A stretch of DNA of 64,000 nt from Armatimonadota bacterium (GTDB lineage: Bacteria > Armatimonadota > Zipacnadia > Zipacnadales > JABUFB01), in NCBI GenBank assembly GCA_013314775.1, contig JABUFB010000007.1, positions 1 to 64,000 of the forward strand. Direction: 5' to 3'. How positions within the stretch are numbered: position 1 is the first letter of the stretch; each line of letters opens with the position of its first letter. Shown here in pieces: positions 1-64,000 of this stretch. The translations under genes were made by a program, and so were the position numbers. The notes under the pieces were generated by a model. It was given only the letters and a program-made list of their open reading frames with translations, ran no database searches and was not told where the DNA came from.

Positions 1-57
1 GCGGAACTGGGCTATCACAGCCTACTTGAACGGTACGAGGCGCTTGCCGCTGCGTGA
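1..57 (+). CDS. C-terminal tail of an upstream gene (partial, cut by window edge)
   Basis: Frame 1 is open from the first base to a TGA at 55-57 and encodes 18 residues ending in LLERYEALAAA. The short helical, Ala/Leu/Glu-rich tail looks like the end of a real protein. The stop overlaps a GTG at 54 in the GTGA arrangement that coupled genes use elsewhere in this window (34821, 55832). The product cannot be named from so little sequence, and the call rests only on the open frame and the overlap. Confidence 0.4.
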   Translation, partial: AELGYHSLLERYEALAAA

Positions 58-1171
58 ACCGCCCGGTGCGGACCCGCATGCCGGGTGGTGTGGGAGGCGG
101 GGTCGGCAACGACCCCGCCTACCCGATTTCCCATGCTTCGGTCCCTGGCCGGCAACACTGGAACGCTGGCGCCGCGAGGGTCTTGGGCCGGATGAGGACT
201 GGATGCAGGTCTGCGGGTTCGACGGCGACATGCGCCACCGGCACCCGGTGAACGGGTTCATGTGCCCGGGCATCGAAGCGCGGGTGCTGGAGGACGAGGG
301 CGAGACGGAGATCGTGATCGATCATTTCGGAGTCCGCCAGCGCCGGCGCAAGGACGGCGGCTCCATGCCCGAGTTCCTGGGGTTTCTCGTGGAGACCCGA
401 GAGGACTGGGAGCGCGAGAAGTTCCGTTTCGACCCCTCCGCCGAAGGGCGCCTGCCACCTGCCGACCAGTGGGCAGCATACTGCGCCGCCAACGCCGTAC
501 GCACTGAGCCGTGCTACGCGGGCGACCTGCCCATCGGGTTCTTCGGGGGCCCGAGGCAGATCATGGGCTACGAGGGCTTTGCGTATGCTCTCTACGATGA
601 TCCGGCGCTGTTGGAAGACATCCTGGACACGATGTGCGATTCGTGGGTGGAGTTCTTCCCACGTGTCCTTCGCGAGGCGCCCGTGGATGTGTTTTTCATC
701 TGGGAGGATATGTGCTTCAAGACGGGCCCGCTCATCAGCCCAGACCAATTCCGGCGCTTCCTGCTCCCGCGCTACAAGCGGTTCACGGCGGCCCTGCGAG
801 ATGCGGGTGTGGATATTATCATGGTGGACAGCGACGGGGATGTGCGATTGCTGCTGGACCTGTGGATCGAGGGCGGCGTCACGTGCTTATTCCCGTGGGA
901 GACCCAGATGGGCCTGGATATCACCGAAGTCCGGCGCAGGTATCCTAAGCTGCAGATGATCGGCGGCATTGACAAGAGCAAGCTGGCTCACGGCCGGGAC
1001 GCCATCGACAGGGAGCTGTCGAAGCTGCCCTTCATGCTGGAGCACGGCCGTTACCTGCCGGCGGTGGATCATTTCGTACCGCCCGATGTCTCGTGGGACA
1101 ACTACCGTTACTTCTGCGAGCGATTGCGCGAGCTGATTCACCGCTACCCGCCCGGCCCCGTGGATGACTGA
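26..1171 (+). CDS. UroD-fold protein (uroporphyrinogen decarboxylase/methyltransferase family)
   Basis: From about residue 33 the protein reads as a UroD-family (PF01208) TIM barrel. It begins with DFPCFGPWP, has a central segment with YALYDDPALLEDILD, and has the late signatures IGGIDKSKLA and YLPAVDHFVPPDVSW, which are typical of the cobamide-methyltransferase-like branch (MtaA/CmuA relatives). The RQAGRYLPEY-type N-terminus of haem-pathway HemE is absent, so haem synthesis is unlikely. In this branch the proteins usually move methyl groups or act in sugar or one-carbon metabolism; the substrate here is unknown. The first ~35 residues are Arg/Pro/Gly-rich and implausible. A GTG at 54 (overlapping the preceding stop) opens a better start in another frame, so the 5' end may contain frameshifts or sequence errors and the true start is uncertain. 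Confidence 0.8.
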   Translation: MNGTRRLPLREPPGADPHAGWCGRRGRQRPRLPDFPCFGPWPATLERWRREGLGPDEDWMQVCGFDGDMRHRHPVNGFMCPGIEARVLEDEGETEIVIDHFGVRQRRRKDGGSMPEFLGFLVETREDWEREKFRFDPSAEGRLPPADQWAAYCAANAVRTEPCYAGDLPIGFFGGPRQIMGYEGFAYALYDDPALLEDILDTMCDSWVEFFPRVLREAPVDVFFIWEDMCFKTGPLISPDQFRRFLLPRYKRFTAALRDAGVDIIMVDSDGDVRLLLDLWIEGGVTCLFPWETQMGLDITEVRRRYPKLQMIGGIDKSKLAHGRDAIDRELSKLPFMLEHGRYLPAVDHFVPPDVSWDNYRYFCERLRELIHRYPPGPVDD

Positions 1172-1243
1172 TGCGACGCGGTCCGTACCAGCGCTCTCGC
1201 GTGACGGCCGGAATGGGTCGCCGAGGGACGTGCCCCCCTCGAC

Positions 1244-2647
1244 TCACGGCCTCGCCCTGATCGCCAGCGCGATGTCCCGGCTGAAAGCGGGCGACGTCAG
1301 TTCAAATCGACCCTCGCCATGGTCCACAGTGCTCTCCTGGATCGTCTCGCCGCTCACCGGGCTCACCCAGCGCACCGTGTAGCTCCCAGGGGGCGCGTCC
1401 AGGCTGAGCTCGGCGCGCAACTCCCGGGCTTCATCCGCCGGGTCGTACAGGTAGACCGCGTACTGCCTGCCCGGGTCCGCCAGTCCCCACCCGCGCGCCT
1501 GACCGGCATTGATCTCCGCCCCGAGAGGCTTCATCCGGATGAAATCGAAGCTGCGGATGAAGTCCCCGAGGGCTCTCAGCTGCTTCCGCAGTTCGGGCCC
1601 TCCGCCCCCGGGCTGGCTGTCCGGGTACTTGAAGGTTCCGTCCTCATGCCCCACGGTGAAGGAGTAGTCCAGATTGTTGTACAGCCCGCCGCCTGCGAGA
1701 ATGAACGCCCAGCCCTCCCGGCGGTAGTGCTCATCCGCGGTGCCCTTGAAGCCGGTTTCGTTGTCGCCGATCACGCGGTTGAGGCGGTAATTCATCCCCA
1801 CCGTCACTGGCGGCCAGGCATAATGGAAGTTGAGGATCGACACCGCCGGGTGAGGGTCAGTCACCTGGGCCTTGCCATTGGCGATGTTCTGGGAAATGAG
1901 ATGGCGGTTGGGTAGACTGTCCTCGGTCTGCGTGATGACGACCGCAATCCGCCGTTGCCAGTCATCGGGGACACCCCGTGTGTACGGCTCGTTCATGATC
2001 TCGAAGAAGATGTTGTCGAATCCATTCAACTCAGTGACGACCTTCCGGGTCATCGCTTCCTGGACTGCCTGCAGGCCGTCGCTCTCCGTGAGGGAGTACG
2101 CCTTCTGGCGAGACACCTTACCCACGCCGTTGACATTGTTCGCCGCGTTCATGGGGCTGATGTTCCACTGCCCATCTCCGTAGAAAGGACAGAACAGGTT
2201 GATCTCCACCACGATGCCCCGATCAGACGCCTGCTGCACGAAGTCGGTCAGGCGCGCGAAGTAGGCGTCGTCCCACCGCGTGAGGTCGAACTTGTTGCCG
2301 CCCCTGGCGTAGCCAGGCGTACTGCTCCGCGCCCAGGGGCAGATCAGCCTCCCGGCAGCCGGGGCAAGGGTGTTGCGGGCGATGCCGAAAGCGCCCTCGG
2401 GCTCCATGTATGCACCCACGAAAGTGCGGGTGTGGTTCATCCCGTCGCGCTTCAGCGTCTGCAGGTACTTCACGTAGTCGAAGTCGAGATTGAGCACCGC
2501 GCCGTAATGTTCAGCGCTGGTAATGAGCACTTCGGCTTTGCCGCGGAAAAGGAAGTAGTGGGGATTGTCCGGGTGCAGCCGCAATGGGGCTCCGCACGCG
2601 CAGAGCGTGAGGAGAATCAGCAGCCCAACACAGAAAGCAGTCATCAT
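1244..2647 (-). CDS. Secreted or lipoprotein glycoside hydrolase, clan GH-A-like (DUF4038/apiosidase-like)
   Basis: The 467-residue protein starts at the ATG at 2647, preceded by GAAGGGAG; longer upstream frames run into the helicase gene. Residues 1-20 form a hydrophobic signal with a lipobox-like LCAC, so it may be a lipoprotein. The body is a TIM barrel: LRLHPDNPHYF and EHYGAVLNLDFDY near the start, then FFEIMNEPY, whose Glu in the N-E-P motif is the expected acid/base of clan GH-A. IGDNETGFKG may supply the nucleophile. The last ~70 residues form a beta-sandwich ending, like the domain that follows DUF4038 barrels. It probably cleaves a plant or algal glycan outside the cytoplasm; the substrate is not evident. 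It is the last gene of a four-gene minus-strand run, 40 bp after the helicase. Confidence 0.85.
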   Translation of the reverse strand: MMTAFCVGLLILLTLCACGAPLRLHPDNPHYFLFRGKAEVLITSAEHYGAVLNLDFDYVKYLQTLKRDGMNHTRTFVGAYMEPEGAFGIARNTLAPAAGRLICPWARSSTPGYARGGNKFDLTRWDDAYFARLTDFVQQASDRGIVVEINLFCPFYGDGQWNISPMNAANNVNGVGKVSRQKAYSLTESDGLQAVQEAMTRKVVTELNGFDNIFFEIMNEPYTRGVPDDWQRRIAVVITQTEDSLPNRHLISQNIANGKAQVTDPHPAVSILNFHYAWPPVTVGMNYRLNRVIGDNETGFKGTADEHYRREGWAFILAGGGLYNNLDYSFTVGHEDGTFKYPDSQPGGGGPELRKQLRALGDFIRSFDFIRMKPLGAEINAGQARGWGLADPGRQYAVYLYDPADEARELRAELSLDAPPGSYTVRWVSPVSGETIQESTVDHGEGRFELTSPAFSRDIALAIRARP

Positions 2648-2687
2648 GCCGGTCTCCCTTCGGCGTGCCCGAGTTTCACCCGCGGGG

Positions 2688-5600
2688 CTATCCGACCCGC
2701 TTGCGCAGGATGATCTTCGGTGACTCGCGCACGGCATCGAACCGCGCACAGAGGGCGTCGGAGTACGGGCTTTCGGCCGCCGCCTCTCCGTTGATCCTCG
2801 CGACCACAAGCCGGTGCTTTGGCTGGAAATCGCGCTCCAGCAGATTCGCGAGCGGCGCCAGGCAATCCTGCATTGCCGGGCTGTCGGGGGGGATAGTGAA
2901 ACTCAGGTCTGCCCCGTCTCGCTGAATAACAAGCGCTCTCCGGGAGCCCACATACACGATCCAGTTTCCGGGGACACGCCTTGGTAGACCGTGTTTGAGC
3001 GGTTCCAGAGCGGTTCCGCAGAGAGAGACGGGATCGCAAGCGTTGATCCACCAGACAGCATGGCGCGGGAGATCCCGCTGGAGCTTTCGCAGGGCGGCAG
3101 GGGTAGCGAATTGCGGTCCCGGAATGCCCTCGAAGAAACTGCCGCCCACGATCTCCCCGGAGAGCTCCATCAGCCGCAGGGCCCGAAACACCGCGGGCCA
3201 GCGGAACAGCGGCCCCTCATGCACCAGGAGCTCGCGGAAGACGACGCCGTAGCGCTCCAGCAGCAGGCGCGCCCGGTCTTTCGCGCGCTCTTCCTCTTCC
3301 AGTAACCCTTCGCCTCTGGGCGGATCGGGCAGGCGGAACCAGCTTCCGGCATACAGCGCGGCGCCGGCGGAACGAGGGCGGCGAGCGAAGCCGCGCCGTC
3401 CCCGTCTCGGCTGAGGCTCCGATACGCTCGCCGTCGTGTGCCGGAACCCGCAGGCGATGCCCCGGCGCAGACTGGCCACGGTGTCATTGGTAAGGAAGCC
3501 GCTCCACACCGCCGTCCAGAGAACATCAGCCAGGCGCTCGGGCCCAATATCCGTCCGCGTCTCCAGGGCGCGCAATGTATACCGGGCGTCCGGGTCCTGG
3601 AAGAGCTCGCGCAGTTCATCAGGCATTCTTCGTGCGGTGTGTGCGCGTGTCAATTCCAGGTCATCTGCGAGACAGAAAGCCACCTTCTGTCGGGCTCCCC
3701 CGATCCACAGCAGTTGTCCCTCGTTCATCAACCCGTCCAGCAGAGCCGGGCGGTAGTCCCGGACACGCGCGGGGAGGATGGCCTCCTCCCAGAGCTCGGC
3801 TCGAGCCTCAAACCCGCTCAACTGCTCCAGCGTCGCCCAGACCTCATCTGCGCCCTCGCCTGGTGTGCACAGACCCTGGTTGAGGGCCAGGAACAGTGCA
3901 AGATCCTCCGCGGGAAGAGGCTCGAAAGCGGGAACTGCCTCGGCCCGGGCCATGCGCAGCAGCGTCTCGAAGTTCGCGCTGTCGCAGATGTCATTGGCGG
4001 GGCCATTACGTACCAGCAGTCCGTCGATGACAGCCTCCGAGTCGATGAGGTCCTCGACGCATTCGGCCACCCGCTCCGGGTCCAGGCCCAGGGTTCTGCC
4101 GATGAGGTCGGGGTTCACCGGACCGAAGAAGCCCAACCACTCGCCGAGCACGGCCAGCAGTCGTTCGTCATCGGGGCCGGGGTGCTGGGTGATCGCGGGC
4201 GCGGGACCATCCCCCGCAATCGGCCGCGCAGCGACACCGGGTCCCCAGATAGGCAGGACGCGGCGCAGATCCTCCACGGCCGCCACGAGTTCCGTCTCGG
4301 AGCCGGGCGGTCGCAGCCACACCAGCTTGCCCTTGGCGTCGTTGAGCAGCGCATTCGGGTCCGCGCCCAGGTCTCGCTTCACCGCCGCCAGCAAATCTGC
4401 CCACTCGCTCTCCGGGATCAGGACGCGCTCCTTGGCCCAGTCCACGATGTCGCGCGCGGTCTGGGGAGCGTACCCGGGCGCGAGGCGCTTGCGCTTGCTC
4501 TCGAACCTCGCCACGAGTTCGGGCGTGATCGTGGGTCGCAGCGAGGGCGAGAAGACTACTTCGCGCAACAGGTCGCTGCGAAGTTGGGATTGGGTGCGTC
4601 CCGTGGGGGTGTCATCGGCGTACATGTACTGGTTGGTCTGGCGCCAGCTCAGTACGCCGGCGAAGGGACTCAGGTGCTCGGTGCGAACCTCGGCCCAGGT
4701 AGTGACGCCACTCTCCAGCTCCTCAAGCCGTTCCTGCAGCCCCTCCATGTCGAACTCGTCCTGCAGGCAAGTTCGCCAGGCTTCGAGCAGGATCGGGAAA
4801 TCCTCGTAGTCCAGCACCGCTTCGAGGAGTGCTTTCGCACGCAGGCGCGTAACCCACAGCGGCATACGCTGGTTCATCTTGTGGCGGGTGATGAGCAATG
4901 CGCGCCCGGCACATTCCCGGAAGCGCGCTCCAAAGAACCCCGAGCCCTCCACGGACTTGCGGAGCAGTTCGTTCAGCCGCGCGCGGGTTACGAGAGACAG
5001 GACCTCGGCGCTGTCCACATCCTCGGTCGTCACGATGTCCACCACGTCATTGGACGGGTACACCTCAGGCCTCACGCCGAACCGTTCCTTCCAAGCCTGC
5101 GCGAGGGCCATGGCGAAGGGTCTGTTGATCGTCCCACCCCAGAAGTTGTGGATGCAGATCTGACTGCCCGGCACATTTCCCGGGCCGGCCGCGATGTGTT
5201 CGACCACAATCTGGTGGCGGTGCGGCAGAACACCTGCGCAGAAGGTCTTCTGCAGCCGCAGGTAGGACAGCAGATCGTGGGCGGAATCCGCGTCCAGGCA
5301 GTGACGCTGCATCAATTCGCGCGCGAACTCCGGGTCGTCCAGGCGGTTCTCGGCACTCTCAAGGAACTCGGCGATCCGGGTGGTGAAGTGGGTGTCGCGG
5401 CCCCATTCCTCGCCCCTCCAGAAGGGGGCGTCTTCCGCGGAGCGCCCGGTCGGGGTCACGAACACGTCATTGTGGGTAATGCGCTCGATGCGCCAGGCTT
5501 GAGCGGCGAAGGCCATCGCCTGCCCTGGCGCTGCTTCCCACACGAACTCTTCATCCAGTTCCCCGATGAGCGCATTGGTGCGCTGGTCGCGCAGGTGAAG

Positions 5601-7124
5601 ATAGCCGCGATCCGGGATAGTGCCGCCGGAGATGTACAGGTCCTGCAGCGCACCGGGACGGGCCGCAACGGTATTGTCGATGCGGTCCACCGACAGCCTC
5701 GCGGTGAGCCCTCGGATGCGAGTCTCCTCATACCGCCCCGACAGCATGTCCAGCACGAGATCGAACTGCCGGCGGGTGATGTTGTGGAAGGGGTAGCTGC
5801 GGCGTATCTCGGCGAACAATTCGTCAATGTCCCAGGTCTCCAGGCCGGTCATGGAGATGAGCACCTGGGCCAGCACGTCGAGAGGTCCCTGAACAGGCCG
5901 TATGGGCTCGATATCCTGGTCGAGAATACTGCGCGCAAGCACTGCCGCTTCCAGCAGGTCGTGGGAGTGAGTAGGGAAGAGGGTAGCTCGGCTGACTTCG
6001 CCCACCTGGTGCCCGGCTCTGCCCACGCGCTGGATTGCCGACGAAATTCTTGGGGGCGATTGCACCAGCACCACTTCGTCCAGGCTGCCGATGTCGATGC
6101 CCATTTCCAGCGAACTGGTGGCCACGATGGCCCTGAGTTCACCGGCCTTCAGACGCCGCTCCACTTCGGTGCGAATCTCCCGAGACAGTGAACCGTGGTG
6201 GGCGTAGGCCAGGAGTTCCTTCTGCCCGTCGTTCATCTTCCAGGTCATGTTCTCGGCAACGCGCCGGGAGTTGGCGAACACCAGGGTGGAGCGGTTCCGG
6301 CGGGCGATCTCGCGACACTCCTGGACTATCGGGGACCACACCGGGTCTTCTTCCACGTGCCCCGCGGCGCCCTTGAGCATCCGCACCCGCACGTCGTATT
6401 CCTTTTGCGATCGGCCGCGCAGGATGTGGACCGGACGTGGCTCGTAAGCGCCGCTCTCCAGCAGGCGGTACCCACCGACATATTGGGCGACAAGCTCCAG
6501 TGGCCGCACCGTGGCGGACAGGGCGATGCGTTGGAACTCGCCGCTCAGTCGCACAAGACGCTCCACGCCGCTGATGAGATGCACCCCGCGTTTGGAGTCC
6601 ACGACGCCGTGGATCTCGTCGAGAATCACTGTGCGCAGGGAGCCCAGGATTGAGATGCCGCCGCGGGAACTCAGGAGCAGGTTGAGGCTCTCGGGGGTGG
6701 TGATGAGGATCTCCGGCGGGTGCCGGACCATGCGCCGCCGGTCCTCAGTGGGAGTGTCTCCGCTGCGGGTGAGCGCCCGTAGGCGCGGGAACTGCACCCC
6801 CTCACGCTTGAACAGACGGCGCAATTCGCCAAGTGGCTCTTCCAGGTTCCGCCGGATGTCATTGTTCAGCGCCTTCAATGGTGAGATGTACAGGACGCTG
6901 CACTGGCCCTCGGGGTAGTCGCCCGTGATGAGCTGGTTGAGTGCCCAGAGAAAGGCGGTCAGCGTCTTCCCGCTCCCGGTGGGCGCGGTGACGAGAACGT
7001 GCTCTCCAGAGGCAATCAAGGGCCACGCCTCGGTCTGCACATCGGTAGGCGTGCCGATGCGCTCCCGGAACCACCGGGCAATGAGGGGGTGGAACAGCGA
7101 GAGGCTTTCCGACGGGTCGTTCAT
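2688..7124 (-). CDS. lhr: Lhr-type ATP-dependent helicase
   Basis: The 1478-residue protein is close in length to E. coli Lhr (1538). Superfamily 2 helicase motifs are visible in order: Q-motif region with PTDVQTEAWP, Walker A TAPTGSGKT (about 46-54), LDEIHGV as motif II, LSATVRP as motif III, and QRVGRAGHQ as motif VI. The long C-terminal half, with a winged-helix region and the Lhr-specific beta-rich domain, is intact to the end. The family acts in DNA repair as a 3'-5' ssDNA translocase. The gene lies between two secreted hydrolases, 26 bp and 40 bp away on the same strand, which is unusual company. A long open frame on the opposite strand (about 3.4-6.2 kb) is a shadow of this GC-rich gene. 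Confidence 0.94.
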   Translation of the reverse strand: MNDPSESLSLFHPLIARWFRERIGTPTDVQTEAWPLIASGEHVLVTAPTGSGKTLTAFLWALNQLITGDYPEGQCSVLYISPLKALNNDIRRNLEEPLGELRRLFKREGVQFPRLRALTRSGDTPTEDRRRMVRHPPEILITTPESLNLLLSSRGGISILGSLRTVILDEIHGVVDSKRGVHLISGVERLVRLSGEFQRIALSATVRPLELVAQYVGGYRLLESGAYEPRPVHILRGRSQKEYDVRVRMLKGAAGHVEEDPVWSPIVQECREIARRNRSTLVFANSRRVAENMTWKMNDGQKELLAYAHHGSLSREIRTEVERRLKAGELRAIVATSSLEMGIDIGSLDEVVLVQSPPRISSAIQRVGRAGHQVGEVSRATLFPTHSHDLLEAAVLARSILDQDIEPIRPVQGPLDVLAQVLISMTGLETWDIDELFAEIRRSYPFHNITRRQFDLVLDMLSGRYEETRIRGLTARLSVDRIDNTVAARPGALQDLYISGGTIPDRGYLHLRDQRTNALIGELDEEFVWEAAPGQAMAFAAQAWRIERITHNDVFVTPTGRSAEDAPFWRGEEWGRDTHFTTRIAEFLESAENRLDDPEFARELMQRHCLDADSAHDLLSYLRLQKTFCAGVLPHRHQIVVEHIAAGPGNVPGSQICIHNFWGGTINRPFAMALAQAWKERFGVRPEVYPSNDVVDIVTTEDVDSAEVLSLVTRARLNELLRKSVEGSGFFGARFRECAGRALLITRHKMNQRMPLWVTRLRAKALLEAVLDYEDFPILLEAWRTCLQDEFDMEGLQERLEELESGVTTWAEVRTEHLSPFAGVLSWRQTNQYMYADDTPTGRTQSQLRSDLLREVVFSPSLRPTITPELVARFESKRKRLAPGYAPQTARDIVDWAKERVLIPESEWADLLAAVKRDLGADPNALLNDAKGKLVWLRPPGSETELVAAVEDLRRVLPIWGPGVAARPIAGDGPAPAITQHPGPDDERLLAVLGEWLGFFGPVNPDLIGRTLGLDPERVAECVEDLIDSEAVIDGLLVRNGPANDICDSANFETLLRMARAEAVPAFEPLPAEDLALFLALNQGLCTPGEGADEVWATLEQLSGFEARAELWEEAILPARVRDYRPALLDGLMNEGQLLWIGGARQKVAFCLADDLELTRAHTARRMPDELRELFQDPDARYTLRALETRTDIGPERLADVLWTAVWSGFLTNDTVASLRRGIACGFRHTTASVSEPQPRRGRRGFARRPRSAGAALYAGSWFRLPDPPRGEGLLEEEERAKDRARLLLERYGVVFRELLVHEGPLFRWPAVFRALRLMELSGEIVGGSFFEGIPGPQFATPAALRKLQRDLPRHAVWWINACDPVSLCGTALEPLKHGLPRRVPGNWIVYVGSRRALVIQRDGADLSFTIPPDSPAMQDCLAPLANLLERDFQPKHRLVVARINGEAAAESPYSDALCARFDAVRESPKIILRKRVG

Positions 7125-7150
7125 GGTGCGAGCATGCGGGCCTTCACTGG

Positions 7151-10100
7151 TTACTCGTGGGCGATGAGCAGCCAGCCCTTGCCCGGTTCGAAGGGTATCG
7201 CATCCGTTGGTTGGAACTCCGCGGGGCCCTGGAAATGCTGGATGGCGGGAGCGGTCAGCTTCGCTTTCGCCGGGTCGAGGCCCAGCGCCTGCCAGTCAAT
7301 CTGCAGCCGGACCTTTGGCATGTCCGCCGCTCTGGGCTCCTCCGTGCTCTGGCGGGTGGATGGCGTGCCAACCGAAAGCGTCAGCCTGCCGAACTGTTCC
7401 GGATCATGGAATGACCCTCCCACCGGCGCCCAGCAAGACAGAGACTTGCTCGGGGTCTGCTGATCGCGGCAGATGTTGATGCCGATGGTCGTGCCCTCCT
7501 CCGGGGCGTTCATCCCCAGCGAGCGCCAGGGGATGCCGGCCTCCGCCTCCCAGCCACCCTCGCCCGCAGATGCCGCGTACTGCCAATCGCCGTCCCAGTC
7601 GTCTCCGCCGAGGCCCTTTCCATCGTAGAACGTGCCCGCGCAGTTGCCCACCAGTTGGTAGTAGACCTGCCGGTCCGGGTCGGGCTGGATGAACAGCTCG
7701 ATGGCGTCATCCTCCCACACACTGCCGTCGCGCTGCGTCACTTTGGCCAGCGGCCGGAAACCCTCAGGCAGGCTGCACCGGAAGGCCAGGTACAGGCGCT
7801 CGGAATCCCACGCGGCGTATGCTTCCGTCTGCAGCCGTGCGCGCTCGTCCTGATTGAGGATTGTGAACCCGGTCATGCGGGCCGCGCGGTCCCACTCTCC
7901 GGGGGAGAGACGCCCGTCCACTACAGGCGCGCTCGCAGCGGCCTGGGCAATGGCTCCCGGCCTCGGGCGCTCGGTGGGCCAGTGCGCCAGGGCGATGAGC
8001 GTCTGCCCTGGCTTGCGGTAGACGGTTGCGAGCACATCCGCGCGGTCTGTTCGCACCGGGCAATTGGACGACCAGTACCCGAGCCAGTCGGCGTCCTGGA
8101 TGCCGAAGTCGTCCCAGAACCGCCACATGTGGGTGCAGGAAGGGTGCAACCTGCCGGTCATGCCATAGATCATGCCGCGATAAGGGTTGCCACCCGTTTG
8201 GTATTCGAGCATCTCGCTTGTCAGCCCGAAGGGGATGCCGCTGATCTCCACAAACCAGTAGTCCGGCGCGCGATTGTAGTCGTACATCTCTCCGAACCAC
8301 AGGTTGCTGATGTAAGGGAAGTGCTCCATGTAGGAGTTTGCCGGGCTGGTGTGGCGGTCCATGAAATCATAGTTGTTGCCGCTGTGGAAGTTGATGCGGT
8401 AGTCGGGATTGGTGGCGTGCATCACCTTCGCAATGCGTTTCATAATTTCACGGTCGTAACCGATCCCGTCGAGGTACAGTCCGTCGATGCCCGTCTCCTG
8501 CATGAGCCAGCGCATGCCCTCGACGTAATAGTTGTGCCACCGGGACAGGCCCTGGGTGGCGATTGCGGCGTCGTGCTGGCCGTCCCAAAGGGGCTGCCGC
8601 CACCCGGGCACGTAGCCTGCGACCAGGTGCTCCTGAAGCCACGGATAGCCGCCTCCAGGAGTGCCGAACATGGTCTTCTCCACCGAGTAGATGAAAGCGG
8701 AGCGCGTCTGGAAGACCTCGTCGCCAAGGCTGCGCAGGGGCCACATTTCGGCCACGTAGTTGCTCAGTTCGCGCACCGTATAGTAGAGATTTACGCCGTT
8801 CTTTGCGCCTTCGATGATCCGGGATGAGAAGACGACCTGCTGTCCCGTGTCACTCGGCGACAGTTCAACCACTCCCTTGAACTGGCCGGGCTCATTGCCG
8901 GCGCTCACCTGCGGGCGTGTGGAGGCAGTGTCTGTGTTCTCGAAGGTGTCCAGCAGCAATGTATGCTCATCGGCGGCAAACTGCACCATCTGGCCTTCGG
9001 AGTATGGCGCGTCACTCACCTTGATGGCGTCCACGGCGAAGCCCGAACCCCGGAGGCGCAGAACCGCGCCGTCGAGGGGCGTCTGGAGCGTGCCCCTGTA
9101 TGGCGCCGAACCTTTGAGCTTCCCATCCACGAACACGGCCAGCGTATCGCCCCAGGAAAGGGTCAGTGTATGCTGCTGGCCCTGCTCCCAGTCTGGCGAG
9201 TGGGTCCCGAAGAGCACCGGGTATCGGTTGAGCTCCGGCGCTCCCTGGCGGATGTAGGCCCGCATCCCGCGGTCATCCACGTTCCAGTAGAAGCCCACCT
9301 GGTCCTGGTTGGGCCAGTCAAGGCCGAACAGGCTCTGATTGAACCGGGCTTGTCGGGGCTCGCCCGAATGCGGGTCGAAGTTCAATGTGACCCGCAAGTG
9401 CAGGGACCCGCGGTCAGGATTGATGTTCCCCGGTGCGGGGTAGGTCAGGGAGCCTTCGTCGGTTCGTTTGACCGTGCTCTTCACTCGGTCAACCGTGTCC
9501 TTTAGACGCTGCCACTCGATGAACGGGTAGTTGATATACGGATTCTCGCGGGTGGCATGGTGAATGTGCAGGATGTTGCCGTCGCCGTTCACATCACCAT
9601 AGCGCCAGTTCCAGTGCCGCTTGTCCAGGGGCTTGAAAGGTGTGATGAGCAGGCGGAAACGGAACTCAAGCTCGTCGCCGGATGCCAAAGTGCGCGCCCC
9701 GGTGTAAGCGCGCACCATCACGGTGTCGCCCTCTTCAGTAATATCGCACCCGCCCTTGCCGCCGTTGCTCCAAGATTCAGGCAAGCCGCTGTCCACAAGA
9801 CTGATAACATCCCAGACATCCCGCGGGCCCTGCAGGTACAGCTGGACTCCCCCGTCGGCATCCCCGAGCCAGACCTGATTGTCCGCACGCTCGATGTCCC
9901 ACTTCCAGCGGTGCGACTGCGGCCTGTACCCGCCGCGTCGCCCGAAGCCCATCATGTACCGGGCGACCTCGCGCTTCAGCGGGATCTCCAGGCGCACATC
10001 GGACAGGTCGATCTCCCGCTCTGCCTTCATCCGCACCCGGTACTGAATGCAGCCGTCGGCCTCCATCGCACAATCGACGGTTGTGGCGGTCTGCGGGGAA

Positions 10101-11473
10101 AGGACTCGGGTCACTCGCCGAACCATCCCCGGAGCCTTGCTCACGGTCCGGCTTTCCGATTTGCCGCCCGAGGCTGTTCCACCCGGGCTGTCGGCGACGA
10201 GACGGACGGGTGCGGCGAGGATGTCGCGCCCCTTGCTGATAATGCTTTCGGGCAGCCCGCTTGGCCCGAACCGGACTTCGCGCTGCAAGCAGCGGATGGT
10301 GTCGCCTTCAACCTCCAGCGGAGTGTACGGGGGGATCACTTCCTCATCCAGGCCAAGGCGGGAGTTGAGCCATTTGAGCCGCGACATCCGCCACAGCTCG
10401 TTCACGCCACCGTCCGCGAGCACCGGGCCGGCAACGTCAATCTGCACAGCGACATCGCAGGGCGGAGCGCCCTCGGGACGGATCGTGAAGGTGCCACGGT
10501 AGCTGCCGTCTGCGTCCTGCGGGATCTGGACGCCGAACCACAATGCACGCACTTGACCCTGGGCGACGGAGAAGTCCCGGCGCATCGGACGGCCCAGCCA
10601 ATCGCGTCCGGACAGGTTGAAACACGTGATCTGGCTTCGGGAGATACGCTTGCCATCGGCGGTAGATAGAACCGGGAGCTCCACATCCAGGCCGGGAACT
10701 GCCTGTCGCGCCGCCCAGACACCCACCTGGAAGACGTAGTACTCGCCCGGCTGGGCAGTGCCCTGGAATGAAGTGGAAGGACCGCTCTCCGCCCACTTCA
10801 GCGGGATGTCTTCGAACATCCGGATGGGGTACTTCCGGTCTTCCGGGAAGAGCAGGTAGCGCTCGTTCGGGTGGGCCGCGAGCACCGCCTCGGTCTCGGC
10901 GCGAGTGGCAATGACCTCCATCGGGTCCATTCGGTGGAACTCGCCTCGCGCCTCAATGCGCAGGACCTCGGCACGGGGAAGCGACCGCCAGTCGCCTTTC
11001 TCCAGCGCCTGAGGCGACAGCCCGTTACGGGCAATCCAGTCGGCTTCGGCCGTCTCTTCCGGCTCGAAGTACGTGCCGGGGTCGTCGAAGTTCCCGGTAC
11101 CCGGGTTGTACGGAAGGTAGTACACCGCGTATTCCCCGGGGACCGTTGCCGGCTGGAAAATCAGATCGCCGGACTCGCGCTCGACCCGGACGCAGACGCG
11201 GTTCAGCACGCGTTGGCCGGTTGTCAGGTCCACGATGCGGATGTCCTTACGCTCGGGGTTCTGGTCCCGTCGCCGCCACTGGATCTGGGCGCGGACAGCG
11301 TCGGCCTTCTCGTTCACCCGCAGGACCGCGCGGTGGTTGCCCTGTCCGCGCTCTTCCCACTGGCCCACACCGTAGGGCAGGCCAGCGGCGAGAGCGGCGC
11401 CGGCAAGGCCCGCAGCAAACAACACGCAGGCGAGAGCACCCCTGATGGTGAAGGTGAGCCCGGCGTTTTCCAT
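7151..11473 (-). CDS. Large secreted multidomain hydrolase (DUF6067/GH123-like, LamG-like and CBM9-like domains)
   Basis: The chosen start is ATG 11473, which follows GAGGTG; a GTG three codons upstream is also open. The product is 1440 residues with a signal peptide (about 1-29, ending GAALAAG). Beta-rich domains fill residues 30-600. About 620-825 is a LamG-like jelly roll (VDDRGMRAYIRQG, VFVDGKLKGS). About 900-1170 is a TIM-barrel-like region containing GTPGGGYPWLQ, GIDGLYLDGIGYDRE, NFHSGNNYDF and YMEHFPYISNLWFGE, typical of DUF6067 glycosidase-like proteins. About 1185-1360 resembles a CBM9 cellulose/xylan-binding domain (VDGRLSPGEWDRA, YAAWDSERLYLAF). It is probably an extracellular polysaccharide-degrading enzyme. 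The gene sits between the Gfo/Idh oxidoreductase (55 bp upstream) and the helicase. Confidence 0.85.
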   Translation of the reverse strand: MENAGLTFTIRGALACVLFAAGLAGAALAAGLPYGVGQWEERGQGNHRAVLRVNEKADAVRAQIQWRRRDQNPERKDIRIVDLTTGQRVLNRVCVRVERESGDLIFQPATVPGEYAVYYLPYNPGTGNFDDPGTYFEPEETAEADWIARNGLSPQALEKGDWRSLPRAEVLRIEARGEFHRMDPMEVIATRAETEAVLAAHPNERYLLFPEDRKYPIRMFEDIPLKWAESGPSTSFQGTAQPGEYYVFQVGVWAARQAVPGLDVELPVLSTADGKRISRSQITCFNLSGRDWLGRPMRRDFSVAQGQVRALWFGVQIPQDADGSYRGTFTIRPEGAPPCDVAVQIDVAGPVLADGGVNELWRMSRLKWLNSRLGLDEEVIPPYTPLEVEGDTIRCLQREVRFGPSGLPESIISKGRDILAAPVRLVADSPGGTASGGKSESRTVSKAPGMVRRVTRVLSPQTATTVDCAMEADGCIQYRVRMKAEREIDLSDVRLEIPLKREVARYMMGFGRRGGYRPQSHRWKWDIERADNQVWLGDADGGVQLYLQGPRDVWDVISLVDSGLPESWSNGGKGGCDITEEGDTVMVRAYTGARTLASGDELEFRFRLLITPFKPLDKRHWNWRYGDVNGDGNILHIHHATRENPYINYPFIEWQRLKDTVDRVKSTVKRTDEGSLTYPAPGNINPDRGSLHLRVTLNFDPHSGEPRQARFNQSLFGLDWPNQDQVGFYWNVDDRGMRAYIRQGAPELNRYPVLFGTHSPDWEQGQQHTLTLSWGDTLAVFVDGKLKGSAPYRGTLQTPLDGAVLRLRGSGFAVDAIKVSDAPYSEGQMVQFAADEHTLLLDTFENTDTASTRPQVSAGNEPGQFKGVVELSPSDTGQQVVFSSRIIEGAKNGVNLYYTVRELSNYVAEMWPLRSLGDEVFQTRSAFIYSVEKTMFGTPGGGYPWLQEHLVAGYVPGWRQPLWDGQHDAAIATQGLSRWHNYYVEGMRWLMQETGIDGLYLDGIGYDREIMKRIAKVMHATNPDYRINFHSGNNYDFMDRHTSPANSYMEHFPYISNLWFGEMYDYNRAPDYWFVEISGIPFGLTSEMLEYQTGGNPYRGMIYGMTGRLHPSCTHMWRFWDDFGIQDADWLGYWSSNCPVRTDRADVLATVYRKPGQTLIALAHWPTERPRPGAIAQAAASAPVVDGRLSPGEWDRAARMTGFTILNQDERARLQTEAYAAWDSERLYLAFRCSLPEGFRPLAKVTQRDGSVWEDDAIELFIQPDPDRQVYYQLVGNCAGTFYDGKGLGGDDWDGDWQYAASAGEGGWEAEAGIPWRSLGMNAPEEGTTIGINICRDQQTPSKSLSCWAPVGGSFHDPEQFGRLTLSVGTPSTRQSTEEPRAADMPKVRLQIDWQALGLDPAKAKLTAPAIQHFQGPAEFQPTDAIPFEPGKGWLLIAHE

Positions 11474-11528
11474 GGCAGGCACCTCGTAACCGTCCGGGTT
11501 GTCGACGCGTCGCGTCCGGCGTCAGGCG

Positions 11529-12632
11529 CTACACTTCTACCGCCGTGGAGACCGAGTGCTCCAATACTTCATCAGCGGTGACTTCGCGGCCCAGCTTCTG
11601 TGACAGGTAGATCCCCTGGCTGATGAGCATCACGTTCAGCCCGATCCCGGCCGTGTCAATGAGCTCCACGGTGCCCTGGAGAGCGGCGACCCAGTGGTGC
11701 TGAGAGCTGTCGTAAGCACTGTAGTTCTCGGTCCAGCGATGCCAGCGGAAGTCGGTGCCGTCGATATCCACCGATGCGCTGTACTCCACGTCTCCGACGG
11801 TGGAGAAGAGGGTCAGGGGGCTGAGTTTCAGGCCGCCCTTCGCGCCCAGGATCTTGCTGGACTCCGAGTTGTCGTAATGCACCGCCCAGCTTTCCTCGAT
11901 GGACAGAGAGATGCCTCCGGCGAGGCGCACGAACCCCAGGCCCATCTCCTCCACGTCATAGCCCGCTTCCTTCGCCTTGTGTTCGTACATGGGCACTTCC
12001 TGGTGGGTCGCTCCGCTTATGGTCTCCACCCGGGGATTGCCCAGCAGGTCGAGCACCTGGGCTATGTGGTAGACGCCCATGTCATACAGCGCCCCGCCGC
12101 CCGCCTGGGCTTTCTGCACGAAAGGCGCGGTGCCGTAGCCATCCACGAAAGGCCGGCCACGCCTGCGGAACCCGAAGGATCGCGCGTAATACAGCCTCCC
12201 GAGTGCGCCGTCGCAGATGAGTCTGCGGGCGGTCTTGTGTTCCTTGCTGTACAGCGTGGAAAGCTGGATGTGCAGCTTCTTGCCGGTGGTCTTGGCGGTG
12301 TCGTACATGTTCTTCGCGTCCACATACGCGCCCGCCATGGGCTTCTCGCAGTACACGTGCTTCCCCGCTTCCAACGCGGCGATGGTCACCGGGCTGTGCA
12401 GGTTGTTGTGCAGGCAGACATCCACCGCGTCGATCTCGTCCAGCGCCAGCAGATCACGGAAGTTCGTGAATACCTGGGGGATCCCGTGCTCGGCCGCGAC
12501 CTTCTTCGCCTCGGCCTCGTTCACGTCCGCAACCGCGACGATCTTAGCGCCCGGAACCTTTGCGTAGCCGTTGATGTGGCTCTTGCCGATCATACCCACG
12601 CCGATGATGCCAATTCGAATGTCCTCAGCCAT
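11529..12632 (-). CDS. Gfo/Idh/MocA-family NAD(P)-dependent oxidoreductase
   Basis: The 367-residue protein starts at ATG 12632, with GAGGGG seven bases upstream; the open frame further upstream has no family similarity. The N-terminal Rossmann fold has GIIGVGMIGKSH at 8-19 and a following VADVNEAEA that binds the cofactor ribose. The family signature CEKPMA at 95-100 carries the catalytic Lys97. The C-terminal half is the mixed alpha/beta substrate domain. These enzymes oxidise or epimerise sugars, inositols or N-acetylhexosamines in the cytoplasm. It is the first gene of the run leading to the large hydrolase, which suggests it handles a released sugar. The exact substrate cannot be read from the sequence. 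Confidence 0.9.
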   Translation of the reverse strand: MAEDIRIGIIGVGMIGKSHINGYAKVPGAKIVAVADVNEAEAKKVAAEHGIPQVFTNFRDLLALDEIDAVDVCLHNNLHSPVTIAALEAGKHVYCEKPMAGAYVDAKNMYDTAKTTGKKLHIQLSTLYSKEHKTARRLICDGALGRLYYARSFGFRRRGRPFVDGYGTAPFVQKAQAGGGALYDMGVYHIAQVLDLLGNPRVETISGATHQEVPMYEHKAKEAGYDVEEMGLGFVRLAGGISLSIEESWAVHYDNSESSKILGAKGGLKLSPLTLFSTVGDVEYSASVDIDGTDFRWHRWTENYSAYDSSQHHWVAALQGTVELIDTAGIGLNVMLISQGIYLSQKLGREVTADEVLEHSVSTAVEV

Positions 12633-12712
12633 TGAACTGCCCCTCTTCTGTTGGTAATGAGTCACACGCTCATGACAGTGTCTGCAAGTTTGTTTCCACT
12701 GGCGTTGGGGAT

Positions 12713-12741
12713 GACCTGCCTCCAGTTGAAGCCGGCAGGTC
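12713..12741. promoter_or_regulatory. Perfect inverted repeat in divergent intergenic region
   Basis: GACCTGCC (12713-12720) and GGCAGGTC (12734-12741) form perfect 8-bp arms around a 13-base centre. The site lies in the 247-bp gap between the divergently transcribed oxidoreductase (12632) and exported protein (12880) genes. It could be a regulator site or an RNA hairpin. No convincing -35/-10 pair was found next to it. Confidence 0.3.
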
Positions 12742-12879
12742 AAAGTTCGGAAGGACTCTGCGGATACCCCGTCCAATAGTTCTCCTGGAAGTGCCTCTTG
12801 GTCTGCGCCTGACAGCTTTGCCCCCGCTTCCTCGCGGAGGTTCGCTGATTCCCGGAGTTATCTTGAGGAGGCCACAAGG

Positions 12880-15477
12880 TTGCGCACGAGCCTTTCGCGC
12901 CGAGTGTCGCGCCTGCCGATTCTGCTCAGTTGCGGCCTGCCCGCGGCTCTGATCCTGGTCGCGATCGCCCCCGTCTTCGCGCAGTCGCCCCACCTGCGCG
13001 TGCAGAACGTGGTCAGGCAGTTTGTGGAGACCACGGGATACGAAGTGATCGGTCTGGGCTCGTGGATCGACGGCAGTTCGTACAATCCCGCCACGTCGGA
13101 CCACGACCTGCGTCTTGTTCTGCCCAAAGGCGCGGGGGCTCCCGACCGGAAGTGGCTGGAAGCGCGCCAGAAGCTGACGGAGCTGATCAAGGCGGAGTTC
13201 GGCGATGACGCTGCCTCTGTCCTGTCGCGCACGAATCTGTACCCGCCCAGCCAACTCATGGGCGCGGTGGACGATATCGATGACGCCGCCTGGGTGTTCA
13301 CCAGGAACGGTGCGGTCCCTAACCTCGGACATACCGGGCCGATCACCCGGAATACGCCTATCAAGGAACTGTCCGAGGGCCTCTATGGTGAGGGCTCTCG
13401 AGCCTTCACCCAATACTATGAGAAGGCCAAGGGCCGTCTCTTCTACAAGGCCCCCAACGGCCGTTGCATCACGGGCATGACAGACCTCACTCATATGTCC
13501 GAGGGCGTGCGCACCTTCACCACCGCAGGCACCGCTGACACCGCGCTGCAGTGGGTGGAGCACGCCATCGAGGAGTGCGCACACGGACGCGGCGACAAGG
13601 TGGCCAAGTACCTGGAGCGCATCGAGCGGGATCTGCTCAAGTCGCGAGACCTGGCTCGACTGCCTACCAGCAACGCTCTCCGCGAGCAACTCAAATCCGT
13701 GCGCGAACTCCTCAAGGCCAATCCTGCCCGCCTGGCCGACCTGGGAGACGATGTTGCCCGTCTACTCTCACAGGCTGCCACGGAGGCCTCGATCCTGAAG
13801 AGCTATGCCAAGGCCGGACCGATGGGGCGAATGTATCAGCGGATCATGCTAGATGGTGTCGAGGCCGGCAACGAACTGGGGCGCCTATTGAGGACTGCCC
13901 AGTCCAAGGTCAGCGGCGCGGTCAGCATGGACCAGCTGGTAACCGCGTTCACCGTGTACATGGCGGTCAAAGGTACGGCGCAGGCCGCAGGTGAGGGAGG
14001 AGTGGGCGAGGCGATCAGGGCTGCCGGGCCGCTCGCGGTGAGCCTGGCGTCGCTCCCGGTCTCGCTGCTCATGGACATGACGAATGCGATTATGAAGGAA
14101 GCTGAGGCCGCCGGGTACGAGATGGCGGCCGCATCCCAGGAACCCTGGGACCTCATGGCCGGGGTATACACGGCACTTGGCCGCGACAGTGACGAAGACG
14201 ATCCCCGGCGCCGCTTCACCCTCGATGATCTGGTGCGGGGCTGGCACGTTGAGGCCCGCCTTTCCTCGTTGGTGTTCGGGCAGTGCCTGCGGGCCAGCCG
14301 ACGGAATATGGGCGGTGTGACGGAAAACGTGGACATGTCCGTCGCAAACGCCATGTACGGCAGATGCTGGCCGGTAATCCGCGATGCCTGGCGCTGGCAG
14401 CGGGACATGCTGGTCAGCGAATACGTCGAACTGGCCGCCGATGCCCTGCACACGCCCATGCTCCTGAGCTACGAGCCCTGCCCTGCCAAGTATGAGGGCC
14501 GCCCGGTGCAGGTCACCGTCAAAGCCCGCAGCCGCGACAGGAAACTGGGTGCGAAGCTCACACGCATGGAGGAAATCCTCAAGATTCTCTGCGGGAAGCG
14601 AGCGGTGCTGGCGGAGGACTGGATCTGGCAGCCCGAGGGCGTCATGGAGGACATGACCACCACGGACATACAGCGCCGGTACACCTTCGACAAGCCGGGC
14701 GTGCACCCGGTGGTGCTCACCGTGCGCTTCGAAGCAGTAAGTCCCGACATCCAGCCGCCGGAGCCCCACCGGGTGCTTCTGCGGCGGGAGCTCAAAGCGG
14801 TAGTGGATGTGCTGGTGGACGGTGATCTTGAACAGCCTGCTGTTCGCGGCTATGTCGCCGACGCCCGGCCGGGCTGGGTCCGCGTGACCTCCGATTCGCC
14901 GCCGCCCAATGCCAACTGGGCCCAGCGTCTGCGCAGTTACCTGAACACCCCGGTTCGGGACCACCTGGGCAATGAGCATCGGCCATACGCACTGGAACTC
15001 GTGCGCGAGGGCGAAGCCAGGTCTGGAAGCGGACGCTACAACACGAAGACATACGCTTTCGTGTGCGTCAGCCCGCAGGAATGGCAGGTGCAGATGGGCT
15101 TCGGCCCGCAAGACAGCCGACCCATGGATCTCGCAAAGACCCAGGGGAACCGGCTGGCGCAGGTGCTCGTGGCGCAGCTGGACCTGTTCGGCAAGATCAC
15201 GACCAACCCGGGTTCGAGCCTGTCTCCACCTGACACGGTCGAAATGGTCGAGCCCAACAAGATCGCCCCCTACCTGCGCACCATGCGAGTCCAGTACACC
15301 TCAACGGCCGGGGAGTACTGGCTAAACGCGACTGCTTTCGTCGGCGTCGAAGTCAACCCGAGGGATGCCGCGAAGTACGATGTCGAGACCCTCGAAGCCA
15401 CGACTCGAGCTGCATACGAGCAGGCCGTGCGGGAAATGGAAGCCATCTTCTCAACCGCGCGCTATGTGAGGGAGTGA
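12880..15477 (+). CDS. Exported protein with nucleotidyltransferase-like N-terminal signature, unknown function
   Basis: The TTG start at 12880 is supported by GAGGAG nine bases upstream; the product is 865 residues. Residues 1-35 form a signal peptide ending PVFAQ. Next comes GSWIDG (60-65) followed by SDHDLR (73-78), which fits the nucleotidyltransferase-fold pattern hG[GS]-x(9-13)-DhD, with acidic VDDIDD near 130 as a possible third carboxylate. Residues ~190-330 are helical and charged, ~350-390 are Ala/Gly-rich and hydrophobic, and a PKD-like stretch (YTFDKPGVHPVVLTV) lies near 600. The C-terminal part is beta-rich. An exported nucleotidyltransferase is very unusual because ATP is scarce outside the cytoplasm, so the fold may have another role. 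The family is not recognised. The gene is coupled to the repeat protein five bases downstream. Confidence 0.75.
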   Translation: MRTSLSRRVSRLPILLSCGLPAALILVAIAPVFAQSPHLRVQNVVRQFVETTGYEVIGLGSWIDGSSYNPATSDHDLRLVLPKGAGAPDRKWLEARQKLTELIKAEFGDDAASVLSRTNLYPPSQLMGAVDDIDDAAWVFTRNGAVPNLGHTGPITRNTPIKELSEGLYGEGSRAFTQYYEKAKGRLFYKAPNGRCITGMTDLTHMSEGVRTFTTAGTADTALQWVEHAIEECAHGRGDKVAKYLERIERDLLKSRDLARLPTSNALREQLKSVRELLKANPARLADLGDDVARLLSQAATEASILKSYAKAGPMGRMYQRIMLDGVEAGNELGRLLRTAQSKVSGAVSMDQLVTAFTVYMAVKGTAQAAGEGGVGEAIRAAGPLAVSLASLPVSLLMDMTNAIMKEAEAAGYEMAAASQEPWDLMAGVYTALGRDSDEDDPRRRFTLDDLVRGWHVEARLSSLVFGQCLRASRRNMGGVTENVDMSVANAMYGRCWPVIRDAWRWQRDMLVSEYVELAADALHTPMLLSYEPCPAKYEGRPVQVTVKARSRDRKLGAKLTRMEEILKILCGKRAVLAEDWIWQPEGVMEDMTTTDIQRRYTFDKPGVHPVVLTVRFEAVSPDIQPPEPHRVLLRRELKAVVDVLVDGDLEQPAVRGYVADARPGWVRVTSDSPPPNANWAQRLRSYLNTPVRDHLGNEHRPYALELVREGEARSGSGRYNTKTYAFVCVSPQEWQVQMGFGPQDSRPMDLAKTQGNRLAQVLVAQLDLFGKITTNPGSSLSPPDTVEMVEPNKIAPYLRTMRVQYTSTAGEYWLNATAFVGVEVNPRDAAKYDVETLEATTRAAYEQAVREMEAIFSTARYVRE

Positions 15478-15482
15478 GACAG

Positions 15483-16793
15483 ATGAAGCGCTTCGGCCCC
15501 CCCATGCTCTCTCTGCTCGCCGGCATTCTCTGCGTACTCGTCACGGCCCAGGACGTCTCGCCAATGGCGGGGAACTGGGAGAGCGCGGGCTACTATGTCA
15601 CCCTTCAGGTGGACGGCAGCGCAGTCACCGGCACCTTCCGCAGATATGTGGGCAATGAGGTCATCCGCGGCACGATCACGGGGACGGTGGATGCGTCGGG
15701 ACGGTCCTTCGAGGCCACTTTCAGCCAGAAGATCGACGGGGAGACGGAGACCTTCACCGCGAACCTCACACTGGCGCGCCACGGGAAAGCACTCAACGGT
15801 TTCCAGTGGGGACTGGGCGACCAGCAGATGCCGTCTGTGTTCGCGCTTTGGCGGACCGAGAGCACGAAGCGGGGGGTGTTTTTCGACGAGGACACCGTGG
15901 ATGAGGGCAAGGACCCGCCTGTCCCTCCCCCAACGAACGACCCCAGACTGCCCGTTGATGAGGAAGAGCCGCTCAAGATCCAGCCTCGCCCTGAGCCGAC
16001 CACCGCGGCAACCGCACTCGAGCCCCGGGCGGAACTGGTCTGGGACCAGGCCGTGACACTCTTCGACAACAGCAATACGGTGGGCGTGCAGAACGGACCC
16101 TCTCAGCCCACTGTGTTCTCACTGGATCGCCCGCACGGGATCGCCCTGGTGCGGACCTATCATTGGAACAGCGGCAAAGGCGCCACTCCGGGGACCCTCG
16201 CCCTGCGTGGTGCCGACGGAGCGGTGTACGGCCCCTGGCAGGCGAGGGGAGCAGGCGACCAGCAGCGGAGCAACATCATGTGGGTGGTGGAACCGAAGAT
16301 CGTGGTCCCGGCGGGGCAGTACACTGTCGTGGATTCCGACCCATCCACCTGGGGCGCGAACAGCGCGTCCGGCGGCCGTGGGTTTGCGTGGGTCAACGGT
16401 GTCCCCGCCGATGATTTCGCGGGGGAGGCGATGCTGCTGTTCACCAACAGTAATTCGGATGGCCTGCGGGGCATTGCAACACAGCCCACACGGTTCACGC
16501 TGGACACCCCCCACCGGGTTACCATGCTGCGCACCTACCACCACAACGGGGGCAAAGGTGCTACGCCGGGCACCCTCACGCTGGTCAGCGACGCAGGGGT
16601 TGCATACGGTCCCTGGGATGCCGCGGGAGTGGGGGACAAGGCCGGGCGCCAAAACCTCTTCTGGCAGGTGGAGCCGCACATCGACCTTCCCGCGGGGAAC
16701 TACACAATACTGGACTCCGACCCGTCGACCTGGGGAGCCAATGACGGGTCGGGCAAAGCCGGGTTCGCATGGGTCTGGGGATGGGCCTTGTGA
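15483..16793 (+). CDS. Secreted protein with two 126-residue C-terminal repeats, unknown function
   Basis: The chosen start is ATG 15483, with GGAGTGAG upstream inside the preceding stop region; a GTG at 15474 overlapping that stop is the alternative. The 436-residue product has a signal peptide (about 1-24) and an N-terminal beta domain (~30-125) of lipocalin/DUF-type strands (GNWESAGYYVTLQVDG). An acidic Pro-rich linker follows (~135-180). Two tandem repeats then carry FxNSN, RTYHxNxGKGATPGTL, YGPW, DSDPSTWGAN and GFAWV. The repeats look like a carbohydrate- or surface-binding beta-sandwich; this is inference. It forms a two-gene unit with the exported nucleotidyltransferase-like protein and may be its partner outside the cell. 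Confidence 0.75.
   Translation: MKRFGPPMLSLLAGILCVLVTAQDVSPMAGNWESAGYYVTLQVDGSAVTGTFRRYVGNEVIRGTITGTVDASGRSFEATFSQKIDGETETFTANLTLARHGKALNGFQWGLGDQQMPSVFALWRTESTKRGVFFDEDTVDEGKDPPVPPPTNDPRLPVDEEEPLKIQPRPEPTTAATALEPRAELVWDQAVTLFDNSNTVGVQNGPSQPTVFSLDRPHGIALVRTYHWNSGKGATPGTLALRGADGAVYGPWQARGAGDQQRSNIMWVVEPKIVVPAGQYTVVDSDPSTWGANSASGGRGFAWVNGVPADDFAGEAMLLFTNSNSDGLRGIATQPTRFTLDTPHRVTMLRTYHHNGGKGATPGTLTLVSDAGVAYGPWDAAGVGDKAGRQNLFWQVEPHIDLPAGNYTILDSDPSTWGANDGSGKAGFAWVWGWAL
16050..16793 (+). repeat. Two tandem coding repeats, period 378 bp
   Basis: Matching landmarks (TTC of F-x-NSN at 16062 and 16440) are exactly 378 bp, or 126 codons, apart. Each unit ends in a GFAWV motif. The units are diverged at the DNA level, so this is an old domain duplication rather than a recent DNA repeat. 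Confidence 0.7.
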
Positions 16794-16799
16794 CGGCGC

Positions 16800-19700
16800 T
16801 CAGGTGCCGACCTGGGCGTCGCCCAGGAAGTCGTGGCTGATGCGGTTCTGGATAGCCCCGATCTGTGCGAAGGCCTGGTTCAGCAGAGTCATATCAAGCT
16901 GGCTGATGCGGCGGTAGCTGATGAGATTGTCCAGCGGCTGCCCGGCATCGTGGTCGGCGGCCTGCTGTTTCAAGCGCAGTCGAGTGAGTTGTTCCCAGGC
17001 GGTTGCCGTCTCGTCTCGGCTGGCTTCGGTCAGGACCCCTGCCTGTTGCAGCGCGTCCAGCCGGTCCAGGGTGTGGGTCTTGTCGAGGCGGTGTCGCAAG
17101 GCATAGAGCCGGGCGAAGCTCACGAGGGGAATGAGCGCGTCCTTGAGATTGATCTGCCCGGCCTGATCCACCCCGCCGCCGGAGAGAATTCGGCCGAAAA
17201 TCCTCATGGGCGGCTTGTACTGCAGGGCGTTCTGGGCAAGGTGCATGAGGAACGCGGGGTTCGTCGACAGCTCCTCATACACGTGAGCGCGCAGTTCAGC
17301 CGCCAGTTCGGAAGCTCCGGACACAGGGCGCAGATCGAAGAAGATGCTGAACTCCAGGGCCTGCTGGGCTTCTCCGCCGCGGATCCACTCGCTGAAATAC
17401 CCCTTCCAGACGTCCAGCGGCTTGCACCAGCGGGGGTTCTGGGCCATCACTTCGCCCTTGCAGTACGGATACCCGGCGCGATCCAGCCAGCCGCAGACGA
17501 GACTGCCCATCTGCTGGAAGTACTCCGCAACCGCCGGGTCATCTCCGGCCTCGGCAGCATAGATGATGGCGTTATCCTGGTCGCTGGACAGCACCTGTTC
17601 CTGGCGTCCCTGGCTGCCCAGGGCCAGGAAAACGTAGGGCGCCGGCGGCGGCCCGAGCCGGTCGCATGCGAAGGCGATGAAACGTTCGCAGGCGGCGTCA
17701 CACACAGAGGTGAGCATTCGGGTGACCCGGTCCGGGTGCGCGCCGCTCTCCAGGAGTGACCGGGCGAACCCGGGAGCGCGCCTGCATGCGGTCACGACCT
17801 CCTCCACCCGGCTCGCCCGCGATACCTCCGCCGCCAAAACCAGCGGTCCGTAGCTCGGGTACTGGAGGAGCTCTTGCCCGCGCACGACACCGGTGGCTCG
17901 CCCGCTGTCATCAACGACTACGAGATGGTGCACGCCGGCTCGGTCGATGAGCGCCAGGGCCTCGCAAATCTCCGCGTTCGCAAGCACCGTGATCAGGGGA
18001 GAGCTCATGAACCGGTAGACAGGTGCGTCCAGGTCGGCTCCAGCGGCCACAACTCGCTCGCGCAGATCGCGGTCGGTGAAGATGCCCATGACTTCACCGG
18101 ACTGCGCCCGAACCAGCACTGCACCGGTGTCAGCGGAAGACATCATGTAGGCAACGGTGCGAACCGGGGTATCCAGGTCGCAGAAGACCGCGCCGTGTTC
18201 CGCCTGCCCCACTGGTTCGTGCAGGAAGAGCATAGAGCCCTGCAGCCGGTTGATCAGGTGTTCTCTCTCCGCTTCCCGGCGGGCCTCGACGGTGACGTCC
18301 TCAATGACGGCGTCCACGTACTTGCCCTGCCCGCGGTGGCCCTTTACGAGCACCGCGCGCAGGCTCAGGACGCGCCCGGTCAGGTCACTCCCAGACAGGT
18401 GCAGCTGAATCTCACCCTTGCCGTCTCGCAACAATCCCGCCAGGAACTGCCCGTAGGCCGTCGCGTCCGGGAACAGGTCGGACAGGGCGTAGCCCTGAGT
18501 CTGGGAGCTCTCGGCATACCCCAGCAGCCTTCGAGCCGAGGCGCTCGCGCTGATGACCGTGCCCTTGCTCGTCGCGAGAGCCCGCAGCAGTCCCGCCGGC
18601 AGGGCTTCGGAGACCGCGCCGTGTTGCCGGTCGCCGGCAGGTCCTGGATCAGTGCCCTCCGGCAGTAGCACTCCAACGGGCTTCGCAAGGAGAATGAGGC
18701 CGCCGCGCGCGGCGAAGGGAATCCGGCTGAGGCCCAGGGCGCAATCGACAAGCGATCCATCACGGCGCTGGAGGGTCCCGTCGAAGCCCTCCGGCGATTC
18801 GCGCCCTTCGAGGAGATCCCCGATGCGCTGCCATGCCTGTTCATTCTCACGAATGCGCGGCAGGACGTCCTCCAGGTCCAGCAGTTCAAGCTCCGCAGCC
18901 GTGCATCCTATCAGGTCGAGCAGCATGGGGTTGGCGTATCGGCATCGACCTGACAGCACCAGGAGCGTTCCCTCGGTAGTGGCCTCCACCAGGGACTGGT
19001 AGCGCCGGGTGGATTCCCGCAGACTCTCTTCGGCGTCCCGACGCTCGCGCTCGATGCGCAGGCTTTGTCTGAGCACATACAAGAGCAGGAAGGCGACCAT
19101 TGCGGAGATACCCAGAGAAGTGAGCAGGAGGCTGCGCTCTACCCGCGCAATCTCCCGGCTCACATCCTCCGTGTACAGGCCGGTCCCGATGATCCAGCCC
19201 CAGGGCTGGAAACCCCGGACGTAGGACTCCTTTGGCTCCAGGCGAGTGGGGTCGTCCTTCCACTGCCAGACATAGTCCACGTACCCCTCCTGTCGCTGGC
19301 GGACGACCTCTGCGAACTCCTTGAAGATGCGATTTCCCCGGGCGTCTCTGAAGTCCGACACATCAGCGCCGTTCAGGTCTTTGCGGTACGGGTGCATGAT
19401 CATGCGCGGGTGCATGTCTTGCAGCCAGAAGTAATCCTTTCCTTCAGGACCATACCGCAGTTTCTCGATGCGGGAGATCGCCATTTCCTGGGCTTGCTTG
19501 TGGGTGAGACGCCCGGCCTGCACTTCCTGCTCGTATCCGGCGAGAATACTCCACGCGGAGTTGGTCAGCTCACGGATCATTTCGCGCTTGCGGTCCATCA
19601 AGGATCTCTCAAAGGCCGGCAGGAAGACGGCGTTCAGGGCCACCGCGAACAGCGTAATTGCAAGAAGGGTGGGGACCACAACGTGGAAGAAAATGTGACG

Positions 19701-20492
19701 ACGCCTCAGACCAACATGCCCGGGCGCGGCCGGTTGTTCGTGCGTCAGGGAGCTCACGCTGCATACAGCATCACGGAATGCTTTCCAGGCTCCGGTAGGC
19801 ATATCCACGCCAAACGACCTGCCGCCTCCGGTCCTGGCCTCGTGCGCATCGCTCCCGCCGCTGACCAGCAGCCCCATTTCGGTCGCAATCGCTGCAAGCT
19901 CTTCCCGCAGAGCTTCGGGATAGGGACCGTAATAGGCCTCAATGCCGTCGAGCCCCCACTCCTTCAGGCGCTCCAGGACTTCACGGAGGTGTTGGACATC
20001 GGGGATCGTGGTGAGCGGGTGCGCCAGGAATGCCTTGCCCCCGGCCCGGTGGACGAGGGCGATGGCGTCTTCCGTGGAGATCCTCCCGCCGGGGGCGGCC
20101 GTATCTGCGGATACGGCCGCCTCTCCTGCCCGGGGAGCCGCGCCTCTGCCGCGAATCGACCCCTCGACACTGCCGGCCGCGGGCGCCTGGAACTGGCGCA
20201 GGGAAGCGAGGGTGGCGCGCAGTTCGGGGTGGTCCGGGTCAAACCCGTATGCGAGGAGGTGGGTCTCACTGCCGTTCAGGCGCGTGGTGATCTCAACGGC
20301 GTTGATGACACCGATGCCTCTGTCGGAGACTGCCTGGCGGAAGGTGTCAAGGCCCTCCAGTGTATCGTGATCCGCGAGAGCCGCGAATTCCACCCGGTGC
20401 GCTGCGAGTCGGCGTGCGAGCTCCCGCGGCGCAAGCGTGCCGTCGCTGTAGATCGAGTGACAGTGGAAGTCTACCCGCGTGGTTTCATTCAT
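16800..20492 (-). CDS. Membrane sensor fusion: PHP, Cache, PAS, CBS pair and DUF294 nucleotidyltransferase
   Basis: This 1230-residue protein starts at ATG 20492 (ATG 20507 is possible). A complete PHP phosphoesterase domain (~6-245) has DFHCHSIYSDG, ALADHDT, FLAHP and GGSDAHEA, with its metal-binding His/Asp residues present. A membrane helix (~269-291), an extracytoplasmic single Cache domain (YGPEGKDYFWLQD, GNRIFKEF, PWGWIIGTGLY) and a second helix (~455-475) follow. Two PAS-like domains occupy ~490-770, a CBS pair ~778-890 (VMGIFTDRDLR, GVHHLVVVDDSG), and a DUF294 GlnD-like nucleotidyltransferase starts near 955 (ALGSQGRQEQ, SSDQDNAII), with the DUF294 C-terminal helical domain after it. 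The Cache-to-DUF294 part suggests signal-dependent nucleotidyl transfer. Fusion to an N-terminal PHP domain is odd. The gene is separated from the acetate symporter by a terminator. Confidence 0.88.
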   Translation of the reverse strand: MNETTRVDFHCHSIYSDGTLAPRELARRLAAHRVEFAALADHDTLEGLDTFRQAVSDRGIGVINAVEITTRLNGSETHLLAYGFDPDHPELRATLASLRQFQAPAAGSVEGSIRGRGAAPRAGEAAVSADTAAPGGRISTEDAIALVHRAGGKAFLAHPLTTIPDVQHLREVLERLKEWGLDGIEAYYGPYPEALREELAAIATEMGLLVSGGSDAHEARTGGGRSFGVDMPTGAWKAFRDAVCSVSSLTHEQPAAPGHVGLRRRHIFFHVVVPTLLAITLFAVALNAVFLPAFERSLMDRKREMIRELTNSAWSILAGYEQEVQAGRLTHKQAQEMAISRIEKLRYGPEGKDYFWLQDMHPRMIMHPYRKDLNGADVSDFRDARGNRIFKEFAEVVRQRQEGYVDYVWQWKDDPTRLEPKESYVRGFQPWGWIIGTGLYTEDVSREIARVERSLLLTSLGISAMVAFLLLYVLRQSLRIERERRDAEESLRESTRRYQSLVEATTEGTLLVLSGRCRYANPMLLDLIGCTAAELELLDLEDVLPRIRENEQAWQRIGDLLEGRESPEGFDGTLQRRDGSLVDCALGLSRIPFAARGGLILLAKPVGVLLPEGTDPGPAGDRQHGAVSEALPAGLLRALATSKGTVISASASARRLLGYAESSQTQGYALSDLFPDATAYGQFLAGLLRDGKGEIQLHLSGSDLTGRVLSLRAVLVKGHRGQGKYVDAVIEDVTVEARREAEREHLINRLQGSMLFLHEPVGQAEHGAVFCDLDTPVRTVAYMMSSADTGAVLVRAQSGEVMGIFTDRDLRERVVAAGADLDAPVYRFMSSPLITVLANAEICEALALIDRAGVHHLVVVDDSGRATGVVRGQELLQYPSYGPLVLAAEVSRASRVEEVVTACRRAPGFARSLLESGAHPDRVTRMLTSVCDAACERFIAFACDRLGPPPAPYVFLALGSQGRQEQVLSSDQDNAIIYAAEAGDDPAVAEYFQQMGSLVCGWLDRAGYPYCKGEVMAQNPRWCKPLDVWKGYFSEWIRGGEAQQALEFSIFFDLRPVSGASELAAELRAHVYEELSTNPAFLMHLAQNALQYKPPMRIFGRILSGGGVDQAGQINLKDALIPLVSFARLYALRHRLDKTHTLDRLDALQQAGVLTEASRDETATAWEQLTRLRLKQQAADHDAGQPLDNLISYRRISQLDMTLLNQAFAQIGAIQNRISHDFLGDAQVGT

Positions 20493-20599
20493 GCCCCGTA
20501 GGTGCATGTTCTTCGGGATCTATCCACATCAGCCTGAAGGCCGGGACGCCTTGAGCCAGGGAACATTTCGGCTTGGGCCGGGCGCAATCCTGCCCGCAG

Positions 20600-20631
20600 A
20601 AAAGTACGGCGGCCTTGCGGGGCCGCCGTAC
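20600..20631 (-). terminator. Rho-independent terminator after the acetate symporter genes
   Basis: A perfect 11-bp inverted repeat (GTACGGCGGCC at 20604-20614 and its complement at 20621-20631) encloses a six-base loop. Read on the minus strand it is followed by TTTT (20603-20600). It lies 27 bp beyond the symporter stop and before the sensor gene. Confidence 0.85.
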
Positions 20632-20657
20632 TGAGGCAGATCGCAGGTAGAACAGGA

Positions 20658-22253
20658 TCAGCCGGCCGCGGCCTTGTCACCCTTGGGGTCATGGAGGCGG
20701 TGAAAGGACTGCTCCAGATTCGCGCGGGTCTCCTCCGCCGTCCCGGCCCAGGTGGCCCTGGACACGAGGAAGATGGCAAGAAACGCCGCAGGCACACTGA
20801 TCAGCGCGGGCTGCTCGAAGGCCCACAGTCCCGCGAGTTTGCCAATGACGACAACCGAAGAGATGAGCCCGCCAGTCATGATCCCCGCATACGCGCCCTG
20901 CTCAGTCATTCTGCGCCACCAGATTCCGCAGGTCAGAAGCGGGAAAAACGTGCTGGCGGCCACCGCGAAAGCCAGGCCCACCATCCAGGCAACGTTCGCA
21001 TCGCGGAAGCCGATGCCGACGAAGATCGCCAGCGCACCACAGACGAGCACAGCGATTTTCGCCGCGAGGATCTTCTGACCGTCCGTGGCGTTTGGGCGCA
21101 GGATCGTGCCGTAGAAGTCGTGAGCGAAGGCGGAGCTCAGCGCAATCAGCAGTCCAGACACCGTGGAGAGCAGCGCGGCGATTGCGCCCGCCGCGACAAG
21201 GGCGACGGCCCATTCACCCGCTTCCTTGCTGGTCACGAGCATCATTGAGTTGGGGTTCGGCTCTCCAGCGTCGTTCAGGAGCACCGCCTCGGGACCAAGC
21301 ACCATGCGCGCGAAAGCCCCCCACATCGGGGTCGTGATGTAGAAAATCCCAATGAATATCAGCACCCAGACCGTTGACCATCTCGCTTTGGCCGCGTCCG
21401 GGTTGGTGTAGAAACGTGCGAGGATGTGCGGCAGACCAGCCGTCCCACAGACCAGCGCGATCAGCAACGAGACGCTGGAGAAGAGATTGAACTTATTGAA
21501 AGGCATGAGCCATGCGCGACCGTTGGGAAACTTCTCCTTCTCCTTTTCGGAGAAGGCCGGGTTCCCTCTGACGGTGGTCCCTGCCATGTTGTCAGTCGAG
21601 TCTGAAACGATGGCCGTGTCACCGTACGCATGGGTCAACAGTTCCGGATACGGATGCCGCGCGAGCAACACCATGAGCGGGACAACCATCGCAAACAGCA
21701 TGATCCAGAATTGGATCATCTGGGTGATTGTTACGCCCGTCATTCCGCCGAAGGCCACGTAGAGGGTGATGACACCGCCGAGCAGGACTACACCCAGAGC
21801 CCACGGCAGCCCGGTCACCGATTCCATGAGCGTTCCGACGCCCACCATCTGCGCGATGATGTAAACCGCGGAGATGACAACGGTCCAGAAGATTCCAATG
21901 CGTCGCAGGCGTACGGAGTTGAAGCGCCCGGCGCAGAAGTCAGGAATCGTGTACTGCCCGAACCGCCGCAGCGGGCTGGCGATGAAGAGGAGCAGCAGAA
22001 TGTAGCCGGCTGCAAAACCCGTGGCATACCAGACACCGTCGAAACCGTTCGCCCAGACGAACGCTGCAACGCCGAGGAAGGACGCGGCACTCAGGTAGTT
22101 GCTCGAAATCGCGGACGCATTGGTGAACACGCCCACGCTGCGACCGGCCACCCAGTAGTCACTCAGGGTCTTGGCCTTGCGAGCGGACATCAGTCCGATG
22201 ATGATTGTGGCCGCGAGAACGATAATGGTTGCGATCAGGGGAAGACTACTCAC
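20658..22253 (-). CDS. actP: Sodium:solute symporter, acetate permease-like
   Basis: The 531-residue integral membrane protein has about 13 hydrophobic helices of the SSS family. Diagnostic segments are LSDYWVAGRSVG, FTNASAISSNYLSAASFLG, RFGQYTIPDF and YVAFGGMTGVTITQMIQFW, which match the ActP/acetate-glycolate branch. It would import short-chain monocarboxylates with sodium. The GTG start at 22253 overlaps the end of the small DUF485 gene by eight bases, so translation is probably coupled. This mirrors the E. coli yjcH-actP arrangement, but no acs gene is next to it here. The symbol follows family and context; the substrate is inferred. Confidence 0.87.
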   Translation of the reverse strand: MSSLPLIATIIVLAATIIIGLMSARKAKTLSDYWVAGRSVGVFTNASAISSNYLSAASFLGVAAFVWANGFDGVWYATGFAAGYILLLLFIASPLRRFGQYTIPDFCAGRFNSVRLRRIGIFWTVVISAVYIIAQMVGVGTLMESVTGLPWALGVVLLGGVITLYVAFGGMTGVTITQMIQFWIMLFAMVVPLMVLLARHPYPELLTHAYGDTAIVSDSTDNMAGTTVRGNPAFSEKEKEKFPNGRAWLMPFNKFNLFSSVSLLIALVCGTAGLPHILARFYTNPDAAKARWSTVWVLIFIGIFYITTPMWGAFARMVLGPEAVLLNDAGEPNPNSMMLVTSKEAGEWAVALVAAGAIAALLSTVSGLLIALSSAFAHDFYGTILRPNATDGQKILAAKIAVLVCGALAIFVGIGFRDANVAWMVGLAFAVAASTFFPLLTCGIWWRRMTEQGAYAGIMTGGLISSVVVIGKLAGLWAFEQPALISVPAAFLAIFLVSRATWAGTAEETRANLEQSFHRLHDPKGDKAAAG

Positions 22254-22497
22254 TCTCGGCCACCTGCCTCTCCCACTTGTTCGAGTAGACGGTGTACAGT
22301 ATGGCGATGGTCCAGAACTCCAGGTGCAGAAGGATCCCTACCATCAACCACACCAAGGGGATGCCCATCACCGGTGTGAGCATCGTCTCCGGCATGGCGT
22401 GGTTGAGGAACGGGATGACAAACATCGACAACAGGAACAGTACGGCGAGGGCGATACTCATCTGCAACTGGCGCTGCTGCATCTGCTCGTACGTCAT
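22246..22497 (-). CDS. Small two-helix membrane protein, DUF485/YjcH-like symporter partner
   Basis: The 83-residue protein starts at ATG 22497, with GGAGGGT seven bases upstream. It has two membrane helices (~13-31 and ~45-70), charged ends, and the position just before actP that DUF485 (YjcH) proteins hold. It ends inside the symporter start region with an eight-base overlap. It is likely an accessory subunit of the symporter. Sequence match to DUF485 is by shape and context rather than by a clear motif. Confidence 0.8.
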   Translation of the reverse strand: MTYEQMQQRQLQMSIALAVLFLLSMFVIPFLNHAMPETMLTPVMGIPLVWLMVGILLHLEFWTIAILYTVYSNKWERQVAESE

Positions 22498-22756
22498 GCA
22501 TCTACCCTCCTGTGGATGGATCTGACAGCAGAAGTCTGTTTCGTCCCCCAGGAGCTACCAGCAAGCCCACTAACTTTTCGACACTCGGTTATCGATTCCT
22601 CCTGCTGGTGAGGTTCTTTTTTGGGGAGCTTACGCGGGAGGTCCCGGTGGCCGGCAGAGGAAACCATTTCGGGGCTGGAAGGGTTCTCTATCCGGGACCG
22701 TGTGCCCGTCGCCATGTCGCAAGTGACACCGCCTGCATCCATAGAAAGCGTGACTC

Positions 22757-23986
22757 ATGTCTGAGACCCTCGTCGTGGACAGCGAAACCACAGCCTCCGC
22801 TCCAGTCGCCTACTGGCGTCTGATCACCGCATCCACACTCTGCATGGTGATGTTCGGCGCGGTGCTGGCCGTCCCGCCCGCATGCCTGGACGCCATCGGC
22901 GACGAGTTCGGCGTGGAGTACGAGGCGCGCGGTCTGCTCATCACCATACGCATGGCAGCACTACTGGTGTCGCTCTTGATTGTCGGGTGGCTGGGCGAGG
23001 GACCTGCGAAGCGCCATTTCCTCTTCTGGGGACTCCTTGGCATTGCCGCGGCCCAGGGCTGGGGTGCCGAAGCCGGCGCGTACTCCGGCCTGCAGATGGC
23101 GATGATCCTGTCGGGGCTGGGCAAAGGGGTGGTGGAGGCGCTGCTGAACCCGCTGGTTGCCCAGCTTCACCCCACGCGCTCGGCCACCGCGCTGAACCTG
23201 CTCAATGGGCTCTTTTCCGTGGGGCTTGTGGCCGGAGCCTTGAGTGCAGGAGAACTGCAGGAAGCGGGTTACTCGTGGCGACACGCGTTCTGGCTGTGGT
23301 CCTTGGCGCCAGTGGTCTGCGCCTTCCTGTTCATGACCCCGCGCTACCCCGCTCCACAGAACCACGCGGTGACAGGCGTCACTACCGGTGACAATGTGCG
23401 GCGCTTCCTGCGCATGCCCCTCTTCTGGGCGCTGGTAGTGGCGATGATCATGGGCGGCGGGTGCGAAGCCGGGCTGACCTCCTGGGCGCCCAATTTCACA
23501 TCCGACGTGCTCGGGGCATCGGCACGGTTCAGCGCGCTGGCGACGGCGCTTTACGGGATCGCTATGGCGATCGGGCGCTTCGGGAGTGGCGCTCTGGTCA
23601 TGCGCATGTCCCCGGTGCGGCTGATGATCGTCTCCGCGGCGCTGTGTGGGGCGGCGACCCTGGGCCTGACCTTCGCCCCCAGTCTCACCGTGGTCTACAT
23701 CCTGTTCAGCCTCGGCGGGCTGTTCGTCGCCTGCTTCTGGCCCACGCTTCTGTCGGTTGCGTCGGATCACATCTCCACCGGGTCAACGTCCCTTTTCTCG
23801 CTGCTCGCGGCGGCGGGAGTGGGCGGCTGCGTTCTCTTCCCGTGGGCGATCGGCAGACTCGGCGACGCGCTGGGCCTGCGGTCGGGCGTGCTCGTGCTGC
23901 CCGTCTCCATGGCGATTCTCGTCATTGTGCTGGCGATCATCCCGCGGCTCATCCGGGCGTCGGAGAATAGCGAAACCGGGCACTGA
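22757..23986 (+). CDS. MFS transporter
   Basis: The 409-residue protein has twelve predicted membrane helices in two halves and the GRFGSGALVMR-type loop after helix 8 that is typical of the major facilitator superfamily. Candidate start ATG 22757 has only a weak ribosome binding site (GAAAGCG). The substrate is unknown; the general MFS_1 pattern is compatible with a sugar or organic acid. It is divergent from the acetate symporter pair and convergent with the GHL6-like hydrolase. Confidence 0.85.
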   Translation: MSETLVVDSETTASAPVAYWRLITASTLCMVMFGAVLAVPPACLDAIGDEFGVEYEARGLLITIRMAALLVSLLIVGWLGEGPAKRHFLFWGLLGIAAAQGWGAEAGAYSGLQMAMILSGLGKGVVEALLNPLVAQLHPTRSATALNLLNGLFSVGLVAGALSAGELQEAGYSWRHAFWLWSLAPVVCAFLFMTPRYPAPQNHAVTGVTTGDNVRRFLRMPLFWALVVAMIMGGGCEAGLTSWAPNFTSDVLGASARFSALATALYGIAMAIGRFGSGALVMRMSPVRLMIVSAALCGAATLGLTFAPSLTVVYILFSLGGLFVACFWPTLLSVASDHISTGSTSLFSLLAAAGVGGCVLFPWAIGRLGDALGLRSGVLVLPVSMAILVIVLAIIPRLIRASENSETGH

Positions 23987-24006
23987 GTGAGCCCTCAATG
24001 CCCGGT
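23975..24006. terminator. Possible hairpin terminator between convergent genes
   Basis: ACCGGGCA and TGCCCGGT, extended by TGAG/CTCA after one mismatch, form a long stem that includes the transporter stop codon (23984-23986). A T5 run lies 16 bases further on, too distant for a classical intrinsic terminator. It may mark the end of the MFS transcript. Confidence 0.4.
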
Positions 24007-24091
24007 CGTGTCTGGCCGACGGTTTTTGGGGGAGCACTACTGCGGCGGACACGCCCCCCGATCTCGTCGCAGGCAATGGCGGCCGGTTGCC

Positions 24092-26077
24092 CTACCCCTC
24101 GAACACCACCATCGCGTATCCATCCACCTTCGGCACGGTGGTGTGGACATACCCGTTGCGCACCTCGAAGGACAGCGGCGCCCTGTCTGGTGCGAGGTAG
24201 ACCGAGGCGACCTCGCGCCCGTCCGCTCTCAAGGCGACGGGCACGTCCCGCAGTTCGATGCGCTCTTCAATCATGTCCACACTGTTTCCCCGACGCTCGG
24301 GCACGTAACTCATGAGGTGCAGCATGCGTCGCCCCGGCTGTGCGGTGACATTGGCCCGGGCGAAGGAAGGCAGCGACGGCGCCTTTACGAGTGGCTCGGG
24401 CATGATCCGTCCCAGCAGGTTGGAGATAAGCTGCTTCACCGGCACCTGGGCGTCGATGATGTAACTTGAGAAGAGGGGGTGGCTCAGATGCACGAGCCGA
24501 CCCTTCTGGATGATGCAGGCGCGGCCGGTGGGTCTGTCCGGAGGCATGTATACGAACCCGTGCTCGCCGTCCCAGTGCCGATTGTAGTACGGCGCAATGA
24601 TCTCCCCGAGTGCTTCCGCGCCCGGTAGCGGCTCGATGTTCGTCCCCTTTTGGTACAGGGTGATGGGCATGTCAGGCAGGCCCTCGGCGACTTCGCTTGC
24701 GGGCCTGAAGAACGCTGGATCGTACGGATCTTCGCCGATGAACCGCGCGCCCCAGTCGTCAAGCACGAAGTCCTTGCCTTCCGGGTCCAGCCCCGACCAT
24801 GCGCTGGAGATGATCGCTCCGCCTTTGTCCAGATGCTTGCGTATACGCGCCGCCCATTCGGCGTTGAGCGATATGTGATCGGGTAGCACCAGCAGCTCGT
24901 ATCTGTCCCACTCGCAGAAGTCGGTGACGATATCGAACTGCCATTTCAACTCGCACAGAAGCCGGGTGGCGCCCTTGATGGCATTGTACTGCTTATCCCA
25001 GTACTGGCGCCGCGTGGGGCTCATGAACCTGTAACCCGGGTACGGCGCCTGCCAGACCACCGCCGTGTCCACTTCTGCGGTCGCACCCTCCAGCCACGGT
25101 TCGTACTGCTGGAGCCGGTTGTACAGTCGCTTGTACAGGTCGAATACCGGCTGGTTGATATCCCCGCGAGGGTGGAAATGATCTCCGATGGTGGTGCGCA
25201 TGGCATTAGCCATGCCGTAGACGCAGTCGTATTCCAGGCTCGGTTCGGTGCGGATGCCGCCGAAATCCCCCCAGGACTTGTGGAAGCGGCCACTCATGTT
25301 GAGCACGGGCTTGCCCAGTGTGCGCAGATATCTTGCGCCCATGGGAAGGGCCTCGTAACCCCAGCCCCCGGTGGGCAGACACTCAAACTCCAGGTAGGTG
25401 CCGATGTCGTCCTGGGCCTCGTAGTCGATGCCGTTGCAGTAGATCAGCAGTTCGGGGTTGATGCTCTTCGCCGCATCCGCAAGTTGCCGGGCCATGCGGT
25501 TCATCTTCATGTAGTTGTAGTCGTGAAGCTGCTCTTCATCCTGCCAGTCATAGCCGAGTTCCTTCATCTCGCGAATGCATTCCACGCCTACGCACGGCGG
25601 CGTATACATGCAATCGAAGAACAGGCCGGCAATCGGGTAGCCGGACACCACTTCGCGCACCATCTCGATCACGTGCTCCCCGTAGGGCGAGTTGTAACAC
25701 ATGCTGCGGAAAAAGTGGTCCAGGCGGTTGGGCTTGTAGGTGTAGCCTTCCTGGGTGAGCACCAGCCAGTCCCGGTGCAGCAGGCCTTCCTCGTGACTCA
25801 GGCCGATGTTGATATACGTGGTCAGCGCGATGTTCCGCTTCTGACAGGCCTTCGCCAGTTCCCCGATCAGGTCGTATTCCAGCGCCGGGTGCCGGATGCC
25901 CACCTTGGTGTTGCAATATGCCGTGCCCAGATTGCAGCGAGCGGGGAAGACAATGTAGTCCACCCCGCAATCGGCAAGCTGGCCGGTAATATCGTCGAAG
26001 TCGAAGCCCTTGCCCACGTCGGGGTTGGCGGGCATGGTGTGGAAGTCGAAAAAGATGCACCACTTCGGGTTGTGCAT
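24092..26077 (-). CDS. GHL6-type glycoside hydrolase with beta-galactosidase trimerisation-like domain
   Basis: The 661-residue protein has no signal peptide and starts at ATG 26077 after GGAGG. Residues ~5-330 form a TIM barrel of the hypothetical glycosyl hydrolase 6 type: CGVDYIVFPARCNLG, ALTTYINIGLSHEEG, PIAGLFFDCMYTPPC and ELLIYCNGIDYEAQ. Residues ~360-580 resemble the GH42 trimerisation domain (YELLVLPDHISLN, LDKGGAIISSAW, KGRLVHLSHPLFSSY). A small beta domain closes the protein. It probably cleaves a galactoside or fucoside in the cytoplasm. It is divergent from the creatinase-like operon across 228 bp. Confidence 0.83.
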   Translation of the reverse strand: MHNPKWCIFFDFHTMPANPDVGKGFDFDDITGQLADCGVDYIVFPARCNLGTAYCNTKVGIRHPALEYDLIGELAKACQKRNIALTTYINIGLSHEEGLLHRDWLVLTQEGYTYKPNRLDHFFRSMCYNSPYGEHVIEMVREVVSGYPIAGLFFDCMYTPPCVGVECIREMKELGYDWQDEEQLHDYNYMKMNRMARQLADAAKSINPELLIYCNGIDYEAQDDIGTYLEFECLPTGGWGYEALPMGARYLRTLGKPVLNMSGRFHKSWGDFGGIRTEPSLEYDCVYGMANAMRTTIGDHFHPRGDINQPVFDLYKRLYNRLQQYEPWLEGATAEVDTAVVWQAPYPGYRFMSPTRRQYWDKQYNAIKGATRLLCELKWQFDIVTDFCEWDRYELLVLPDHISLNAEWAARIRKHLDKGGAIISSAWSGLDPEGKDFVLDDWGARFIGEDPYDPAFFRPASEVAEGLPDMPITLYQKGTNIEPLPGAEALGEIIAPYYNRHWDGEHGFVYMPPDRPTGRACIIQKGRLVHLSHPLFSSYIIDAQVPVKQLISNLLGRIMPEPLVKAPSLPSFARANVTAQPGRRMLHLMSYVPERRGNSVDMIEERIELRDVPVALRADGREVASVYLAPDRAPLSFEVRNGYVHTTVPKVDGYAMVVFEG

Positions 26078-26305
26078 GGCGCGAGGCCTCCAAACTTGGC
26101 CGGTTCAGGTTGTTCGCTCCCGCGACATGGAGCGTTTGAGCGCTGGTTCCCCAAAGGAAAGCCGGGTTCCTTCGACTTCTGCGCGCCGTGTGCAGGAATG
26201 GCTGCGGCACCCGGCGAATTTTCCTCTCCGGACCGCGGTGAGCGGCATCTGTGTGCGCACAACAGGGCTCCATGATGAGACCCGTAAGTCACAGGAGGCA
26301 GCACA

Positions 26306-27475
26306 ATGGCCGGCAAGTTCTCGATTCCTAAGTCTGAGTTCCAGCAGCGCTGGGCAACGCTCCAGCAGAAGATGGCGGAGAAAGACCTGGACGTGCTCAT
26401 CGCCCACGGCGACGAGGCCGACCCGTCCATGGTGCGCTACCTGTCGGACTACTGGCCGCTGTTCGAAACCGGCGGCGTGGCCCTTGGCCGCGAGGGCGAC
26501 CCGATCCTGCTCATCGGCCCGGAAACTCTCACCTTCGCCCAGGACCGCAGCAAGTGCGACAGGATCATGCAGCTCCTTGAGTACCGCGAATCCGCGGAGC
26601 CCGAGTATCCCGGCGTGGTCCTGGACACCTTCTCCGACGTGATCGCGAGAGCCGCGGATGGGAAGGAAGTCAAGCGCATCGGCGTGGCGGGTATGCCGGT
26701 CATGCCGGTCACGGTCTATGACGCCCTGAAGAAGGCGGCGGGCAAGGCGAAGATTGTGCGCGCCGACGACCTGATCGTGGAGATGCGCACCATCAAGAGC
26801 CCCAATGAGATCAAGTGCATGCGCGAGGCCTTCCGCATCAGCGAGATCGCCACCGAGTATGTGCTGAACAACATGAAGCCCGGCATGACCGAGCAGCAGG
26901 TGGTGGGTCTCGCCCAGGCCGCGATGTACGAGAACGGTGCGGAATATGAGGGCCACCCGACCTACGTCCTTTCCGGCAAGAACAGCACCCATGCCATTGG
27001 CCGCCCCAGCAACAAGGTCATCAAGGAAGGCGAGCTGATCCAGCTCAACATCGGCGCGCTGGTGAGTGGGTACTCTTCCAGCGTGGGCCGGCCGGTCTGC
27101 ATCGGTAAGATGCCCGCGAAGATGCGGGACCTTGTGAGCTTCGGCCTGGAGATGCACTACAAGACCGCGGAAATGATGAAGGCCGGCGAGCCCGCCGCGG
27201 ATGTGGTTATCAAGTTCGAAGAGATCGTCAAGGCCGCGGGGTACGGCGACTACCTGCTCTACGGCCCGTGTCACGCCATCGGCCTGATGGAAGTCGAGCG
27301 CCCGTGGATGGAAAGCTCCAGCAAGTATCCGCTGGCGGAGAACATGACCTTCCAGGTGGACACATTCCTGTACATCAAGGGCAAGTTCGGCCTGCGGTGG
27401 GAGAATGGCGTTCGCGTGACGAAGACCGGCGTGGAGTGGCTGTCGGAGAAGTACAACCAGGTCTTGGAGTTGTAG
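26306..27475 (+). CDS. M24/creatinase-fold protein with substituted metal ligands
   Basis: The 389-residue protein starts at ATG 26306, with GGAGG seven bases upstream. It has the N-terminal creatinase domain (~10-150) and a C-terminal pita-bread domain (KSPNEIKCMREA at ~164-175). In M24 metallopeptidases five residues (D, D, H, E, E) bind two metals. Here the equivalent sites read N248, S259, H323, D352 and E366, so the first two aspartates are lost. This resembles creatinase, the non-metallo member of the fold, more than a Xaa-Pro peptidase. A C-N hydrolase acting on a small molecule is plausible. It leads the polysaccharide deacetylase/ASRT/GH gene group. Confidence 0.82.
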   Translation: MAGKFSIPKSEFQQRWATLQQKMAEKDLDVLIAHGDEADPSMVRYLSDYWPLFETGGVALGREGDPILLIGPETLTFAQDRSKCDRIMQLLEYRESAEPEYPGVVLDTFSDVIARAADGKEVKRIGVAGMPVMPVTVYDALKKAAGKAKIVRADDLIVEMRTIKSPNEIKCMREAFRISEIATEYVLNNMKPGMTEQQVVGLAQAAMYENGAEYEGHPTYVLSGKNSTHAIGRPSNKVIKEGELIQLNIGALVSGYSSSVGRPVCIGKMPAKMRDLVSFGLEMHYKTAEMMKAGEPAADVVIKFEEIVKAAGYGDYLLYGPCHAIGLMEVERPWMESSSKYPLAENMTFQVDTFLYIKGKFGLRWENGVRVTKTGVEWLSEKYNQVLEL

Positions 27476-27500
27476 CGGAGTCGGGCATTGCGGGATAACG

Positions 27501-27609
27501 CGTAGGTCGAGCGTCCCGCCCGACGGTCTTTGAGAGACGGCCTTGCCGACCGGGACGGTCGGCCTACGCGCATGATGATGACCACGCCGACCGAGACGGT
27601 CCGGCTACG
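27501..27609. repeat. Extragenic palindromic repeat element
   Basis: CGTAGGTCGAGCGTCCCGCC (from 27501) and the complement of the block ending at 27568 pair imperfectly (about 19 of 24 positions). A third, partial copy (GCCGACCGAGACGGTCCGGC) lies at 27586-27605. The element fills the 157-bp gap between two plus-strand genes. It looks like a REP/MITE-like unit that could be dispersed elsewhere in the genome. Confidence 0.6.
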
Positions 27610-27632
27610 TGACATTCACTGGGAGACACACC

Positions 27633-28517
27633 ATGACCGACATCAGCGTTGTCTTCGGTTTCGATATGGAGACCGACATCGGAAGCTGGGGCATCGAGTA
27701 CCGCGGGATCACTGAGGGTACGCCCAAGATTCTCGATCTGTACCGCGACAAGGGCATCACCGGCACGTTCTTTTTCACCGGCGAATCCGCGCGGCTGCAC
27801 CCCGACGTCGTGAAGAGCATCGCCGCCGCGGGGCATGAAGTGGGCTGCCATGCGCTGTACCACGAGACCGTGGGCGACCCCATCTTCGAGATCCCCGGCG
27901 TGCGCCCGCTGCTTGTGGAAGAAGTCCCCTTCCGCCTGAAAGTCGCCACGGAATGGGTAGCCGAGGCATTGGGCGAGCAGCCGGTGTCCTTCCGCGCACC
28001 GCGACTGTGGGGCAGTACCGCCGTCTGCAATGCTCTGGAAGACCTGGGCTACGTGGCCGACGCCTCGTACCCGCTCTACTTCTACGAGAAGCAGCTTGTC
28101 CCGTATCACCCCAGCCGCGAGGACTGGACCCAGACCGGGGATTCGAAGCTCATCGAGATCCCCAACTTCTGCGACATGACCGTGGACAGCACCGACGAGT
28201 ACCACCGGGATCGCGACCAGTGGCCACTGTTCCGTACAAAGAGCGCCGACGCGCTCATGGTGCATATTGACAATTTCATCGGTTACGTGGCCGAACGCGG
28301 GCTGCCGGTGGTGCTCTGCTTCTACTTCCACCCGTGGGAGTTCATGCCCATGCCCACCCGCCTGCACTACGGCGAGGGCGCGGTGGAGCCCGACTACTTC
28401 CTGGTGGAGAACTGCGGTGACTACGCGCTGGAGCAGTTCACAATTCTCGTGGACAGACTGCAGGCGCGCGGCGCACGATTCACCACCGCCAAAGCGATCG
28501 CGGCGGAGTGGGCGTAG
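27633..28517 (+). CDS. Polysaccharide deacetylase-family protein (NodB fold)
   Basis: The 294-residue protein starts at ATG 27633 after GGGAG; there is no signal peptide. NodB signatures are seen: FGFDMETD near the start (catalytic base and metal Asp), GHEVGCHALYHE (metal-binding H-x(3-5)-H, ~68-79) and FRAPRLWG. The C-terminal half has a longer loop region than chitin deacetylases, as in the cytoplasmic peptidoglycan- and allantoinase-like PuuE branch. It may remove acetyl or other amide groups from a sugar or small amide in the cytoplasm. The creatinase-like gene upstream makes an amide substrate worth considering. Confidence 0.85.
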   Translation: MTDISVVFGFDMETDIGSWGIEYRGITEGTPKILDLYRDKGITGTFFFTGESARLHPDVVKSIAAAGHEVGCHALYHETVGDPIFEIPGVRPLLVEEVPFRLKVATEWVAEALGEQPVSFRAPRLWGSTAVCNALEDLGYVADASYPLYFYEKQLVPYHPSREDWTQTGDSKLIEIPNFCDMTVDSTDEYHRDRDQWPLFRTKSADALMVHIDNFIGYVAERGLPVVLCFYFHPWEFMPMPTRLHYGEGAVEPDYFLVENCGDYALEQFTILVDRLQARGARFTTAKAIAAEWA

Positions 28518-28549
28518 ATTGCCCTGAACAGCGAACCAAGGAGACCGAT

Positions 28550-28927
28550 ATGAGCGCTGGAGACGGACGCACAACCTGGATATTCCCCGACGGCGACCTG
28601 CCGCCGGCCGGTGCGGATGATCTGCCCCTCGAGGGCCATGAGTCCCTGATCGTCCTCAACACGGGCGACGAGGACGCGCATATCGAGATGGACGTGTACT
28701 TCTCGGATCGCGAGCCAGAAACGGGCATCAAACTTCTTGCCCCGGCGCGGCGCGTCACCTGTTTCCGCATGGACAAACCCGTGGGTGACCGCGGTTTCCA
28801 GGTTCCCTTCGGCCAGTACGCCCTGCGGCTGCGATCTTCAGTGCCGGTGGTGGCACAGATTGGGCGCGCCGACGTGCGCCAGCCGAACCTGGCGTACTAC
28901 ACCACTATGGGCTTCGGAGCGGACTGA
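28550..28927 (+). CDS. ASRT-like protein (sensory rhodopsin transducer family)
   Basis: The 125-residue cytoplasmic protein starts at ATG 28550, directly after AAGGAGACCGAT. It matches the family of Anabaena sensory rhodopsin transducer (PF07100): GRTTWIFPDGDLP at the start, then HESLIVLNTGDEDAHIEM, VYFSDREPE, LLAPARRVTCFRMD and a closing VPVVAQIGRADVRQ. ASRT is a tetrameric beta-sandwich that can bind DNA and carbohydrate-like ligands. No rhodopsin gene is present here. It lies 32 bp after the deacetylase and 90 bp before a glycoside hydrolase-like gene, so a role as a sugar- or nucleotide-responsive protein is more likely than phototaxis. Confidence 0.85.
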   Translation: MSAGDGRTTWIFPDGDLPPAGADDLPLEGHESLIVLNTGDEDAHIEMDVYFSDREPETGIKLLAPARRVTCFRMDKPVGDRGFQVPFGQYALRLRSSVPVVAQIGRADVRQPNLAYYTTMGFGAD

Positions 28928-29017
28928 CCGCAAAACTCTCACCGCCGAACACCTCGCCGGTCTGCCTCCACAGACCGGCGGTTCTGCCTGTTCGCGAGCA
29001 TCTGAGGAGAGCCTGCC

Positions 29018-31282
29018 ATGAAGATCATCGAGTCCATGCCCTTCGCCGCCGAACTGCTCTCGCCGACCTATGCCGAATCATTCCGCCGGGAGGATGTCGT
29101 TGCCGGGCCGGGCGAAGTGACCCTTGACGCCGAATGGGCGCTGAGCCTGTCCGACACCAGCGAGACCACCCAGGTGGCGGCAGACCATTTCGCGCAGTTT
29201 GTGGCGCAGTCTGTTGGTGGGGAACTGACTTGCTGTGGGGCTCGCAGGCGCATTCTCCTCGATGTGGACGCTGCGCTGGACAGCAATCCGGAGACCCACC
29301 GAATCCGTGTGTCACCGGAGGGCATTGAGGTTACGGGCGCGGGTCCTGCAGGCGTATTGCAGGGCGTATTCCGCCTGGAGAACCTCATGCGCGAGCGCGG
29401 CGGGCCGATCCTGCCCGTCTGCGAGGAGACCCGCAAGCCCCTGTTCAAGCACCGCATTCACCGCTCGCCCCTGTCGCCTTTCTACGTGGACGAGTTCACC
29501 GGATACGGCGGGGACCCGTTCAATGCCGAATGGATCAGCCCCGGCATGGACTACCCGGGATACAGGGAAGAGGACGCCGGGCCCGAGATCTTCTACCACG
29601 ACAATATGCTTATGCGTCTTGCGGAACACGGGTTCAACGGCATCTGGATCCGCGGCAGCTTCCGGCACTTCGCCCGAAACAGCGCGATCCCCGAGTTCGG
29701 CGCGAACTCCGACGAGATCTTGGGCAAACTCAACGGCGTCTGCAAGCGAGCCGCGCGCTACGGTATCCGGGTTTTCCTGTACCTCAATGAGCCGCTGGGG
29801 ATGCGAGAGGATGACGAGTTCTTCAAGCTTTATCCCCAGTGTCGTGGCGCGGCGTCCACGTACAAGCCCATGGTGAACCTGTGCACCAGTACGCCGGAGA
29901 TCAAGACATACCTGAGGGAATCCTCGCGGGATATCTTCACCCGTGTGCCCGACCTCGCCGGATTCGTGATGATCACCGCCTCCGAGTACCCCAGCCACTG
30001 CTGGTGCCGAACCGGGATTAACCCCGAGAACCCCCAGGAGCGGTTCGGCGAGGTATCCGGATGCCCCCGGTGCAGTCAGCGGACCCCGCAGGATACGGTG
30101 GGCGAACTGGTGCGACTCATCCGTGATGGCGCGAAGTCCGTGAAGCCCGAGGCTGAGATCATCGCGTGGAACTGGAGCTGGGCCATGTGGGAACCGGACC
30201 CGCAGGAGGGCGTGCTCGCGGCGCTGCCCGAGGACACCATCGTCATGGGTGACTACGAGCGCGGCGAACCCGCCGAGGCCTGCGGCATCCCGTACACCAA
30301 CGACGAGTACAACATCAAGGTGGTCGGTCCCAGCCAGAGGTTCCGCGGTGTTGCGGATTTCATGCTGTCGCGCAACCGCCCCCTGTATGCGCGCATCCAG
30401 ATCGGCACCACCCATGAAAACCCGGATATCCCCTATCTGCCGGTGCCCCACAAGATCGGGCAGAAGTACGTGACGCTGCGCGAGACCGGCGTCTCCGGCC
30501 TGATGACCTGCTGGAACTTCGGCAACATGCCGTCCCTGGCCACTGAGGTCGCCGGGCAGTTCAGCTTCGCCCCACAGCCGGACACGGTGGAAGACGGAAT
30601 CCGCGCCATTGCGGTGCGCAACTTCGGCCCGGATGCGGCGGATGATGTGGTGGCCGCGTGGGCGATTCTCGCAAAGGCCCACGACGATTTCCCGGGAAGC
30701 ATCCCGGTCATGTATAACGGGCCGATCAGCCGCGGACCGGCCTTCTGGTTCGTCTTCGACCAGGTGAACAAGAAGTTCCCGAATTCCTGGCTGCTGGACA
30801 AGGACGTGGAAGGCGATTTGCTCAACTGGTGCTCGCCTTTCACCCCGGAGCAGGTGCTCATGTGTTACCGTTCCGAAGTGGAGAAGGCGCAAGAAGCTCT
30901 GCGGCTGTTCGACAGCGCCCTGGCGAAGGCGAAGGGAGAGGACCTGCGGCGGTTGCAGCGCGAAGTCGGGGTAGCGAAGTTTCACCTCCTGCAAACCCAA
31001 AGTGCCGCGAACGTACTGGACTTCCTGCTGACCCGCAACGCCTTTTACGCCAGCGAGGATGTCTCGGAGAAGCGGGCATTGCTGGATCGCATGGAAGAGA
31101 TCTGCCGCGATGAGCTGACTGTTGCGCCGACATCGATCCCCCTCATGGAAGCCGACCCGCGCCTGGGCTGGCATGGCGAAGCATACGGGTACATGATCAG
31201 TCCCGATCTGGTGCGCGAGAAGCTGGCGCGGCTCCAGCACATCGTGGACGAGCGCATTCCTCAGGCCCGCGAGGCGCTGTGA
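29018..31282 (+). CDS. Glycoside hydrolase-like protein (GH20/GH67-type architecture)
   Basis: The 754-residue protein starts at ATG 29018 after GAGGAG and has no signal peptide. Residues ~20-125 resemble the zincin-like N-terminal domain of GH20/GH67 enzymes (HRIRVSPEGIEVTGAGPAG, GVLQGVFRLENLM). A TIM barrel follows (~140-490) with YGIRVFLYLNEP, FVMITASEYPSHCWC, a Cys-rich loop (GCPRCSQRTP) and IIAWNWSWAMWEP. The last ~250 residues are helical. A hexosaminidase or alpha-glucuronidase activity is suggested by fold only. The cysteine pairs in the barrel loop (CWC, CPRC) could bind a metal. It ends the four-gene plus-strand group. Confidence 0.8.
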   Translation: MKIIESMPFAAELLSPTYAESFRREDVVAGPGEVTLDAEWALSLSDTSETTQVAADHFAQFVAQSVGGELTCCGARRRILLDVDAALDSNPETHRIRVSPEGIEVTGAGPAGVLQGVFRLENLMRERGGPILPVCEETRKPLFKHRIHRSPLSPFYVDEFTGYGGDPFNAEWISPGMDYPGYREEDAGPEIFYHDNMLMRLAEHGFNGIWIRGSFRHFARNSAIPEFGANSDEILGKLNGVCKRAARYGIRVFLYLNEPLGMREDDEFFKLYPQCRGAASTYKPMVNLCTSTPEIKTYLRESSRDIFTRVPDLAGFVMITASEYPSHCWCRTGINPENPQERFGEVSGCPRCSQRTPQDTVGELVRLIRDGAKSVKPEAEIIAWNWSWAMWEPDPQEGVLAALPEDTIVMGDYERGEPAEACGIPYTNDEYNIKVVGPSQRFRGVADFMLSRNRPLYARIQIGTTHENPDIPYLPVPHKIGQKYVTLRETGVSGLMTCWNFGNMPSLATEVAGQFSFAPQPDTVEDGIRAIAVRNFGPDAADDVVAAWAILAKAHDDFPGSIPVMYNGPISRGPAFWFVFDQVNKKFPNSWLLDKDVEGDLLNWCSPFTPEQVLMCYRSEVEKAQEALRLFDSALAKAKGEDLRRLQREVGVAKFHLLQTQSAANVLDFLLTRNAFYASEDVSEKRALLDRMEEICRDELTVAPTSIPLMEADPRLGWHGEAYGYMISPDLVREKLARLQHIVDERIPQAREAL

Positions 31283-31318
31283 GCCCGCGCCTGGCGTACT
31301 GAGATGCGCTGCGAGGCA

Positions 31319-32206
31319 CTAGATCCCCGTGTGCCCCTTACGGAAGACCACTTTCACGGCCCCGGAGTTGCCCGCCGGGGTCGTGTCCATGACGTACACG
31401 TGGATCGTGGTGCGCTTGCGAACGGTCAGATTACGTTCATGCCAGGGCGCGGTCGCGTACATCGCGGCGACAGGAGCGCAGAATTCCTCCGGCCCTCCGC
31501 AACCCACGTCACACCAGTCCACGCAAGCGGGATCAAGGTCCAGCAAGGCTTGGGCCGATGCGCGCTCTTTGTCCAGTTTGGACGTCCCGTAGGCGATGGC
31601 GCCCTCGGATGTGTAATGATATTCGCCGGGCTCCAGGACGACTGCCTTCCCTATGGGGCGCAGGTCGCAGGCCAGGCAATTGGCTTTTGCGTCCACCCAA
31701 ACCCGGGCGAAGGGCTTTGCATCCGGCGAGACCGACATGTAGTCTCCCTCATTGCGGTATGCCGCCACCACCACGCCACCTGCGTTATCCGCACGCACGC
31801 GGTCTATGACGAAGGCATGCACTGTAGTGGTTGCTTTCGCGATTACGGTGATCTGGCTGTTGGTCATGTGGCCGTCGGGCTGGAACAGCGCGGCCTGCGA
31901 CATCGGCGTGTACTTGTCCGCGGTGTTCCGGCTCGACACCCGGTTCGGGTCGAACTTCAGGATCACGTTGACGGGGCGGCGCCTGTGATAGGTATCGCGG
32001 GCACCGTAAATGATCCCCCGGCCGTTTTCGATTGCCAGCGTGTTCAGGCCCGGCTGGAGGCGGATCGTCTGGGACACCTTGCGGTAGTCTTCGCTGAGGC
32101 AGTTGCGCTCCCCGTGAACCCAGGCCGTCGCAGCCACGTCTCCCCACTCGGCGCAACACGGCGCCAGCGCCGCCAGGAGTAGCATTACTGCGTGCGCCCT
32201 GTGCAT
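31319..32206 (-). CDS. Secreted two-domain beta-rich protein, unknown function
   Basis: The 295-residue protein starts at ATG 32206, with AGGGGG eight bases upstream. It has a signal peptide (~1-19, ending CCAEWG). Two similar halves can be aligned: AWVHGERNCLSEDYRKVSQ with IRLQPGLNTLAIENG, and VWVDAKANCLACDLRPIGK with VVLEPGEYHYTSEG. Each half carries Cys residues and a GI/AIxYG motif, suggesting a duplicated beta-sandwich. No family was recognised. It is divergent from the aminotransferase gene and convergent with the GH20/GH67-like gene. Confidence 0.7.
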   Translation of the reverse strand: MHRAHAVMLLLAALAPCCAEWGDVAATAWVHGERNCLSEDYRKVSQTIRLQPGLNTLAIENGRGIIYGARDTYHRRRPVNVILKFDPNRVSSRNTADKYTPMSQAALFQPDGHMTNSQITVIAKATTTVHAFVIDRVRADNAGGVVVAAYRNEGDYMSVSPDAKPFARVWVDAKANCLACDLRPIGKAVVLEPGEYHYTSEGAIAYGTSKLDKERASAQALLDLDPACVDWCDVGCGGPEEFCAPVAAMYATAPWHERNLTVRKRTTIHVYVMDTTPAGNSGAVKVVFRKGHTGI

Positions 32207-32359
32207 GGCATCAACCCCCTGCGGACCCGGATATTGCCAATCACCTGTTCGCCGTCCGCATGGTGCCTGCCTGCTCCTGCAGGAGAAGGCCCGCGTGACG
32301 CGGAACCCATACCTGTCGGGCAGAGCCCCGGTAACCCTCTCCTGCACGCGGAGGACGCC

Positions 32360-33583
32360 ATGAACAGCCCCTGGCCCTATGAATACCCCGGAGCCTACTG
32401 GATCGACGAAGCGGAAGAGCAGGCGGTGCTCGATGTCCTGCGCAATGGGTCCCTGTTCCGCTATTACGGACTAGGCACGCCCAGGTATGTGGATGCGCTC
32501 GAAGCCGCCGCACGCGAGTTCTACGGGGTCAAACACGCGCTGGCAGTCAATAGCGGCACCGGAGCGCTGACAGTGTCCCTCGCCGCCCTGGGCATTGGTC
32601 CCGGGAGCGAGGTAATCGTGCCCTCCTACCTATGGGTGGCCACAATAGGCGCGGTGGTGCAGGCCAACGCTATTCCGGTCCTGTGCGAGGTGGACGAGTC
32701 CCTGACCATGGACCCCGCCGACCTGGAACGCAAAATCACCCCGCACACAGGTCTGATCATCCCGGTCCACATGGCCGGCGCCCCCTGTAACATGCCGGCG
32801 ATCATGGAGGTCGCGAGCCGCCATCAGGTGCCGGTGCTCGAAGACTGCGCCCAGTGCAATGGCGGCAGCGTAGGCGGCCGCAAGGTCGGCACTTTCGGTG
32901 ACATGGGCATCTTCAGCCTGCAACTCAACAAGAACATGACCTGTGGCGAGGGCGGGCTGATCATCACCAGTGACGAGAAGCTCTATAACCGTGCATTCTC
33001 AGCCCACGACATGGGTGTGGTGCGGATCGAAGGCCGGCTTGCGACGCCCGAACCGTATGCGGTCCTCTGGGGTCAGGGCCGGCGGATGACCGAGCTTGCG
33101 GGCGCTGTCGCCTCGGTCCAGATCACCAAGCTGCCTCGCATTGTGGACCATATGCGGGCTTCCAAGCGACGGATCAAGAGCCTGGTCGGCGAGGTCCCCG
33201 GCGTGCAATTCAGGACCCTTCACGACGAAGCGGGTGACACGGGGGCCTTCATTATTCTGATCCTTGAGCATCCCGCCCGGGCGCTCAGGGTCGCGGAAGC
33301 CCTGCGCACCGCGGGCATGCACAATGTGGGCCTGGTGGCGGATACGGGCCAGCACATTTACTACAATATCCCGCCGCTTGTGGCGAAAGCGGGCCTGTCG
33401 GCCGCCGGCAACCCCTGGAGCCTGGAAGCCAACGCCGACCTGCTTCGTGACTACAACCGCGGAGCCTGCCCGAAGAGCGACGACCTCTTCAGTCGATCCG
33501 TTATCATCCCGGTGCCGTCTTGCCTGACACCCGAGCAGGAAGACTGGGCTGCCGAGACGATCCGCGCCGCCTTGGAAGGGTAG
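32360..33583 (+). CDS. DegT/DnrJ/EryC1/StrS-family PLP aminotransferase
   Basis: The 407-residue protein starts at ATG 32360 with GGAGGA six bases upstream. Family landmarks are VNSGTGALTVSLAALGIGPG (cofactor phosphate), VPSYLWVATIGAV, VLEDCAQCNGG (Asp162, pyridine nitrogen) and SLQLNKNMTCGEGG, with Lys191 as the Schiff-base residue. The family makes amino sugars from keto sugars. It is the first gene of a tight operon with a UroD-like and a FucI-like protein (gaps of 11 and -4 bases), so an altered sugar pathway is likely. It shares the architecture of, but is clearly different from, the aminotransferase at 60793. Confidence 0.9.
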   Translation: MNSPWPYEYPGAYWIDEAEEQAVLDVLRNGSLFRYYGLGTPRYVDALEAAAREFYGVKHALAVNSGTGALTVSLAALGIGPGSEVIVPSYLWVATIGAVVQANAIPVLCEVDESLTMDPADLERKITPHTGLIIPVHMAGAPCNMPAIMEVASRHQVPVLEDCAQCNGGSVGGRKVGTFGDMGIFSLQLNKNMTCGEGGLIITSDEKLYNRAFSAHDMGVVRIEGRLATPEPYAVLWGQGRRMTELAGAVASVQITKLPRIVDHMRASKRRIKSLVGEVPGVQFRTLHDEAGDTGAFIILILEHPARALRVAEALRTAGMHNVGLVADTGQHIYYNIPPLVAKAGLSAAGNPWSLEANADLLRDYNRGACPKSDDLFSRSVIIPVPSCLTPEQEDWAAETIRAALEG

Positions 33584-33594
33584 GGGAGAGCCCA

Positions 33595-34824
33595 GTGACC
33601 TCGCGCGAACGCATCCGGGCCGCGCTTGCAGGCCAGCAGGCGGATCATCCGCCGCTCACCACCTGGTGTTTCGGGCTGCCTGCGCCGGAGCATCTGCGCT
33701 GGGAGACCGGCCGGCGCCGGATCGACTACTGGTACTCCATGCGCATGGAGCATCTCCACACCACCACCGTTCCGTGGACGCTGGAGGACGATTTCCGCCG
33801 GGTTCTTGCATGGCAGTCGCTGGGAGTAGACGACCTGCTGGACGTGTCGGTGCCCTGGAGCGTCGGCCCAGAGGTGACGTGGGCTGATTCGCGCATCCCG
33901 GCGGAGCAGGGCCGGTATCCAGTGATGGTTCGCGAGTACCTGACCCCTTCGGGCAGCCTGCGCCATGCGGTGAAGCAGACGCAGCCGGACCCGCCCGGTT
34001 GGCCGGTTCAGCCCGACCATGTGCCGCTGATCGAAGACTTCAACATCCCCCGCGCCGTGGAACACGCGGTCAGCAGTCCGTCAGACGTTCCGGTGATTCA
34101 GCACCTCTTCGCGCCGCCGGATGAAGCCGCGCGTGATTGGTTCGCTCATCGCATGGAGGACGTCGGCGCTTTCGCCCGGGCGAAGGGTGTCGCGGTGCAG
34201 GCTTGGTCAGCCTTTGGGATGGACGCCGTGGTATGGTTCACCGGCACCGAAGGCGCAATCATGATGGCGCTGGACCAGCCGGAGGCTTTCGGCCAACTGG
34301 TGGACATCATCGCGGCGACTGACTACGCGCGCACCGAACTGGCGCTGACCTCGGTGGATGTGGACCTCATCGTGCAGCGGGGATGGTACTCGTCAACCGA
34401 CTTCTGGTCTCCCGTGCTATTCGACCGTTTCGTCTTCCCGCACTTGTCCGCACTCGCAAACCTCGTGCATCACCACGGCCGCAAGCTGGGCTACGTGATG
34501 ACCACCGGCGTTGCCAGGCTCGGGCCCCGGCTGGCTGATGCCGGAGTCGATCTGCTGTACTTCGTGGACCCGGTGCAGGACGGCGTGGACCTGAAGTGGG
34601 CGCGGGATGAGCTCGCGGAACGTATGACCCTGGTGGGTGGCACGAATGCCCTTAGTCTAGGCAGCGGGGACGCCGCGCGGATTCGCGAAGAGGCTCTGCG
34701 CGCCCTGGAGATCCTCGCTCCGACGAACCGCTTCATCCTGCATCCGGTGGACGCGGTCTTCCCGGACACACCTTGGAGCGGGATTGAGGCGCTCATTGAT
34801 GCCTGGAAGGAGTGGTGGGCGTGA
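33595..34824 (+). CDS. UroD-fold protein (methyltransferase-like branch)
   Basis: The GTG start at 33595 follows GGGGAGAG; the protein has 409 residues. The start TSRERIRAALAGQQADHPPLTTW and later GVDLLYFVDPVQDG, LVGGTNALSLG and FILHPVDAVFPDTPW place it in PF01208, outside the haem branch because the HemE N-terminal signature is missing. No obvious zinc Cys/His motif was seen. Such proteins often move methyl groups to corrinoid or thiol acceptors, but sugar-operon members are poorly understood. It is 11 bp after the aminotransferase, and its stop overlaps the start of the FucI-like gene by four bases. Confidence 0.85.
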   Translation: MTSRERIRAALAGQQADHPPLTTWCFGLPAPEHLRWETGRRRIDYWYSMRMEHLHTTTVPWTLEDDFRRVLAWQSLGVDDLLDVSVPWSVGPEVTWADSRIPAEQGRYPVMVREYLTPSGSLRHAVKQTQPDPPGWPVQPDHVPLIEDFNIPRAVEHAVSSPSDVPVIQHLFAPPDEAARDWFAHRMEDVGAFARAKGVAVQAWSAFGMDAVVWFTGTEGAIMMALDQPEAFGQLVDIIAATDYARTELALTSVDVDLIVQRGWYSSTDFWSPVLFDRFVFPHLSALANLVHHHGRKLGYVMTTGVARLGPRLADAGVDLLYFVDPVQDGVDLKWARDELAERMTLVGGTNALSLGSGDAARIREEALRALEILAPTNRFILHPVDAVFPDTPWSGIEALIDAWKEWWA

Positions 34825-36146
34825 GTCTGCCCAGGCCCGGCTTGCGGGCGCACGTGGCGGTCCTGTCGCTCTCGAGTCCGCTGGAAGTGGGCGCTGATCA
34901 GGCCACGGGTCTCGCGGCAGCGCTCGCGAGCATGCTGTGTGAGGAGGGTTGCGAAATCCTTGAACTGGGCTCCGTGGATACGCCCGACAAATCACGGGCC
35001 GCCGGGCGCCGGTGCGCCGAGGAGCGCGTGGATGCCATCGCCGGGGTCACGGCAAGCTGGTTCGAGGACTATCTTGTGCTCGACCTCCTCGAGGAGTGGC
35101 GCACGCCGGTGCTGCTTTGGTCAACGCCCGGCATGGAGACCGGCGCGCTGTGCGGGACCCAGCAACTCACCTGCTACCTGAAGCAACTGGGCTGGCCCTT
35201 CGGGTGCGTTTTCGGCGACCTCGGGGACGAGACATGCCGTCGACGCGCCCTGGGGTACCTGCGAGCAGCCGCGTTGCACGCCCGGATGCGGCGAGCAAGA
35301 GTCGGCCTTGCTGGCCGGCGCATCGGCGGGATGACCCACACTTCCCCGAACGAGTTCATGCTCAAGAAGGTGCTGGGCCCGCGGGTCGTGCCGTTGGATC
35401 TGCCCGGCCTGCTCACTCGGGCGCGGGAGTTCGGCGCCGGAGAGACTGAGCCGCTGTGGGAGGGTGTCAAAAGCAGCGCCGGGGCTTCGAAGGTGCCGGA
35501 CGCGGATGGCCTCGACGCGATGGGTGTCTACCTCGCTCTGCGGGAGCTCGTGGAGCAAGAAGGCCTGGACGCGCTCACTGTGGGCTGCTATCCGCATCTC
35601 ATGGGGCGCGTCTGCCTCGCCGCTTCGCTTCTGGCGGATGATGGTGTCCCGCTAGCGTGCGAGGGTGACGTCAACGGCGCGGTGGGCCAACTCGTGCTGC
35701 AGCTACTCACGGGCCAGCCCACCCACCACACCGACTGGCTCAACCCGCTGGAAGACGGCTCGGTGATCTTCACACACTGCGGGTCAGGGTCGTTCTCGCT
35801 GGCGCAGAGACTGGACGATATTACCCTAACCGACGTGCGCCTCATGGGACAGGGGGTCTGCGCTTTGTTCCCCGCGAAGCCCGGGGCGGTGACGCTGCTG
35901 AGTCTCGTTGCGACAGCCGACGGATACCAGCTAGCGCTTCTCGAGGGCGAGGCTCTGCCCACCGGGATGGTCTTCCCGGGCAACCCGGTGAGGGTTCGCT
36001 TCGAGCAGGAGACCGGCGCGCTCATCGACTGGATTCACGCCGAAGGCATCGGCCATCACTGGATGATCGGCTACGGACACGTGGGCGAGCAGGTGCGCGC
36101 GTGGGCGGACATGTGCGGCGCCGGCCTGCGCCTGGTTGGGCTCTGA
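34821..36146 (+). CDS. L-fucose/L-arabinose isomerase-fold protein
   Basis: The 441-residue protein starts at GTG 34821, overlapping the preceding stop as GTGA, with AAGGAG eight bases upstream. An N-terminal region (~1-160) shows the periplasmic-binding-like alpha/beta fold of FucI-type isomerases (EILELGSVDTPDKSRAA, VTASWFEDYL). The centre has GRRIGGMTHTSPNEFMLK and LTVGCYPHLMGRVC. ACEGDVNGAV is the equivalent of the FucI metal-site region, and IFTHCGSGSFSLA follows. A Mn-dependent aldose-ketose isomerase role is plausible. Coupling to UroD-like and DegT genes suggests a branch of unusual sugar metabolism. Confidence 0.82.
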   Translation: MSLPRPGLRAHVAVLSLSSPLEVGADQATGLAAALASMLCEEGCEILELGSVDTPDKSRAAGRRCAEERVDAIAGVTASWFEDYLVLDLLEEWRTPVLLWSTPGMETGALCGTQQLTCYLKQLGWPFGCVFGDLGDETCRRRALGYLRAAALHARMRRARVGLAGRRIGGMTHTSPNEFMLKKVLGPRVVPLDLPGLLTRAREFGAGETEPLWEGVKSSAGASKVPDADGLDAMGVYLALRELVEQEGLDALTVGCYPHLMGRVCLAASLLADDGVPLACEGDVNGAVGQLVLQLLTGQPTHHTDWLNPLEDGSVIFTHCGSGSFSLAQRLDDITLTDVRLMGQGVCALFPAKPGAVTLLSLVATADGYQLALLEGEALPTGMVFPGNPVRVRFEQETGALIDWIHAEGIGHHWMIGYGHVGEQVRAWADMCGAGLRLVGL

Positions 36147-36161
36147 TATGTCCCGCGGTCG

Positions 36162-37382
36162 TCACCTGCCCGCCGCGTAGTCGCTCATCGCTTTCACACG
36201 GTCCGCGTTCTTGGGCGGGAGTTCAATGTAGTCGCTCTCCCACAGGAGCAGTTCCACCGCGCCCAGTCTCTCGGCCAGCGCGGTGTCATTGCGGAAGCTC
36301 TGGACGGAACCGTTCCATCCGAACAGCCACAGGTCACACTTGCCAAGGGTCTGCTCCTTGAGCCACTTGTAGCTGAGTTCCGCATTGCCACCGGGCCGAT
36401 AGTAGCCTGCCGCCACCGCCTCGTCCATCAGCCCCTCCTGTGCCCAGGTCTGCACATCGAGAAGCAGGCCGCGCAGGCTGCCGTCGTACGGCGTGTCATT
36501 GGGCGCGCCACGGTATCCCCAGGGATTGTGTACCATCACTGAGATCACGCAGTCCGGATCTGCCTCCTCGATGGCCTGCTTCGCCATACGCATGAACTGT
36601 GTCTGCGGCTTCGCCCGGACTGCCACCCACCGATCGTCACCGTTGGGGACCTCGTGCGAATCGATCCCGTAAAGGCGTCTGAACTCGGCGATGTTCGGCT
36701 CCTCGTATCCGTGGTTCGCGACGCCATCCGGGTCCGTCTGCGGGTTGCAGCGCACGTCGCCGGTGCGTATCCAGTCGAAGAAGATGCCGTCGGGCTTGTA
36801 CGCCAGGATCTCGCGCACCAGCGCCAGCTTGTACTCGCGCACCTGCGGGAAAGCGAAGCTCTGCTGGGAGCGATATTTCGTGCCGTCGCGGCGCGTCCAG
36901 CGGGACTCTGGGTGTTCGCGGTTGAATCGGCTCTCCAGGCCCCAGCCGTGGTCGTCCTCATTGATGGTCAGCCAGGCGTGGACCTCCAGGCCGATCTCGT
37001 GGCCGTAACGCACGGCCTCCGCCAGTGAGTCGAACTCTCCCCAGTTGTATTGGGCCAGCTTTTCCAGTACCCAGGTGGAGCCGTGAGTCTTGTGGTAGTT
37101 GTCCTCGTCAAAGCCGTGTAAGGGGTCCATGAGCTTGCTGGGGTACATTGCGCGGCCGCCGTCGAAACAGCGCCAGTAGACCCGGCTCCAGCCGCACTCC
37201 TTGCAGCGGTCGAGAATCTGTCGGACCCCCTGCGGGCCCCACTCAGGCGCGGGATTGCGCAACATCCAGTCGGAGTGGGTCACCGGAGACCCCAGGCGCA
37301 CTCGCTGGGGCGCTTCCTGGGCGCCCGCAGATGCCGCAAGAATGAACAACGCGATGGCGAACTGCACGAAGCCGGTATTCAT
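36162..37382 (-). CDS. Secreted GHL10-type glycoside hydrolase-like protein
   Basis: The 406-residue protein starts at ATG 37382 after AGGAGA and has a signal peptide (~1-22, ending ASAGAQ). A TIM barrel of the hypothetical glycosyl hydrolase 10 type (PF02638-like) fills the rest: GVRQILDRCKECGWSRVYWR, GLEVHAWLTINEDDHGW, YKPDGIFFDWIRTGD and CDLWLFGWNGS. The FDW motif on strand 4 often carries an active-site acid in related barrels. It follows the glucuronoyl esterase-like gene by 33 bp on the same strand and is convergent with the FucI-like gene (15 bp). Confidence 0.82.
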   Translation of the reverse strand: MNTGFVQFAIALFILAASAGAQEAPQRVRLGSPVTHSDWMLRNPAPEWGPQGVRQILDRCKECGWSRVYWRCFDGGRAMYPSKLMDPLHGFDEDNYHKTHGSTWVLEKLAQYNWGEFDSLAEAVRYGHEIGLEVHAWLTINEDDHGWGLESRFNREHPESRWTRRDGTKYRSQQSFAFPQVREYKLALVREILAYKPDGIFFDWIRTGDVRCNPQTDPDGVANHGYEEPNIAEFRRLYGIDSHEVPNGDDRWVAVRAKPQTQFMRMAKQAIEEADPDCVISVMVHNPWGYRGAPNDTPYDGSLRGLLLDVQTWAQEGLMDEAVAAGYYRPGGNAELSYKWLKEQTLGKCDLWLFGWNGSVQSFRNDTALAERLGAVELLLWESDYIELPPKNADRVKAMSDYAAGR

Positions 37383-37415
37383 CTCAGTCTCCTGTCTGAT
37401 GCGGGCGGAATCTGG

Positions 37416-38696
37416 TCACTCGTCGGTGCCCTGCTTCCGAAGGTGCATGTCCGCGAAGTCCATGTACCGCTCCCAGTCGTAAGGCAGCACGTCATGTCCC
37501 CCACTGCGCACATGGTAGCCGATACTGTTCATCACCGGCTGGTCCACTGGCGGCTGCTCACCGTACAGGCCTTTCAGACCGAATAATTCGTACACCGGCG
37601 TGGCGTGCAGGCCAGCCAGGAACTCGCCCTTCGGGTCGGCCCACCTGTCTTCCACCGCGCTGGCGATGTACACCGGCCTCGGGGCCATGAGAGCGATGAG
37701 CATGTGCTGGTCCACCGGCAGCGCGGCCTCATTGTCGTTGTACTGCCGGAAGTTCAGGCAGAACCAGTGGGGGAAGGCGGTGTTGATTCGCAAGACCGTC
37801 TCCCCGTAATTGCGGCGGCTGAGCGACGCGCCGCCACAACCCGAGTTGTTGGAGATGACCAGGGCGAAGCGCTCATCCTGGGCCCCCGCCCATAGCGACG
37901 CCTTGCCCAGGCGCGAGTGACCTGTGACCGCGATCTTCGAAGCGTCCACCTCCGGGCATGTCTCCAGGTAGTCCACGATCCGGCTCAGGCCCCAGGCCGA
38001 GGCGCCGATGGCTCCCCACTGATCGGGGTCCGGGCGCGTCTGTCCCTCTCTGTAGAAGAGGGGGTGTATCCCATTTTGAAAGCCGTCGTCGAAGTCGGGG
38101 TCCAGATCGCCGTAATAGGCAGTGGCCAGACCGTATCCGCGTTCGAGGATGCGCTCTACAGCCCAGCGGGCCGCACCGGTTCCCCGAGATGCCTCTGTCG
38201 CGCGGTTGTTCACCACGCCCGGATAGCGATCGGGCAGCCAGCTGGAGCACAGGGTGATCGCCGGGTCATTGCGGATTGAGTGATTGCCCATGAAGTTCAG
38301 GCTGACGAAGACCGGAACCGGGCCGTCTGCACGCGCGGGGAGATACAGGAGAATGTCCATGTGTCCATCTTCCTCGCGCCCGGTGAACAGCACCCGCGCT
38401 TCTCGGCGGGTCCCGAGGCCGTCCGCGATCTCCGCCGGCGCGCTGAGTTCGCGTATCACCGTCCCCGGATGAGGCCCCGGCGACTTACCATACATATGAG
38501 TCTCGAACAGGGCGAGAATTTCGCCACGTCGTTTCGCGCGCCAGGTGTCCGCGTCGGTCACCGGACTTCCATCCAGCATCACCAGCGGGTCCGGCAGCGT
38601 GTACTCGCCCACTTGCGATTCGTCGTAGTTCGCGCGCCATTCGGCGCCGGCCTGCGCTACCATGATCATGGCTCCCAGCAGAAGAGTGGTGCGCAT
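37416..38696 (-). CDS. Secreted alpha/beta hydrolase, glucuronoyl esterase-like (CE15)
   Basis: The 426-residue protein starts at ATG 38696 after GGAGG and has a signal peptide (~1-18). An alpha/beta hydrolase fold shows [13 protein letters not shown] with the nucleophile Ser261, the acidic NNSGCGGAS loop (~283-291) and RSGGHDVLP with the catalytic His401. This layout is typical of bacterial CE15 glucuronoyl esterases, which cut the ester between glucuronic acid of xylan and lignin. Acetyl xylan esterase-like activity is an alternative. It is the first gene of a two-gene minus-strand unit with the GHL10 protein. Confidence 0.86.
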
Positions 38697-38804
38697 ATCT
38701 TTGCCTCCGAACCATGATTCAGCGCCGAGACACCCGTCACCTGCACCTGGTCCCGCAGGAGTCGCACCCCCGGGCGCGAACTTCCCCCAGGGTGATTCCA
38801 AATC

Positions 38805-40769
38805 ATGCCACCTTCTCTTTGGCGCTGTCTAGATGTGGCTGCAATGATCTGCGCTCTGCAGGTTGTCGGGCACTGCGCGCCCGGATTGCAGTTCGTGATG
38901 TTCAATGATACGGCGCTGCAACGCCCCGCGTTTGCCGGTGCTGACACCCAACTCAACATGGCGGTGACCGGCTACAGGGACTGTTCGAGACTGTGGCTGG
39001 GGCAGATCACCTTTCCCGTCGCCGGCGAGATCATTTTCGAGGCCGAATGTCAGCAAGGCCTGCGGCTGTATGTCGGCGGCACGCTGGTGATTGATGGCTG
39101 GGGTCCGGACAGGCCGCGGCGGGGATCAATCAACGCGCGGACAGGAGAGACGCTTCCCCTGCGGCTGGAGTATTACCACCTGGGTGGCGAGGCATTCCTG
39201 CGGCTCAAGTGGTCGTGGGAGGGCCATGCGCCCGAACTGGTCCCGCCGTCGGCCCTGTCGTATGCCGATGCAGACGCGGTGCATGCGCAAGCCATCTTGG
39301 AAGGCAAGGAGTTGGTCGGAATGGGCAATCAGGGTCCCTACGCGGCTCCGGATGAGCCGGTAGTGTCCGCTCCCGCGGGGGATGAGGAGGACTGCTCCAG
39401 CGTGTATATGCCGGGGCAGACCAGTCGGCCGGCGGAACCGTTGAGCCTCGCCGTGGGGCCGCACTTGTTCATCGATGACTACCTTGTGGACCAGACGGAC
39501 GGCATTACGCGGCGCGTGAACAGGCCATTGCGCGACCCGGACATCCCCAATCCCATCATCACAGGCCGAGAGGATCGCAATTACCAGCCCTTCCTCACAG
39601 TCCTGCGCGACCCAGAAACCGGGGTGTTTCGCATCTGGTACGGGGCGTACGGTGAGAGTCCCGACGGGGTCACCTCACATATCGGGTACATGGAGTCCGA
39701 CGACGGTATCCACTGGAAGCGGCCGGCGCGCCAACTTGAGGACCCCGCGCCCATCCAGTTCGGCAGCAGTGTGATCGACGACGGGCCCGAGTACCCCGAC
39801 CCGAGCCGCCGCTACAAGCTCGGCTGGTGGAAGGATGGCGGGCTCAAGATCGCCACCTCGCCGGACGGCATAACATGGACGCCCCTTGCGCCATACGTGG
39901 TGCTCAAGCACAACCACGACATCACCAACATCATCCGCGACCCGCTGAGGGACCGCTACGTGGCCACCGTGTCCGTCTACACCACGGGCGAAGGCTGGAC
40001 AGGCAACCGGCGCATCACCCTCCAGAGCGAGAGCGCCGACCTGCTGCACTGGTCCAAGCCCTGGCTGATCATCCGACCCCGGCCCGAAGTGGACCCCGGT
40101 GAGACCCAATTCTACGCCATGAATGGTCACCTTTTCCGCGGCAACCTGTGGATCGGGCTGGTGAAAGTCCTGCGCGATGAACTCAAGGCTCCGGGCACTC
40201 CGGAGGGCGCTTTTGGTGTGGGACACTCAGCTCTCGCATGGACCCGCGACGGGAAACACTGGGTGCGGGATACCGAACCGTTCTTCGAACCCGACCCCGA
40301 CCCGGCGGCCTGGGACCATGCCCACGCGTGGCTGGACTGGCAATTGCCCGTGGGCGATGAGGTTTTCATCTACTACGGCGGCTACAAGAGCGGGCACAAG
40401 ATGAACCGCTACGAAGAGCGGCAGATCGGGCTGGTGCGCATGAAACGCGACCGCTACGTGGCCCGGGAAGCCCGGGGCGAATCGGGAACACTGCGCACGC
40501 CGCTGGTGGTGTTGGAGGGCGAGTCAATCACACTCAACGCCCGGGCAGACGGAGAAATCCGGGTCCGCGTCCTGGGTGCGGATGGCCAGACGCTTGATGG
40601 CTTTGGCCTGGACGACTGCGCGCCGATTACCGGCGATAGTGTGGCTCATCCGGTGACCTGGCGGAGGGTCTCGCGGATTCCACAGGGCCAGCCGGTGCGT
40701 CTGGAGTTCCGCTTGACCGACGCGGAACTGTACGCATTCGATCTGTACTCGGCCGCTGCGGCTGAATAG
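38805..40769 (+). CDS. Secreted PA14-like/beta-propeller glycosidase-like protein
   Basis: The 654-residue protein is taken from ATG 38805 (ATG 38844 is an alternative that gives a shorter signal peptide). Residues ~28-150 resemble a PA14 sugar-binding domain ([41 protein letters not shown]). Residues ~215-545 look like a five-bladed propeller of the GH32/43/130 type ([53 protein letters not shown]). The C-terminal beta-sandwich has a Gly-rich surface. It may bind or cleave an extracellular glycan; the catalytic acids were not assigned. It is followed 16 bp later by a very large hydrolase. Confidence 0.8.
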
Positions 40770-40785
40770 AGCAATGGAGGCTGAC

Positions 40786-43700
40786 ATGCGAATACCCGTG
40801 CTGATGGGGGCGCTATTTATGGCGTTGGCAGGCGGCTGGGCAGCTGAACCTGCCGTCACTGGCCCGGAGCTCATCGCAAACGGCGGCCTCGAAGAACTCG
40901 CCCCCGATGGGGCAATGCCCGCGGGCTGGCTGGGTTTCTGCACGGCGGACTGGGGCGACTGCGCCGGGCAGGCGCGTGTGTCCGATCAGAACCCTCATCA
41001 GGGCGCGCAATGCGTGGAGATGTCCAATGTCCGGACCCTCTATGCTGTCGCCACCCGGGAAGGCGTGCCCATGGACCCTGACCGCACGTACCTGCTCACC
41101 GCGTACGTGCGAACGGCATTGAGGCAGGGGCAGGCCGCTTTCCTCGTTGCTTCCTGGCGCGGCGAGAAAGGGTACATCGCGCTGGAAAGTTCGCGCCGGA
41201 TCACCGGCTCCAAACCCTGGACGCGCCTCTCCCTGCTGCTATCGCCTGCCACTCGCCCGAAAGGAGCGACCAACGCGCAGATTTCGGTACGCGTTTCGGG
41301 GACAAGCAACTCCGGTCGTGCCTGGCTGGACTCGGTGTCTCTTCGAGAGTGCCGGCCCGTGCCTCCGGAGCCCATGAACACAGGTGCGCGGCGGCGTCTC
41401 ATGGACATGGCGCGCGAACTGCTGGTTGAGGTCGAGGTCTGGCGTGACCGGCTGTCCGTGCTCCAGCGCCGGAGGGCGGACCTTGCCACGCTCATCGATA
41501 CCGGCGGCAGTTTTGACGATCTGCGGTCGAGATGGGGTAATGACGCCGCAAAAGGAACCTTCCTCACTCACCGGCAGCGCCCGCGGTCTGAGTTTGAAAG
41601 CAGTCAACCACAAAGCGAGGCCGAGCTTCTCGCGCAACTCGACCGTCTGCACGAGCTTCCGGCATTCCGTGAGCAGTGCTTCCGGGAACTCGACGCTCTT
41701 CTCGCGCTCAAGCGCCAACTGGACGCGCACCCTGACCTGCGGAGGTTCTACCTCTGGGCACAGCTGCAGGCGCTTGGCGCAGGCTACCGGGCTGCGAAAG
41801 GACCAGACATTGAGATTGTACCGCCCGCGGAGTACGAGCAGGCCCTTGCAGGAGCCTTACCAACCGAGGGAATCATCGCGAACCCGGTCTTCACCGCACC
41901 CGGTCGCGCACAGGAAGGGACGCGCATCGTCGCCTTCCGCGCGCGCCTTCAGGAGTTTGAGGCGGGCGATCAGATCTACCTTGGCATCCACGGGCCGGAT
42001 GGCAAGCCGGCCGGCTTCGGGACCCTCCGCCCAAGTGGCCCGGACATCAGCATGCGCGTGGACGTGCCCAGCGCGCGCCTGTGGTTTCCCGACTGCCCCG
42101 TGCTGTATGAGGCCCGGGTTCTGCTCATTCGTGACGGGAAAGCGCTGGACTTCCACCGGCAGATGATCGCCTTCCGGGACATTGCGGTGGCCGAAACTGA
42201 CGTGGACGCCGCAGGAAGACACGCCTGGGATTGGTCCCTTGCAGACTACGCCCTGACTGTGAACGGGCAGCCGTATTTCATGCGCGGGACCGTCTGCGGC
42301 CAGGCGCGCAGCTACCCGGAGGAGGCCTCGCGCGTCTTCGACGAACTGTGGCTGGACTTCCAGCGCACCTACGGCAGCTTCGTGGGCGGGCTCTCGGTGA
42401 GTGAAGCCGATGACCTGGCGCGTGCGGGGCTGTACACCATGGGCGGGCTGGCTCCGAGCTACGCGCACATCCGCAGCTACGAGTCCGCAGATGAAGGGTT
42501 CGAGGAATACGCGGAAACGTGTGAGGCCTGCGCCTGGGTCGCGGACCATCCGGCCCTGGTCTCTCTGCAGACCGGGAACGAGGCCGAGCTCGAGGTCTGG
42601 GGTGCCGACCTGAAAGCCTCGTACGGCGATGACCTGTGGCACTGCTTCAACGAGGCCCACGAGGTCCTGCGACGCGAAGTTGACCCGCGCACTCCGGTGG
42701 GTTACGTCCGGGCAACCAATCTGTCGCCGGTACTGCCCGTGCCACGCGATGACTACAGTGGGGTCAACCAGTACACGGGCCGCTACTTCGGCCGGCGGAG
42801 TACCATGACATCGGACCTCGGAGCACTCTCACTCGGCTGCGCCCTTGACAATAAGCCGATGGGCATCACCGAGTGGTATGGCCCGAAGTACTCCTGGGCG
42901 GGCCGGGGCATTTCCGGGGTGGACGAAGGGGGCGCAGCCCAGTACCTGTTCGACTACTACCGGGCTATGCTCCGTGCGCCCGCTACGATCCACTCCACAC
43001 AATTCGTGCTCAACTGGGTGCTCACGCCGGTGGAGGACCTGAGCTCAGTACCCCTCGCCGAGGGCCTGAAACAGCGGGATCAGTGGCGCTGGAGCATGTC
43101 TTTGGGTGTGCCCTGGTACCCCAATATCTGGCCCGACCTGGAAACTGATACCCCCGGCCGCCGGGCGATGCGCGGCTTCCAGAGCCCGCTGTTCGACCTG
43201 TGTGAATCTCCTGGCGAGATCCTTGTCGCGTCCGTCGCCGCGCGAGCTGATGATGCACAGCGCATATCGCGCATGCTCACCGAACTCGGGCGCGAGTCGC
43301 GGGTTGCGGGGCTCCCCGACGGTCCCGGACTGGCGGACATCGATGCGAACGTTGTCCTCCTGGGCGGCCTGGGTAACGGGCAGCCTGAAGCCGTCCGCTT
43401 CCTGGAAGACCTCGGCGTCATCGGGCGAACCGACAGTGTCTACCCGCCTGCCGGAGGTTTTCTGATCCAGCGACGCGTTCACCCGTTCTTCCCGGACCGC
43501 GTGCTGGTGGTGGTGACTGCCGCGGACGACGCGGGAATGCAGGCCGCGATGGCGAAGCTGGCGGCTTCGGCCGAGGGCCTGGGCGAAGCCTATGCCCGGC
43601 ACGCCTCGTGCGGTCGGGCACTGGCCTTGGTGGACGACAACGACAGCGCCGCGCGGGCCTTCGCACGCTATGTCATGGAGTTCGCCACCCGTGGCGATTT

Positions 43701-45234
43701 CCTGGGACGCGATGATATCCGGCTGACACTGGACGATTTCCAGTTCGCACCGGACGGCAGTCTTCCGACTGAGCATACCGGACTGGGTGCGGTGATTGTG
43801 GCTGCTCGACGGGAGCTTTCCGGGCGCGAGATCGAGGTCCTGCGCAAATTCGCACGGCTGGGCTGCAACGTAATCTGGTCGGCGGCCACCCTCGCGAACA
43901 ATCCTTCCGTGGCAGCGGATCTTGGCATTGTACTGGGCGAGCGCATCCCACTCTCCGAACGCCTCCCGGTAGCCGACTGGGCGCAGGCGCCTCTGGCCGT
44001 ACCGGACATGGGAGACGCGGCGCTGGAGCCTTTGCGGAAGTTCGGTGGACTGAAGCCGGAATCGCAGTCATGGGTCGCGGCGACCACCGCGGCAACGCTC
44101 CAGGTCGTTGAAGGCTGGCGGAGCGTTGCGGCCTCAGGGCAGGGCGCGCCGGTCGTGGTCATGCGACTGACGGGGGAAGGTTCCGAATGGGTCTTCGGGG
44201 CGGATCTCGAGGCCACCGCCGATGCCCTGCTGCTCACCACAACGCGAGGCGCGAAGCACTCCCTCTATGACCGCGACGTGGCCTGCGGTCTGGAGCGGCT
44301 CTTTCGCTTGCTTGCTAATGCCTGTGCCTTCCAGAGCGAACCCCGGCCCGCGAGCACTCCCCGGTTGCGGGCAACCATCGTGCCGGACCGCCAAATCTAT
44401 GCGCCGGGCCGGCAAGCCAGGGTTCGGGTAGTCGTGCGCGATGCCGACGGCAATCCGTGCGACGCCAGCGTGCGCGTGAGCTTTGCCGGCGGCGATCGTT
44501 TCCAGGGCCTCCCGGGCCAGGCCCTTCTCTGGACCAACGCCAGGCGCCTCAGCGACGGGGTGTATGAAGTCTCGCAGACCATCAATGAGCAGCAACTCGC
44601 GGGTCAGGCCGTCACCGATGTGCGTAAGGCGCGACACCGGTCTCAGTCGATCATGACCATTTTCGCGGACGTGGTGCGCCCCGGCACTGTGGGCGACTGG
44701 ACCTCGGCCACCGTGCGCGTGGGGGAGGAGACGGACGAGGCAGGCCACATGCAGGAATTGGTGGCGAACTTGCGCGAAGGCCGGATGCGGCTGGTCTTTG
44801 GTGTGAGCGATCCGGCTCAGTGGGTCGAACTCAAGGGCAGCTTACGTGCGCCGCTGACTCTGCACGCAGGGCAGCCTGCCACCTTCACGCTGGACATCAC
44901 CCAGGTCGAGAACGATACGGGCAACGACTGGATGGACGATGCAGCGCTTGTGCTCACACCGATCGGCGGCGGCAATTCTGTCCGCCTGCCGCTTGCTCCG
45001 GGGAAGGCCATTGCAGGGCCCTTGGCGTCGGTGGTGAAGAAGCGACCGGAGGACTGCATCGTGGTGTCGAGCGAGAGCCCGGCGCGGTTCGAGGTCACCT
45101 GGGAGAATCCCCGTCCGGGCCTGTGGGCGCTTTCTCTCGCCCATCTGTACAGCGACGACTACCACATTGCCGACACCGACCGCCTGCCCCGAGAGGAACG
45201 CATCGGCCAGGGCGCGCTGGTGGTCGTACCGTAG
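40786..45234 (+). CDS. Very large secreted glycoside hydrolase-like protein (GH2/GH5-type barrel, CBM and glutamine amidotransferase-like regions)
   Basis: The start is ATG 40786, with GGAGG five bases upstream (ATG 40774 is also in frame); the product is 1482 residues. A signal peptide (~1-18) is followed by a CBM4/9/22-like module (~20-180: LIANGGLEELAPDG, RTYLLTAYVRTALR), a helical segment (~200-320), a beta-sandwich (~350-470) and a TIM barrel (~475-820). In the barrel, LQTGNEAELEVWG supplies a typical N-E acid/base and GITEWYGPKYSW a candidate nucleophile. An alpha/beta region (~835-1160) resembles glutamine amidotransferase-like domains, and Ig-like folds close the protein (PDRQIYAPGRQARV). 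It is probably an extracellular or surface glycan hydrolase. A hairpin terminator follows. Confidence 0.82.
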   Translation: MRIPVLMGALFMALAGGWAAEPAVTGPELIANGGLEELAPDGAMPAGWLGFCTADWGDCAGQARVSDQNPHQGAQCVEMSNVRTLYAVATREGVPMDPDRTYLLTAYVRTALRQGQAAFLVASWRGEKGYIALESSRRITGSKPWTRLSLLLSPATRPKGATNAQISVRVSGTSNSGRAWLDSVSLRECRPVPPEPMNTGARRRLMDMARELLVEVEVWRDRLSVLQRRRADLATLIDTGGSFDDLRSRWGNDAAKGTFLTHRQRPRSEFESSQPQSEAELLAQLDRLHELPAFREQCFRELDALLALKRQLDAHPDLRRFYLWAQLQALGAGYRAAKGPDIEIVPPAEYEQALAGALPTEGIIANPVFTAPGRAQEGTRIVAFRARLQEFEAGDQIYLGIHGPDGKPAGFGTLRPSGPDISMRVDVPSARLWFPDCPVLYEARVLLIRDGKALDFHRQMIAFRDIAVAETDVDAAGRHAWDWSLADYALTVNGQPYFMRGTVCGQARSYPEEASRVFDELWLDFQRTYGSFVGGLSVSEADDLARAGLYTMGGLAPSYAHIRSYESADEGFEEYAETCEACAWVADHPALVSLQTGNEAELEVWGADLKASYGDDLWHCFNEAHEVLRREVDPRTPVGYVRATNLSPVLPVPRDDYSGVNQYTGRYFGRRSTMTSDLGALSLGCALDNKPMGITEWYGPKYSWAGRGISGVDEGGAAQYLFDYYRAMLRAPATIHSTQFVLNWVLTPVEDLSSVPLAEGLKQRDQWRWSMSLGVPWYPNIWPDLETDTPGRRAMRGFQSPLFDLCESPGEILVASVAARADDAQRISRMLTELGRESRVAGLPDGPGLADIDANVVLLGGLGNGQPEAVRFLEDLGVIGRTDSVYPPAGGFLIQRRVHPFFPDRVLVVVTAADDAGMQAAMAKLAASAEGLGEAYARHASCGRALALVDDNDSAARAFARYVMEFATRGDFLGRDDIRLTLDDFQFAPDGSLPTEHTGLGAVIVAARRELSGREIEVLRKFARLGCNVIWSAATLANNPSVAADLGIVLGERIPLSERLPVADWAQAPLAVPDMGDAALEPLRKFGGLKPESQSWVAATTAATLQVVEGWRSVAASGQGAPVVVMRLTGEGSEWVFGADLEATADALLLTTTRGAKHSLYDRDVACGLERLFRLLANACAFQSEPRPASTPRLRATIVPDRQIYAPGRQARVRVVVRDADGNPCDASVRVSFAGGDRFQGLPGQALLWTNARRLSDGVYEVSQTINEQQLAGQAVTDVRKARHRSQSIMTIFADVVRPGTVGDWTSATVRVGEETDEAGHMQELVANLREGRMRLVFGVSDPAQWVELKGSLRAPLTLHAGQPATFTLDITQVENDTGNDWMDDAALVLTPIGGGNSVRLPLAPGKAIAGPLASVVKKRPEDCIVVSSESPARFEVTWENPRPGLWALSLAHLYSDDYHIADTDRLPREERIGQGALVVVP

Positions 45235-45265
45235 CTCAATCGTGTGTGGCTTTCCACAACGGCGA

Positions 45266-45292
45266 AGCCCCTCCACACCGTCTGGAGGGGCT
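45266..45292. terminator. Hairpin terminator between convergent operons
   Basis: AGCCCCTCCA (45266-45275) and TGGAGGGGCT (45283-45292) form a perfect 10-bp stem with a seven-base loop, followed by GCGTTCTT on the plus strand. It sits 31 bp after the large hydrolase and 29 bp beyond the stop of the metalloprotease-like gene on the other strand, so it may serve both transcripts. Confidence 0.7.
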
Positions 45293-45321
45293 GCGTTCTT
45301 CGCATCCGTCGGCGGTCCGGG

Positions 45322-46725
45322 CTACGGGTTGACCAGTGATTCGCGGACGCCGAGAGCCATGGCGACGTTGGTGAGATCCGTCCAGACAGGCGGGCTGCTC
45401 ACGGGAGCGTCCCTCCGCACCTGATCACGCACGGCCCAGTAGGCGGCGACCCTGGAGGGCGGCATCATGCGCTCGAAGATGGTGTTGAACTCATCCGCGC
45501 TCGTGGCCCGGTAGGCGGTGAAATAGTCGGCATAGGCCAGCGGCATCAGTTCGGGGTGGGCACCAGAGCCTGCGCCAAAGGGCATTTGCTCGGCCCGGCG
45601 GCACATCTCCTCGAAGAGAACCGCCATGCCGCTTGCCGACACGTTCCGCAGCGAGGCGTTGGCTGACCCCAGCGCGTCAAAAAGCACGGGGTCCCCGACA
45701 TGCCGCGTGAATTCCGCCAGAACCAGGGCCATGATCATCTCGTTATGGGCGATGAACTCGGCGGGCAGGTCGCGGATACGGTAGAAGGCGTAGCGAGCCT
45801 GCATGTCCGCCGAGTAGGCGTTGCGGATGGGCGATTCCGCCACGCCCGCTGCCTGCAGGCGGTTGTAGAGCCAGAAGTCGCGCAATGACGCCGGGGGCTC
45901 CGTCTTCTCCACAACCAGAGCGTCATTGGCGGCAAACCAGTTGAAGTACTCTTGTTCCTCCTCGCTGGAGTAGAGGAACGCCATGGCATCCGCGATGGTC
46001 TCGGAATAGACCGCGGCCCGATTCGGGACCGCCTCGTTCGTGTAGTGTACGTTGTCCGGGCCGTAGGAGTAGCTTCGCCGGTCGATTGAGAAAATGTGAC
46101 CCCGGCGATGGGACGCATCCTGGGTATGGGTCAGCTCGTGGATGAAAGTGGCATTGACCTTGCGGGCCCGACCGCCCCACTGCGAGTTGTTGGTGAAGGC
46201 GTATGCGCCCAGACTCATCTGGCCTGCCCACGGACTGTCGTCTGAGTTGTGCCGGGCCGATGGCCACACACGGTTACCCGCCCCGATCCATGCTCCCCAG
46301 TGATGGGCAGCGACCTTCACGGTCCTGCCACCCACAGTCATCGTGGCGTTTAGCGGTTGCAGATCGTTCAGGAGCAGCACTAACACAGGCTTGCGTGTGA
46401 GGTCCGTCACGAGACGCGCATATTCCTGGAGCGAGTCGTCGCCGCCGTGGGCGCGGTCCGCCATGAGCGCCTTGACCAGGTTCTGCAGGACGGCGATGCC
46501 GCTGGTCGTCCAGAAACTGCCCTCGAAAGTCCCCGCGATGATCGACTCGTTGTTCAAGATCTCCGGGTCCGCCGGCGGGTTCTGGTTGGGGTTGGCCACA
46601 TAGCGGAAAGACAGGCGGTCCTTGAGTATCTGCTGGTCGGCGGGGGTGGCCTGTACAGGCTGCACAGCGCCGATAGCAATGGTGATGAGCACCGCCGGCA
46701 CGGAAGTCGTCCATCTGGGTCTCAT
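45322..46725 (-). CDS. Exported zincin-like metalloprotease, last gene of the paralogue operon
   Basis: The 467-residue protein starts at ATG 46725, preceded by GAGGAGGGACGAGC. It has a signal peptide (~1-26). The zinc motif HELTH (196-200) is followed by YSETIADAMAF with Glu242 as a likely third ligand, which gives the H-E-x-x-H...E layout of gluzincins. The spacing is wider than in thermolysin. It lies 12 bp after the last of six paralogous exported proteins, so it could cleave or anchor them. No family name was recognised. A plain housekeeping exported protease is the alternative. Confidence 0.75.
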   Translation of the reverse strand: MRPRWTTSVPAVLITIAIGAVQPVQATPADQQILKDRLSFRYVANPNQNPPADPEILNNESIIAGTFEGSFWTTSGIAVLQNLVKALMADRAHGGDDSLQEYARLVTDLTRKPVLVLLLNDLQPLNATMTVGGRTVKVAAHHWGAWIGAGNRVWPSARHNSDDSPWAGQMSLGAYAFTNNSQWGGRARKVNATFIHELTHTQDASHRRGHIFSIDRRSYSYGPDNVHYTNEAVPNRAAVYSETIADAMAFLYSSEEEQEYFNWFAANDALVVEKTEPPASLRDFWLYNRLQAAGVAESPIRNAYSADMQARYAFYRIRDLPAEFIAHNEMIMALVLAEFTRHVGDPVLFDALGSANASLRNVSASGMAVLFEEMCRRAEQMPFGAGSGAHPELMPLAYADYFTAYRATSADEFNTIFERMMPPSRVAAYWAVRDQVRRDAPVSSPPVWTDLTNVAMALGVRESLVNP

Positions 46726-46737
46726 GCTCGTCCCTCC

Positions 46738-48855
46738 TCAGGTGGCCGGAACTTCGTCCACGAACAGCACTGCCTCACTGGAGGTCTGTCGTCCGCTGGA
46801 TACGCTGCGGTTGCCCGTCAGGCGCCAGTTGATCTCGTAGTCGTAGTCGTACTCGTCCCTGGGAAGCATGAACTCGATTTTCTCGGACAACTGGTCCTTC
46901 GACGGGTTCAGGGTGGCCTGACGAACTTGCGCAGCCCCCGCCAGGTCATAGTGGATTTTGACCGTTACCAGACGCACCTGGGCATCTTTGAGCATGTCCG
47001 CGTCCGCTTGCAGTTCCACAGATCGGCGCTGGTATGGCGGAGCGAGGTTGATCGCACCCTCCGTCGCGTCGCGCCAGGGCTCTTGTACAGTGTTGCCGCC
47101 GAAGAAGCTCCACGTGGTCTGGTACTGGTAGTTCAGCCATTTGCTGCGGTTGTTATCGCCTTTCCAGCCATAGAGGAGTTTGAAGTTGTTCCCTTCCTGG
47201 TTGAAGTTGTTGCGGTCGATTCGTACCTCATCGTCGGTGATCTCGCCGCTCTCGTGCTTCTTGCGCAAATGCACAGTGACGAAGTTGATGTATTGGCCGA
47301 AGTCCGTGGCGTTCATCCCGTCCACGAAGGCTACGATTTCGCGCTGCCTGTAAAGCGGATCGTCCAGGTTGACCTGCCGGAAATGGCTCTCATCATCCAT
47401 CAGGCTGCGCAGGTCTCCAATGTTCTCATCGAAGCGCAGAGTGAGAGAGTCGGGGGTGAACTTGTTGAGGTCGATCTTGAAGGTGCCGCGCTGGCGGATT
47501 CGTTTCATTTCGAAGGCGGCAACCACGGCGAAACTGGGAACGGTGCGCTCCTCACGCGGGGCGCGTGTGGCGGTGGATGGCTGGTCAGTGGGCCTTGCGC
47601 GTCGGGCATATTCGCCACCCGTGTCCTCTTCGCGCTGGGCGTCACCATACGACGGACGCGGGGTCTCTTCGCCGCCACCTGCGGGCGCCGCGGTTCCCTC
47701 GCCGCCGGCTGCAGCCGCGGCTCCGCCCTCACCGGCTGCAGGGGCCGGAGTTGCGCCCCCGCCTCCACCCGCGGCCGGAGTGCGATCCGCGCCTCCTGCG
47801 CCTGTCGTGCCGCCTCCGCCGGCGCCAGCGGCTCTTTCGCGCTCCTCAGCTTCGCGGTTCTCCCGTCTGATCCGCTCGTTCTCACGCTCCGCTTCGGCGC
47901 GTGAGTCGCGCAGCATCCGCGATGCCCGGTCCAGCAGGCCGCCGCCGCTCTCTCCGCCAATGCCCGCGAGGGACCCGAGAGAAGGCGTCCCCGTTCCGTT
48001 GAGCGGAGAGAACATCATCTCTGTCAGCTTGTTGTAAGCGGTGGTGAGCAAAGTCTCCAACTTCTCATCGCTGCCTACCTGTGTCACTTTGATCGCGCCC
48101 TCGCGCTGAAGGTCATCGAAGGCGCCTTTGATCTCCGCCGCAAGGTATGTGCCGGCGATCCCCACTCCGAATGCCTTGTGGTCGTAGATCTGATCGAAGT
48201 TGGCCTCAATGACCGCGCGGTGCGGCGAGCGATAGCCGGCCATCTCCATCTCGAAGGTGAAGCTGATGTCGGGAGTGGCGGTCTTGAAGGACTCCCAAAG
48301 CACCTTCGCCCCCAACTTTGTCAGCTGCATGGAGATGGCGGCCTTCTGTCCGTCGAGCACAGGCGCGCTGCCCATGCCCACGACCTGAGTGGTAAACCCG
48401 CCCTTGGGGTCGGCGAAGCTGGATACGAGCCCGAACCTGCCCGACTTGTAAACGACCGGGCCCTGAATCTTCGCACCGGGCTTGATTCGCTGCAATGCCT
48501 GGCGCGCATCGCGCAGCTGCTCGTCGGTGACGTCCAGCGCCACTACCGCGTGGACGATCCCTCCGCCTTCGCCCTCGCGCGCCTCGGGCTGGTCAGCACC
48601 AGTGCGCACGTTCTCCACGTACCGCAGGAAGGAGAACTGGGGCCTGCCGTTCTCGTCGGTTGCGAGCCGCGGCTTGTCGGACACGTAATAGTACGTCATC
48701 TCATCATTGAGGTCCGGGAACAGGGTGAGCTCCCCGGCGGTGACGGGCTTGTCCAGGAGGATCTGCTGGGCACTCGCGCAGGGCGCCAGCAGCAGAGCCA
48801 CCCACGCCACCGTGCCGACGGTCAGGCCGAGCCGTGTTGCCTTCATCCCTAGCAT
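46738..48855 (-). CDS. Exported paralogue family protein, gene 6 of the cluster (with Gly/Ala-rich linker)
   Basis: The start at ATG 48855 shares one base with the preceding stop (TGATG), which indicates coupled translation; ATG 48846 is an alternative. The 705-residue protein has a signal peptide. It shows the shared motifs YYYVSDKPRLATDE and PQFSFLRYVENVR, SAPVLDGQ, TPDISFTFEM, RQVNLDDPLYRQREI, YINFVTVHLRKKHESGE and NYQYQTTWSF. It ends with YDYEINWRLTGNRSV and FVDEVPAT. In the middle (~285-420) a charged helix (RRENREAEERERAA) is followed by a Gly/Ala/Pro/Glu-rich linker. It aligns best with the gene at 51004. The function is unknown. Confidence 0.8.
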   Translation of the reverse strand: MLGMKATRLGLTVGTVAWVALLLAPCASAQQILLDKPVTAGELTLFPDLNDEMTYYYVSDKPRLATDENGRPQFSFLRYVENVRTGADQPEAREGEGGGIVHAVVALDVTDEQLRDARQALQRIKPGAKIQGPVVYKSGRFGLVSSFADPKGGFTTQVVGMGSAPVLDGQKAAISMQLTKLGAKVLWESFKTATPDISFTFEMEMAGYRSPHRAVIEANFDQIYDHKAFGVGIAGTYLAAEIKGAFDDLQREGAIKVTQVGSDEKLETLLTTAYNKLTEMMFSPLNGTGTPSLGSLAGIGGESGGGLLDRASRMLRDSRAEAERENERIRRENREAEERERAAGAGGGGTTGAGGADRTPAAGGGGGATPAPAAGEGGAAAAAGGEGTAAPAGGGEETPRPSYGDAQREEDTGGEYARRARPTDQPSTATRAPREERTVPSFAVVAAFEMKRIRQRGTFKIDLNKFTPDSLTLRFDENIGDLRSLMDDESHFRQVNLDDPLYRQREIVAFVDGMNATDFGQYINFVTVHLRKKHESGEITDDEVRIDRNNFNQEGNNFKLLYGWKGDNNRSKWLNYQYQTTWSFFGGNTVQEPWRDATEGAINLAPPYQRRSVELQADADMLKDAQVRLVTVKIHYDLAGAAQVRQATLNPSKDQLSEKIEFMLPRDEYDYDYEINWRLTGNRSVSSGRQTSSEAVLFVDEVPAT

Positions 48856-50945
48856 CAGCCTCCAATCAGTTCCTTGAAGCGGTCCAGCACTTTCTCGGTA
48901 GCGGTCTGTTCCAGTTGTTTGCCGGCATCCTTGTACACGGAAGTCTGCAGCAGATCCTCGGGGATCGTGGCGTAGATGTAGTCGTCGCCCACCTTCGCGC
49001 CCCAGGGCAGGACCAACTTGCCTTCGGTCTTGTGGTTCAGGATCAGGCGACACACGTAGCCGCGGCTGTCGCGGTCCATGAAGATCTGGCGCGAGACCAA
49101 CGGCTGGCCCTGGGCGGGGGACAGGTGAATGTTCTCCTCGGTCTCCTGTCCGAATTTGAAATACCGAATCTGCGCAGTGGCCCGGGTGATCCCACTCGCC
49201 TTCATCTCGTCTAGATCACCCTCGAACTCGATGGTGCGGGGCTTCACTGGTGGCGCGAGGGTTACGCCCTCCCAACTGCCCTTGATCCACGGCGGGTTCT
49301 CGGGGAACACATTGCCACCCCGCAGGCTCCACTGTGCCTGGTATTCGTACACGTCCGGGTTGGTGTCCTCGCCCCGGGAGTAGGTGACCGTCGCGGAGAT
49401 GCCTTTCTCTTTGATGTAGTTGGCATCGATGGTCACGTGGTCCTCAAAGTTGTTCCCCTTGTCTCGGGTTTTTCGCACGTTCACAGTCACGTAGTTGACG
49501 GCTTCGTCGAACATTTCCTTGGCGTCCAGGTCCAGTATGAAGTTGATGTCCCGGTGCTGGAAGAACGGGTCGTTCAGGTTCACCGTAGCCACGCAGCGCG
49601 GGTTGTCGCGCACGCTGTCATACCAGCTCGAAAGGTTCGCAACCACCGAGATCGGGCGCTTGATGGCTATTCGGTAGTTGAGACTGATTGTCTTGTCCTT
49701 CTGGGCGAGGGAGTTCTCGATGACGCTGCGGTTGAATGTATACGAGTTACCGTGGCGGATATCGGGGATCTCGTTCTCCTTCTTCTCGTCGCCCTCGGGC
49801 GGGGGAGGCATCTCTGGAGAAGCGGGCTCCGCAACGGCCTTGAGGAAGTAGTCGAAGAACGCGTCGCGCACCTTGGCGACCCGCTCATCCGCCACGAGTT
49901 CGTCGAACTTGACTTCGACGATGTTTTTCTCCAGCAAGAAGTCGTATTGCTGGCGGATCTCGTCGTAGGAGTACGAATACTGGGGCGTCTCGCTCTTCCA
50001 GATGGGTATGCCGAGAAGACTGTATTTCTTGGTCGTAGTTCCGGACTGCCAGCGCTTGTACTCCGCGTTGAGCTCGTTATGATGGGTCTCCAGCTTGGAC
50101 CAGTGGAAGGTAATGGTTCCCCTGGCCGCGGGGGTGAGCGTGGTGTAGGCGTAGTTCAGCGCAACAGAAAGGTCCGCGATGGAACTGGTCTTGGAGAAAG
50201 TGGCGCCCATGAGTTGCGCGCCTTCGGGCGAGAGCCGAGAAGCCGCCGCGACCTTGCCGCCAGGAACCAGCGGCGCTTTCCCGGAAGTGACCAGGGAGTA
50301 GGTCAGTCCGCCTTCGCCCTCGTTTGAAAGGGTGCCGGAGACAATCTGGAACGAGCCGGTATCGCCTTCGTACTCCAGCGGCGCGGCCCCCGCGAGTTCA
50401 GCGCCCTTGATCTTATCCTTGAGCTTCGCGGCCAGCTCCCGCTCCTGTTCCGGTGTGAGGCCCCACTCCATGAGGAAGTGGAGCAGCCCGCCTTGTGCAC
50501 CGCCCTGATCCACGCGCTTCTCAGTGGTGTACATGAGAAACAGGAACTCGGGCGTTCCGTCCGGCCTGCGCGCCAGGCGCAGATTGGTGGGCAGATAGTA
50601 GTACTTGGTGGCGAAAATCATTGGTCGAAGAGCAAGGGCCAGGCGCGGAGCCACCACCAGCGACGTCCGTACCCCGGCGACGCGCGGAGCGGCATACGCC
50701 TGCGGCCGGGTACTCACAATCATCGGCTGAGGCGGCTGCGGCGGCGCAGGGATGCTGGGCGGCGGGATGGATGTGGCCTGGGGCAGCAAGGTCACCTGGG
50801 TCCCGTCGTCCAGCACTATCGTTATCGGGTTCTCGTCATCCAGCGCGACGGCGTCTGCGGTCTGGGGCAGGGCGGCAAGGAGCACCAGAACCGCCGGCAC
50901 CACCTTTGCGATCAAGAGATACCTGCGACTTGTGATTGAGCCCAT
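48855..50945 (-). CDS. Exported paralogue family protein, gene 5 of the cluster
   Basis: The 696-residue protein starts at ATG 50945 after GGAGGGGAGACG. A signal peptide (~1-33) and a Pro-rich segment (~55-75) precede family motifs: KYYYLPTNLRLARRPDG, FQIVSGTLSNEGEGG, TSGKAPLVPG, VNLNDPFFQHRDIN, VNYVTVNVRKTRD and EYQAQWSLRGGN, then a beta-rich end (APPVKPRTIEFEGDLDEMK, TATEKVLDRF). It lacks the FIDEMP-type C-terminus of genes 4 and 6. Its last stop base is the first base of the next gene. The function is unknown. Confidence 0.8.
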   Translation of the reverse strand: MGSITSRRYLLIAKVVPAVLVLLAALPQTADAVALDDENPITIVLDDGTQVTLLPQATSIPPPSIPAPPQPPQPMIVSTRPQAYAAPRVAGVRTSLVVAPRLALALRPMIFATKYYYLPTNLRLARRPDGTPEFLFLMYTTEKRVDQGGAQGGLLHFLMEWGLTPEQERELAAKLKDKIKGAELAGAAPLEYEGDTGSFQIVSGTLSNEGEGGLTYSLVTSGKAPLVPGGKVAAASRLSPEGAQLMGATFSKTSSIADLSVALNYAYTTLTPAARGTITFHWSKLETHHNELNAEYKRWQSGTTTKKYSLLGIPIWKSETPQYSYSYDEIRQQYDFLLEKNIVEVKFDELVADERVAKVRDAFFDYFLKAVAEPASPEMPPPPEGDEKKENEIPDIRHGNSYTFNRSVIENSLAQKDKTISLNYRIAIKRPISVVANLSSWYDSVRDNPRCVATVNLNDPFFQHRDINFILDLDAKEMFDEAVNYVTVNVRKTRDKGNNFEDHVTIDANYIKEKGISATVTYSRGEDTNPDVYEYQAQWSLRGGNVFPENPPWIKGSWEGVTLAPPVKPRTIEFEGDLDEMKASGITRATAQIRYFKFGQETEENIHLSPAQGQPLVSRQIFMDRDSRGYVCRLILNHKTEGKLVLPWGAKVGDDYIYATIPEDLLQTSVYKDAGKQLEQTATEKVLDRFKELIGG

Positions 50946-51003
50946 CGTCTCCCCTCCTGATGTATTGGCATCCGCAGCGCACAATGCGGCCCGCGAGTTG
51001 CGC

Positions 51004-52737
51004 TTACTGTTCGGGCATTTCATCAATGAACACGAGCCCGCTTGAATCCTGGCCGGAAGCGGTCAGGCGCTGACCCGTCGTGAGGTGCCACGTAATCGTG
51101 TAGTTGTAGTCGAACTGTCCGTTCGGCAGGACGATCTCGACCTGCTGCTCCTCGATCGGCTGGTCGGGTCGCGCCACAAGCTGGTGTTTGCGAATCTGGC
51201 CGAAAAACGGGTAATCCACCTGGACGATGGCGGCACGGACACCCCGTTCCTTCAGCTTCTCCGCATCGCCCAGCAATTGCACGGTGCGGCGCTCGTACGG
51301 AGCGTAAACGTCGATCATCGGCGCCTCGGCATCCACCCATTCCGTGTCATACGCCCCGCCGCCCTTGAAGCTCCAGCGCGTCCTGTACTGGTACTTGAGC
51401 CAGGCCAGACGGTCATCGTCTCCGTCCCAGCCGTAGATGACCCGCGCTTCACCGAGAGCGTCCTTCACGCTCTCACGGTCGATGAGCACCTCCTCGATAG
51501 TCTCCTTACCGCTTTGGTGTTGTTTGCGTACCGTGACTGTGACCGAATTGATATACTTGTCGAAGTCGGGCAGGAGCGCACCGTCCACCCCGATCCGAAC
51601 TTCGCGCTGCTGGAACACCGGGTCCGCTAGATTGAAGGCCCGGAAGTATCGTTCATCGGTTCCGTGCTTCTGGTAGAAGTCGCCCACGTTGAACACGATG
51701 AATCCGTGCCGCTCCACGTTCGAACGATGGTTGAAGTCCATCACACTGATGCCCGAACTGCGCATCTCCTTGAGCTGGAACCCCGCGTACAGGCCGAAGT
51801 TGGTGGTCCTGCGGCTGGAAAGGATGCCGGAGCGCTGGTCGATGAGCGCGCCCAGTGCTTCACCCAGACCGCCCCGCTGAGCTTCGGGCACCCGGTCGGG
51901 CTCCACGGGTCGGAACATCAGCTCCAGCAGCTTCGCGTACACGTTGTTCAGGAGCGCCTCCATGGATTCATCGCTGCCGCTGGACCGGAGCTTGATGGCA
52001 TTGTTGCGCAGCAGGTCATCGAAGGCCAACTCCACGTCGGCGCTCACGAAATAAACGGTCCCGCCGGCCGAGAACGCCTTGCTCTTGCGCACCTCTGACC
52101 AGTCCACGGTCAGTTCGGCCTCATACGCGTCGGTGAGACCGCTGAAGGTCATGTCGAAGACCACGGAGACATCCGGGGTCGCCATGGCGAAGCTCTGCAG
52201 GAGAAGGCTGGCCTGCTGCGGGGTGAGATCGAAGGAAAGGGCGATGCGGTTGCCCTCCAAGACCGGCGCAGCGCCAGATGCCAGTATCCTGCGCTGAGTG
52301 CCGCCATCGGGGTTGATGATCGACGACACAAGGGCGTAGTGGCCTTTATCGAATACGATCGGCCCGCGTATCCGCACATCATCGTCTTGGGTGATCTCCC
52401 GCAGTGCCCGCTGGGCCTCCTGGACCCTCTCGGGAGGGGTCTCATACAGCAGCAGGAGGGTGAGTATCCCGCCACCGGCCGCCGCGGAGATGGTGTTCGC
52501 GGAATCGGTCTCGCCGGGCTTGGTCATTGCGTAGCGGATGAACGAGAACTGCGGCTGCCCCTGCTCATCGGTGGCGAGGCGGGCCTCGTCGGGAATGTAG
52601 ACATACTCCTGCGGGTTGGTTACCAGCGGAAAGCACCACAGCCCCTCGGCGCGCACGCCGCGGTCGATGGAGACCTGCTGCGCCTCGGCCGAGATCGTGA
52701 GCGCGACCAGCACCGCCACTGCGAGCACGGCTCTCAT
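51004..52737 (-). CDS. Exported paralogue family protein, gene 4 of the cluster
   Basis: The 577-residue protein starts at ATG 52737, overlapping the preceding stop as ATGA. It has a signal peptide (~1-20). It is the plainest family member: YVYIPDEARLATDEQG then PQFSFIRY, RIRGPIVFDKGHYALVSS, LASGAAPVLEGN, TPDVSVVFDMTF, RAFNLADPVFQQREV, YINSVTVTVRKQHQSGKE and KYQYRTRWSFKGGG, with a final YNYTITWHLTTG and FIDEMPEQ. The strand-like repeats of alternating hydrophobic residues suggest several beta-sandwich or Ig-like domains. Its C-terminal ~200 residues are clearly homologous to those of gene 6. No known family was recognised. Confidence 0.82.
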   Translation of the reverse strand: MRAVLAVAVLVALTISAEAQQVSIDRGVRAEGLWCFPLVTNPQEYVYIPDEARLATDEQGQPQFSFIRYAMTKPGETDSANTISAAAGGGILTLLLLYETPPERVQEAQRALREITQDDDVRIRGPIVFDKGHYALVSSIINPDGGTQRRILASGAAPVLEGNRIALSFDLTPQQASLLLQSFAMATPDVSVVFDMTFSGLTDAYEAELTVDWSEVRKSKAFSAGGTVYFVSADVELAFDDLLRNNAIKLRSSGSDESMEALLNNVYAKLLELMFRPVEPDRVPEAQRGGLGEALGALIDQRSGILSSRRTTNFGLYAGFQLKEMRSSGISVMDFNHRSNVERHGFIVFNVGDFYQKHGTDERYFRAFNLADPVFQQREVRIGVDGALLPDFDKYINSVTVTVRKQHQSGKETIEEVLIDRESVKDALGEARVIYGWDGDDDRLAWLKYQYRTRWSFKGGGAYDTEWVDAEAPMIDVYAPYERRTVQLLGDAEKLKERGVRAAIVQVDYPFFGQIRKHQLVARPDQPIEEQQVEIVLPNGQFDYNYTITWHLTTGQRLTASGQDSSGLVFIDEMPEQ

Positions 52738-54614
52738 TGCTGCCCACCTCCCGGCGCTGGCGGTGCAGGCTGCGCATCAGCCGGCTCGGGTGCCGGCGCC
52801 GGCGGCGCGGCAGGGCGTTCCGGCGGGGTCAGGTAGAGGTAACCGGTGTCCAGCAGTTGCAGACTGCCCTGGACCGTGCGGTCGGGGGCATACCACGAGA
52901 CCCGGTAGGCGATGGGTTCGCCGCGGTCGGAGTAGATGGACACACTCCTGGTGGATTCCACATCGGTTGCCCGCAAGGTTGCCTTCCGTTCGAGACGCGG
53001 TTTGTTGGCCAGAACGCTGGCGAAATCCACCACCGCTGTGGCAACTCCCCGCTCCGTGAAGAGGGCACGGTCCGCGTCAATCTCGACCACGCGCTTTTCG
53101 AATGGCGGCACCAGCGCCACCGCGGAATCACTGGACGATATCCACTGGTCTTCCCGCGCCGGGACGGGCACGGTGGGGCGGTCACGCACACTCCAGCGTA
53201 CCTGGTACTCGTACTTCAACCAGTCCGCGCCCTGTGCGCCCAGGCGGGGGAAAGACACATCCTGCACCGTGCGGCCGGCCTCGATGTCTGCGTGGGAGAA
53301 ATAGAGAGACTTGGTGACCGCCGGGCCGTCCTCGTAGGACTTGCGGAAGTTCACCGACACGAAATTGATGGTGTCCTTGAACGCGTCGAGGTATTCGCCG
53401 TCCACCTGGAAATGGACAGTGCGCACCTCGAAAGCCGGGTCGGCGAGGTTCACCACCCGAAAATAGCGCTTGTCCTGTCCCAGGGCCGAGTACAGGCCGC
53501 CCAGGTTGCCTGCAGTGTCCACGGGCACCCGGATGGTAGAGTTCTTCGAGAGAACCGCATTGAAGGTGTTGTGCCGAATATCCTTGCGGTTCTTCAGCAC
53601 GAACTGGTCGTCGGTGTAATACTTCTGGTCGCCCGTGCCGGTGAACAGCTTCGCGAGCCAGCCTTTCTCCTGACGGCCCTTGATCTGGTCGGCTTCCACC
53701 GCCGTCTCCCGCTCCGGGTCCGCCGCCCAGCCTGCCTTGAAGTCGAACATCAATTCCGTCAGTTTCCCAGTGATGATATCCAGGATGCTGCGGATCTCGT
53801 CTGCCTTGATCCCCAGGCCGGCAGTGCGGTCCAGCACCTCGATCTTCAGCAAGCCCGTGCGCTGGAGGTCGTCGGTGATATCCCGGATCTGCCGCCGCGT
53901 GTACTCGTACTGCACATTGTGCAGGCGGCTGTAGTGCTCATAGACCGTGTTTACGTCCGCCGTGACTCGGGCGTTGTACCCCATCACCGCGGCCTCGTAA
54001 TATGCGTGGATGGCCACGGACACATCGGACGTCGGACCCGTGAGTGAATCCCACAGCAGCGTGGCGCCCTTGGGTTCGAGGATCGCGGCGACAACCGCCT
54101 TCGAACCCGGAGTCAGCGGAGCCTTGCCCGAGGTGATCAGGGTCCGGGTGAACCCGCCCTCGGCCTGGTCGTTAAGGATTGCCGAGACCACCTGGAAGGA
54201 TCCCATGCCCTCCTCGCCATCCTTCACGGCCTGCATGAGGGGCACCGGCCCGATGATGCGACCGTTTGGGACCTGCTTCTTAAGCTCCTTGTCCAGGTCC
54301 TCCACCATGTCCGGGGGCAGCGTGAACTCCACAAGCGCATGGAACAGCCCGCCGCTGGTCTTCCCTTCGGGGTCCACGTATTTGAGGCACAGCAGTTCCA
54401 GTGTTCCGTCGTCTTTGGTCGCAAGTCGGGGGTAACGTGGCACGTAGTAGTAAGCAGTGGGGTCGGCGTAGTCCTGCAGAAGCTGAATGCCCTTGATGAA
54501 CCGCTGGCCTTGGTCGAGATTCACCAGCGCTGCGCAAGGCGGCGCACACAGAGACAAGGCAAGCCCGACAAGACACATCATGATCCATGCGCCGAACCGG
54601 CCTGTAGCCCTCAT
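52734..54614 (-). CDS. Exported paralogue family protein, gene 3 of the cluster
   Basis: The 626-residue protein starts at ATG 54614 after GGAGGG. A signal peptide (~1-29) precedes YYYVPRYPRLATKDDG, ELLCLKYVDPEG, MGSFQVVSAILNDQAEGG, TSGKAPLTPGSK, LWDSLTGPTSDVSVAI, FRVVNLADPAFEVR, INFVSVNFRKSYEDG and KYEYQVRWSVRD. A Pro/Ala-rich tail (~595-626) may be unstructured or a cell-wall or surface tether. Residues ~300-340 are charged. It is most like gene 5 in its first half and genes 4 and 6 in its second. Its stop overlaps gene 4. The function is unknown. Confidence 0.8.
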   Translation of the reverse strand: MRATGRFGAWIMMCLVGLALSLCAPPCAALVNLDQGQRFIKGIQLLQDYADPTAYYYVPRYPRLATKDDGTLELLCLKYVDPEGKTSGGLFHALVEFTLPPDMVEDLDKELKKQVPNGRIIGPVPLMQAVKDGEEGMGSFQVVSAILNDQAEGGFTRTLITSGKAPLTPGSKAVVAAILEPKGATLLWDSLTGPTSDVSVAIHAYYEAAVMGYNARVTADVNTVYEHYSRLHNVQYEYTRRQIRDITDDLQRTGLLKIEVLDRTAGLGIKADEIRSILDIITGKLTELMFDFKAGWAADPERETAVEADQIKGRQEKGWLAKLFTGTGDQKYYTDDQFVLKNRKDIRHNTFNAVLSKNSTIRVPVDTAGNLGGLYSALGQDKRYFRVVNLADPAFEVRTVHFQVDGEYLDAFKDTINFVSVNFRKSYEDGPAVTKSLYFSHADIEAGRTVQDVSFPRLGAQGADWLKYEYQVRWSVRDRPTVPVPAREDQWISSSDSAVALVPPFEKRVVEIDADRALFTERGVATAVVDFASVLANKPRLERKATLRATDVESTRSVSIYSDRGEPIAYRVSWYAPDRTVQGSLQLLDTGYLYLTPPERPAAPPAPAPEPADAQPAPPAPGGGQQ

Positions 54615-54629
54615 CCCGGCCCTCCATGG

Positions 54630-55832
54630 TTACGGGTTGGCCCCGGGGTCGTCCTCTTTCTGGTCCTCTGTTTCGTCTGGTTCGTCTCCGAAGACCTGCG
54701 GCTTCGGGGGCGATGTCACGTCGAGCATCTGCGCCCACGATTCCCGCTCGATCCACTCTCCGGCGGTCTCGGACCCGTCTTGACCGATCTCGATCACACG
54801 GTACCGGTACGGCTTGTCGATCCGCACGGCCACCGGGAATCGTATGCTTCGGGCGTACAGCTCCGGCCTGCCACTTTCAAAGATCACAGACAAACGCGCC
54901 TCGCCGCCCGCAACTGCCTGGGCCGCGATCTCCACCTGTTTCTCGTAAAGGTCCGGCCGCAGTTCGTTGTTGAAGTCATAACAGCGCACTTCCAGCACCG
55001 CATAGCCAGGGGGCAGGCTTTCGTTGATATCGGCGCGCTGGAACAACTCCGGCCAGCGAGCGGCATCGGCGGTGATGGACAAAGCCCCTGCGCGCACCAC
55101 CCGGTTGAGCAGTGCGGGCTCCTCATCCCCCTCTTTGGGCGCCTCGGGGCCCTGGAGGGCCTTGTTCATCTCGGCGATCAGCTCCGGCGAGCCCTGCAGT
55201 TGCTCCACCGGTTCCTCCGGCGCGATGCCGGGCGCGATGAAGGCGTAGCCCAGACTCAGGACCACCTGCCCCTCCTGGAGCGCCTCCCAAAAGAGCTGCG
55301 ATGTCTCATCATCGAGGCTCAGCGTGTAGTTGCGCTCGGTCCAGTACCCAACTGCAGGCTCCTGCCCCGCCTCCTCGAAATGCCCGTCCGGAATCGCTTG
55401 CGGTGGATCCTGCCGCACCGTCGCATACACCAGCGCGGAATCCAGGCGGCTGATGGGCAGGGGGCGCAGGTCCACCGTCCGGCCCGGCTTGTAGAGGGCT
55501 CTGCGTGCCGCCTCGATGTCCGCCAGTGAAGGCCCATCCAGGCGCACCCGGAAGGTCAGAATGCTGCGATGGAGCACAGCGCCCCGATCTCCCGCCGCGC
55601 TGGTGCCGACGTAGCGCATCTGCAGGAAGCGGAGGTCCGGCCGGCCCTCGTCATCGGTGACCAGCGCCACCTGTCCCGGCGGGTAATAGTAGCGGGATGT
55701 GATCTTGTCGTCTCGGTACACCTTCAGGGGGCCCGCCGGGATGCTCAATCTCAGATCCGGGGCCGCCTGCGGGGCGGTCCCAGCGGCCAGCACCACCAGG
55801 CAGACAATGGTTCCAGTTCGGGCGAGGCTCAC
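54630..55832 (-). CDS. Exported paralogue family protein, gene 2 of the cluster (short form)
   Basis: The 400-residue protein starts at GTG 55832, overlapping the preceding stop as GTGA, with GGAGGG about ten bases upstream. A signal peptide (~1-23) precedes SRYYYPPGQVALVTDDEG and DLRFLQMRYVG, a version of the family's first motif. The later DPxFQxREV and RKxHxSG motifs are missing, so only the first half and a final beta-sandwich (PYRYRVIEIGQDGSE) are kept. An acidic tail ends the protein (DETEDQKEDD). It is a diverged, reduced member. It lies 15 bp before gene 3. Confidence 0.76.
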   Translation of the reverse strand: MSLARTGTIVCLVVLAAGTAPQAAPDLRLSIPAGPLKVYRDDKITSRYYYPPGQVALVTDDEGRPDLRFLQMRYVGTSAAGDRGAVLHRSILTFRVRLDGPSLADIEAARRALYKPGRTVDLRPLPISRLDSALVYATVRQDPPQAIPDGHFEEAGQEPAVGYWTERNYTLSLDDETSQLFWEALQEGQVVLSLGYAFIAPGIAPEEPVEQLQGSPELIAEMNKALQGPEAPKEGDEEPALLNRVVRAGALSITADAARWPELFQRADINESLPPGYAVLEVRCYDFNNELRPDLYEKQVEIAAQAVAGGEARLSVIFESGRPELYARSIRFPVAVRIDKPYRYRVIEIGQDGSETAGEWIERESWAQMLDVTSPPKPQVFGDEPDETEDQKEDDPGANP

Positions 55833-58096
55833 GGATTTTCGCCACCCTCCGCCGGCTCCCCGGTAGTCTCTCCGCCTTGGTCTTCAACAGTCTCGGCCTG
55901 GGCGCCGGGCAAGCTCCCCAGTGCCTGCTGGATCTGAACGGTCCCGATCAGCACCCGCAGGCTGTTGTAGGGAATCCAGTTGACACCCTCGTGCATGGTG
56001 CCGTCGGGCATGACCACGGTCAGCGTGTACTCGAAGAGCGGGTCGCCCGGGACATCTTCGCCTGGCTGGCGGTTCACGAGATGGATCGGGCCCAGCGTGA
56101 ATTCCGTCTGGTCTTCGGTCAGGGGCAGGTCTGGTTTGATCTTCATGTCCCGCACGGTGGGGTCGAAGTACCTGGACCGGACCCGCACGGACAGTTCCGC
56201 CGCGCCCGTGTCACGCAGGGGATTGAGGGTCTTGAAGGTGATATTGTAGGTGCCCAGCGAGGTCACGCCACCGGTAATACCCGCGATCACTGCGTTGTCG
56301 TACTTCTCTCGGTCGCGGTCTTCCGGCACCGAGTAGACCAGCCACATGCGCTTGGCGCGGGCGTCGATCCATGCCGGCACTTTGGCCGCGTCAATCTCCA
56401 CCTGGGCCTTGGGCGGCACCAGGGTGTTAGCGAGACTCCAGGAGTAAATTACCGGAGTGTCCGTGCCCTCCTCGAGCATGAGCACGCACAGGCGCTTGAG
56501 ACTTACGGGGAATGGGGTGGTATTGCGCCAGTTCTGACCGCGGACCCAGTACATGCGGCCCAGGGTGTCGGGGTCAGCGAGGTCGATCGTCACATCAATG
56601 GCCAGCGGGGGCACCTCACCGCTGGGCGTCAGTGTTGCGGTCCCCCGAATGCCGACCCCCGAAGTGAGGGCGAGTTGCAGGTTCTCCTTGGTCACAGTGT
56701 CGGTGATCCATGAAAGGCTGACTCTGCCAAGCGCGTCCGAGATGGCGTTGACCTGAATCTTCTCGGGAGGAATGGCGTACTGGCTCCCAAGGGCGTCGGC
56801 CAGCGAGAAAGCGGGAGCTTGAGAGATGGGCAGTGCCACCAGTTGTGTGAAGGTCTTCGCCTGTTTCTTGCAGTAGGCTTTCACGAGCTCCTGGGCGAGA
56901 CCGATCTCGCTGGTATCCAACCCGCCGTCGAGCTCGGCGGACATCATCACATTGCCCGCCTCCGCGCCCGGAGTCGCGGCCATGTAAAGCATGTCCATGC
57001 CGAAACCCTCGTCAGGCCTCCAGGCCAGCCGGTACGTGCGCGGCAGGAAGTAGAAGATGCCGGATGCAGGGTTCTTGTCCTCATACACATGGGGCCAGAG
57101 CCGACTGATGGCCGAGTAGTCCAGTTGGACCTGGGGATCGACCGCGATGGTGGTCAGCCAGTTGATGGGCTTGTTCGCGGGGCCCTGGCCGCCTTTGTCC
57201 GTGACCGCCGGGGGTACGCCGAACTTGTAGGCCTCGATAGGAACCAGGTTCAGCTTCATGGTGCTTACGGCCGTGAGTTGCGGCGATTCACTCGCGGGTG
57301 TCTCGGCGGGCTTGGGCTTCTCAACTGTCGCCTCGGCTAATGGGATTCGTCGATCGTCCAAGACCGTGCGGCCGCGGATTATCCCCCGGGGAGTCTGGAT
57401 CGCGGGGGGTGGCGGCTGCGGTGCCGGTGCTGGCGCGGGTTGGATCATCAACGGCGCGGCCTGCAGGAGCTTCGGATCGATCTTCAGCACCTGAACAGGC
57501 GGTTTGACGATTGGGTCGGCCGCCCCCCCAGGCTGGGTCTTGAGCTGCGCGGCTGCCCCCTCGGGTTCCGCAACCACCTTGATGACCAGATTCTCGAGAC
57601 TGATCTCGGACTGCCATTTCTTGGTTACGGAGTACGTGCGCAAGAGTTCCGGAAGCGTCCTGCCCTCTCGGATCACCTCGAGTCGCAGACCCGTTGACTG
57701 GAACGCAGTTCCCTCGGGGAGATCGGGAGCCAGCGTCAGCAGCATATCAAGCTCCCCGTCGGCTGCCGGCGCGGGAACGACCACGACCGGAACGCCGGGC
57801 TGAGCCTCACCCTTGGCCCCGAGGACCGTGCCCCGCAGCTTCCTGCCCGCCATCCTCTTGTAGCTCACCCGCAACCCCAGACGGGTCTCAGTGTCCTCGG
57901 TCACAACTACCTTGGTGAGTTCTGACTTTCCACCCCCCAGGAGGTCGCCCAGGAGTGACGTTACATCCTGGTGCGGGCGCAGTTCGCTCCCCTGGATGCC
58001 GCTGAACCCGTCGGCCCAGGCCAGGCCATGCAGCAGAAGAAACGTGGCGGCCAGGGCTACGGGAAGTCCGGTGTTTCTCGCAGTGGCGGCAGTCAT
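55829..58096 (-). CDS. Exported paralogue-cluster protein, gene 1 (longest, most diverged)
   Basis: The 755-residue protein starts at ATG 58096, with AGGGGGA upstream. It has a signal peptide (~1-28) and an N-terminal domain unique to it (~30-175). A long Pro/Ala/Gln-rich linker (~185-255) with runs of APAPAPQPPPP is followed by a domain with FYFLPRTYRLAWRPDEG, matching the family's first motif. It continues with beta-rich sequence (VDPQVQLDYSAISRLW, WVRGQNWRNTTPFPVSL, EYTLTVVMPDGTMH). It heads the operon after a strong promoter and long leader. The linker suggests a protein that spans or extends from the envelope. The family is not recognised. Confidence 0.78.
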   Translation of the reverse strand: MTAATARNTGLPVALAATFLLLHGLAWADGFSGIQGSELRPHQDVTSLLGDLLGGGKSELTKVVVTEDTETRLGLRVSYKRMAGRKLRGTVLGAKGEAQPGVPVVVVPAPAADGELDMLLTLAPDLPEGTAFQSTGLRLEVIREGRTLPELLRTYSVTKKWQSEISLENLVIKVVAEPEGAAAQLKTQPGGAADPIVKPPVQVLKIDPKLLQAAPLMIQPAPAPAPQPPPPAIQTPRGIIRGRTVLDDRRIPLAEATVEKPKPAETPASESPQLTAVSTMKLNLVPIEAYKFGVPPAVTDKGGQGPANKPINWLTTIAVDPQVQLDYSAISRLWPHVYEDKNPASGIFYFLPRTYRLAWRPDEGFGMDMLYMAATPGAEAGNVMMSAELDGGLDTSEIGLAQELVKAYCKKQAKTFTQLVALPISQAPAFSLADALGSQYAIPPEKIQVNAISDALGRVSLSWITDTVTKENLQLALTSGVGIRGTATLTPSGEVPPLAIDVTIDLADPDTLGRMYWVRGQNWRNTTPFPVSLKRLCVLMLEEGTDTPVIYSWSLANTLVPPKAQVEIDAAKVPAWIDARAKRMWLVYSVPEDRDREKYDNAVIAGITGGVTSLGTYNITFKTLNPLRDTGAAELSVRVRSRYFDPTVRDMKIKPDLPLTEDQTEFTLGPIHLVNRQPGEDVPGDPLFEYTLTVVMPDGTMHEGVNWIPYNSLRVLIGTVQIQQALGSLPGAQAETVEDQGGETTGEPAEGGENP

Positions 58097-58361
58097 CGCT
58101 CATTCCCCCTGACGATGTATGACGCTTGCTGATGCGTCCGGCGAACTCGCGCTGATCCGGCTGGCTTGCAGGCTGACTGGCTCTTTTGGAGACGTGAGGA
58201 TTCACGGGGCATTTGGACCGGGGAGGACTCGGAGCGACGCAGCCCGGGATAGTCATCCTCCGCGAACAGACCGGACCGGAAAGGGCCCGTAAAGCAGACC
58301 GGACCAGGCATGGCGCACTCCTCCCGATGCCTGGCGGGAAACACTCCGCCAGTCCTCCACC
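58097..58361 (-). other. Long 5' leader of the exported-paralogue operon
   Basis: About 265 bases separate the predicted transcription start from gene 1. No credible gene is present; a 102-codon open frame through it begins upstream of the promoter. The leader has a duplicated 11-base block and several GC-rich hairpins, but no riboswitch class was recognised. It may hold post-transcriptional control elements. Confidence 0.5.
58267..58305. repeat. Direct repeat CAGACCGGACC in the operon leader
   Basis: CAGACCGGACC occurs at 58267-58277 and again at 58295-58305, a period of 28 bp (close to 2.7 helical turns). It lies about 60-95 bp downstream of the -10 element, so it could be a regulator site or an RNA element in the leader. 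Confidence 0.55.
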
Positions 58362-58368
58362 GTCCTCT

Positions 58369-58397
58369 AGTATATTCCCTGCCATGGGGGTGGTCAA
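58369..58397 (-). promoter_or_regulatory. Sigma70-type promoter of the exported-paralogue operon
   Basis: On the minus strand TTGACC (58397-58392) and TATACT (58374-58369) are separated by exactly 17 bases. Each box differs from consensus by one base (TTGACA, TATAAT). The predicted start of transcription is near 58362. It lies 51 bp beyond the stop of the acetyltransferase gene and points towards gene 1 at 58096. Confidence 0.75.
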
Positions 58398-58447
58398 TCA
58401 TGGCAGGGCAACGCAGCGTCTCCGTCCAACGCCCGACGCCCCACGGT

Positions 58448-59221
58448 TCACCGGGCAGTCCGGTCAGGCCGGGTGCTGCAGTTGGGGCAAACTGTCTGTG
58501 TCAGAGCGAAGGCGGTATCAACAACATCTTGCGCTTTCATTACCATCACATCGCCGTCGCCAATGCGCCCGTCGCGGATCATGCCCTGGGATCGCATCGC
58601 ACGCTCCAGAGGATCCCATTCCAGCAGACACGGACCATTGCGCCACAGCACGCTCCAGGCAGTCTGGATCGACCCATCCTCCGCCAGGATCTTTCGCTCG
58701 TGCTCCCGGTACCCCATGCAGGGCACGCGAGCGATCGTCTCGCCGATGTGGGCGGCGGTGTTGGCGCGCATGCCCACCCCGAGGAGTACCACGAGGCCTC
58801 CGCGCGAGGCCAGCTTCCCAAGTGGCGAGCGCACGTCGAAAGTGAGTAGGTCCAGATGCTCGCTGGTCAGCCACTCGGCCAGCGGTCCGATCGCCGCGTA
58901 AGGGTGGGTGGGGTGAACGCTCCTGTGGGCTTCGGGACGCCGGCGCAGGGCTTCGGTGATCGCGCCGTTGATTGAAGGCGTCGTGCGCACGTCGAAGACC
59001 TCCGCCTGCCCGTGGTTGAAGGTGGGCACCATCACGGTTCCGCCGGGTGCAACGGCTTTCAGCAGAGCGTCAACCACGGTCTCTGCGCCGCCTTCGACGT
59101 ACCCCAGGGCGCTCAACGAACTGTGCACCTGGATCAGCGCACCCGGGCCGATGCCCAGGTCACGCAAGCCCTGGACGATCATCTCCTCCGTCACGCGGGT
59201 TTTTTCGGCCGGGTCGTACAT
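58448..59221 (-). CDS. AAC(3)-family N-acetyltransferase
   Basis: The 257-residue protein starts at ATG 59221, with GGAGG nine bases upstream. It matches the aminoglycoside 3-N-acetyltransferase family (PF02522): VHSSLSALGYVEGGAE, GTVMVPTFNHG, RSVHPTHPYAAIGP, SPLGKLASRGG and LLGVGMRANTAAHIGE. The His in HPTHPYAAIGP is the expected active-site region. Chromosomal members often act on sugars or unknown amines, not antibiotics, and nothing here suggests a mobile resistance gene. It is on the same strand as the MFS transporter 104 bp upstream. Confidence 0.88.
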   Translation of the reverse strand: MYDPAEKTRVTEEMIVQGLRDLGIGPGALIQVHSSLSALGYVEGGAETVVDALLKAVAPGGTVMVPTFNHGQAEVFDVRTTPSINGAITEALRRRPEAHRSVHPTHPYAAIGPLAEWLTSEHLDLLTFDVRSPLGKLASRGGLVVLLGVGMRANTAAHIGETIARVPCMGYREHERKILAEDGSIQTAWSVLWRNGPCLLEWDPLERAMRSQGMIRDGRIGDGDVMVMKAQDVVDTAFALTQTVCPNCSTRPDRTAR

Positions 59222-59325
59222 GGCTGTGCCTCCTTACACGATCGTCGTCCCCGTGCCGGCTGGGCCGAAAACTGTCGCTGCGCAGTGTCATCCGACTGGC
59301 CTCCGGCACGGCACCGCCGGGCAGA

Positions 59326-60657
59326 TCAGGGCGCAGACCCGTGGGTTTCTCCGCTGCTGCAGGTTGTCCTGCCGGATCGCTCGCCGCGCTGGGACAGGAC
59401 GATGATGATCGCGGCCAGCACCATTCCCATCGGCCAGATCCGCCAGACCGTGCGCCAGGCAACTGTCTGGCCGCGGGACTGCGCCACTGCAGACATGATC
59501 CTGCCCGAGGACCAGCCAGACAGCGCCGAGCCCGCATATGCCATGGCGTCCACGATTCCGGCTGCCTGCCCGGCGCCCTCTTTGCCGGCGATGTCCGCGG
59601 GCATTGCGCAGGCGATCAGGGATGCGGGCGGGGAGGACAGAATGCCCAGCGCAAGCAGCATCAGGGGAGCCAGACCAGGGACGTTCTCTACAACGGTGGG
59701 GAACAGGAAGGTCAGCGCGGCAAGAGCCAACATCGGCGGCAATACCGCCTTGAGGCCCAGCCGACAAGCGTACGCGCGTGAAAACGCGGCGATAGCAGTG
59801 CAGCCGATAGCGCCGCCAAGCGGCAGGAAGAAGGCGCGGCGCGAGGCGGCTTCGGCGCTGAGACCGCCCACTTCGGACAGGTAATGGGGCGTCCAGTCCA
59901 ACAGGCCGTGGTAGCCGTAGATCAAGGCCGCGTTGGCGACGGCCAGTGCCCACAGACGGCGGTTGGCCAACACCGCCAGCCATCCGTTGTGATTGACTGC
60001 ACGCTCCCGGGGAGCTGCATGGTCAATGTCCGACGGCAGCCCGGCCTCCTCGGGGCGAACCCGCACCGTCGCCAGGAACAGCGCTGCCAGCCCCAGGCAG
60101 ATCCAGGCCGGAACCCAGAATGCATACCGCCAGCCGTACGAATCCGTGAGCCAGCCTGAGAGCAGCCAGCTGAAGCCCCCGCCAAGAATGTAGGAGGTGC
60201 CGATCACACCCGATGCCATTTCGCCGAGATGCCCTGGGAACCAATTGGCGATGATATGCACCACCGAAGTCCACCCGCAGGACTGGAAGTAACCGTTCGC
60301 ACCCCAGACCGCAGGCATCCAGAAGAATCCCTTCAGATGGGCGAAAACCAGGTTCAGAAAGCCCGAAACTACCAGCCCCGCCGTAACCAACACTCGCGGC
60401 CCCAATCTGTCCGCCAGCGCGCCATTCACGAACTGACCGATGGCGTAAAGGACCTTCATGCATGCCAGGGTGGTTCCCAGTTGGCGTTTGGTGATGCCCT
60501 CCCGCGCCGAGAGATTCCCCTGGGCCGCGGCGAGGTTGACCCGGCACAGGTAGTACCCCGCGTAGACGATCCACAGCAGCGCGATGGTGCGGCGGCGCCA
60601 GAAGGAGAATGCGGCACGGAGATCTTCGGTGTAGGTTGGCTGCTGTGTTGGGGACAT
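59326..60657 (-). CDS. MFS transporter, organophosphate:phosphate antiporter-like
   Basis: The 443-residue protein starts at ATG 60657 (the frame upstream crosses the divergent gene). It has about twelve membrane helices. AGYYLCRVNLAAAQGNL, LGTTLACMKVLYAIGQFVNG, CGWTSVVHIIANWFP and GGGFSWLLSGWLTD match the OPA group (GlpT/UhpT). It may exchange a sugar phosphate or glycerol-3-phosphate for phosphate. It is divergent from the DegT aminotransferase gene across 135 bp. Confidence 0.87.
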   Translation of the reverse strand: MSPTQQPTYTEDLRAAFSFWRRRTIALLWIVYAGYYLCRVNLAAAQGNLSAREGITKRQLGTTLACMKVLYAIGQFVNGALADRLGPRVLVTAGLVVSGFLNLVFAHLKGFFWMPAVWGANGYFQSCGWTSVVHIIANWFPGHLGEMASGVIGTSYILGGGFSWLLSGWLTDSYGWRYAFWVPAWICLGLAALFLATVRVRPEEAGLPSDIDHAAPRERAVNHNGWLAVLANRRLWALAVANAALIYGYHGLLDWTPHYLSEVGGLSAEAASRRAFFLPLGGAIGCTAIAAFSRAYACRLGLKAVLPPMLALAALTFLFPTVVENVPGLAPLMLLALGILSSPPASLIACAMPADIAGKEGAGQAAGIVDAMAYAGSALSGWSSGRIMSAVAQSRGQTVAWRTVWRIWPMGMVLAAIIIVLSQRGERSGRTTCSSGETHGSAP

Positions 60658-60755
60658 GATCCGGTCTCGTTGTGTGTGATGCGCAGAGATGGGTGAAGGT
60701 GCGAGGCATGGGAATATGGAATTAAGGGATGATACAACTTTGGTGGACAACTGGA

Positions 60756-60772
60756 CAGGCCCCAGTGGCCTG
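60756..60772. promoter_or_regulatory. Palindrome upstream of the second DegT gene
   Basis: CAGGCC-CCAGT-GGCCTG is a perfect inverted repeat with six-base arms, 20 bp before the aminotransferase start and in the divergent region with the MFS gene. ACAACT also occurs twice just upstream (60734 and 60747). It could be an operator for either gene. Confidence 0.3.
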
Positions 60773-60792
60773 ACACACGGAGGCTTCACAGA

Positions 60793-61986
60793 ATGGACGC
60801 CAATCGGCGCAAGCAGCTCATCAGGGACAACAAGCCGGCCGTTTTGTGGCCCGGCGAACCGCTTCTCGGCGGCTGGTATGGCGAGGAAGAGATCGAGGTG
60901 GTGGTGAAAACGATCCGGGCGTCGATGGACTGGACCGTAGGCTTCGGGTTCATCTGCCCCGAGATCGTGGAGTTCGAGCAGGCATTCGCGCAGTATTCGG
61001 GCACTCCCGACGCCGTGTCCATCAACGGCGCGGGAACCGGCCTGGACATGGCGGTGATGTGTCTGGACCTGGAGCCTGGGGACGAGATCATCGCACCGTC
61101 CGTGAATTTCCGGGCTGCCCCCACGGCCATCGTCGGCCAAGGCGGCACCTGGATACCCGGCGAAATCGATCCGCGCACCTTCCAGCTCGACCCGGCCGAC
61201 GTGGAGCGCAAGATGAGCCCGCGGACGCGTGCGATCCTGCCCACCCACATGAACGGCATGCCCGCGCCCATCGCAGATTACCTGGAGATTGCTGAGAAGC
61301 ACCCGCACCCGAAGCACGGACCGGCGAAGGTCATTGGTGACGCCGCCCGGGCGTGTGGCGCCGGTTACAAGGGCAAGAAGCTGGGCGCAATGGAATGGAT
61401 GACCATTTTCAGCTTCCACACACAGAAGAATATGACCACCCTGGGGGAGGGCGGGATGATCACCTGCCATGACCCGGAGATCGGCACGCGGCTGCGGGCG
61501 CTCAGGCAGTTCGGGGGCGCGGATGGCTGGGGTAGCAACTACAAACTGACGAAGGTGCAGGCTGCGGTGGGCATGGTCCAGCTGCGCAAACTGGACGAGA
61601 TGGTGGGCAACCGCAGGCGGCTCGCCATGCGCCGCAATGAGATTCTAGCGGATGTGCCCGAGCTCACTTGCCCCTTCGTCCCGGACGACGTGGAACACTC
61701 ATTCTACCTGTACACCATGCTTGTCCCGAGGGAATGGGCCGGAGAGAAGCGGGACGCACTGTGCCGCATCATGGCCGAAGACTACAACGTGGGCTGTGTG
61801 GTGGCCAACCCTTGCCTGCACAAAACCAACCCGTTCCTCATGCGGCACGTTGGCAACGTGAGCCTGCCGGTGTCCGAAGAGATCGCGGACCGGCTCTTCT
61901 GCCCATCCTTGCATCCGACGATGACCGACGAGCAGAACGAGTTCATCTGCGCGGCGCTGATCGAGACGGTGGAGAGGCTGAAGTAG
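60793..61986 (+). CDS. DegT/DnrJ/EryC1/StrS-family PLP aminotransferase
   Basis: The 397-residue protein starts at ATG 60793, nine bases after GGAGG. Cofactor-site landmarks are INGAGTGLDMAVMCLDLEPGD, IAPSVNFRAAPTAI, VIGDAARACGAGYKG (Asp183) and SFHTQKNMTTLGEGG with the Schiff-base Lys212. It is a sugar or amino-cyclitol aminotransferase by family. It differs from the protein at 32360 in length and most residues, so they probably use different keto-sugar substrates. It is divergent from the organophosphate antiporter-like gene. Confidence 0.9.
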   Translation: MDANRRKQLIRDNKPAVLWPGEPLLGGWYGEEEIEVVVKTIRASMDWTVGFGFICPEIVEFEQAFAQYSGTPDAVSINGAGTGLDMAVMCLDLEPGDEIIAPSVNFRAAPTAIVGQGGTWIPGEIDPRTFQLDPADVERKMSPRTRAILPTHMNGMPAPIADYLEIAEKHPHPKHGPAKVIGDAARACGAGYKGKKLGAMEWMTIFSFHTQKNMTTLGEGGMITCHDPEIGTRLRALRQFGGADGWGSNYKLTKVQAAVGMVQLRKLDEMVGNRRRLAMRRNEILADVPELTCPFVPDDVEHSFYLYTMLVPREWAGEKRDALCRIMAEDYNVGCVVANPCLHKTNPFLMRHVGNVSLPVSEEIADRLFCPSLHPTMTDEQNEFICAALIETVERLK

Positions 61987-62040
61987 GGGGAGACGAGCTG
62001 CCGCGAGGAGCATTGACCGCGAGTGAACGGAGGGTTGCCG

Positions 62041-62376
62041 ATGGGATCGTCAGAAGCGGCACTGGCTGACATTCGGGACCGGATTGTGGCGCGCTTTCGG
62101 CCTCGCAGGATCGTGCTCTTCGGCAGCCACGCCCGTGCGGAAGCCGACGAGGAGAGTGACTTTGATATCCTCGTGGAGATGGACAGCGACAAACCGCCGC
62201 CTGAGCGGAGCGTGGAGGTCAATCTGGCGCTAATGCCGCGGGACTACGCGCTGGACGTCCTTGTCTACACGCCCGCGGAAGTCAGACTGCTCAGGCGGCG
62301 CGCCGGGTCTTTCTTGCGGCAGATCGAGGCGGAAGGGAGGGTCCTGTATGACAGGGCCGGCTCCTCCTCCGAGTGA
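62041..62376 (+). CDS. mntA: MNT-type minimal nucleotidyltransferase antitoxin
   Basis: The 111-residue protein starts at ATG 62041 with GGAGGG nearby (a GTG at 62023 is also open). GS at 28-29 followed by SDFDILV (Asp40, Asp42) and later LDVLVY (Asp72) give the three carboxylates of the nucleotidyltransferase fold. Family members add AMP groups to their partner HEPN toxins and so silence them. It overlaps the HEPN gene by 29 bases in a different frame, as is common for these pairs. Confidence 0.87.
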   Translation: MGSSEAALADIRDRIVARFRPRRIVLFGSHARAEADEESDFDILVEMDSDKPPPERSVEVNLALMPRDYALDVLVYTPAEVRLLRRRAGSFLRQIEAEGRVLYDRAGSSSE

Positions 62377-62845
62377 AGCCTGGTTGTCAAAGGCGCGCAA
62401 TGATTTGCTCGCGATCGCCAACAACCTCCGCGCTGACGAGACGCCCTGGGACGTTGTTTGTTTCCACAGCCAGCAGGCCGCAGAGAAGGCCCTCAAGGCG
62501 GTTCTTGCAGCGTCCGGACAGATGCCCCCGCGCAGCCATGACTGCGCCCATCTCCTGGGGCTTTGCCCACCTGAGGCGGGGCTTCCGGCCACCCTTGCGC
62601 AGCCATGTGCGGAGCTTACGGGCTATGCCGTGATGGTCCGCTATCCGGCCGATCTCTACGAGCCCGATGCAGAAGCCGCAGTGAGAATGGTGCGCAATGC
62701 CCGGGAGGTCGTGCATTCCGTGCTTGCAGCGCTGGGCCTAGACTTGAGTGACCCCCTGGATCCTGTCCTGGGAGCCTACGCGGCCAATATCGGGGAATGC
62801 GGTGACATGACAGAGAGAGGCCCGGACGCGCACGGGCAGACTTGA
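62348..62845 (+). CDS. hepT: HEPN-domain toxin-like protein of an MNT/HEPN pair
   Basis: The 165-residue protein starts at ATG 62348 after GGAGGG. The helical HEPN core shows CFHSQQAAEKALKAVL (39-53) and RYPADLYEP, with the RNAREVVH motif (116-123) as the probable Rx(4-6)H catalytic site of an RNase. About 35 residues extend past the usual end and look unstructured. Family members cut RNA when not modified by the nucleotidyltransferase partner. Both genes form a self-contained two-gene unit. Confidence 0.85.
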   Translation: MTGPAPPPSEAWLSKARNDLLAIANNLRADETPWDVVCFHSQQAAEKALKAVLAASGQMPPRSHDCAHLLGLCPPEAGLPATLAQPCAELTGYAVMVRYPADLYEPDAEAAVRMVRNAREVVHSVLAALGLDLSDPLDPVLGAYAANIGECGDMTERGPDAHGQT

Positions 62846-62870
62846 CTGAGACCTGCACTGGCTGCTCTGG

Positions 62871-64000
62871 CTACCCGTTCCCCGGAACCGCCGGGCGATA
62901 GCTCCATGCCTGGCGTTTCCAGATCTCCCACAGCGGCTCCATGCTCAGGCCCGGTGCACGGTTGCTGGAACTGAATCGCCGGTCGAGGATGGCGGGCTCA
63001 TCCGCACAGAGGGGCAGGTCCGGCGCGCCCTGCACCGTAATCTGCAGGGGCATCTCGCCCCGCACCGATTCCCTCACGAACCGGGCGAGTACCTGGAACC
63101 AGGCGCCTGTGCCCACATCCTGCATACTGGCCCGCAGCGCCCCGGGAACGCGCCGGTCATCCATCATGATCGAATAAGCCGCCAGCGCCCCCGCGAAAAC
63201 ATTCTCGCGGGTGAGCGTCACCGGTTCCACATTGGGCAGGATCGGTTCTGTGGGGCCCAGAAGACGCTGGATGGGGATCTGCTCCGGCCAGCGGCCCTGG
63301 CGCCAGCAGAACTCGCAGGCGAAGGTGAGCATGCCCAAGACATCCGCGCAGGAGAAGCTGGTCCCGTAGTCCACGAGGTAGTTCAGCCGGTCCTGCATTC
63401 TCCCCGCGAGGCTCACCAGCTGGTCCATCGTCACCCACTTGCCGGATGGCTCGTGATCTCGGTCGCACAGGGCCGAATACGTCGTCAGGTTCACGTCGGC
63501 CCGGGACTTGAGCCAACGGATCTGCCTGCGAAGGAAGTCAAAGGCCGCCTCGCTGTCCTCATCTGAACGCGGCTGGGCGGGGCGGATGTTGGCCGGGCGG
63601 GGATAGGGGCCGGGCGCACCATGGCGGAAGAGCATGGCGTACTCATACAGGCTGCCCCAATCGGAGTTCACCCAGCACGTCGGGTGGCCGACGATGGTGA
63701 TGAAAGACTGGGTCTCAGCCATGCGGTCGAATTGCATCTGGAACTTCGCAAGCTCCGCATCAACATCCATGGGGGCCTTCGTGGCCGCGCGATTTGTGGG
63801 GTCCAGCCGCTGGTCCCAGGCGGGCTGAGAGCTGAGCGTGCAGTTGGAACGCCCCCAACTCAGCCAGTTCATGACCCACCCCCTGGGGCCGCCGGCATTG
63901 CACCGGACCCCCGCCAGTTTGAGCGCATACGCCATTTGTGGGCACCATTGCGCTTGATGCACGCACCAGGCCACGGGGAACTGCCCGGTTATCTCGGCCA
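62871..64000 (-). CDS. Partial gene: polysaccharide deacetylase-like or unknown protein, 5' end off the window
   Basis: The frame is open from the stop at 62871 to the right edge (codons continue upstream of GTG 63974 as AEITGQFPVAW), so the N-terminal part is missing. Visible segments include FITIVGHPTCWVNSDWG (a possible polysaccharide deacetylase-like H-x-T/C strand), LYEYAMLFRHG and a C-terminal PVTLTRENVFAGALAAYS and MPLQITVQGAPDLP. The family cannot be assigned firmly. It is convergent with the HEPN gene (25 bp). Confidence 0.7.
   Translation of the reverse strand, partial: AEITGQFPVAWCVHQAQWCPQMAYALKLAGVRCNAGGPRGWVMNWLSWGRSNCTLSSQPAWDQRLDPTNRAATKAPMDVDAELAKFQMQFDRMAETQSFITIVGHPTCWVNSDWGSLYEYAMLFRHGAPGPYPRPANIRPAQPRSDEDSEAAFDFLRRQIRWLKSRADVNLTTYSALCDRDHEPSGKWVTMDQLVSLAGRMQDRLNYLVDYGTSFSCADVLGMLTFACEFCWRQGRWPEQIPIQRLLGPTEPILPNVEPVTLTRENVFAGALAAYSIMMDDRRVPGALRASMQDVGTGAWFQVLARFVRESVRGEMPLQITVQGAPDLPLCADEPAILDRRFSSSNRAPGLSMEPLWEIWKRQAWSYRPAVPGNG

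Follow-up and report, generated by a model that had tools for sequence, protein, structure and literature searches.

In GlnD, a UTase domain transfers and an HD domain removes, under small-molecule control (passages of PMC4285133). DrrA/SidM is opposed by a separate eraser, SidD; in addition, the nuclease RNase Z is a deAMPylase, and sodA-AMP was not deAMPylated by RNase T in the assay described (passages of PMC12663964). The protein Pflu5625 has cAMP-binding, CBS and nucleotidyltransferase domains and belongs to the CrbS/R acetate regulon with the symporter ActP; its authors restated the prediction of protein nucleotidylation and reported no phenotype for its deletion (passages of PMC5715377). 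DUF294 is common in bacteria and often adjoins acetate-type symporters. No assigned reaction for DUF294 was found in the parts of the literature that were searched. A PHP-DUF294 protein was undescribed among the literature matches listed, which comprised titles, abstracts and passages, mostly from outside subscription papers.

The window, i.e. the whole stretch of 64,000 nucleotides analysed here, contains a single unbroken minus-strand frame (16800..20507; 1235 amino acids counted from the first ATG), for which the initial annotation had proposed a PHP phosphoesterase fused to a Cache-PAS-CBS-DUF294 sensor. The intact frame, the Pfam domains called on the window protein (residues numbered from the first ATG) and recurrence in independent genomes upheld this proposal (Table 1). 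In the translations compared, relatives start with Met-x(2-3)-TRV, which aligns with Met6 (MNETTRV...) of the window protein. Thus, Met6 at 20492 is the better start. Pfam placed the PAS regions around residues 501-590 and 635-742 and detected no nucleic-acid-binding domain in the protein; Rfam matched no RNA element within the window. A defence-system identity was rejected, as the PADLOC models gave 0 families for the protein. A phage or viral origin was rejected as well: no relative was found among viral contigs, and phage records matched partial domains only.

Table 1. Positions of the fusion gene, its domains and the neighbouring features in the window.
Feature	Positions	Strand	Basis or remark
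Fusion gene, whole	16800..20492	-	PHP-TM-sCache-TM-PAS-PAS-CBS-DUF294-DUF294_C; Met6 start, alternative ATG at 20507
DUF294_C, helical substrate-binding domain	16827..17258	-	Pfam, genome search
DUF294 nucleotidyltransferase, GSxGRxE...DQD and third Asp	17373..17777	-	Pfam, conservation, AF2, Foldseek
CBS pair	17859..18176	-	Pfam 5.6e-15; matches to solved CBS chains
PAS domain 2	18282..18605	-	Pfam PAS_9/PAS_4 (weak)
PAS domain 1	18738..19007	-	Pfam PAS/PAS_8
TM segment 2, residues about 458-480	19068..19136	-	Hydropathy
sCache_2 sensor, C2/C3-carboxylate pocket residues	19137..19601	-	Pfam, structure matches 4k08/5g4y, contact residues
TM segment 1, residues about 271-290	19638..19697	-	Hydropathy
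PHP phosphoesterase domain	19758..20471	-	Pfam, profile search, AF2 model, Foldseek
Terminator-like hairpin between symporter and fusion gene	20603..20632	-	Perfect 12-bp inverted repeat, 6-nt loop, then TTT
Sodium:solute symporter, upstream of fusion gene	20658..22253	-	Pfam SSF; NCBIfam TIGR03648, 360.8 vs 320.75 bits

Of the 46 genomes of the class, 13 share this architecture (12 besides the window, at 50-62% identity). PHP was also fused at 42 of the best 80 named loci, spread over many phyla; this share is not a prevalence, because the loci were picked, via two Cache-domain peptide patterns, as the best matches to a PHP-containing query. An artefactual join near 19.7 kb had been anticipated as an objection. 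The join is genuine, since independent genomes carry the same gene, and an assembly chimera was ruled out by the same architecture in unrelated assemblies, both class genomes and named loci. The PHP-DUF294 fusion is therefore an old lineage in many phyla rather than a one-off.

Pfam matched only the first part of the PHP domain (residues 13-83, 1.2e-7, above the cut-off). A profile built from 41 of the fused PHP domains matched E. coli RNase AM (7ug9) at 1.7e-41 over 4-210 of the profile's 245 positions, and the AF2 model of the domain (pLDDT 89.6) matched 7ug9 in Foldseek at 5.2e-18. The ligands of the three-metal site of RNase AM are H13, D20, H45, E72, H83, H198, D255 and H257 (passages of PMC9410882). 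All eight align and are conserved in the fused PHP domains, and so is the second His of HxH. The window protein has H15/H17 (HxH), D22, D46/H47 (DH), E72, H83, H163 (AHP) and D220/H222 (SDAH), so the HxH, ADHD, AHP and SDAH motifs had rightly been called intact. Among the fused relatives, 40 of 41 complete domains retain the metal ligands; the only PHP with broken ligands (L016 and L023, which are identical) also lacks one nucleotidyltransferase Asp. Two features of RNase AM are missing. About 40 residues of its insertion domain are absent from the profile alignment, the remainder being a short low-confidence linker, and the phosphate-binding Arg201 is absent (AHPLT in the window instead of the AHPGR of RNase AM). 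The scores against the NCBIfam equivalogs were far below the cut-offs: 108.5 bits for RNase RNM (cut-off 375) and 117.5 bits for nucleoside bisphosphate phosphatase (cut-off 400). The nearest structures were RNase AM and an enzyme holding AMP and phosphate, and the PHP parts of PolX were only weakly similar in the profile search (1.8e-5). By alignment and model, the domain is an RNase AM-like core with predicted phosphoesterase activity.

At the other end of the protein, Pfam matched DUF294 (PF03445) at residues 911-1045 (8.2e-43, 146 bits against a cut-off of 21) and DUF294_C (PF10335) at residues 1084-1227 (5.3e-36, 124 bits against 22.5). The nucleotidyltransferase site residues G964, D976, D978 and the third Asp, D1058, are present. 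We examined the motif GSxxRxE...DxD in alignment A3, whose 78 rows comprise the window and 77 of 80 rows drawn randomly from 154: G, S, R and the third D were invariant, and E and DQD were kept in at least 90%. No solved structure of a DUF294 relative was found by sequence search. Foldseek placed the AF2 model of DUF294/DUF294_C (pLDDT 93.4) nearest to the two halves of GlnE and to DrrA, which are known to AMPylate or deAMPylate proteins (TM about 0.6-0.7, 12-16% identity).

The sCache_2 match (residues 303-457, 5.9e-39) was accompanied by structure matches to 4k08 (6.9e-34) and 5g4y (3.5e-31). Six of the seven published contacts of PscD were compared (Y90, W92, H103, Y143, W145 and K156), and all six are kept in the window protein. 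They are likewise kept in 40 of 40 PHP-fused proteins of alignment A2, which holds the window and 40 of the 42 PHP rows, the degenerate L023 and the partial L072 being left out. Judged from these contact residues, the ligand appears to be a C2/C3 carboxylate. Hydrophobic segments lie on both sides of the Cache domain; therefore, the PHP and PAS-CBS-DUF294 parts should both lie in the cytoplasm.

It had been considered that PHP might occur in relatives as a separate, unlinked gene. At no locus examined is PHP a separate adjacent gene; other phosphoesterases are found instead. Our comparison covered 68 rows in which a single frame carries Cache, DUF294 and DUF294_C; for 10 of them, one flank is shorter than 800 nt. 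A phosphoesterase partner lay within 300 nt of 23 of the 32 PHP-less genes, compared with 0 of the 36 PHP-fused genes. These partners were calcineurin-like or DnaQ-type, and in the flanks, about 898 kb, the only other partner match was a split ORF belonging to a gene already counted. For the soluble DUF294 genes, 80 regions (40 from 72 places and 40 from 52) with 86 genes were surveyed, where three genes cut by contig ends were dropped and L181 and L187 were taken as the same loci as L043 and L045. DnaQ was adjacent on the same strand in 42 of 57 genes of at least 560 aa, compared with 3 of 21 short genes, and only three other partner matches occurred in about 581 kb. Where DUF294 and a partner adjoin, the partner is downstream in 43 of 48 pairs, and the ORFs overlap or are at most 66 nt apart in 46 of 48. 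In annotated plasmid records, a 3'-5' or DnaQ-type exonuclease was present in 7 of 8 regions. Because PHP-less relatives usually have an adjacent phosphoesterase and PHP-fused genes have none, gene content gives good support to a functional link between transferase and hydrolase. The GlnD-like combination of transfer and hydrolysis proposed in the initial annotation thus stands as a pairing, by architecture, motifs and neighbour counts, in which PHP may reverse the transfer.

The tree of 148 rows, without L181, L187 and the three genes cut by contig ends, contained at least six switches of partner type. By phylogenetic clustering, PHP needs 2-3 changes and MPE3 needs 3; therefore, the exclusion of partners represents few independent events. 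The sole PHP-less row grouping with the PHP clade, L036, has an adjoining DnaQ gene. No partner was detected for 9 of the 32 PHP-less Cache genes and 15 of the 57 long soluble genes. Three of these nine Cache genes have a convergent AP_endonuc_2-like TIM barrel, and a convergent AP_endonuc_2-like gene was seen at L039, L040, L074 and L221 (by Pfam at L074 and L221 only). Inspection by eye, partly with Pfam, revealed no other common partner at loci without DnaQ or MPE. At one locus, L054, an HD-domain gene is adjoining. A stand-alone PHP beside PHP-less loci was rejected: the PHP profile matched only the N-termini of fused genes, two of them frame-broken.

The neighbouring symporter belongs to the VC_2705 family (above the NCBIfam cut-off) and is related to ActP and monocarboxylate transporters. 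A symporter was present at 31 of the 42 PHP-fused loci, within the flanks examined. In the window, a terminator-like hairpin parts it from the fusion gene, which counts against the reading proposed below; the consensus scan called no terminator by its T criterion.

We propose that the protein is a carboxylate-responsive nucleotidylylation switch with writer and eraser in one membrane polypeptide, and we put the probability of this reading at about 0.5, the chemistry, the target and the eraser role being what we infer. That most relatives keep the hydrolase as a neighbouring gene with another fold points to an on/off switch, built into the protein, for signals from carbon sources. The periplasmic sCache domain would bind a C2/C3 carboxylate (for example, acetate, propionate or pyruvate), and the signal would be relayed via PAS and CBS, the latter probably reading adenine nucleotides, to DUF294/DUF294_C. 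This module would put a nucleotide, most likely AMP, on a protein, which might be itself, the adjoining symporter or a carboxylate-use enzyme. The N-terminal PHP, on the same side of the membrane, would cleave the phosphodiester bond and reset the switch. In relatives, the eraser may be a separate, tightly linked gene, calcineurin-like with the Cache type and DnaQ-type with the soluble cNMP-CBS type. The observations on which this best explanation is based are the architecture, the catalytic and ligand residues, the predicted folds, the adjacency and the mutual exclusion of phosphoesterase partners. The AMPylator-like nucleotidyltransferase fold, the carboxylate pocket, the symporter neighbour and the RNase Z precedent speak for the switch. 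The RNase T result, the missing Arg201 and insertion domain, the genes for which no partner was detected, and the few independent exclusion events speak against it, as does the nature of the partner folds, which are those of nucleases or general phosphoesterases and would suit a nucleic acid or a nucleotide as substrate just as naturally. RNase T has the fold of a DnaQ-type exonuclease.

It is also conceivable, if rather unlikely, that a carboxylate prompts DUF294 to synthesise a small nucleotide signal, such as a dinucleotide, which the PHP, DnaQ-type and calcineurin-like enzymes degrade. CBS and cNMP domains read nucleotides, and the window protein has the former and relatives the latter; the AMP- and phosphate-bound enzyme among the closest PHP structures, beside RNase AM, and the sub-threshold match to 3',5'-nucleoside bisphosphate phosphatase would fit such a role. 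However, the folds nearest to the nucleotidyltransferase, DrrA and GlnE, belong to protein modifiers that have a helical substrate domain and are not nucleotide cyclases. Less credible is that DUF294 extends an RNA or DNA end that the phosphoesterase trims or proofreads, a role that subunits of the DnaQ, PHP and calcineurin-like kinds have in DNA polymerases. According to the parts of the literature that were searched, proofreading nuclease activity resides in the Pol III exonuclease subunit, the PHP of PolX and DnaE1 and the Mre11-like site of PolD, and PolX (3au2 and relatives) joins PHP to a pol-beta-fold nucleotidyltransferase, but the membrane sensor architecture, the lack of a nucleic-acid-binding domain in Pfam and the fold nearest to protein AMPylators argue against this reading.

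Considering the RNase AM-like core, and that coupling of the two sites is inferred, PHP might instead have an output of its own, e.g. RNA 5'-end or nucleotide turnover, and share only the sensor with the nucleotidyltransferase. We regard this as improbable, as it leaves unexplained why unrelated phosphoesterases occupy the same position next to DUF294 genes that lack PHP, and not next to those fused to it. Most of the sequences come from metagenome-assembled genomes, which might raise the suspicion of a chimeric assembly or a chance neighbourhood; this has hardly any likelihood, given the recurrence in 12 further class genomes and the 42 named loci, the very low background of partner matches and the DnaQ pairing in complete plasmid records.

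The fusion, as a Rosetta-stone link, names a candidate eraser for DUF294, and the swapped eraser folds turn a vague annotation into a testable idea. More tentatively, at somewhat less than even odds, DUF294 proteins may be the writers of a widespread, undescribed carbon-source protein-nucleotidylylation system, in which PHP, DnaQ and calcineurin-like phosphoesterases, nuclease-type enzymes with unrelated folds, were recruited separately as erasers and the window fusion unites sensor, writer and eraser. If true, this would be a carbon-source counterpart to the GlnD/GlnE nitrogen switch, with three new candidate eraser folds.

In the window protein, as in GlnD, a pol-beta-fold nucleotidyltransferase shares one polypeptide with a distinct hydrolase domain. 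The hydrolase is HD in GlnD and PHP here, with no HD in the Pfam list, and the signal is glutamine in GlnD, whereas the window protein has a carboxylate-type Cache sensor. GlnD is not known to have a membrane sensor, PAS or CBS domain. GlnE and DrrA provide the adenylyltransferase folds nearest to the DUF294/DUF294_C model. GlnE also pairs opposite activities, but with two nucleotidyltransferase domains against one DUF294 match; compared with both GlnE and DrrA, the candidate eraser here is fused and of a different fold. Proteins of the Pflu5625 type (cNMP-CBS-DUF294) have a soluble cNMP sensor in place of the membrane Cache-PAS part, and the phosphoesterase of such relatives is a separate adjacent DnaQ instead of a fused PHP. 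PolX also combines a pol-beta-fold nucleotidyltransferase with PHP on one chain, but its PHP is C-terminal rather than N-terminal, it differs in its DNA-binding parts and in sensor domains, and the window protein has no polymerase X Pfam domain. Finally, E. coli RNase AM (YciV) and C. violaceum CV1693 share the PHP core and all metal ligands with the fused PHP, whereas Arg201 and the insertion domain are features of RNase AM that the fused domain does not have.

The initial annotation had described a PHP domain joined to a sensor and a DUF294 nucleotidyltransferase (NTase) in one protein. The same join recurs in relatives. Of 46 genomes of the class that were searched, 13 gave strong matches, the window's own genome included. 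The class relatives showed 50-62% identity, and the PHP start and DUF294 end shared a frame wherever the contig was long enough. Across the phylum, all DUF294_C matches above 80 bits lay in frames of about 1230-1350 aa or on contig fragments. PHP lay upstream of the Cache domain in 42 of 80 named loci, a share among the best matches to a PHP-containing query and not a prevalence; the frame was broken between PHP and the remainder in two of the 42. The closest named relatives of the host genome were Armatimonadota, Candidatus Zipacnadia. PHP-carrying records were titled Armatimonadota, Chloroflexi, Verrucomicrobia, Spirochaetes, Cloacimonadota, Latescibacterota, Omnitrophota, Clostridia and Proteobacteria, titles that may be wrong for some metagenome-assembled genomes. 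The presence of PHP required two changes on a 66-row tree, which is most simply explained by a single origin and later spread or loss. The fusion is genuine and ancient. It is the only DUF294 gene in the 6.1 Mb host genome and one of nine PHP-family matches there.

Coordinates of the fusion gene, other window genes and selected loci of relatives
Location	Strand	Feature	Remark
window:16800-20492 (or 20507)	minus	PHP - TM - sCache_2 - TM - PAS - PAS - CBS pair - DUF294 - DUF294_C	single uninterrupted frame
window:40774-45234		large ORF, 1486 aa	no Pfam match at 1e-5
window:29018-31282		large ORF, 754 aa	no Pfam match at 1e-5
window:7151-11482 and 2688-7124		GH123-like glycoside hydrolase with CBM9 domains adjoining Lhr-type helicase	
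L036:8990-14953		tandem cNMP-CBS-DUF294 and Cache-PAS-CBS-DUF294 genes	DnaQ-type ORF in between
L054:12906-14249		dGTPase-like HD protein beside Cache-DUF294 gene	convergent; single case
L105:6367-7235		small hypothetical protein between DUF294 and exonuclease genes	alphaproteobacterial

A calcineurin-like (PF00149) or DnaQ-type gene lay within 300 nt of 23 of the 32 Cache-DUF294 genes lacking PHP, versus none of the 36 PHP-fused genes (Fisher P = 3.5e-11, without correction for kinship). Soluble DUF294 genes from two other phyla were picked by a domain search blind to neighbours; their cNMP-CBS-DUF294 class, like the partner family names, was assigned by Pfam on examples. DnaQ adjoined 42 of 57 long genes (at least 560 aa) on the same strand versus 3 of 21 short ones, and only three more DnaQ matches occurred in about 581 kb. 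The partner was downstream in 43 of 48 pairs, and the stop-to-stop frames mostly overlapped or lay a few nt apart. In annotated plasmid records the DnaQ-type pairing agreed in 7 of 8 regions. L036, the one PHP-less row that grouped with the PHP clade (weak support, 93/56), has DnaQ between its two DUF294 genes. A 148-row tree required at least six partner-type changes, the possible minimum being four; independent events are few, yet all in one direction. The contrast and these changes suggest that the NTase is kept together with some enzyme predicted to cleave phosphodiesters, and that the fused PHP fills the partner's place.

Other neighbourhoods were also observed. Four Cache-CBS-DUF294 genes (L039, L040, L074, L221) had neither calcineurin-like nor DnaQ partners; an AP_endonuc_2-like TIM-barrel gene was convergent, nearby or overlapping (Pfam for L074 and L221). 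The plasmid loci L099 and L100 resemble L105, and the exonuclease gene of all three is large, with an N-terminal extension. In Paracoccus, a response regulator also sits between the DUF294 and exonuclease genes.

The PHP motifs, earlier described as intact, proved so: the window protein has every RNase AM metal ligand given in passages of PMC9410882, and of the 41 complete PHP domains in fusions, 40 keep them all. The predicted PHP structure (pLDDT 89.6) matched RNase AM best. However, the fused PHP lacks both Arg201 and the insertion domain found in RNase AM, and RNA is therefore not necessarily its substrate. The predicted DUF294 structure (pLDDT 93.4) matched the two halves of GlnE as well as the adenylyltransferase domain of DrrA; kinship of DUF294_C with the GlnD/GlnE helical domain and with HEPN is described in part of PMC3710099. 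Judged from sequence and models, both parts look active. L016 (protein identical to L023), a second DUF294 fusion copy within one genome, has lost one Asp of the NTase along with two ligands of the PHP domain; this single case is possibly a regulatory pseudoenzyme.

The Cache domain aligned to structures 4k08 and 5g4y. According to passages of PMC5062169, the ligands of the 5g4y protein are glycolate, acetate, propionate and pyruvate, and its contacts include Y90, W92, H103, Y143, W145 and K156 (mapped to the chain with an offset of 9, counted here). All six contacts were identical in the window protein, in 40/40 PHP-fused rows and in 31/32 PHP-less DUF294 rows. The upstream symporter scored above the VC_2705 family cut-off and was similar to ActP and monocarboxylate carriers. 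A symporter was present in the flanking sequence covered for 31 of 42 PHP-fused loci; among the class loci, with flanks of just about 1.5 kb, 5 of 14 had one. In the window, a terminator-like hairpin lies between the symporter and the fusion gene; co-transcription is therefore not claimed.

The most likely mechanism, to which we give a probability of about one half, is nucleotidylylation by a writer and an eraser under carboxylate control. DUF294 would be the writer and PHP the eraser, with a carboxylate as the control signal. DUF294, PHP and sCache are each of a known kind, and the PHP-DUF294 architecture is presumably in automatic domain databases. Searches of titles, abstracts and passages on DUF294 and PHP-domain combinations found no paper on a PHP-DUF294 protein or on partner exchange beside DUF294.

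According to parts of PMC5715377, CrbS/R controls the soluble relative Pflu5625 along with acetate genes, and the study saw no phenotype on deleting it. In passages of PMC12663964, the nuclease RNase Z serves as an eraser of protein AMPylation; RNase T and RNase E were inactive as deAMPylases there, so not every nuclease fold can be assumed to be one. GlnD, as described in part of PMC4285133, is the architectural precedent, with transferase and hydrolase in one chain; the novelty here would lie in the hydrolase and the sensor of such a transferase-hydrolase switch, both of them new.

Follow-up and report, generated by a model that had tools for sequence, protein, structure and literature searches.

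Organization of the gene cluster

In the window (the whole stretch of DNA analysed here, 64,000 nucleotides of contig JABUFB010000007.1 from an Armatimonadota bacterium), seven adjacent genes on the minus strand occupy positions 45322–58096, namely, the six consecutive open reading frames described in an earlier note on this DNA, all of which are present, and a predicted zinc metalloprotease gene. All seven products are predicted to be exported. Gene 1 (P1; 55829–58096) encodes a protein of 755 residues with a Pro/Ala linker in its middle, and is followed by gene 2 (P2; 54630–55832; 400 residues), the shortest member; gene 3 (P3; 52734–54614; 626 residues), the most conserved subunit, which additionally has a Pro/Ala C-terminal tail; gene 4 (P4; 51004–52737; 577 residues), a sister of gene 6; gene 5 (P5; 48855–50945; 696 residues), with an N-terminal Pro-rich linker; gene 6 (P6; 46738–48855; 705 residues), with a Gly/Ala-rich insert; and gene 7 (P7; 45322–46725; 467 residues), the metalloprotease. 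The linker types of genes 1, 5 and 6 agree with the earlier description, and so do the three overlapping junctions, which measure 4 bases (genes 1/2), 4 bases (genes 3/4) and 1 base (genes 5/6); the remaining spacings are 15 and 58 bases between the genes and 12 bases to gene 7. A weak candidate promoter (TTGACC-17-TATACT; 58369–58397, minus strand) lies 5′ of gene 1, in a region where a promoter scan gave no more candidates than expected by chance. Directly upstream of the cluster, on the same strand, is a gene of the aminoglycoside 3-N-acetyltransferase family (58448–59221; Pfam E 1e-50), which is not among the conserved genes of the cassette, as we call this gene set here.

N-termini resembling Sec signal peptides, previously proposed for all six proteins, were found in 54 of the 55 cassette proteins over all loci by a crude hydropathy rule, which also flagged, falsely, one of 13 ordinary control genes. 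The cassette products probably reside in the periplasm or on the surface of diderm bacteria.

Kinship among genes 1–6

Judged from BLAST comparisons (E 2e-24 to 2e-63, beyond chance), genes 3–6 are certain paralogues. Gene 2 is, from profile comparison with genes 3–6 (98.2%, E 5.8e-14), a clear partial relative that shares the N-terminal domain with them. For gene 1, kinship is remote at best, the profile links being 83% (E 8e-6) to gene 2, 48% to genes 3–6, and 92% (E 7e-7) to a similar protein of distant clusters (see below). The six paralogues of the earlier note therefore become four certain ones, one clear partial relative and one doubtful member. The same gradation was seen in the first motif (Y-Y-x-P...RLA...G), said to be common to all six, which is clear in genes 2–6 but degenerate in gene 1, where it reads FYFLPRTYRLAW; the late motif (NLxDPxF/YxxR), assigned to four genes, was indeed found in genes 3, 4, 5 and 6. 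Over 17 sequences of genes 3–6, the invariant columns hold G, P, A, L, S, F, W, Y, N, D and R, whereas H, C, E and K never occur among them, a pattern that speaks against an enzyme.

Search for known families

No usable match to genes 1–6 was obtained in Pfam, NCBIfam, PHROGs, PADLOC or PDB sequences, using either single proteins or profiles, and nothing relevant to the cassette was found in the literature searched. The family, which the earlier reader had not recognised, is therefore undescribed as far as these sequence libraries go, and "categorically new" means here that it is of no known kind in the libraries searched. Several known kinds were compared. Known anti-phage defence is represented by a single 17-bit PADLOC row (JetB) for a helical stretch of gene 3, taken as chance, with none for the other genes. 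For phage structural proteins, there was no PHROGs match below E 0.09, and a tblastn search with gene 3 gave zero matches in 50,697 phage records and likewise none in viral contigs. Chaperone-usher pili are disfavoured by a cassette with no usher barrel, no periplasmic chaperone gene and no Pfam match, and membership of the alpha-2-macroglobulin family by the absence of Pfam and PDB sequence matches. Periplasmic substrate-binding proteins of transporters are disfavoured as well: genes 1–6 have no binding-protein family match above the cut-off in Pfam or NCBIfam, and the one sub-threshold NCBIfam row, of 16 bits for gene 4, is not of the binding-protein kind.

Structure models

The AlphaFold2 model of gene 4 (pLDDT 76.5, pTM 0.46) consists of a mixed N-terminal domain followed by two Ig/FnIII-like sandwiches starting at about residues 372 and 480. 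The shared N-terminal domain, mixed beta/alpha in the model, corresponds to residues 20–372 (51622–52680, minus strand), and the two C-terminal sandwiches to residues 372–577 (51007–51624, minus strand); the sandwich region opens with the late DPxFxxR motif. Modelled by itself, the N-terminal domain gave moderate scores (pLDDT 74.6, pTM 0.56), and its fold matches in PDB were weak, the best having Z 7.0 over 116 residues with an rmsd of 3.4. The best rows for this domain, cytoplasmic domains of Kir channels (Z 7.0 or less), were not trusted, nor were the arrestins and Asf1 among the other rows. For the sandwiches, VIA-align listed domains of the FnIII and Ig-like kinds at Z values under 7; rows of cholesterol-dependent cytolysins, which span only the Ig-like last domain of those proteins, were rejected. 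No two-lobed alpha/beta fold was among the fold matches listed, an absence that carries no weight. The Ig-like part of the model has the look of interaction modules.

Complement and alpha-2-macroglobulin-type chains stood near the top of the Foldseek list (E 2e-6) with TM-scores near 0.1, and such matches fit any multi-sandwich protein; the fold comparison with MG domains by VIA likewise gave Z 5–6 with an rmsd above 20. Alpha-2-macroglobulin and complement C3–C5 resemble the cassette models in being strings of beta sandwiches, and their association with proteases has a parallel in one cassette lineage, whereas there is no sequence match, so that at most an arrangement would be shared. Overall, the fold searches were weak and indicated common sandwich arrangements only.

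Occurrence and orthology by position

Genes 3–6 were found in 4 of 291 Armatimonadota genomes, two of the window's genus and two of one genus in another family. In the latter, all seven genes are present in the same order and direction as in the window, with identities of 37, 43, 58, 48, 55, 44 and 31% for genes 1 to 7, respectively (cross-family range in Armatimonadota, 31–59%). A contig scan with gene 3 further revealed the cluster in metagenome-assembled genomes (MAGs) labelled Deltaproteobacteria, Syntrophales and Hydrogenimonas, names which are taken from the titles of MAG records. The version there has six genes in the order P1N, P1C, P2, one P4/6, P3 and P5, except that P1N stands after P2 in one locus (L093); its P3 is 46–50% identical to gene 3. 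Among sampled relatives, the cassette is rare, having been counted in 2/150, 3/247, 5/197 and 7/337 genomes, in sets that overlap and with some matches weak or fragmentary. Each complete cassette has one orthologue per subunit in near-constant order, and in many cassettes the genes overlap or nearly touch. The cluster is thus conserved, and single copies scattered over genomes were not seen. In the long form of P1N (L041, 1647–2984; L092, 3364–4674; L093, 13732–15027), the end resembles by eye a carbohydrate-binding jelly roll (DLSxWAGK...DWAVWVNP); this end has no Pfam match for L041 and is absent from the short Hydrogenimonas form.

Profiles were built from the six-gene version, with Armatimonadota left out, and run on the Armatimonadota proteins. 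The P3 profile scored gene 3 at 698–720 bits and any paralogue at 209 or less, the P5 profile gene 5 at 400–447 bits and paralogues at 201 or less, and the P2 profile gene 2 at 147–163 bits and paralogues at 29 or less, the correct orthologue of these three genes outscoring every paralogue two- to fivefold in bits. With the P4/6 profile, gene 6 scored 543–589 bits and gene 4 441–479, the others having 191 or less; genes 4 and 6 are, on these scores, one lineage corresponding to the single P4/6 gene of the other groups. For genes 2–6, the lower end of each range is the score of the window's own gene. Since the foreign profiles choose the right orthologue, the positions were already distinct before the cassettes separated and have remained so. 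The P1C profile matched the C-terminal half of gene 1 at 61–96 bits (61 bits, E 1e-17, for gene 1 of the window), and the P1N profile gave no significant match to the N-terminal half. Gene 1 is thus apparently split into two genes elsewhere, the equivalence of its N-terminal half and P1N being based on position. Distances between loci correlate at 0.95–0.99 among P2, P3, P5 and P6, a correlation that can arise through linkage alone.

The folE–tig site

The cassette separates folE from tig by 10.59 and 10.56 kb in two Hydrogenimonas-type genomes, whereas in three relatives the gap between these two genes is 127, 129 and 138 bp; the short intergenic sequence of the empty site matches both ends of the occupied one. 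The cassette was therefore gained or lost here as one block, and its rarity in relatives favours gain. One occupied site is on a 2.25-Mb contig, making a binning artefact unlikely. The occupied stretch holds the six genes only, with no visible gene for a transposase, an integrase, a transporter or an anchor.

The gap of another relative (L122 of genome G295, 1336–3750) holds a different insert of 2.4 kb. Its open reading frames look broken and, by eye, resemble VgrG-like and adaptor-like accessories of type VI secretion; the folE–tig site may be a hotspot of insertion. In G297:C1, tig occurs twice with identical score (1187287–1188621 and 1298304–1299638), which may reflect a duplication of 111 kb or an artefact of assembly. 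The type VI-like genes at the site of that other relative, together with the rare and patchy distribution, would suit exported effectors or toxins of the contact-dependent or polymorphic type. We consider this very improbable in view of the constant gene content and the C-termini, which are not variable; moreover, neither a toxin domain nor a small immunity-like partner gene was found.

Distant relatives lacking leader sequences

Relatives of the cassette proteins, encoded as several diverged paralogues in a row, were found in the loci L090 (genome G683) and L118 (G896), on Pararhizobium qamdonense plasmid p2 (NZ_CP119567.1, L094), where every one is annotated as hypothetical, and on plasmids of Paracoccus sp. 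SMMA_5. They share the N-terminal domain with the cassette (profile E down to 3e-32) and also have Ig-like repeats. Unlike the cassette proteins, they mostly lack a signal-peptide-like start, belong to a different gene set, and have more Ig-like repeats (by eye). A relative of 1521 residues in L090 (12851–17416) has an OmpA-like-looking middle (by eye) and a fused C-terminal trypsin domain (Pfam E 1e-9). A conserved gene pair with no Pfam match follows the leaderless cluster (L090, 17699–19641; L118, 15656–17406), and in L118 a gene for an nSTAND1 ATPase with pentapeptide repeats (436–3081) is directly upstream of it. From these profile links, the exported cassette is seen as a single branch within a wider, uncharacterised superfamily. 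Judging by the leaderless members, the domain may function inside the cell too, or leave it by another route.

The metalloprotease

Gene 7 has no Pfam family match, and is a predicted peptidase fitting the zinc metallopeptidase pattern of HExxH with a conserved downstream acidic ligand: HEL[TM]H (HELTH in the window) and a conserved E-x-I-A about 42 residues on are present in all four sequences. Its family occurs in exactly the four cassette-bearing genomes of the 291 from Armatimonadota and is absent beside the six-gene version in non-Armatimonadota loci, so that the protease, as judged from these occurrences, is an Armatimonadota-only part of the cassette. The grouping of the metalloprotease with the six genes, whose co-occurrence the earlier note proposed to check, holds in Armatimonadota but not in the other groups, which have one 4/6 gene and no protease.

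This strict co-occurrence invites another interpretation, namely that the cassette is a secreted protease of several subunits, with gene 7 as the active component and genes 1–6 presenting or restraining the substrate by a protease-trap-like logic. Such a system is also favoured by the trypsin domain fused to a distant relative and by the complement and alpha-2-macroglobulin-type chains in the Foldseek results. The six-gene version has no adjacent protease, however, and TM-scores of the size found suit any multi-sandwich protein; we therefore regard a protease system as decidedly unlikely.

A proposed exported scaffold

Hetero-oligomers of diverged paralogues encoded by one operon are a known principle. 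They have one orthologue per position, a constant order and a shared core domain, as does the cassette, although no sequence or trusted fold relation to them was found. We judge the chances to be about even that the cassette encodes one hetero-oligomeric, pseudo-symmetric scaffold, and what we infer of its assembly, geometry, location and purpose, and of the role of the protease, is as follows. The subunits would be exported via Sec and then assemble in the periplasm or at the surface, probably packing through the shared N-terminal domain, each in its own position, with the Ig-like domains of the C-terminus, as well as the inserts and linkers specific to a lineage, facing outward and binding partners. 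As no catalytic-type residue is invariant, the product would be a structure or binding platform and probably non-enzymatic. In Armatimonadota, two genes would fill the P4/6 position, and the added exported metalloprotease perhaps trims or matures subunits. A hetero-oligomer would explain the kept identity of positions, the presence of the whole set on complete contigs, and the gain or loss as a whole unit.

Operon conservation also fits independent, co-regulated exported proteins. The main rival is accordingly a set of separate proteins for binding or adhesion that recognise different ligands and form no common complex, for which the Ig-like C-terminal domains, the diverse linkers and the strong divergence between paralogues speak. 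Independent binders should come and go singly, whereas the six genes do so together; complete cassettes from the three broad groups carry every orthologue exactly once, and neither a transporter nor an anchoring gene stands alongside. We consider separate binders unlikely, and the lack of an accompanying transporter likewise lowers the odds of the earlier alternative, binding proteins for different ligands.

The scaffold reading may be extended, tentatively and as something possible rather than probable, to an undescribed, horizontally mobile envelope or extracellular ring, tube or filament with one copy of each sister protein and a new N-terminal fold, occurring in at least three broad groups as the exported branch of the wider superfamily. 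Few conserved operons consist of diverged, exported paralogues that lack any known domain. The cassette, moreover, looks like a self-contained functional unit, as it keeps a single orthologue for every position across great distances, is either wholly present in or wholly missing from an otherwise unremarkable intergenic gap, and brings no helper genes along. Since closely related genomes differ in having it, its gain and loss can be tested directly, and, if the proposed assembly is true, the cassette would represent a new type of bacterial envelope structure.
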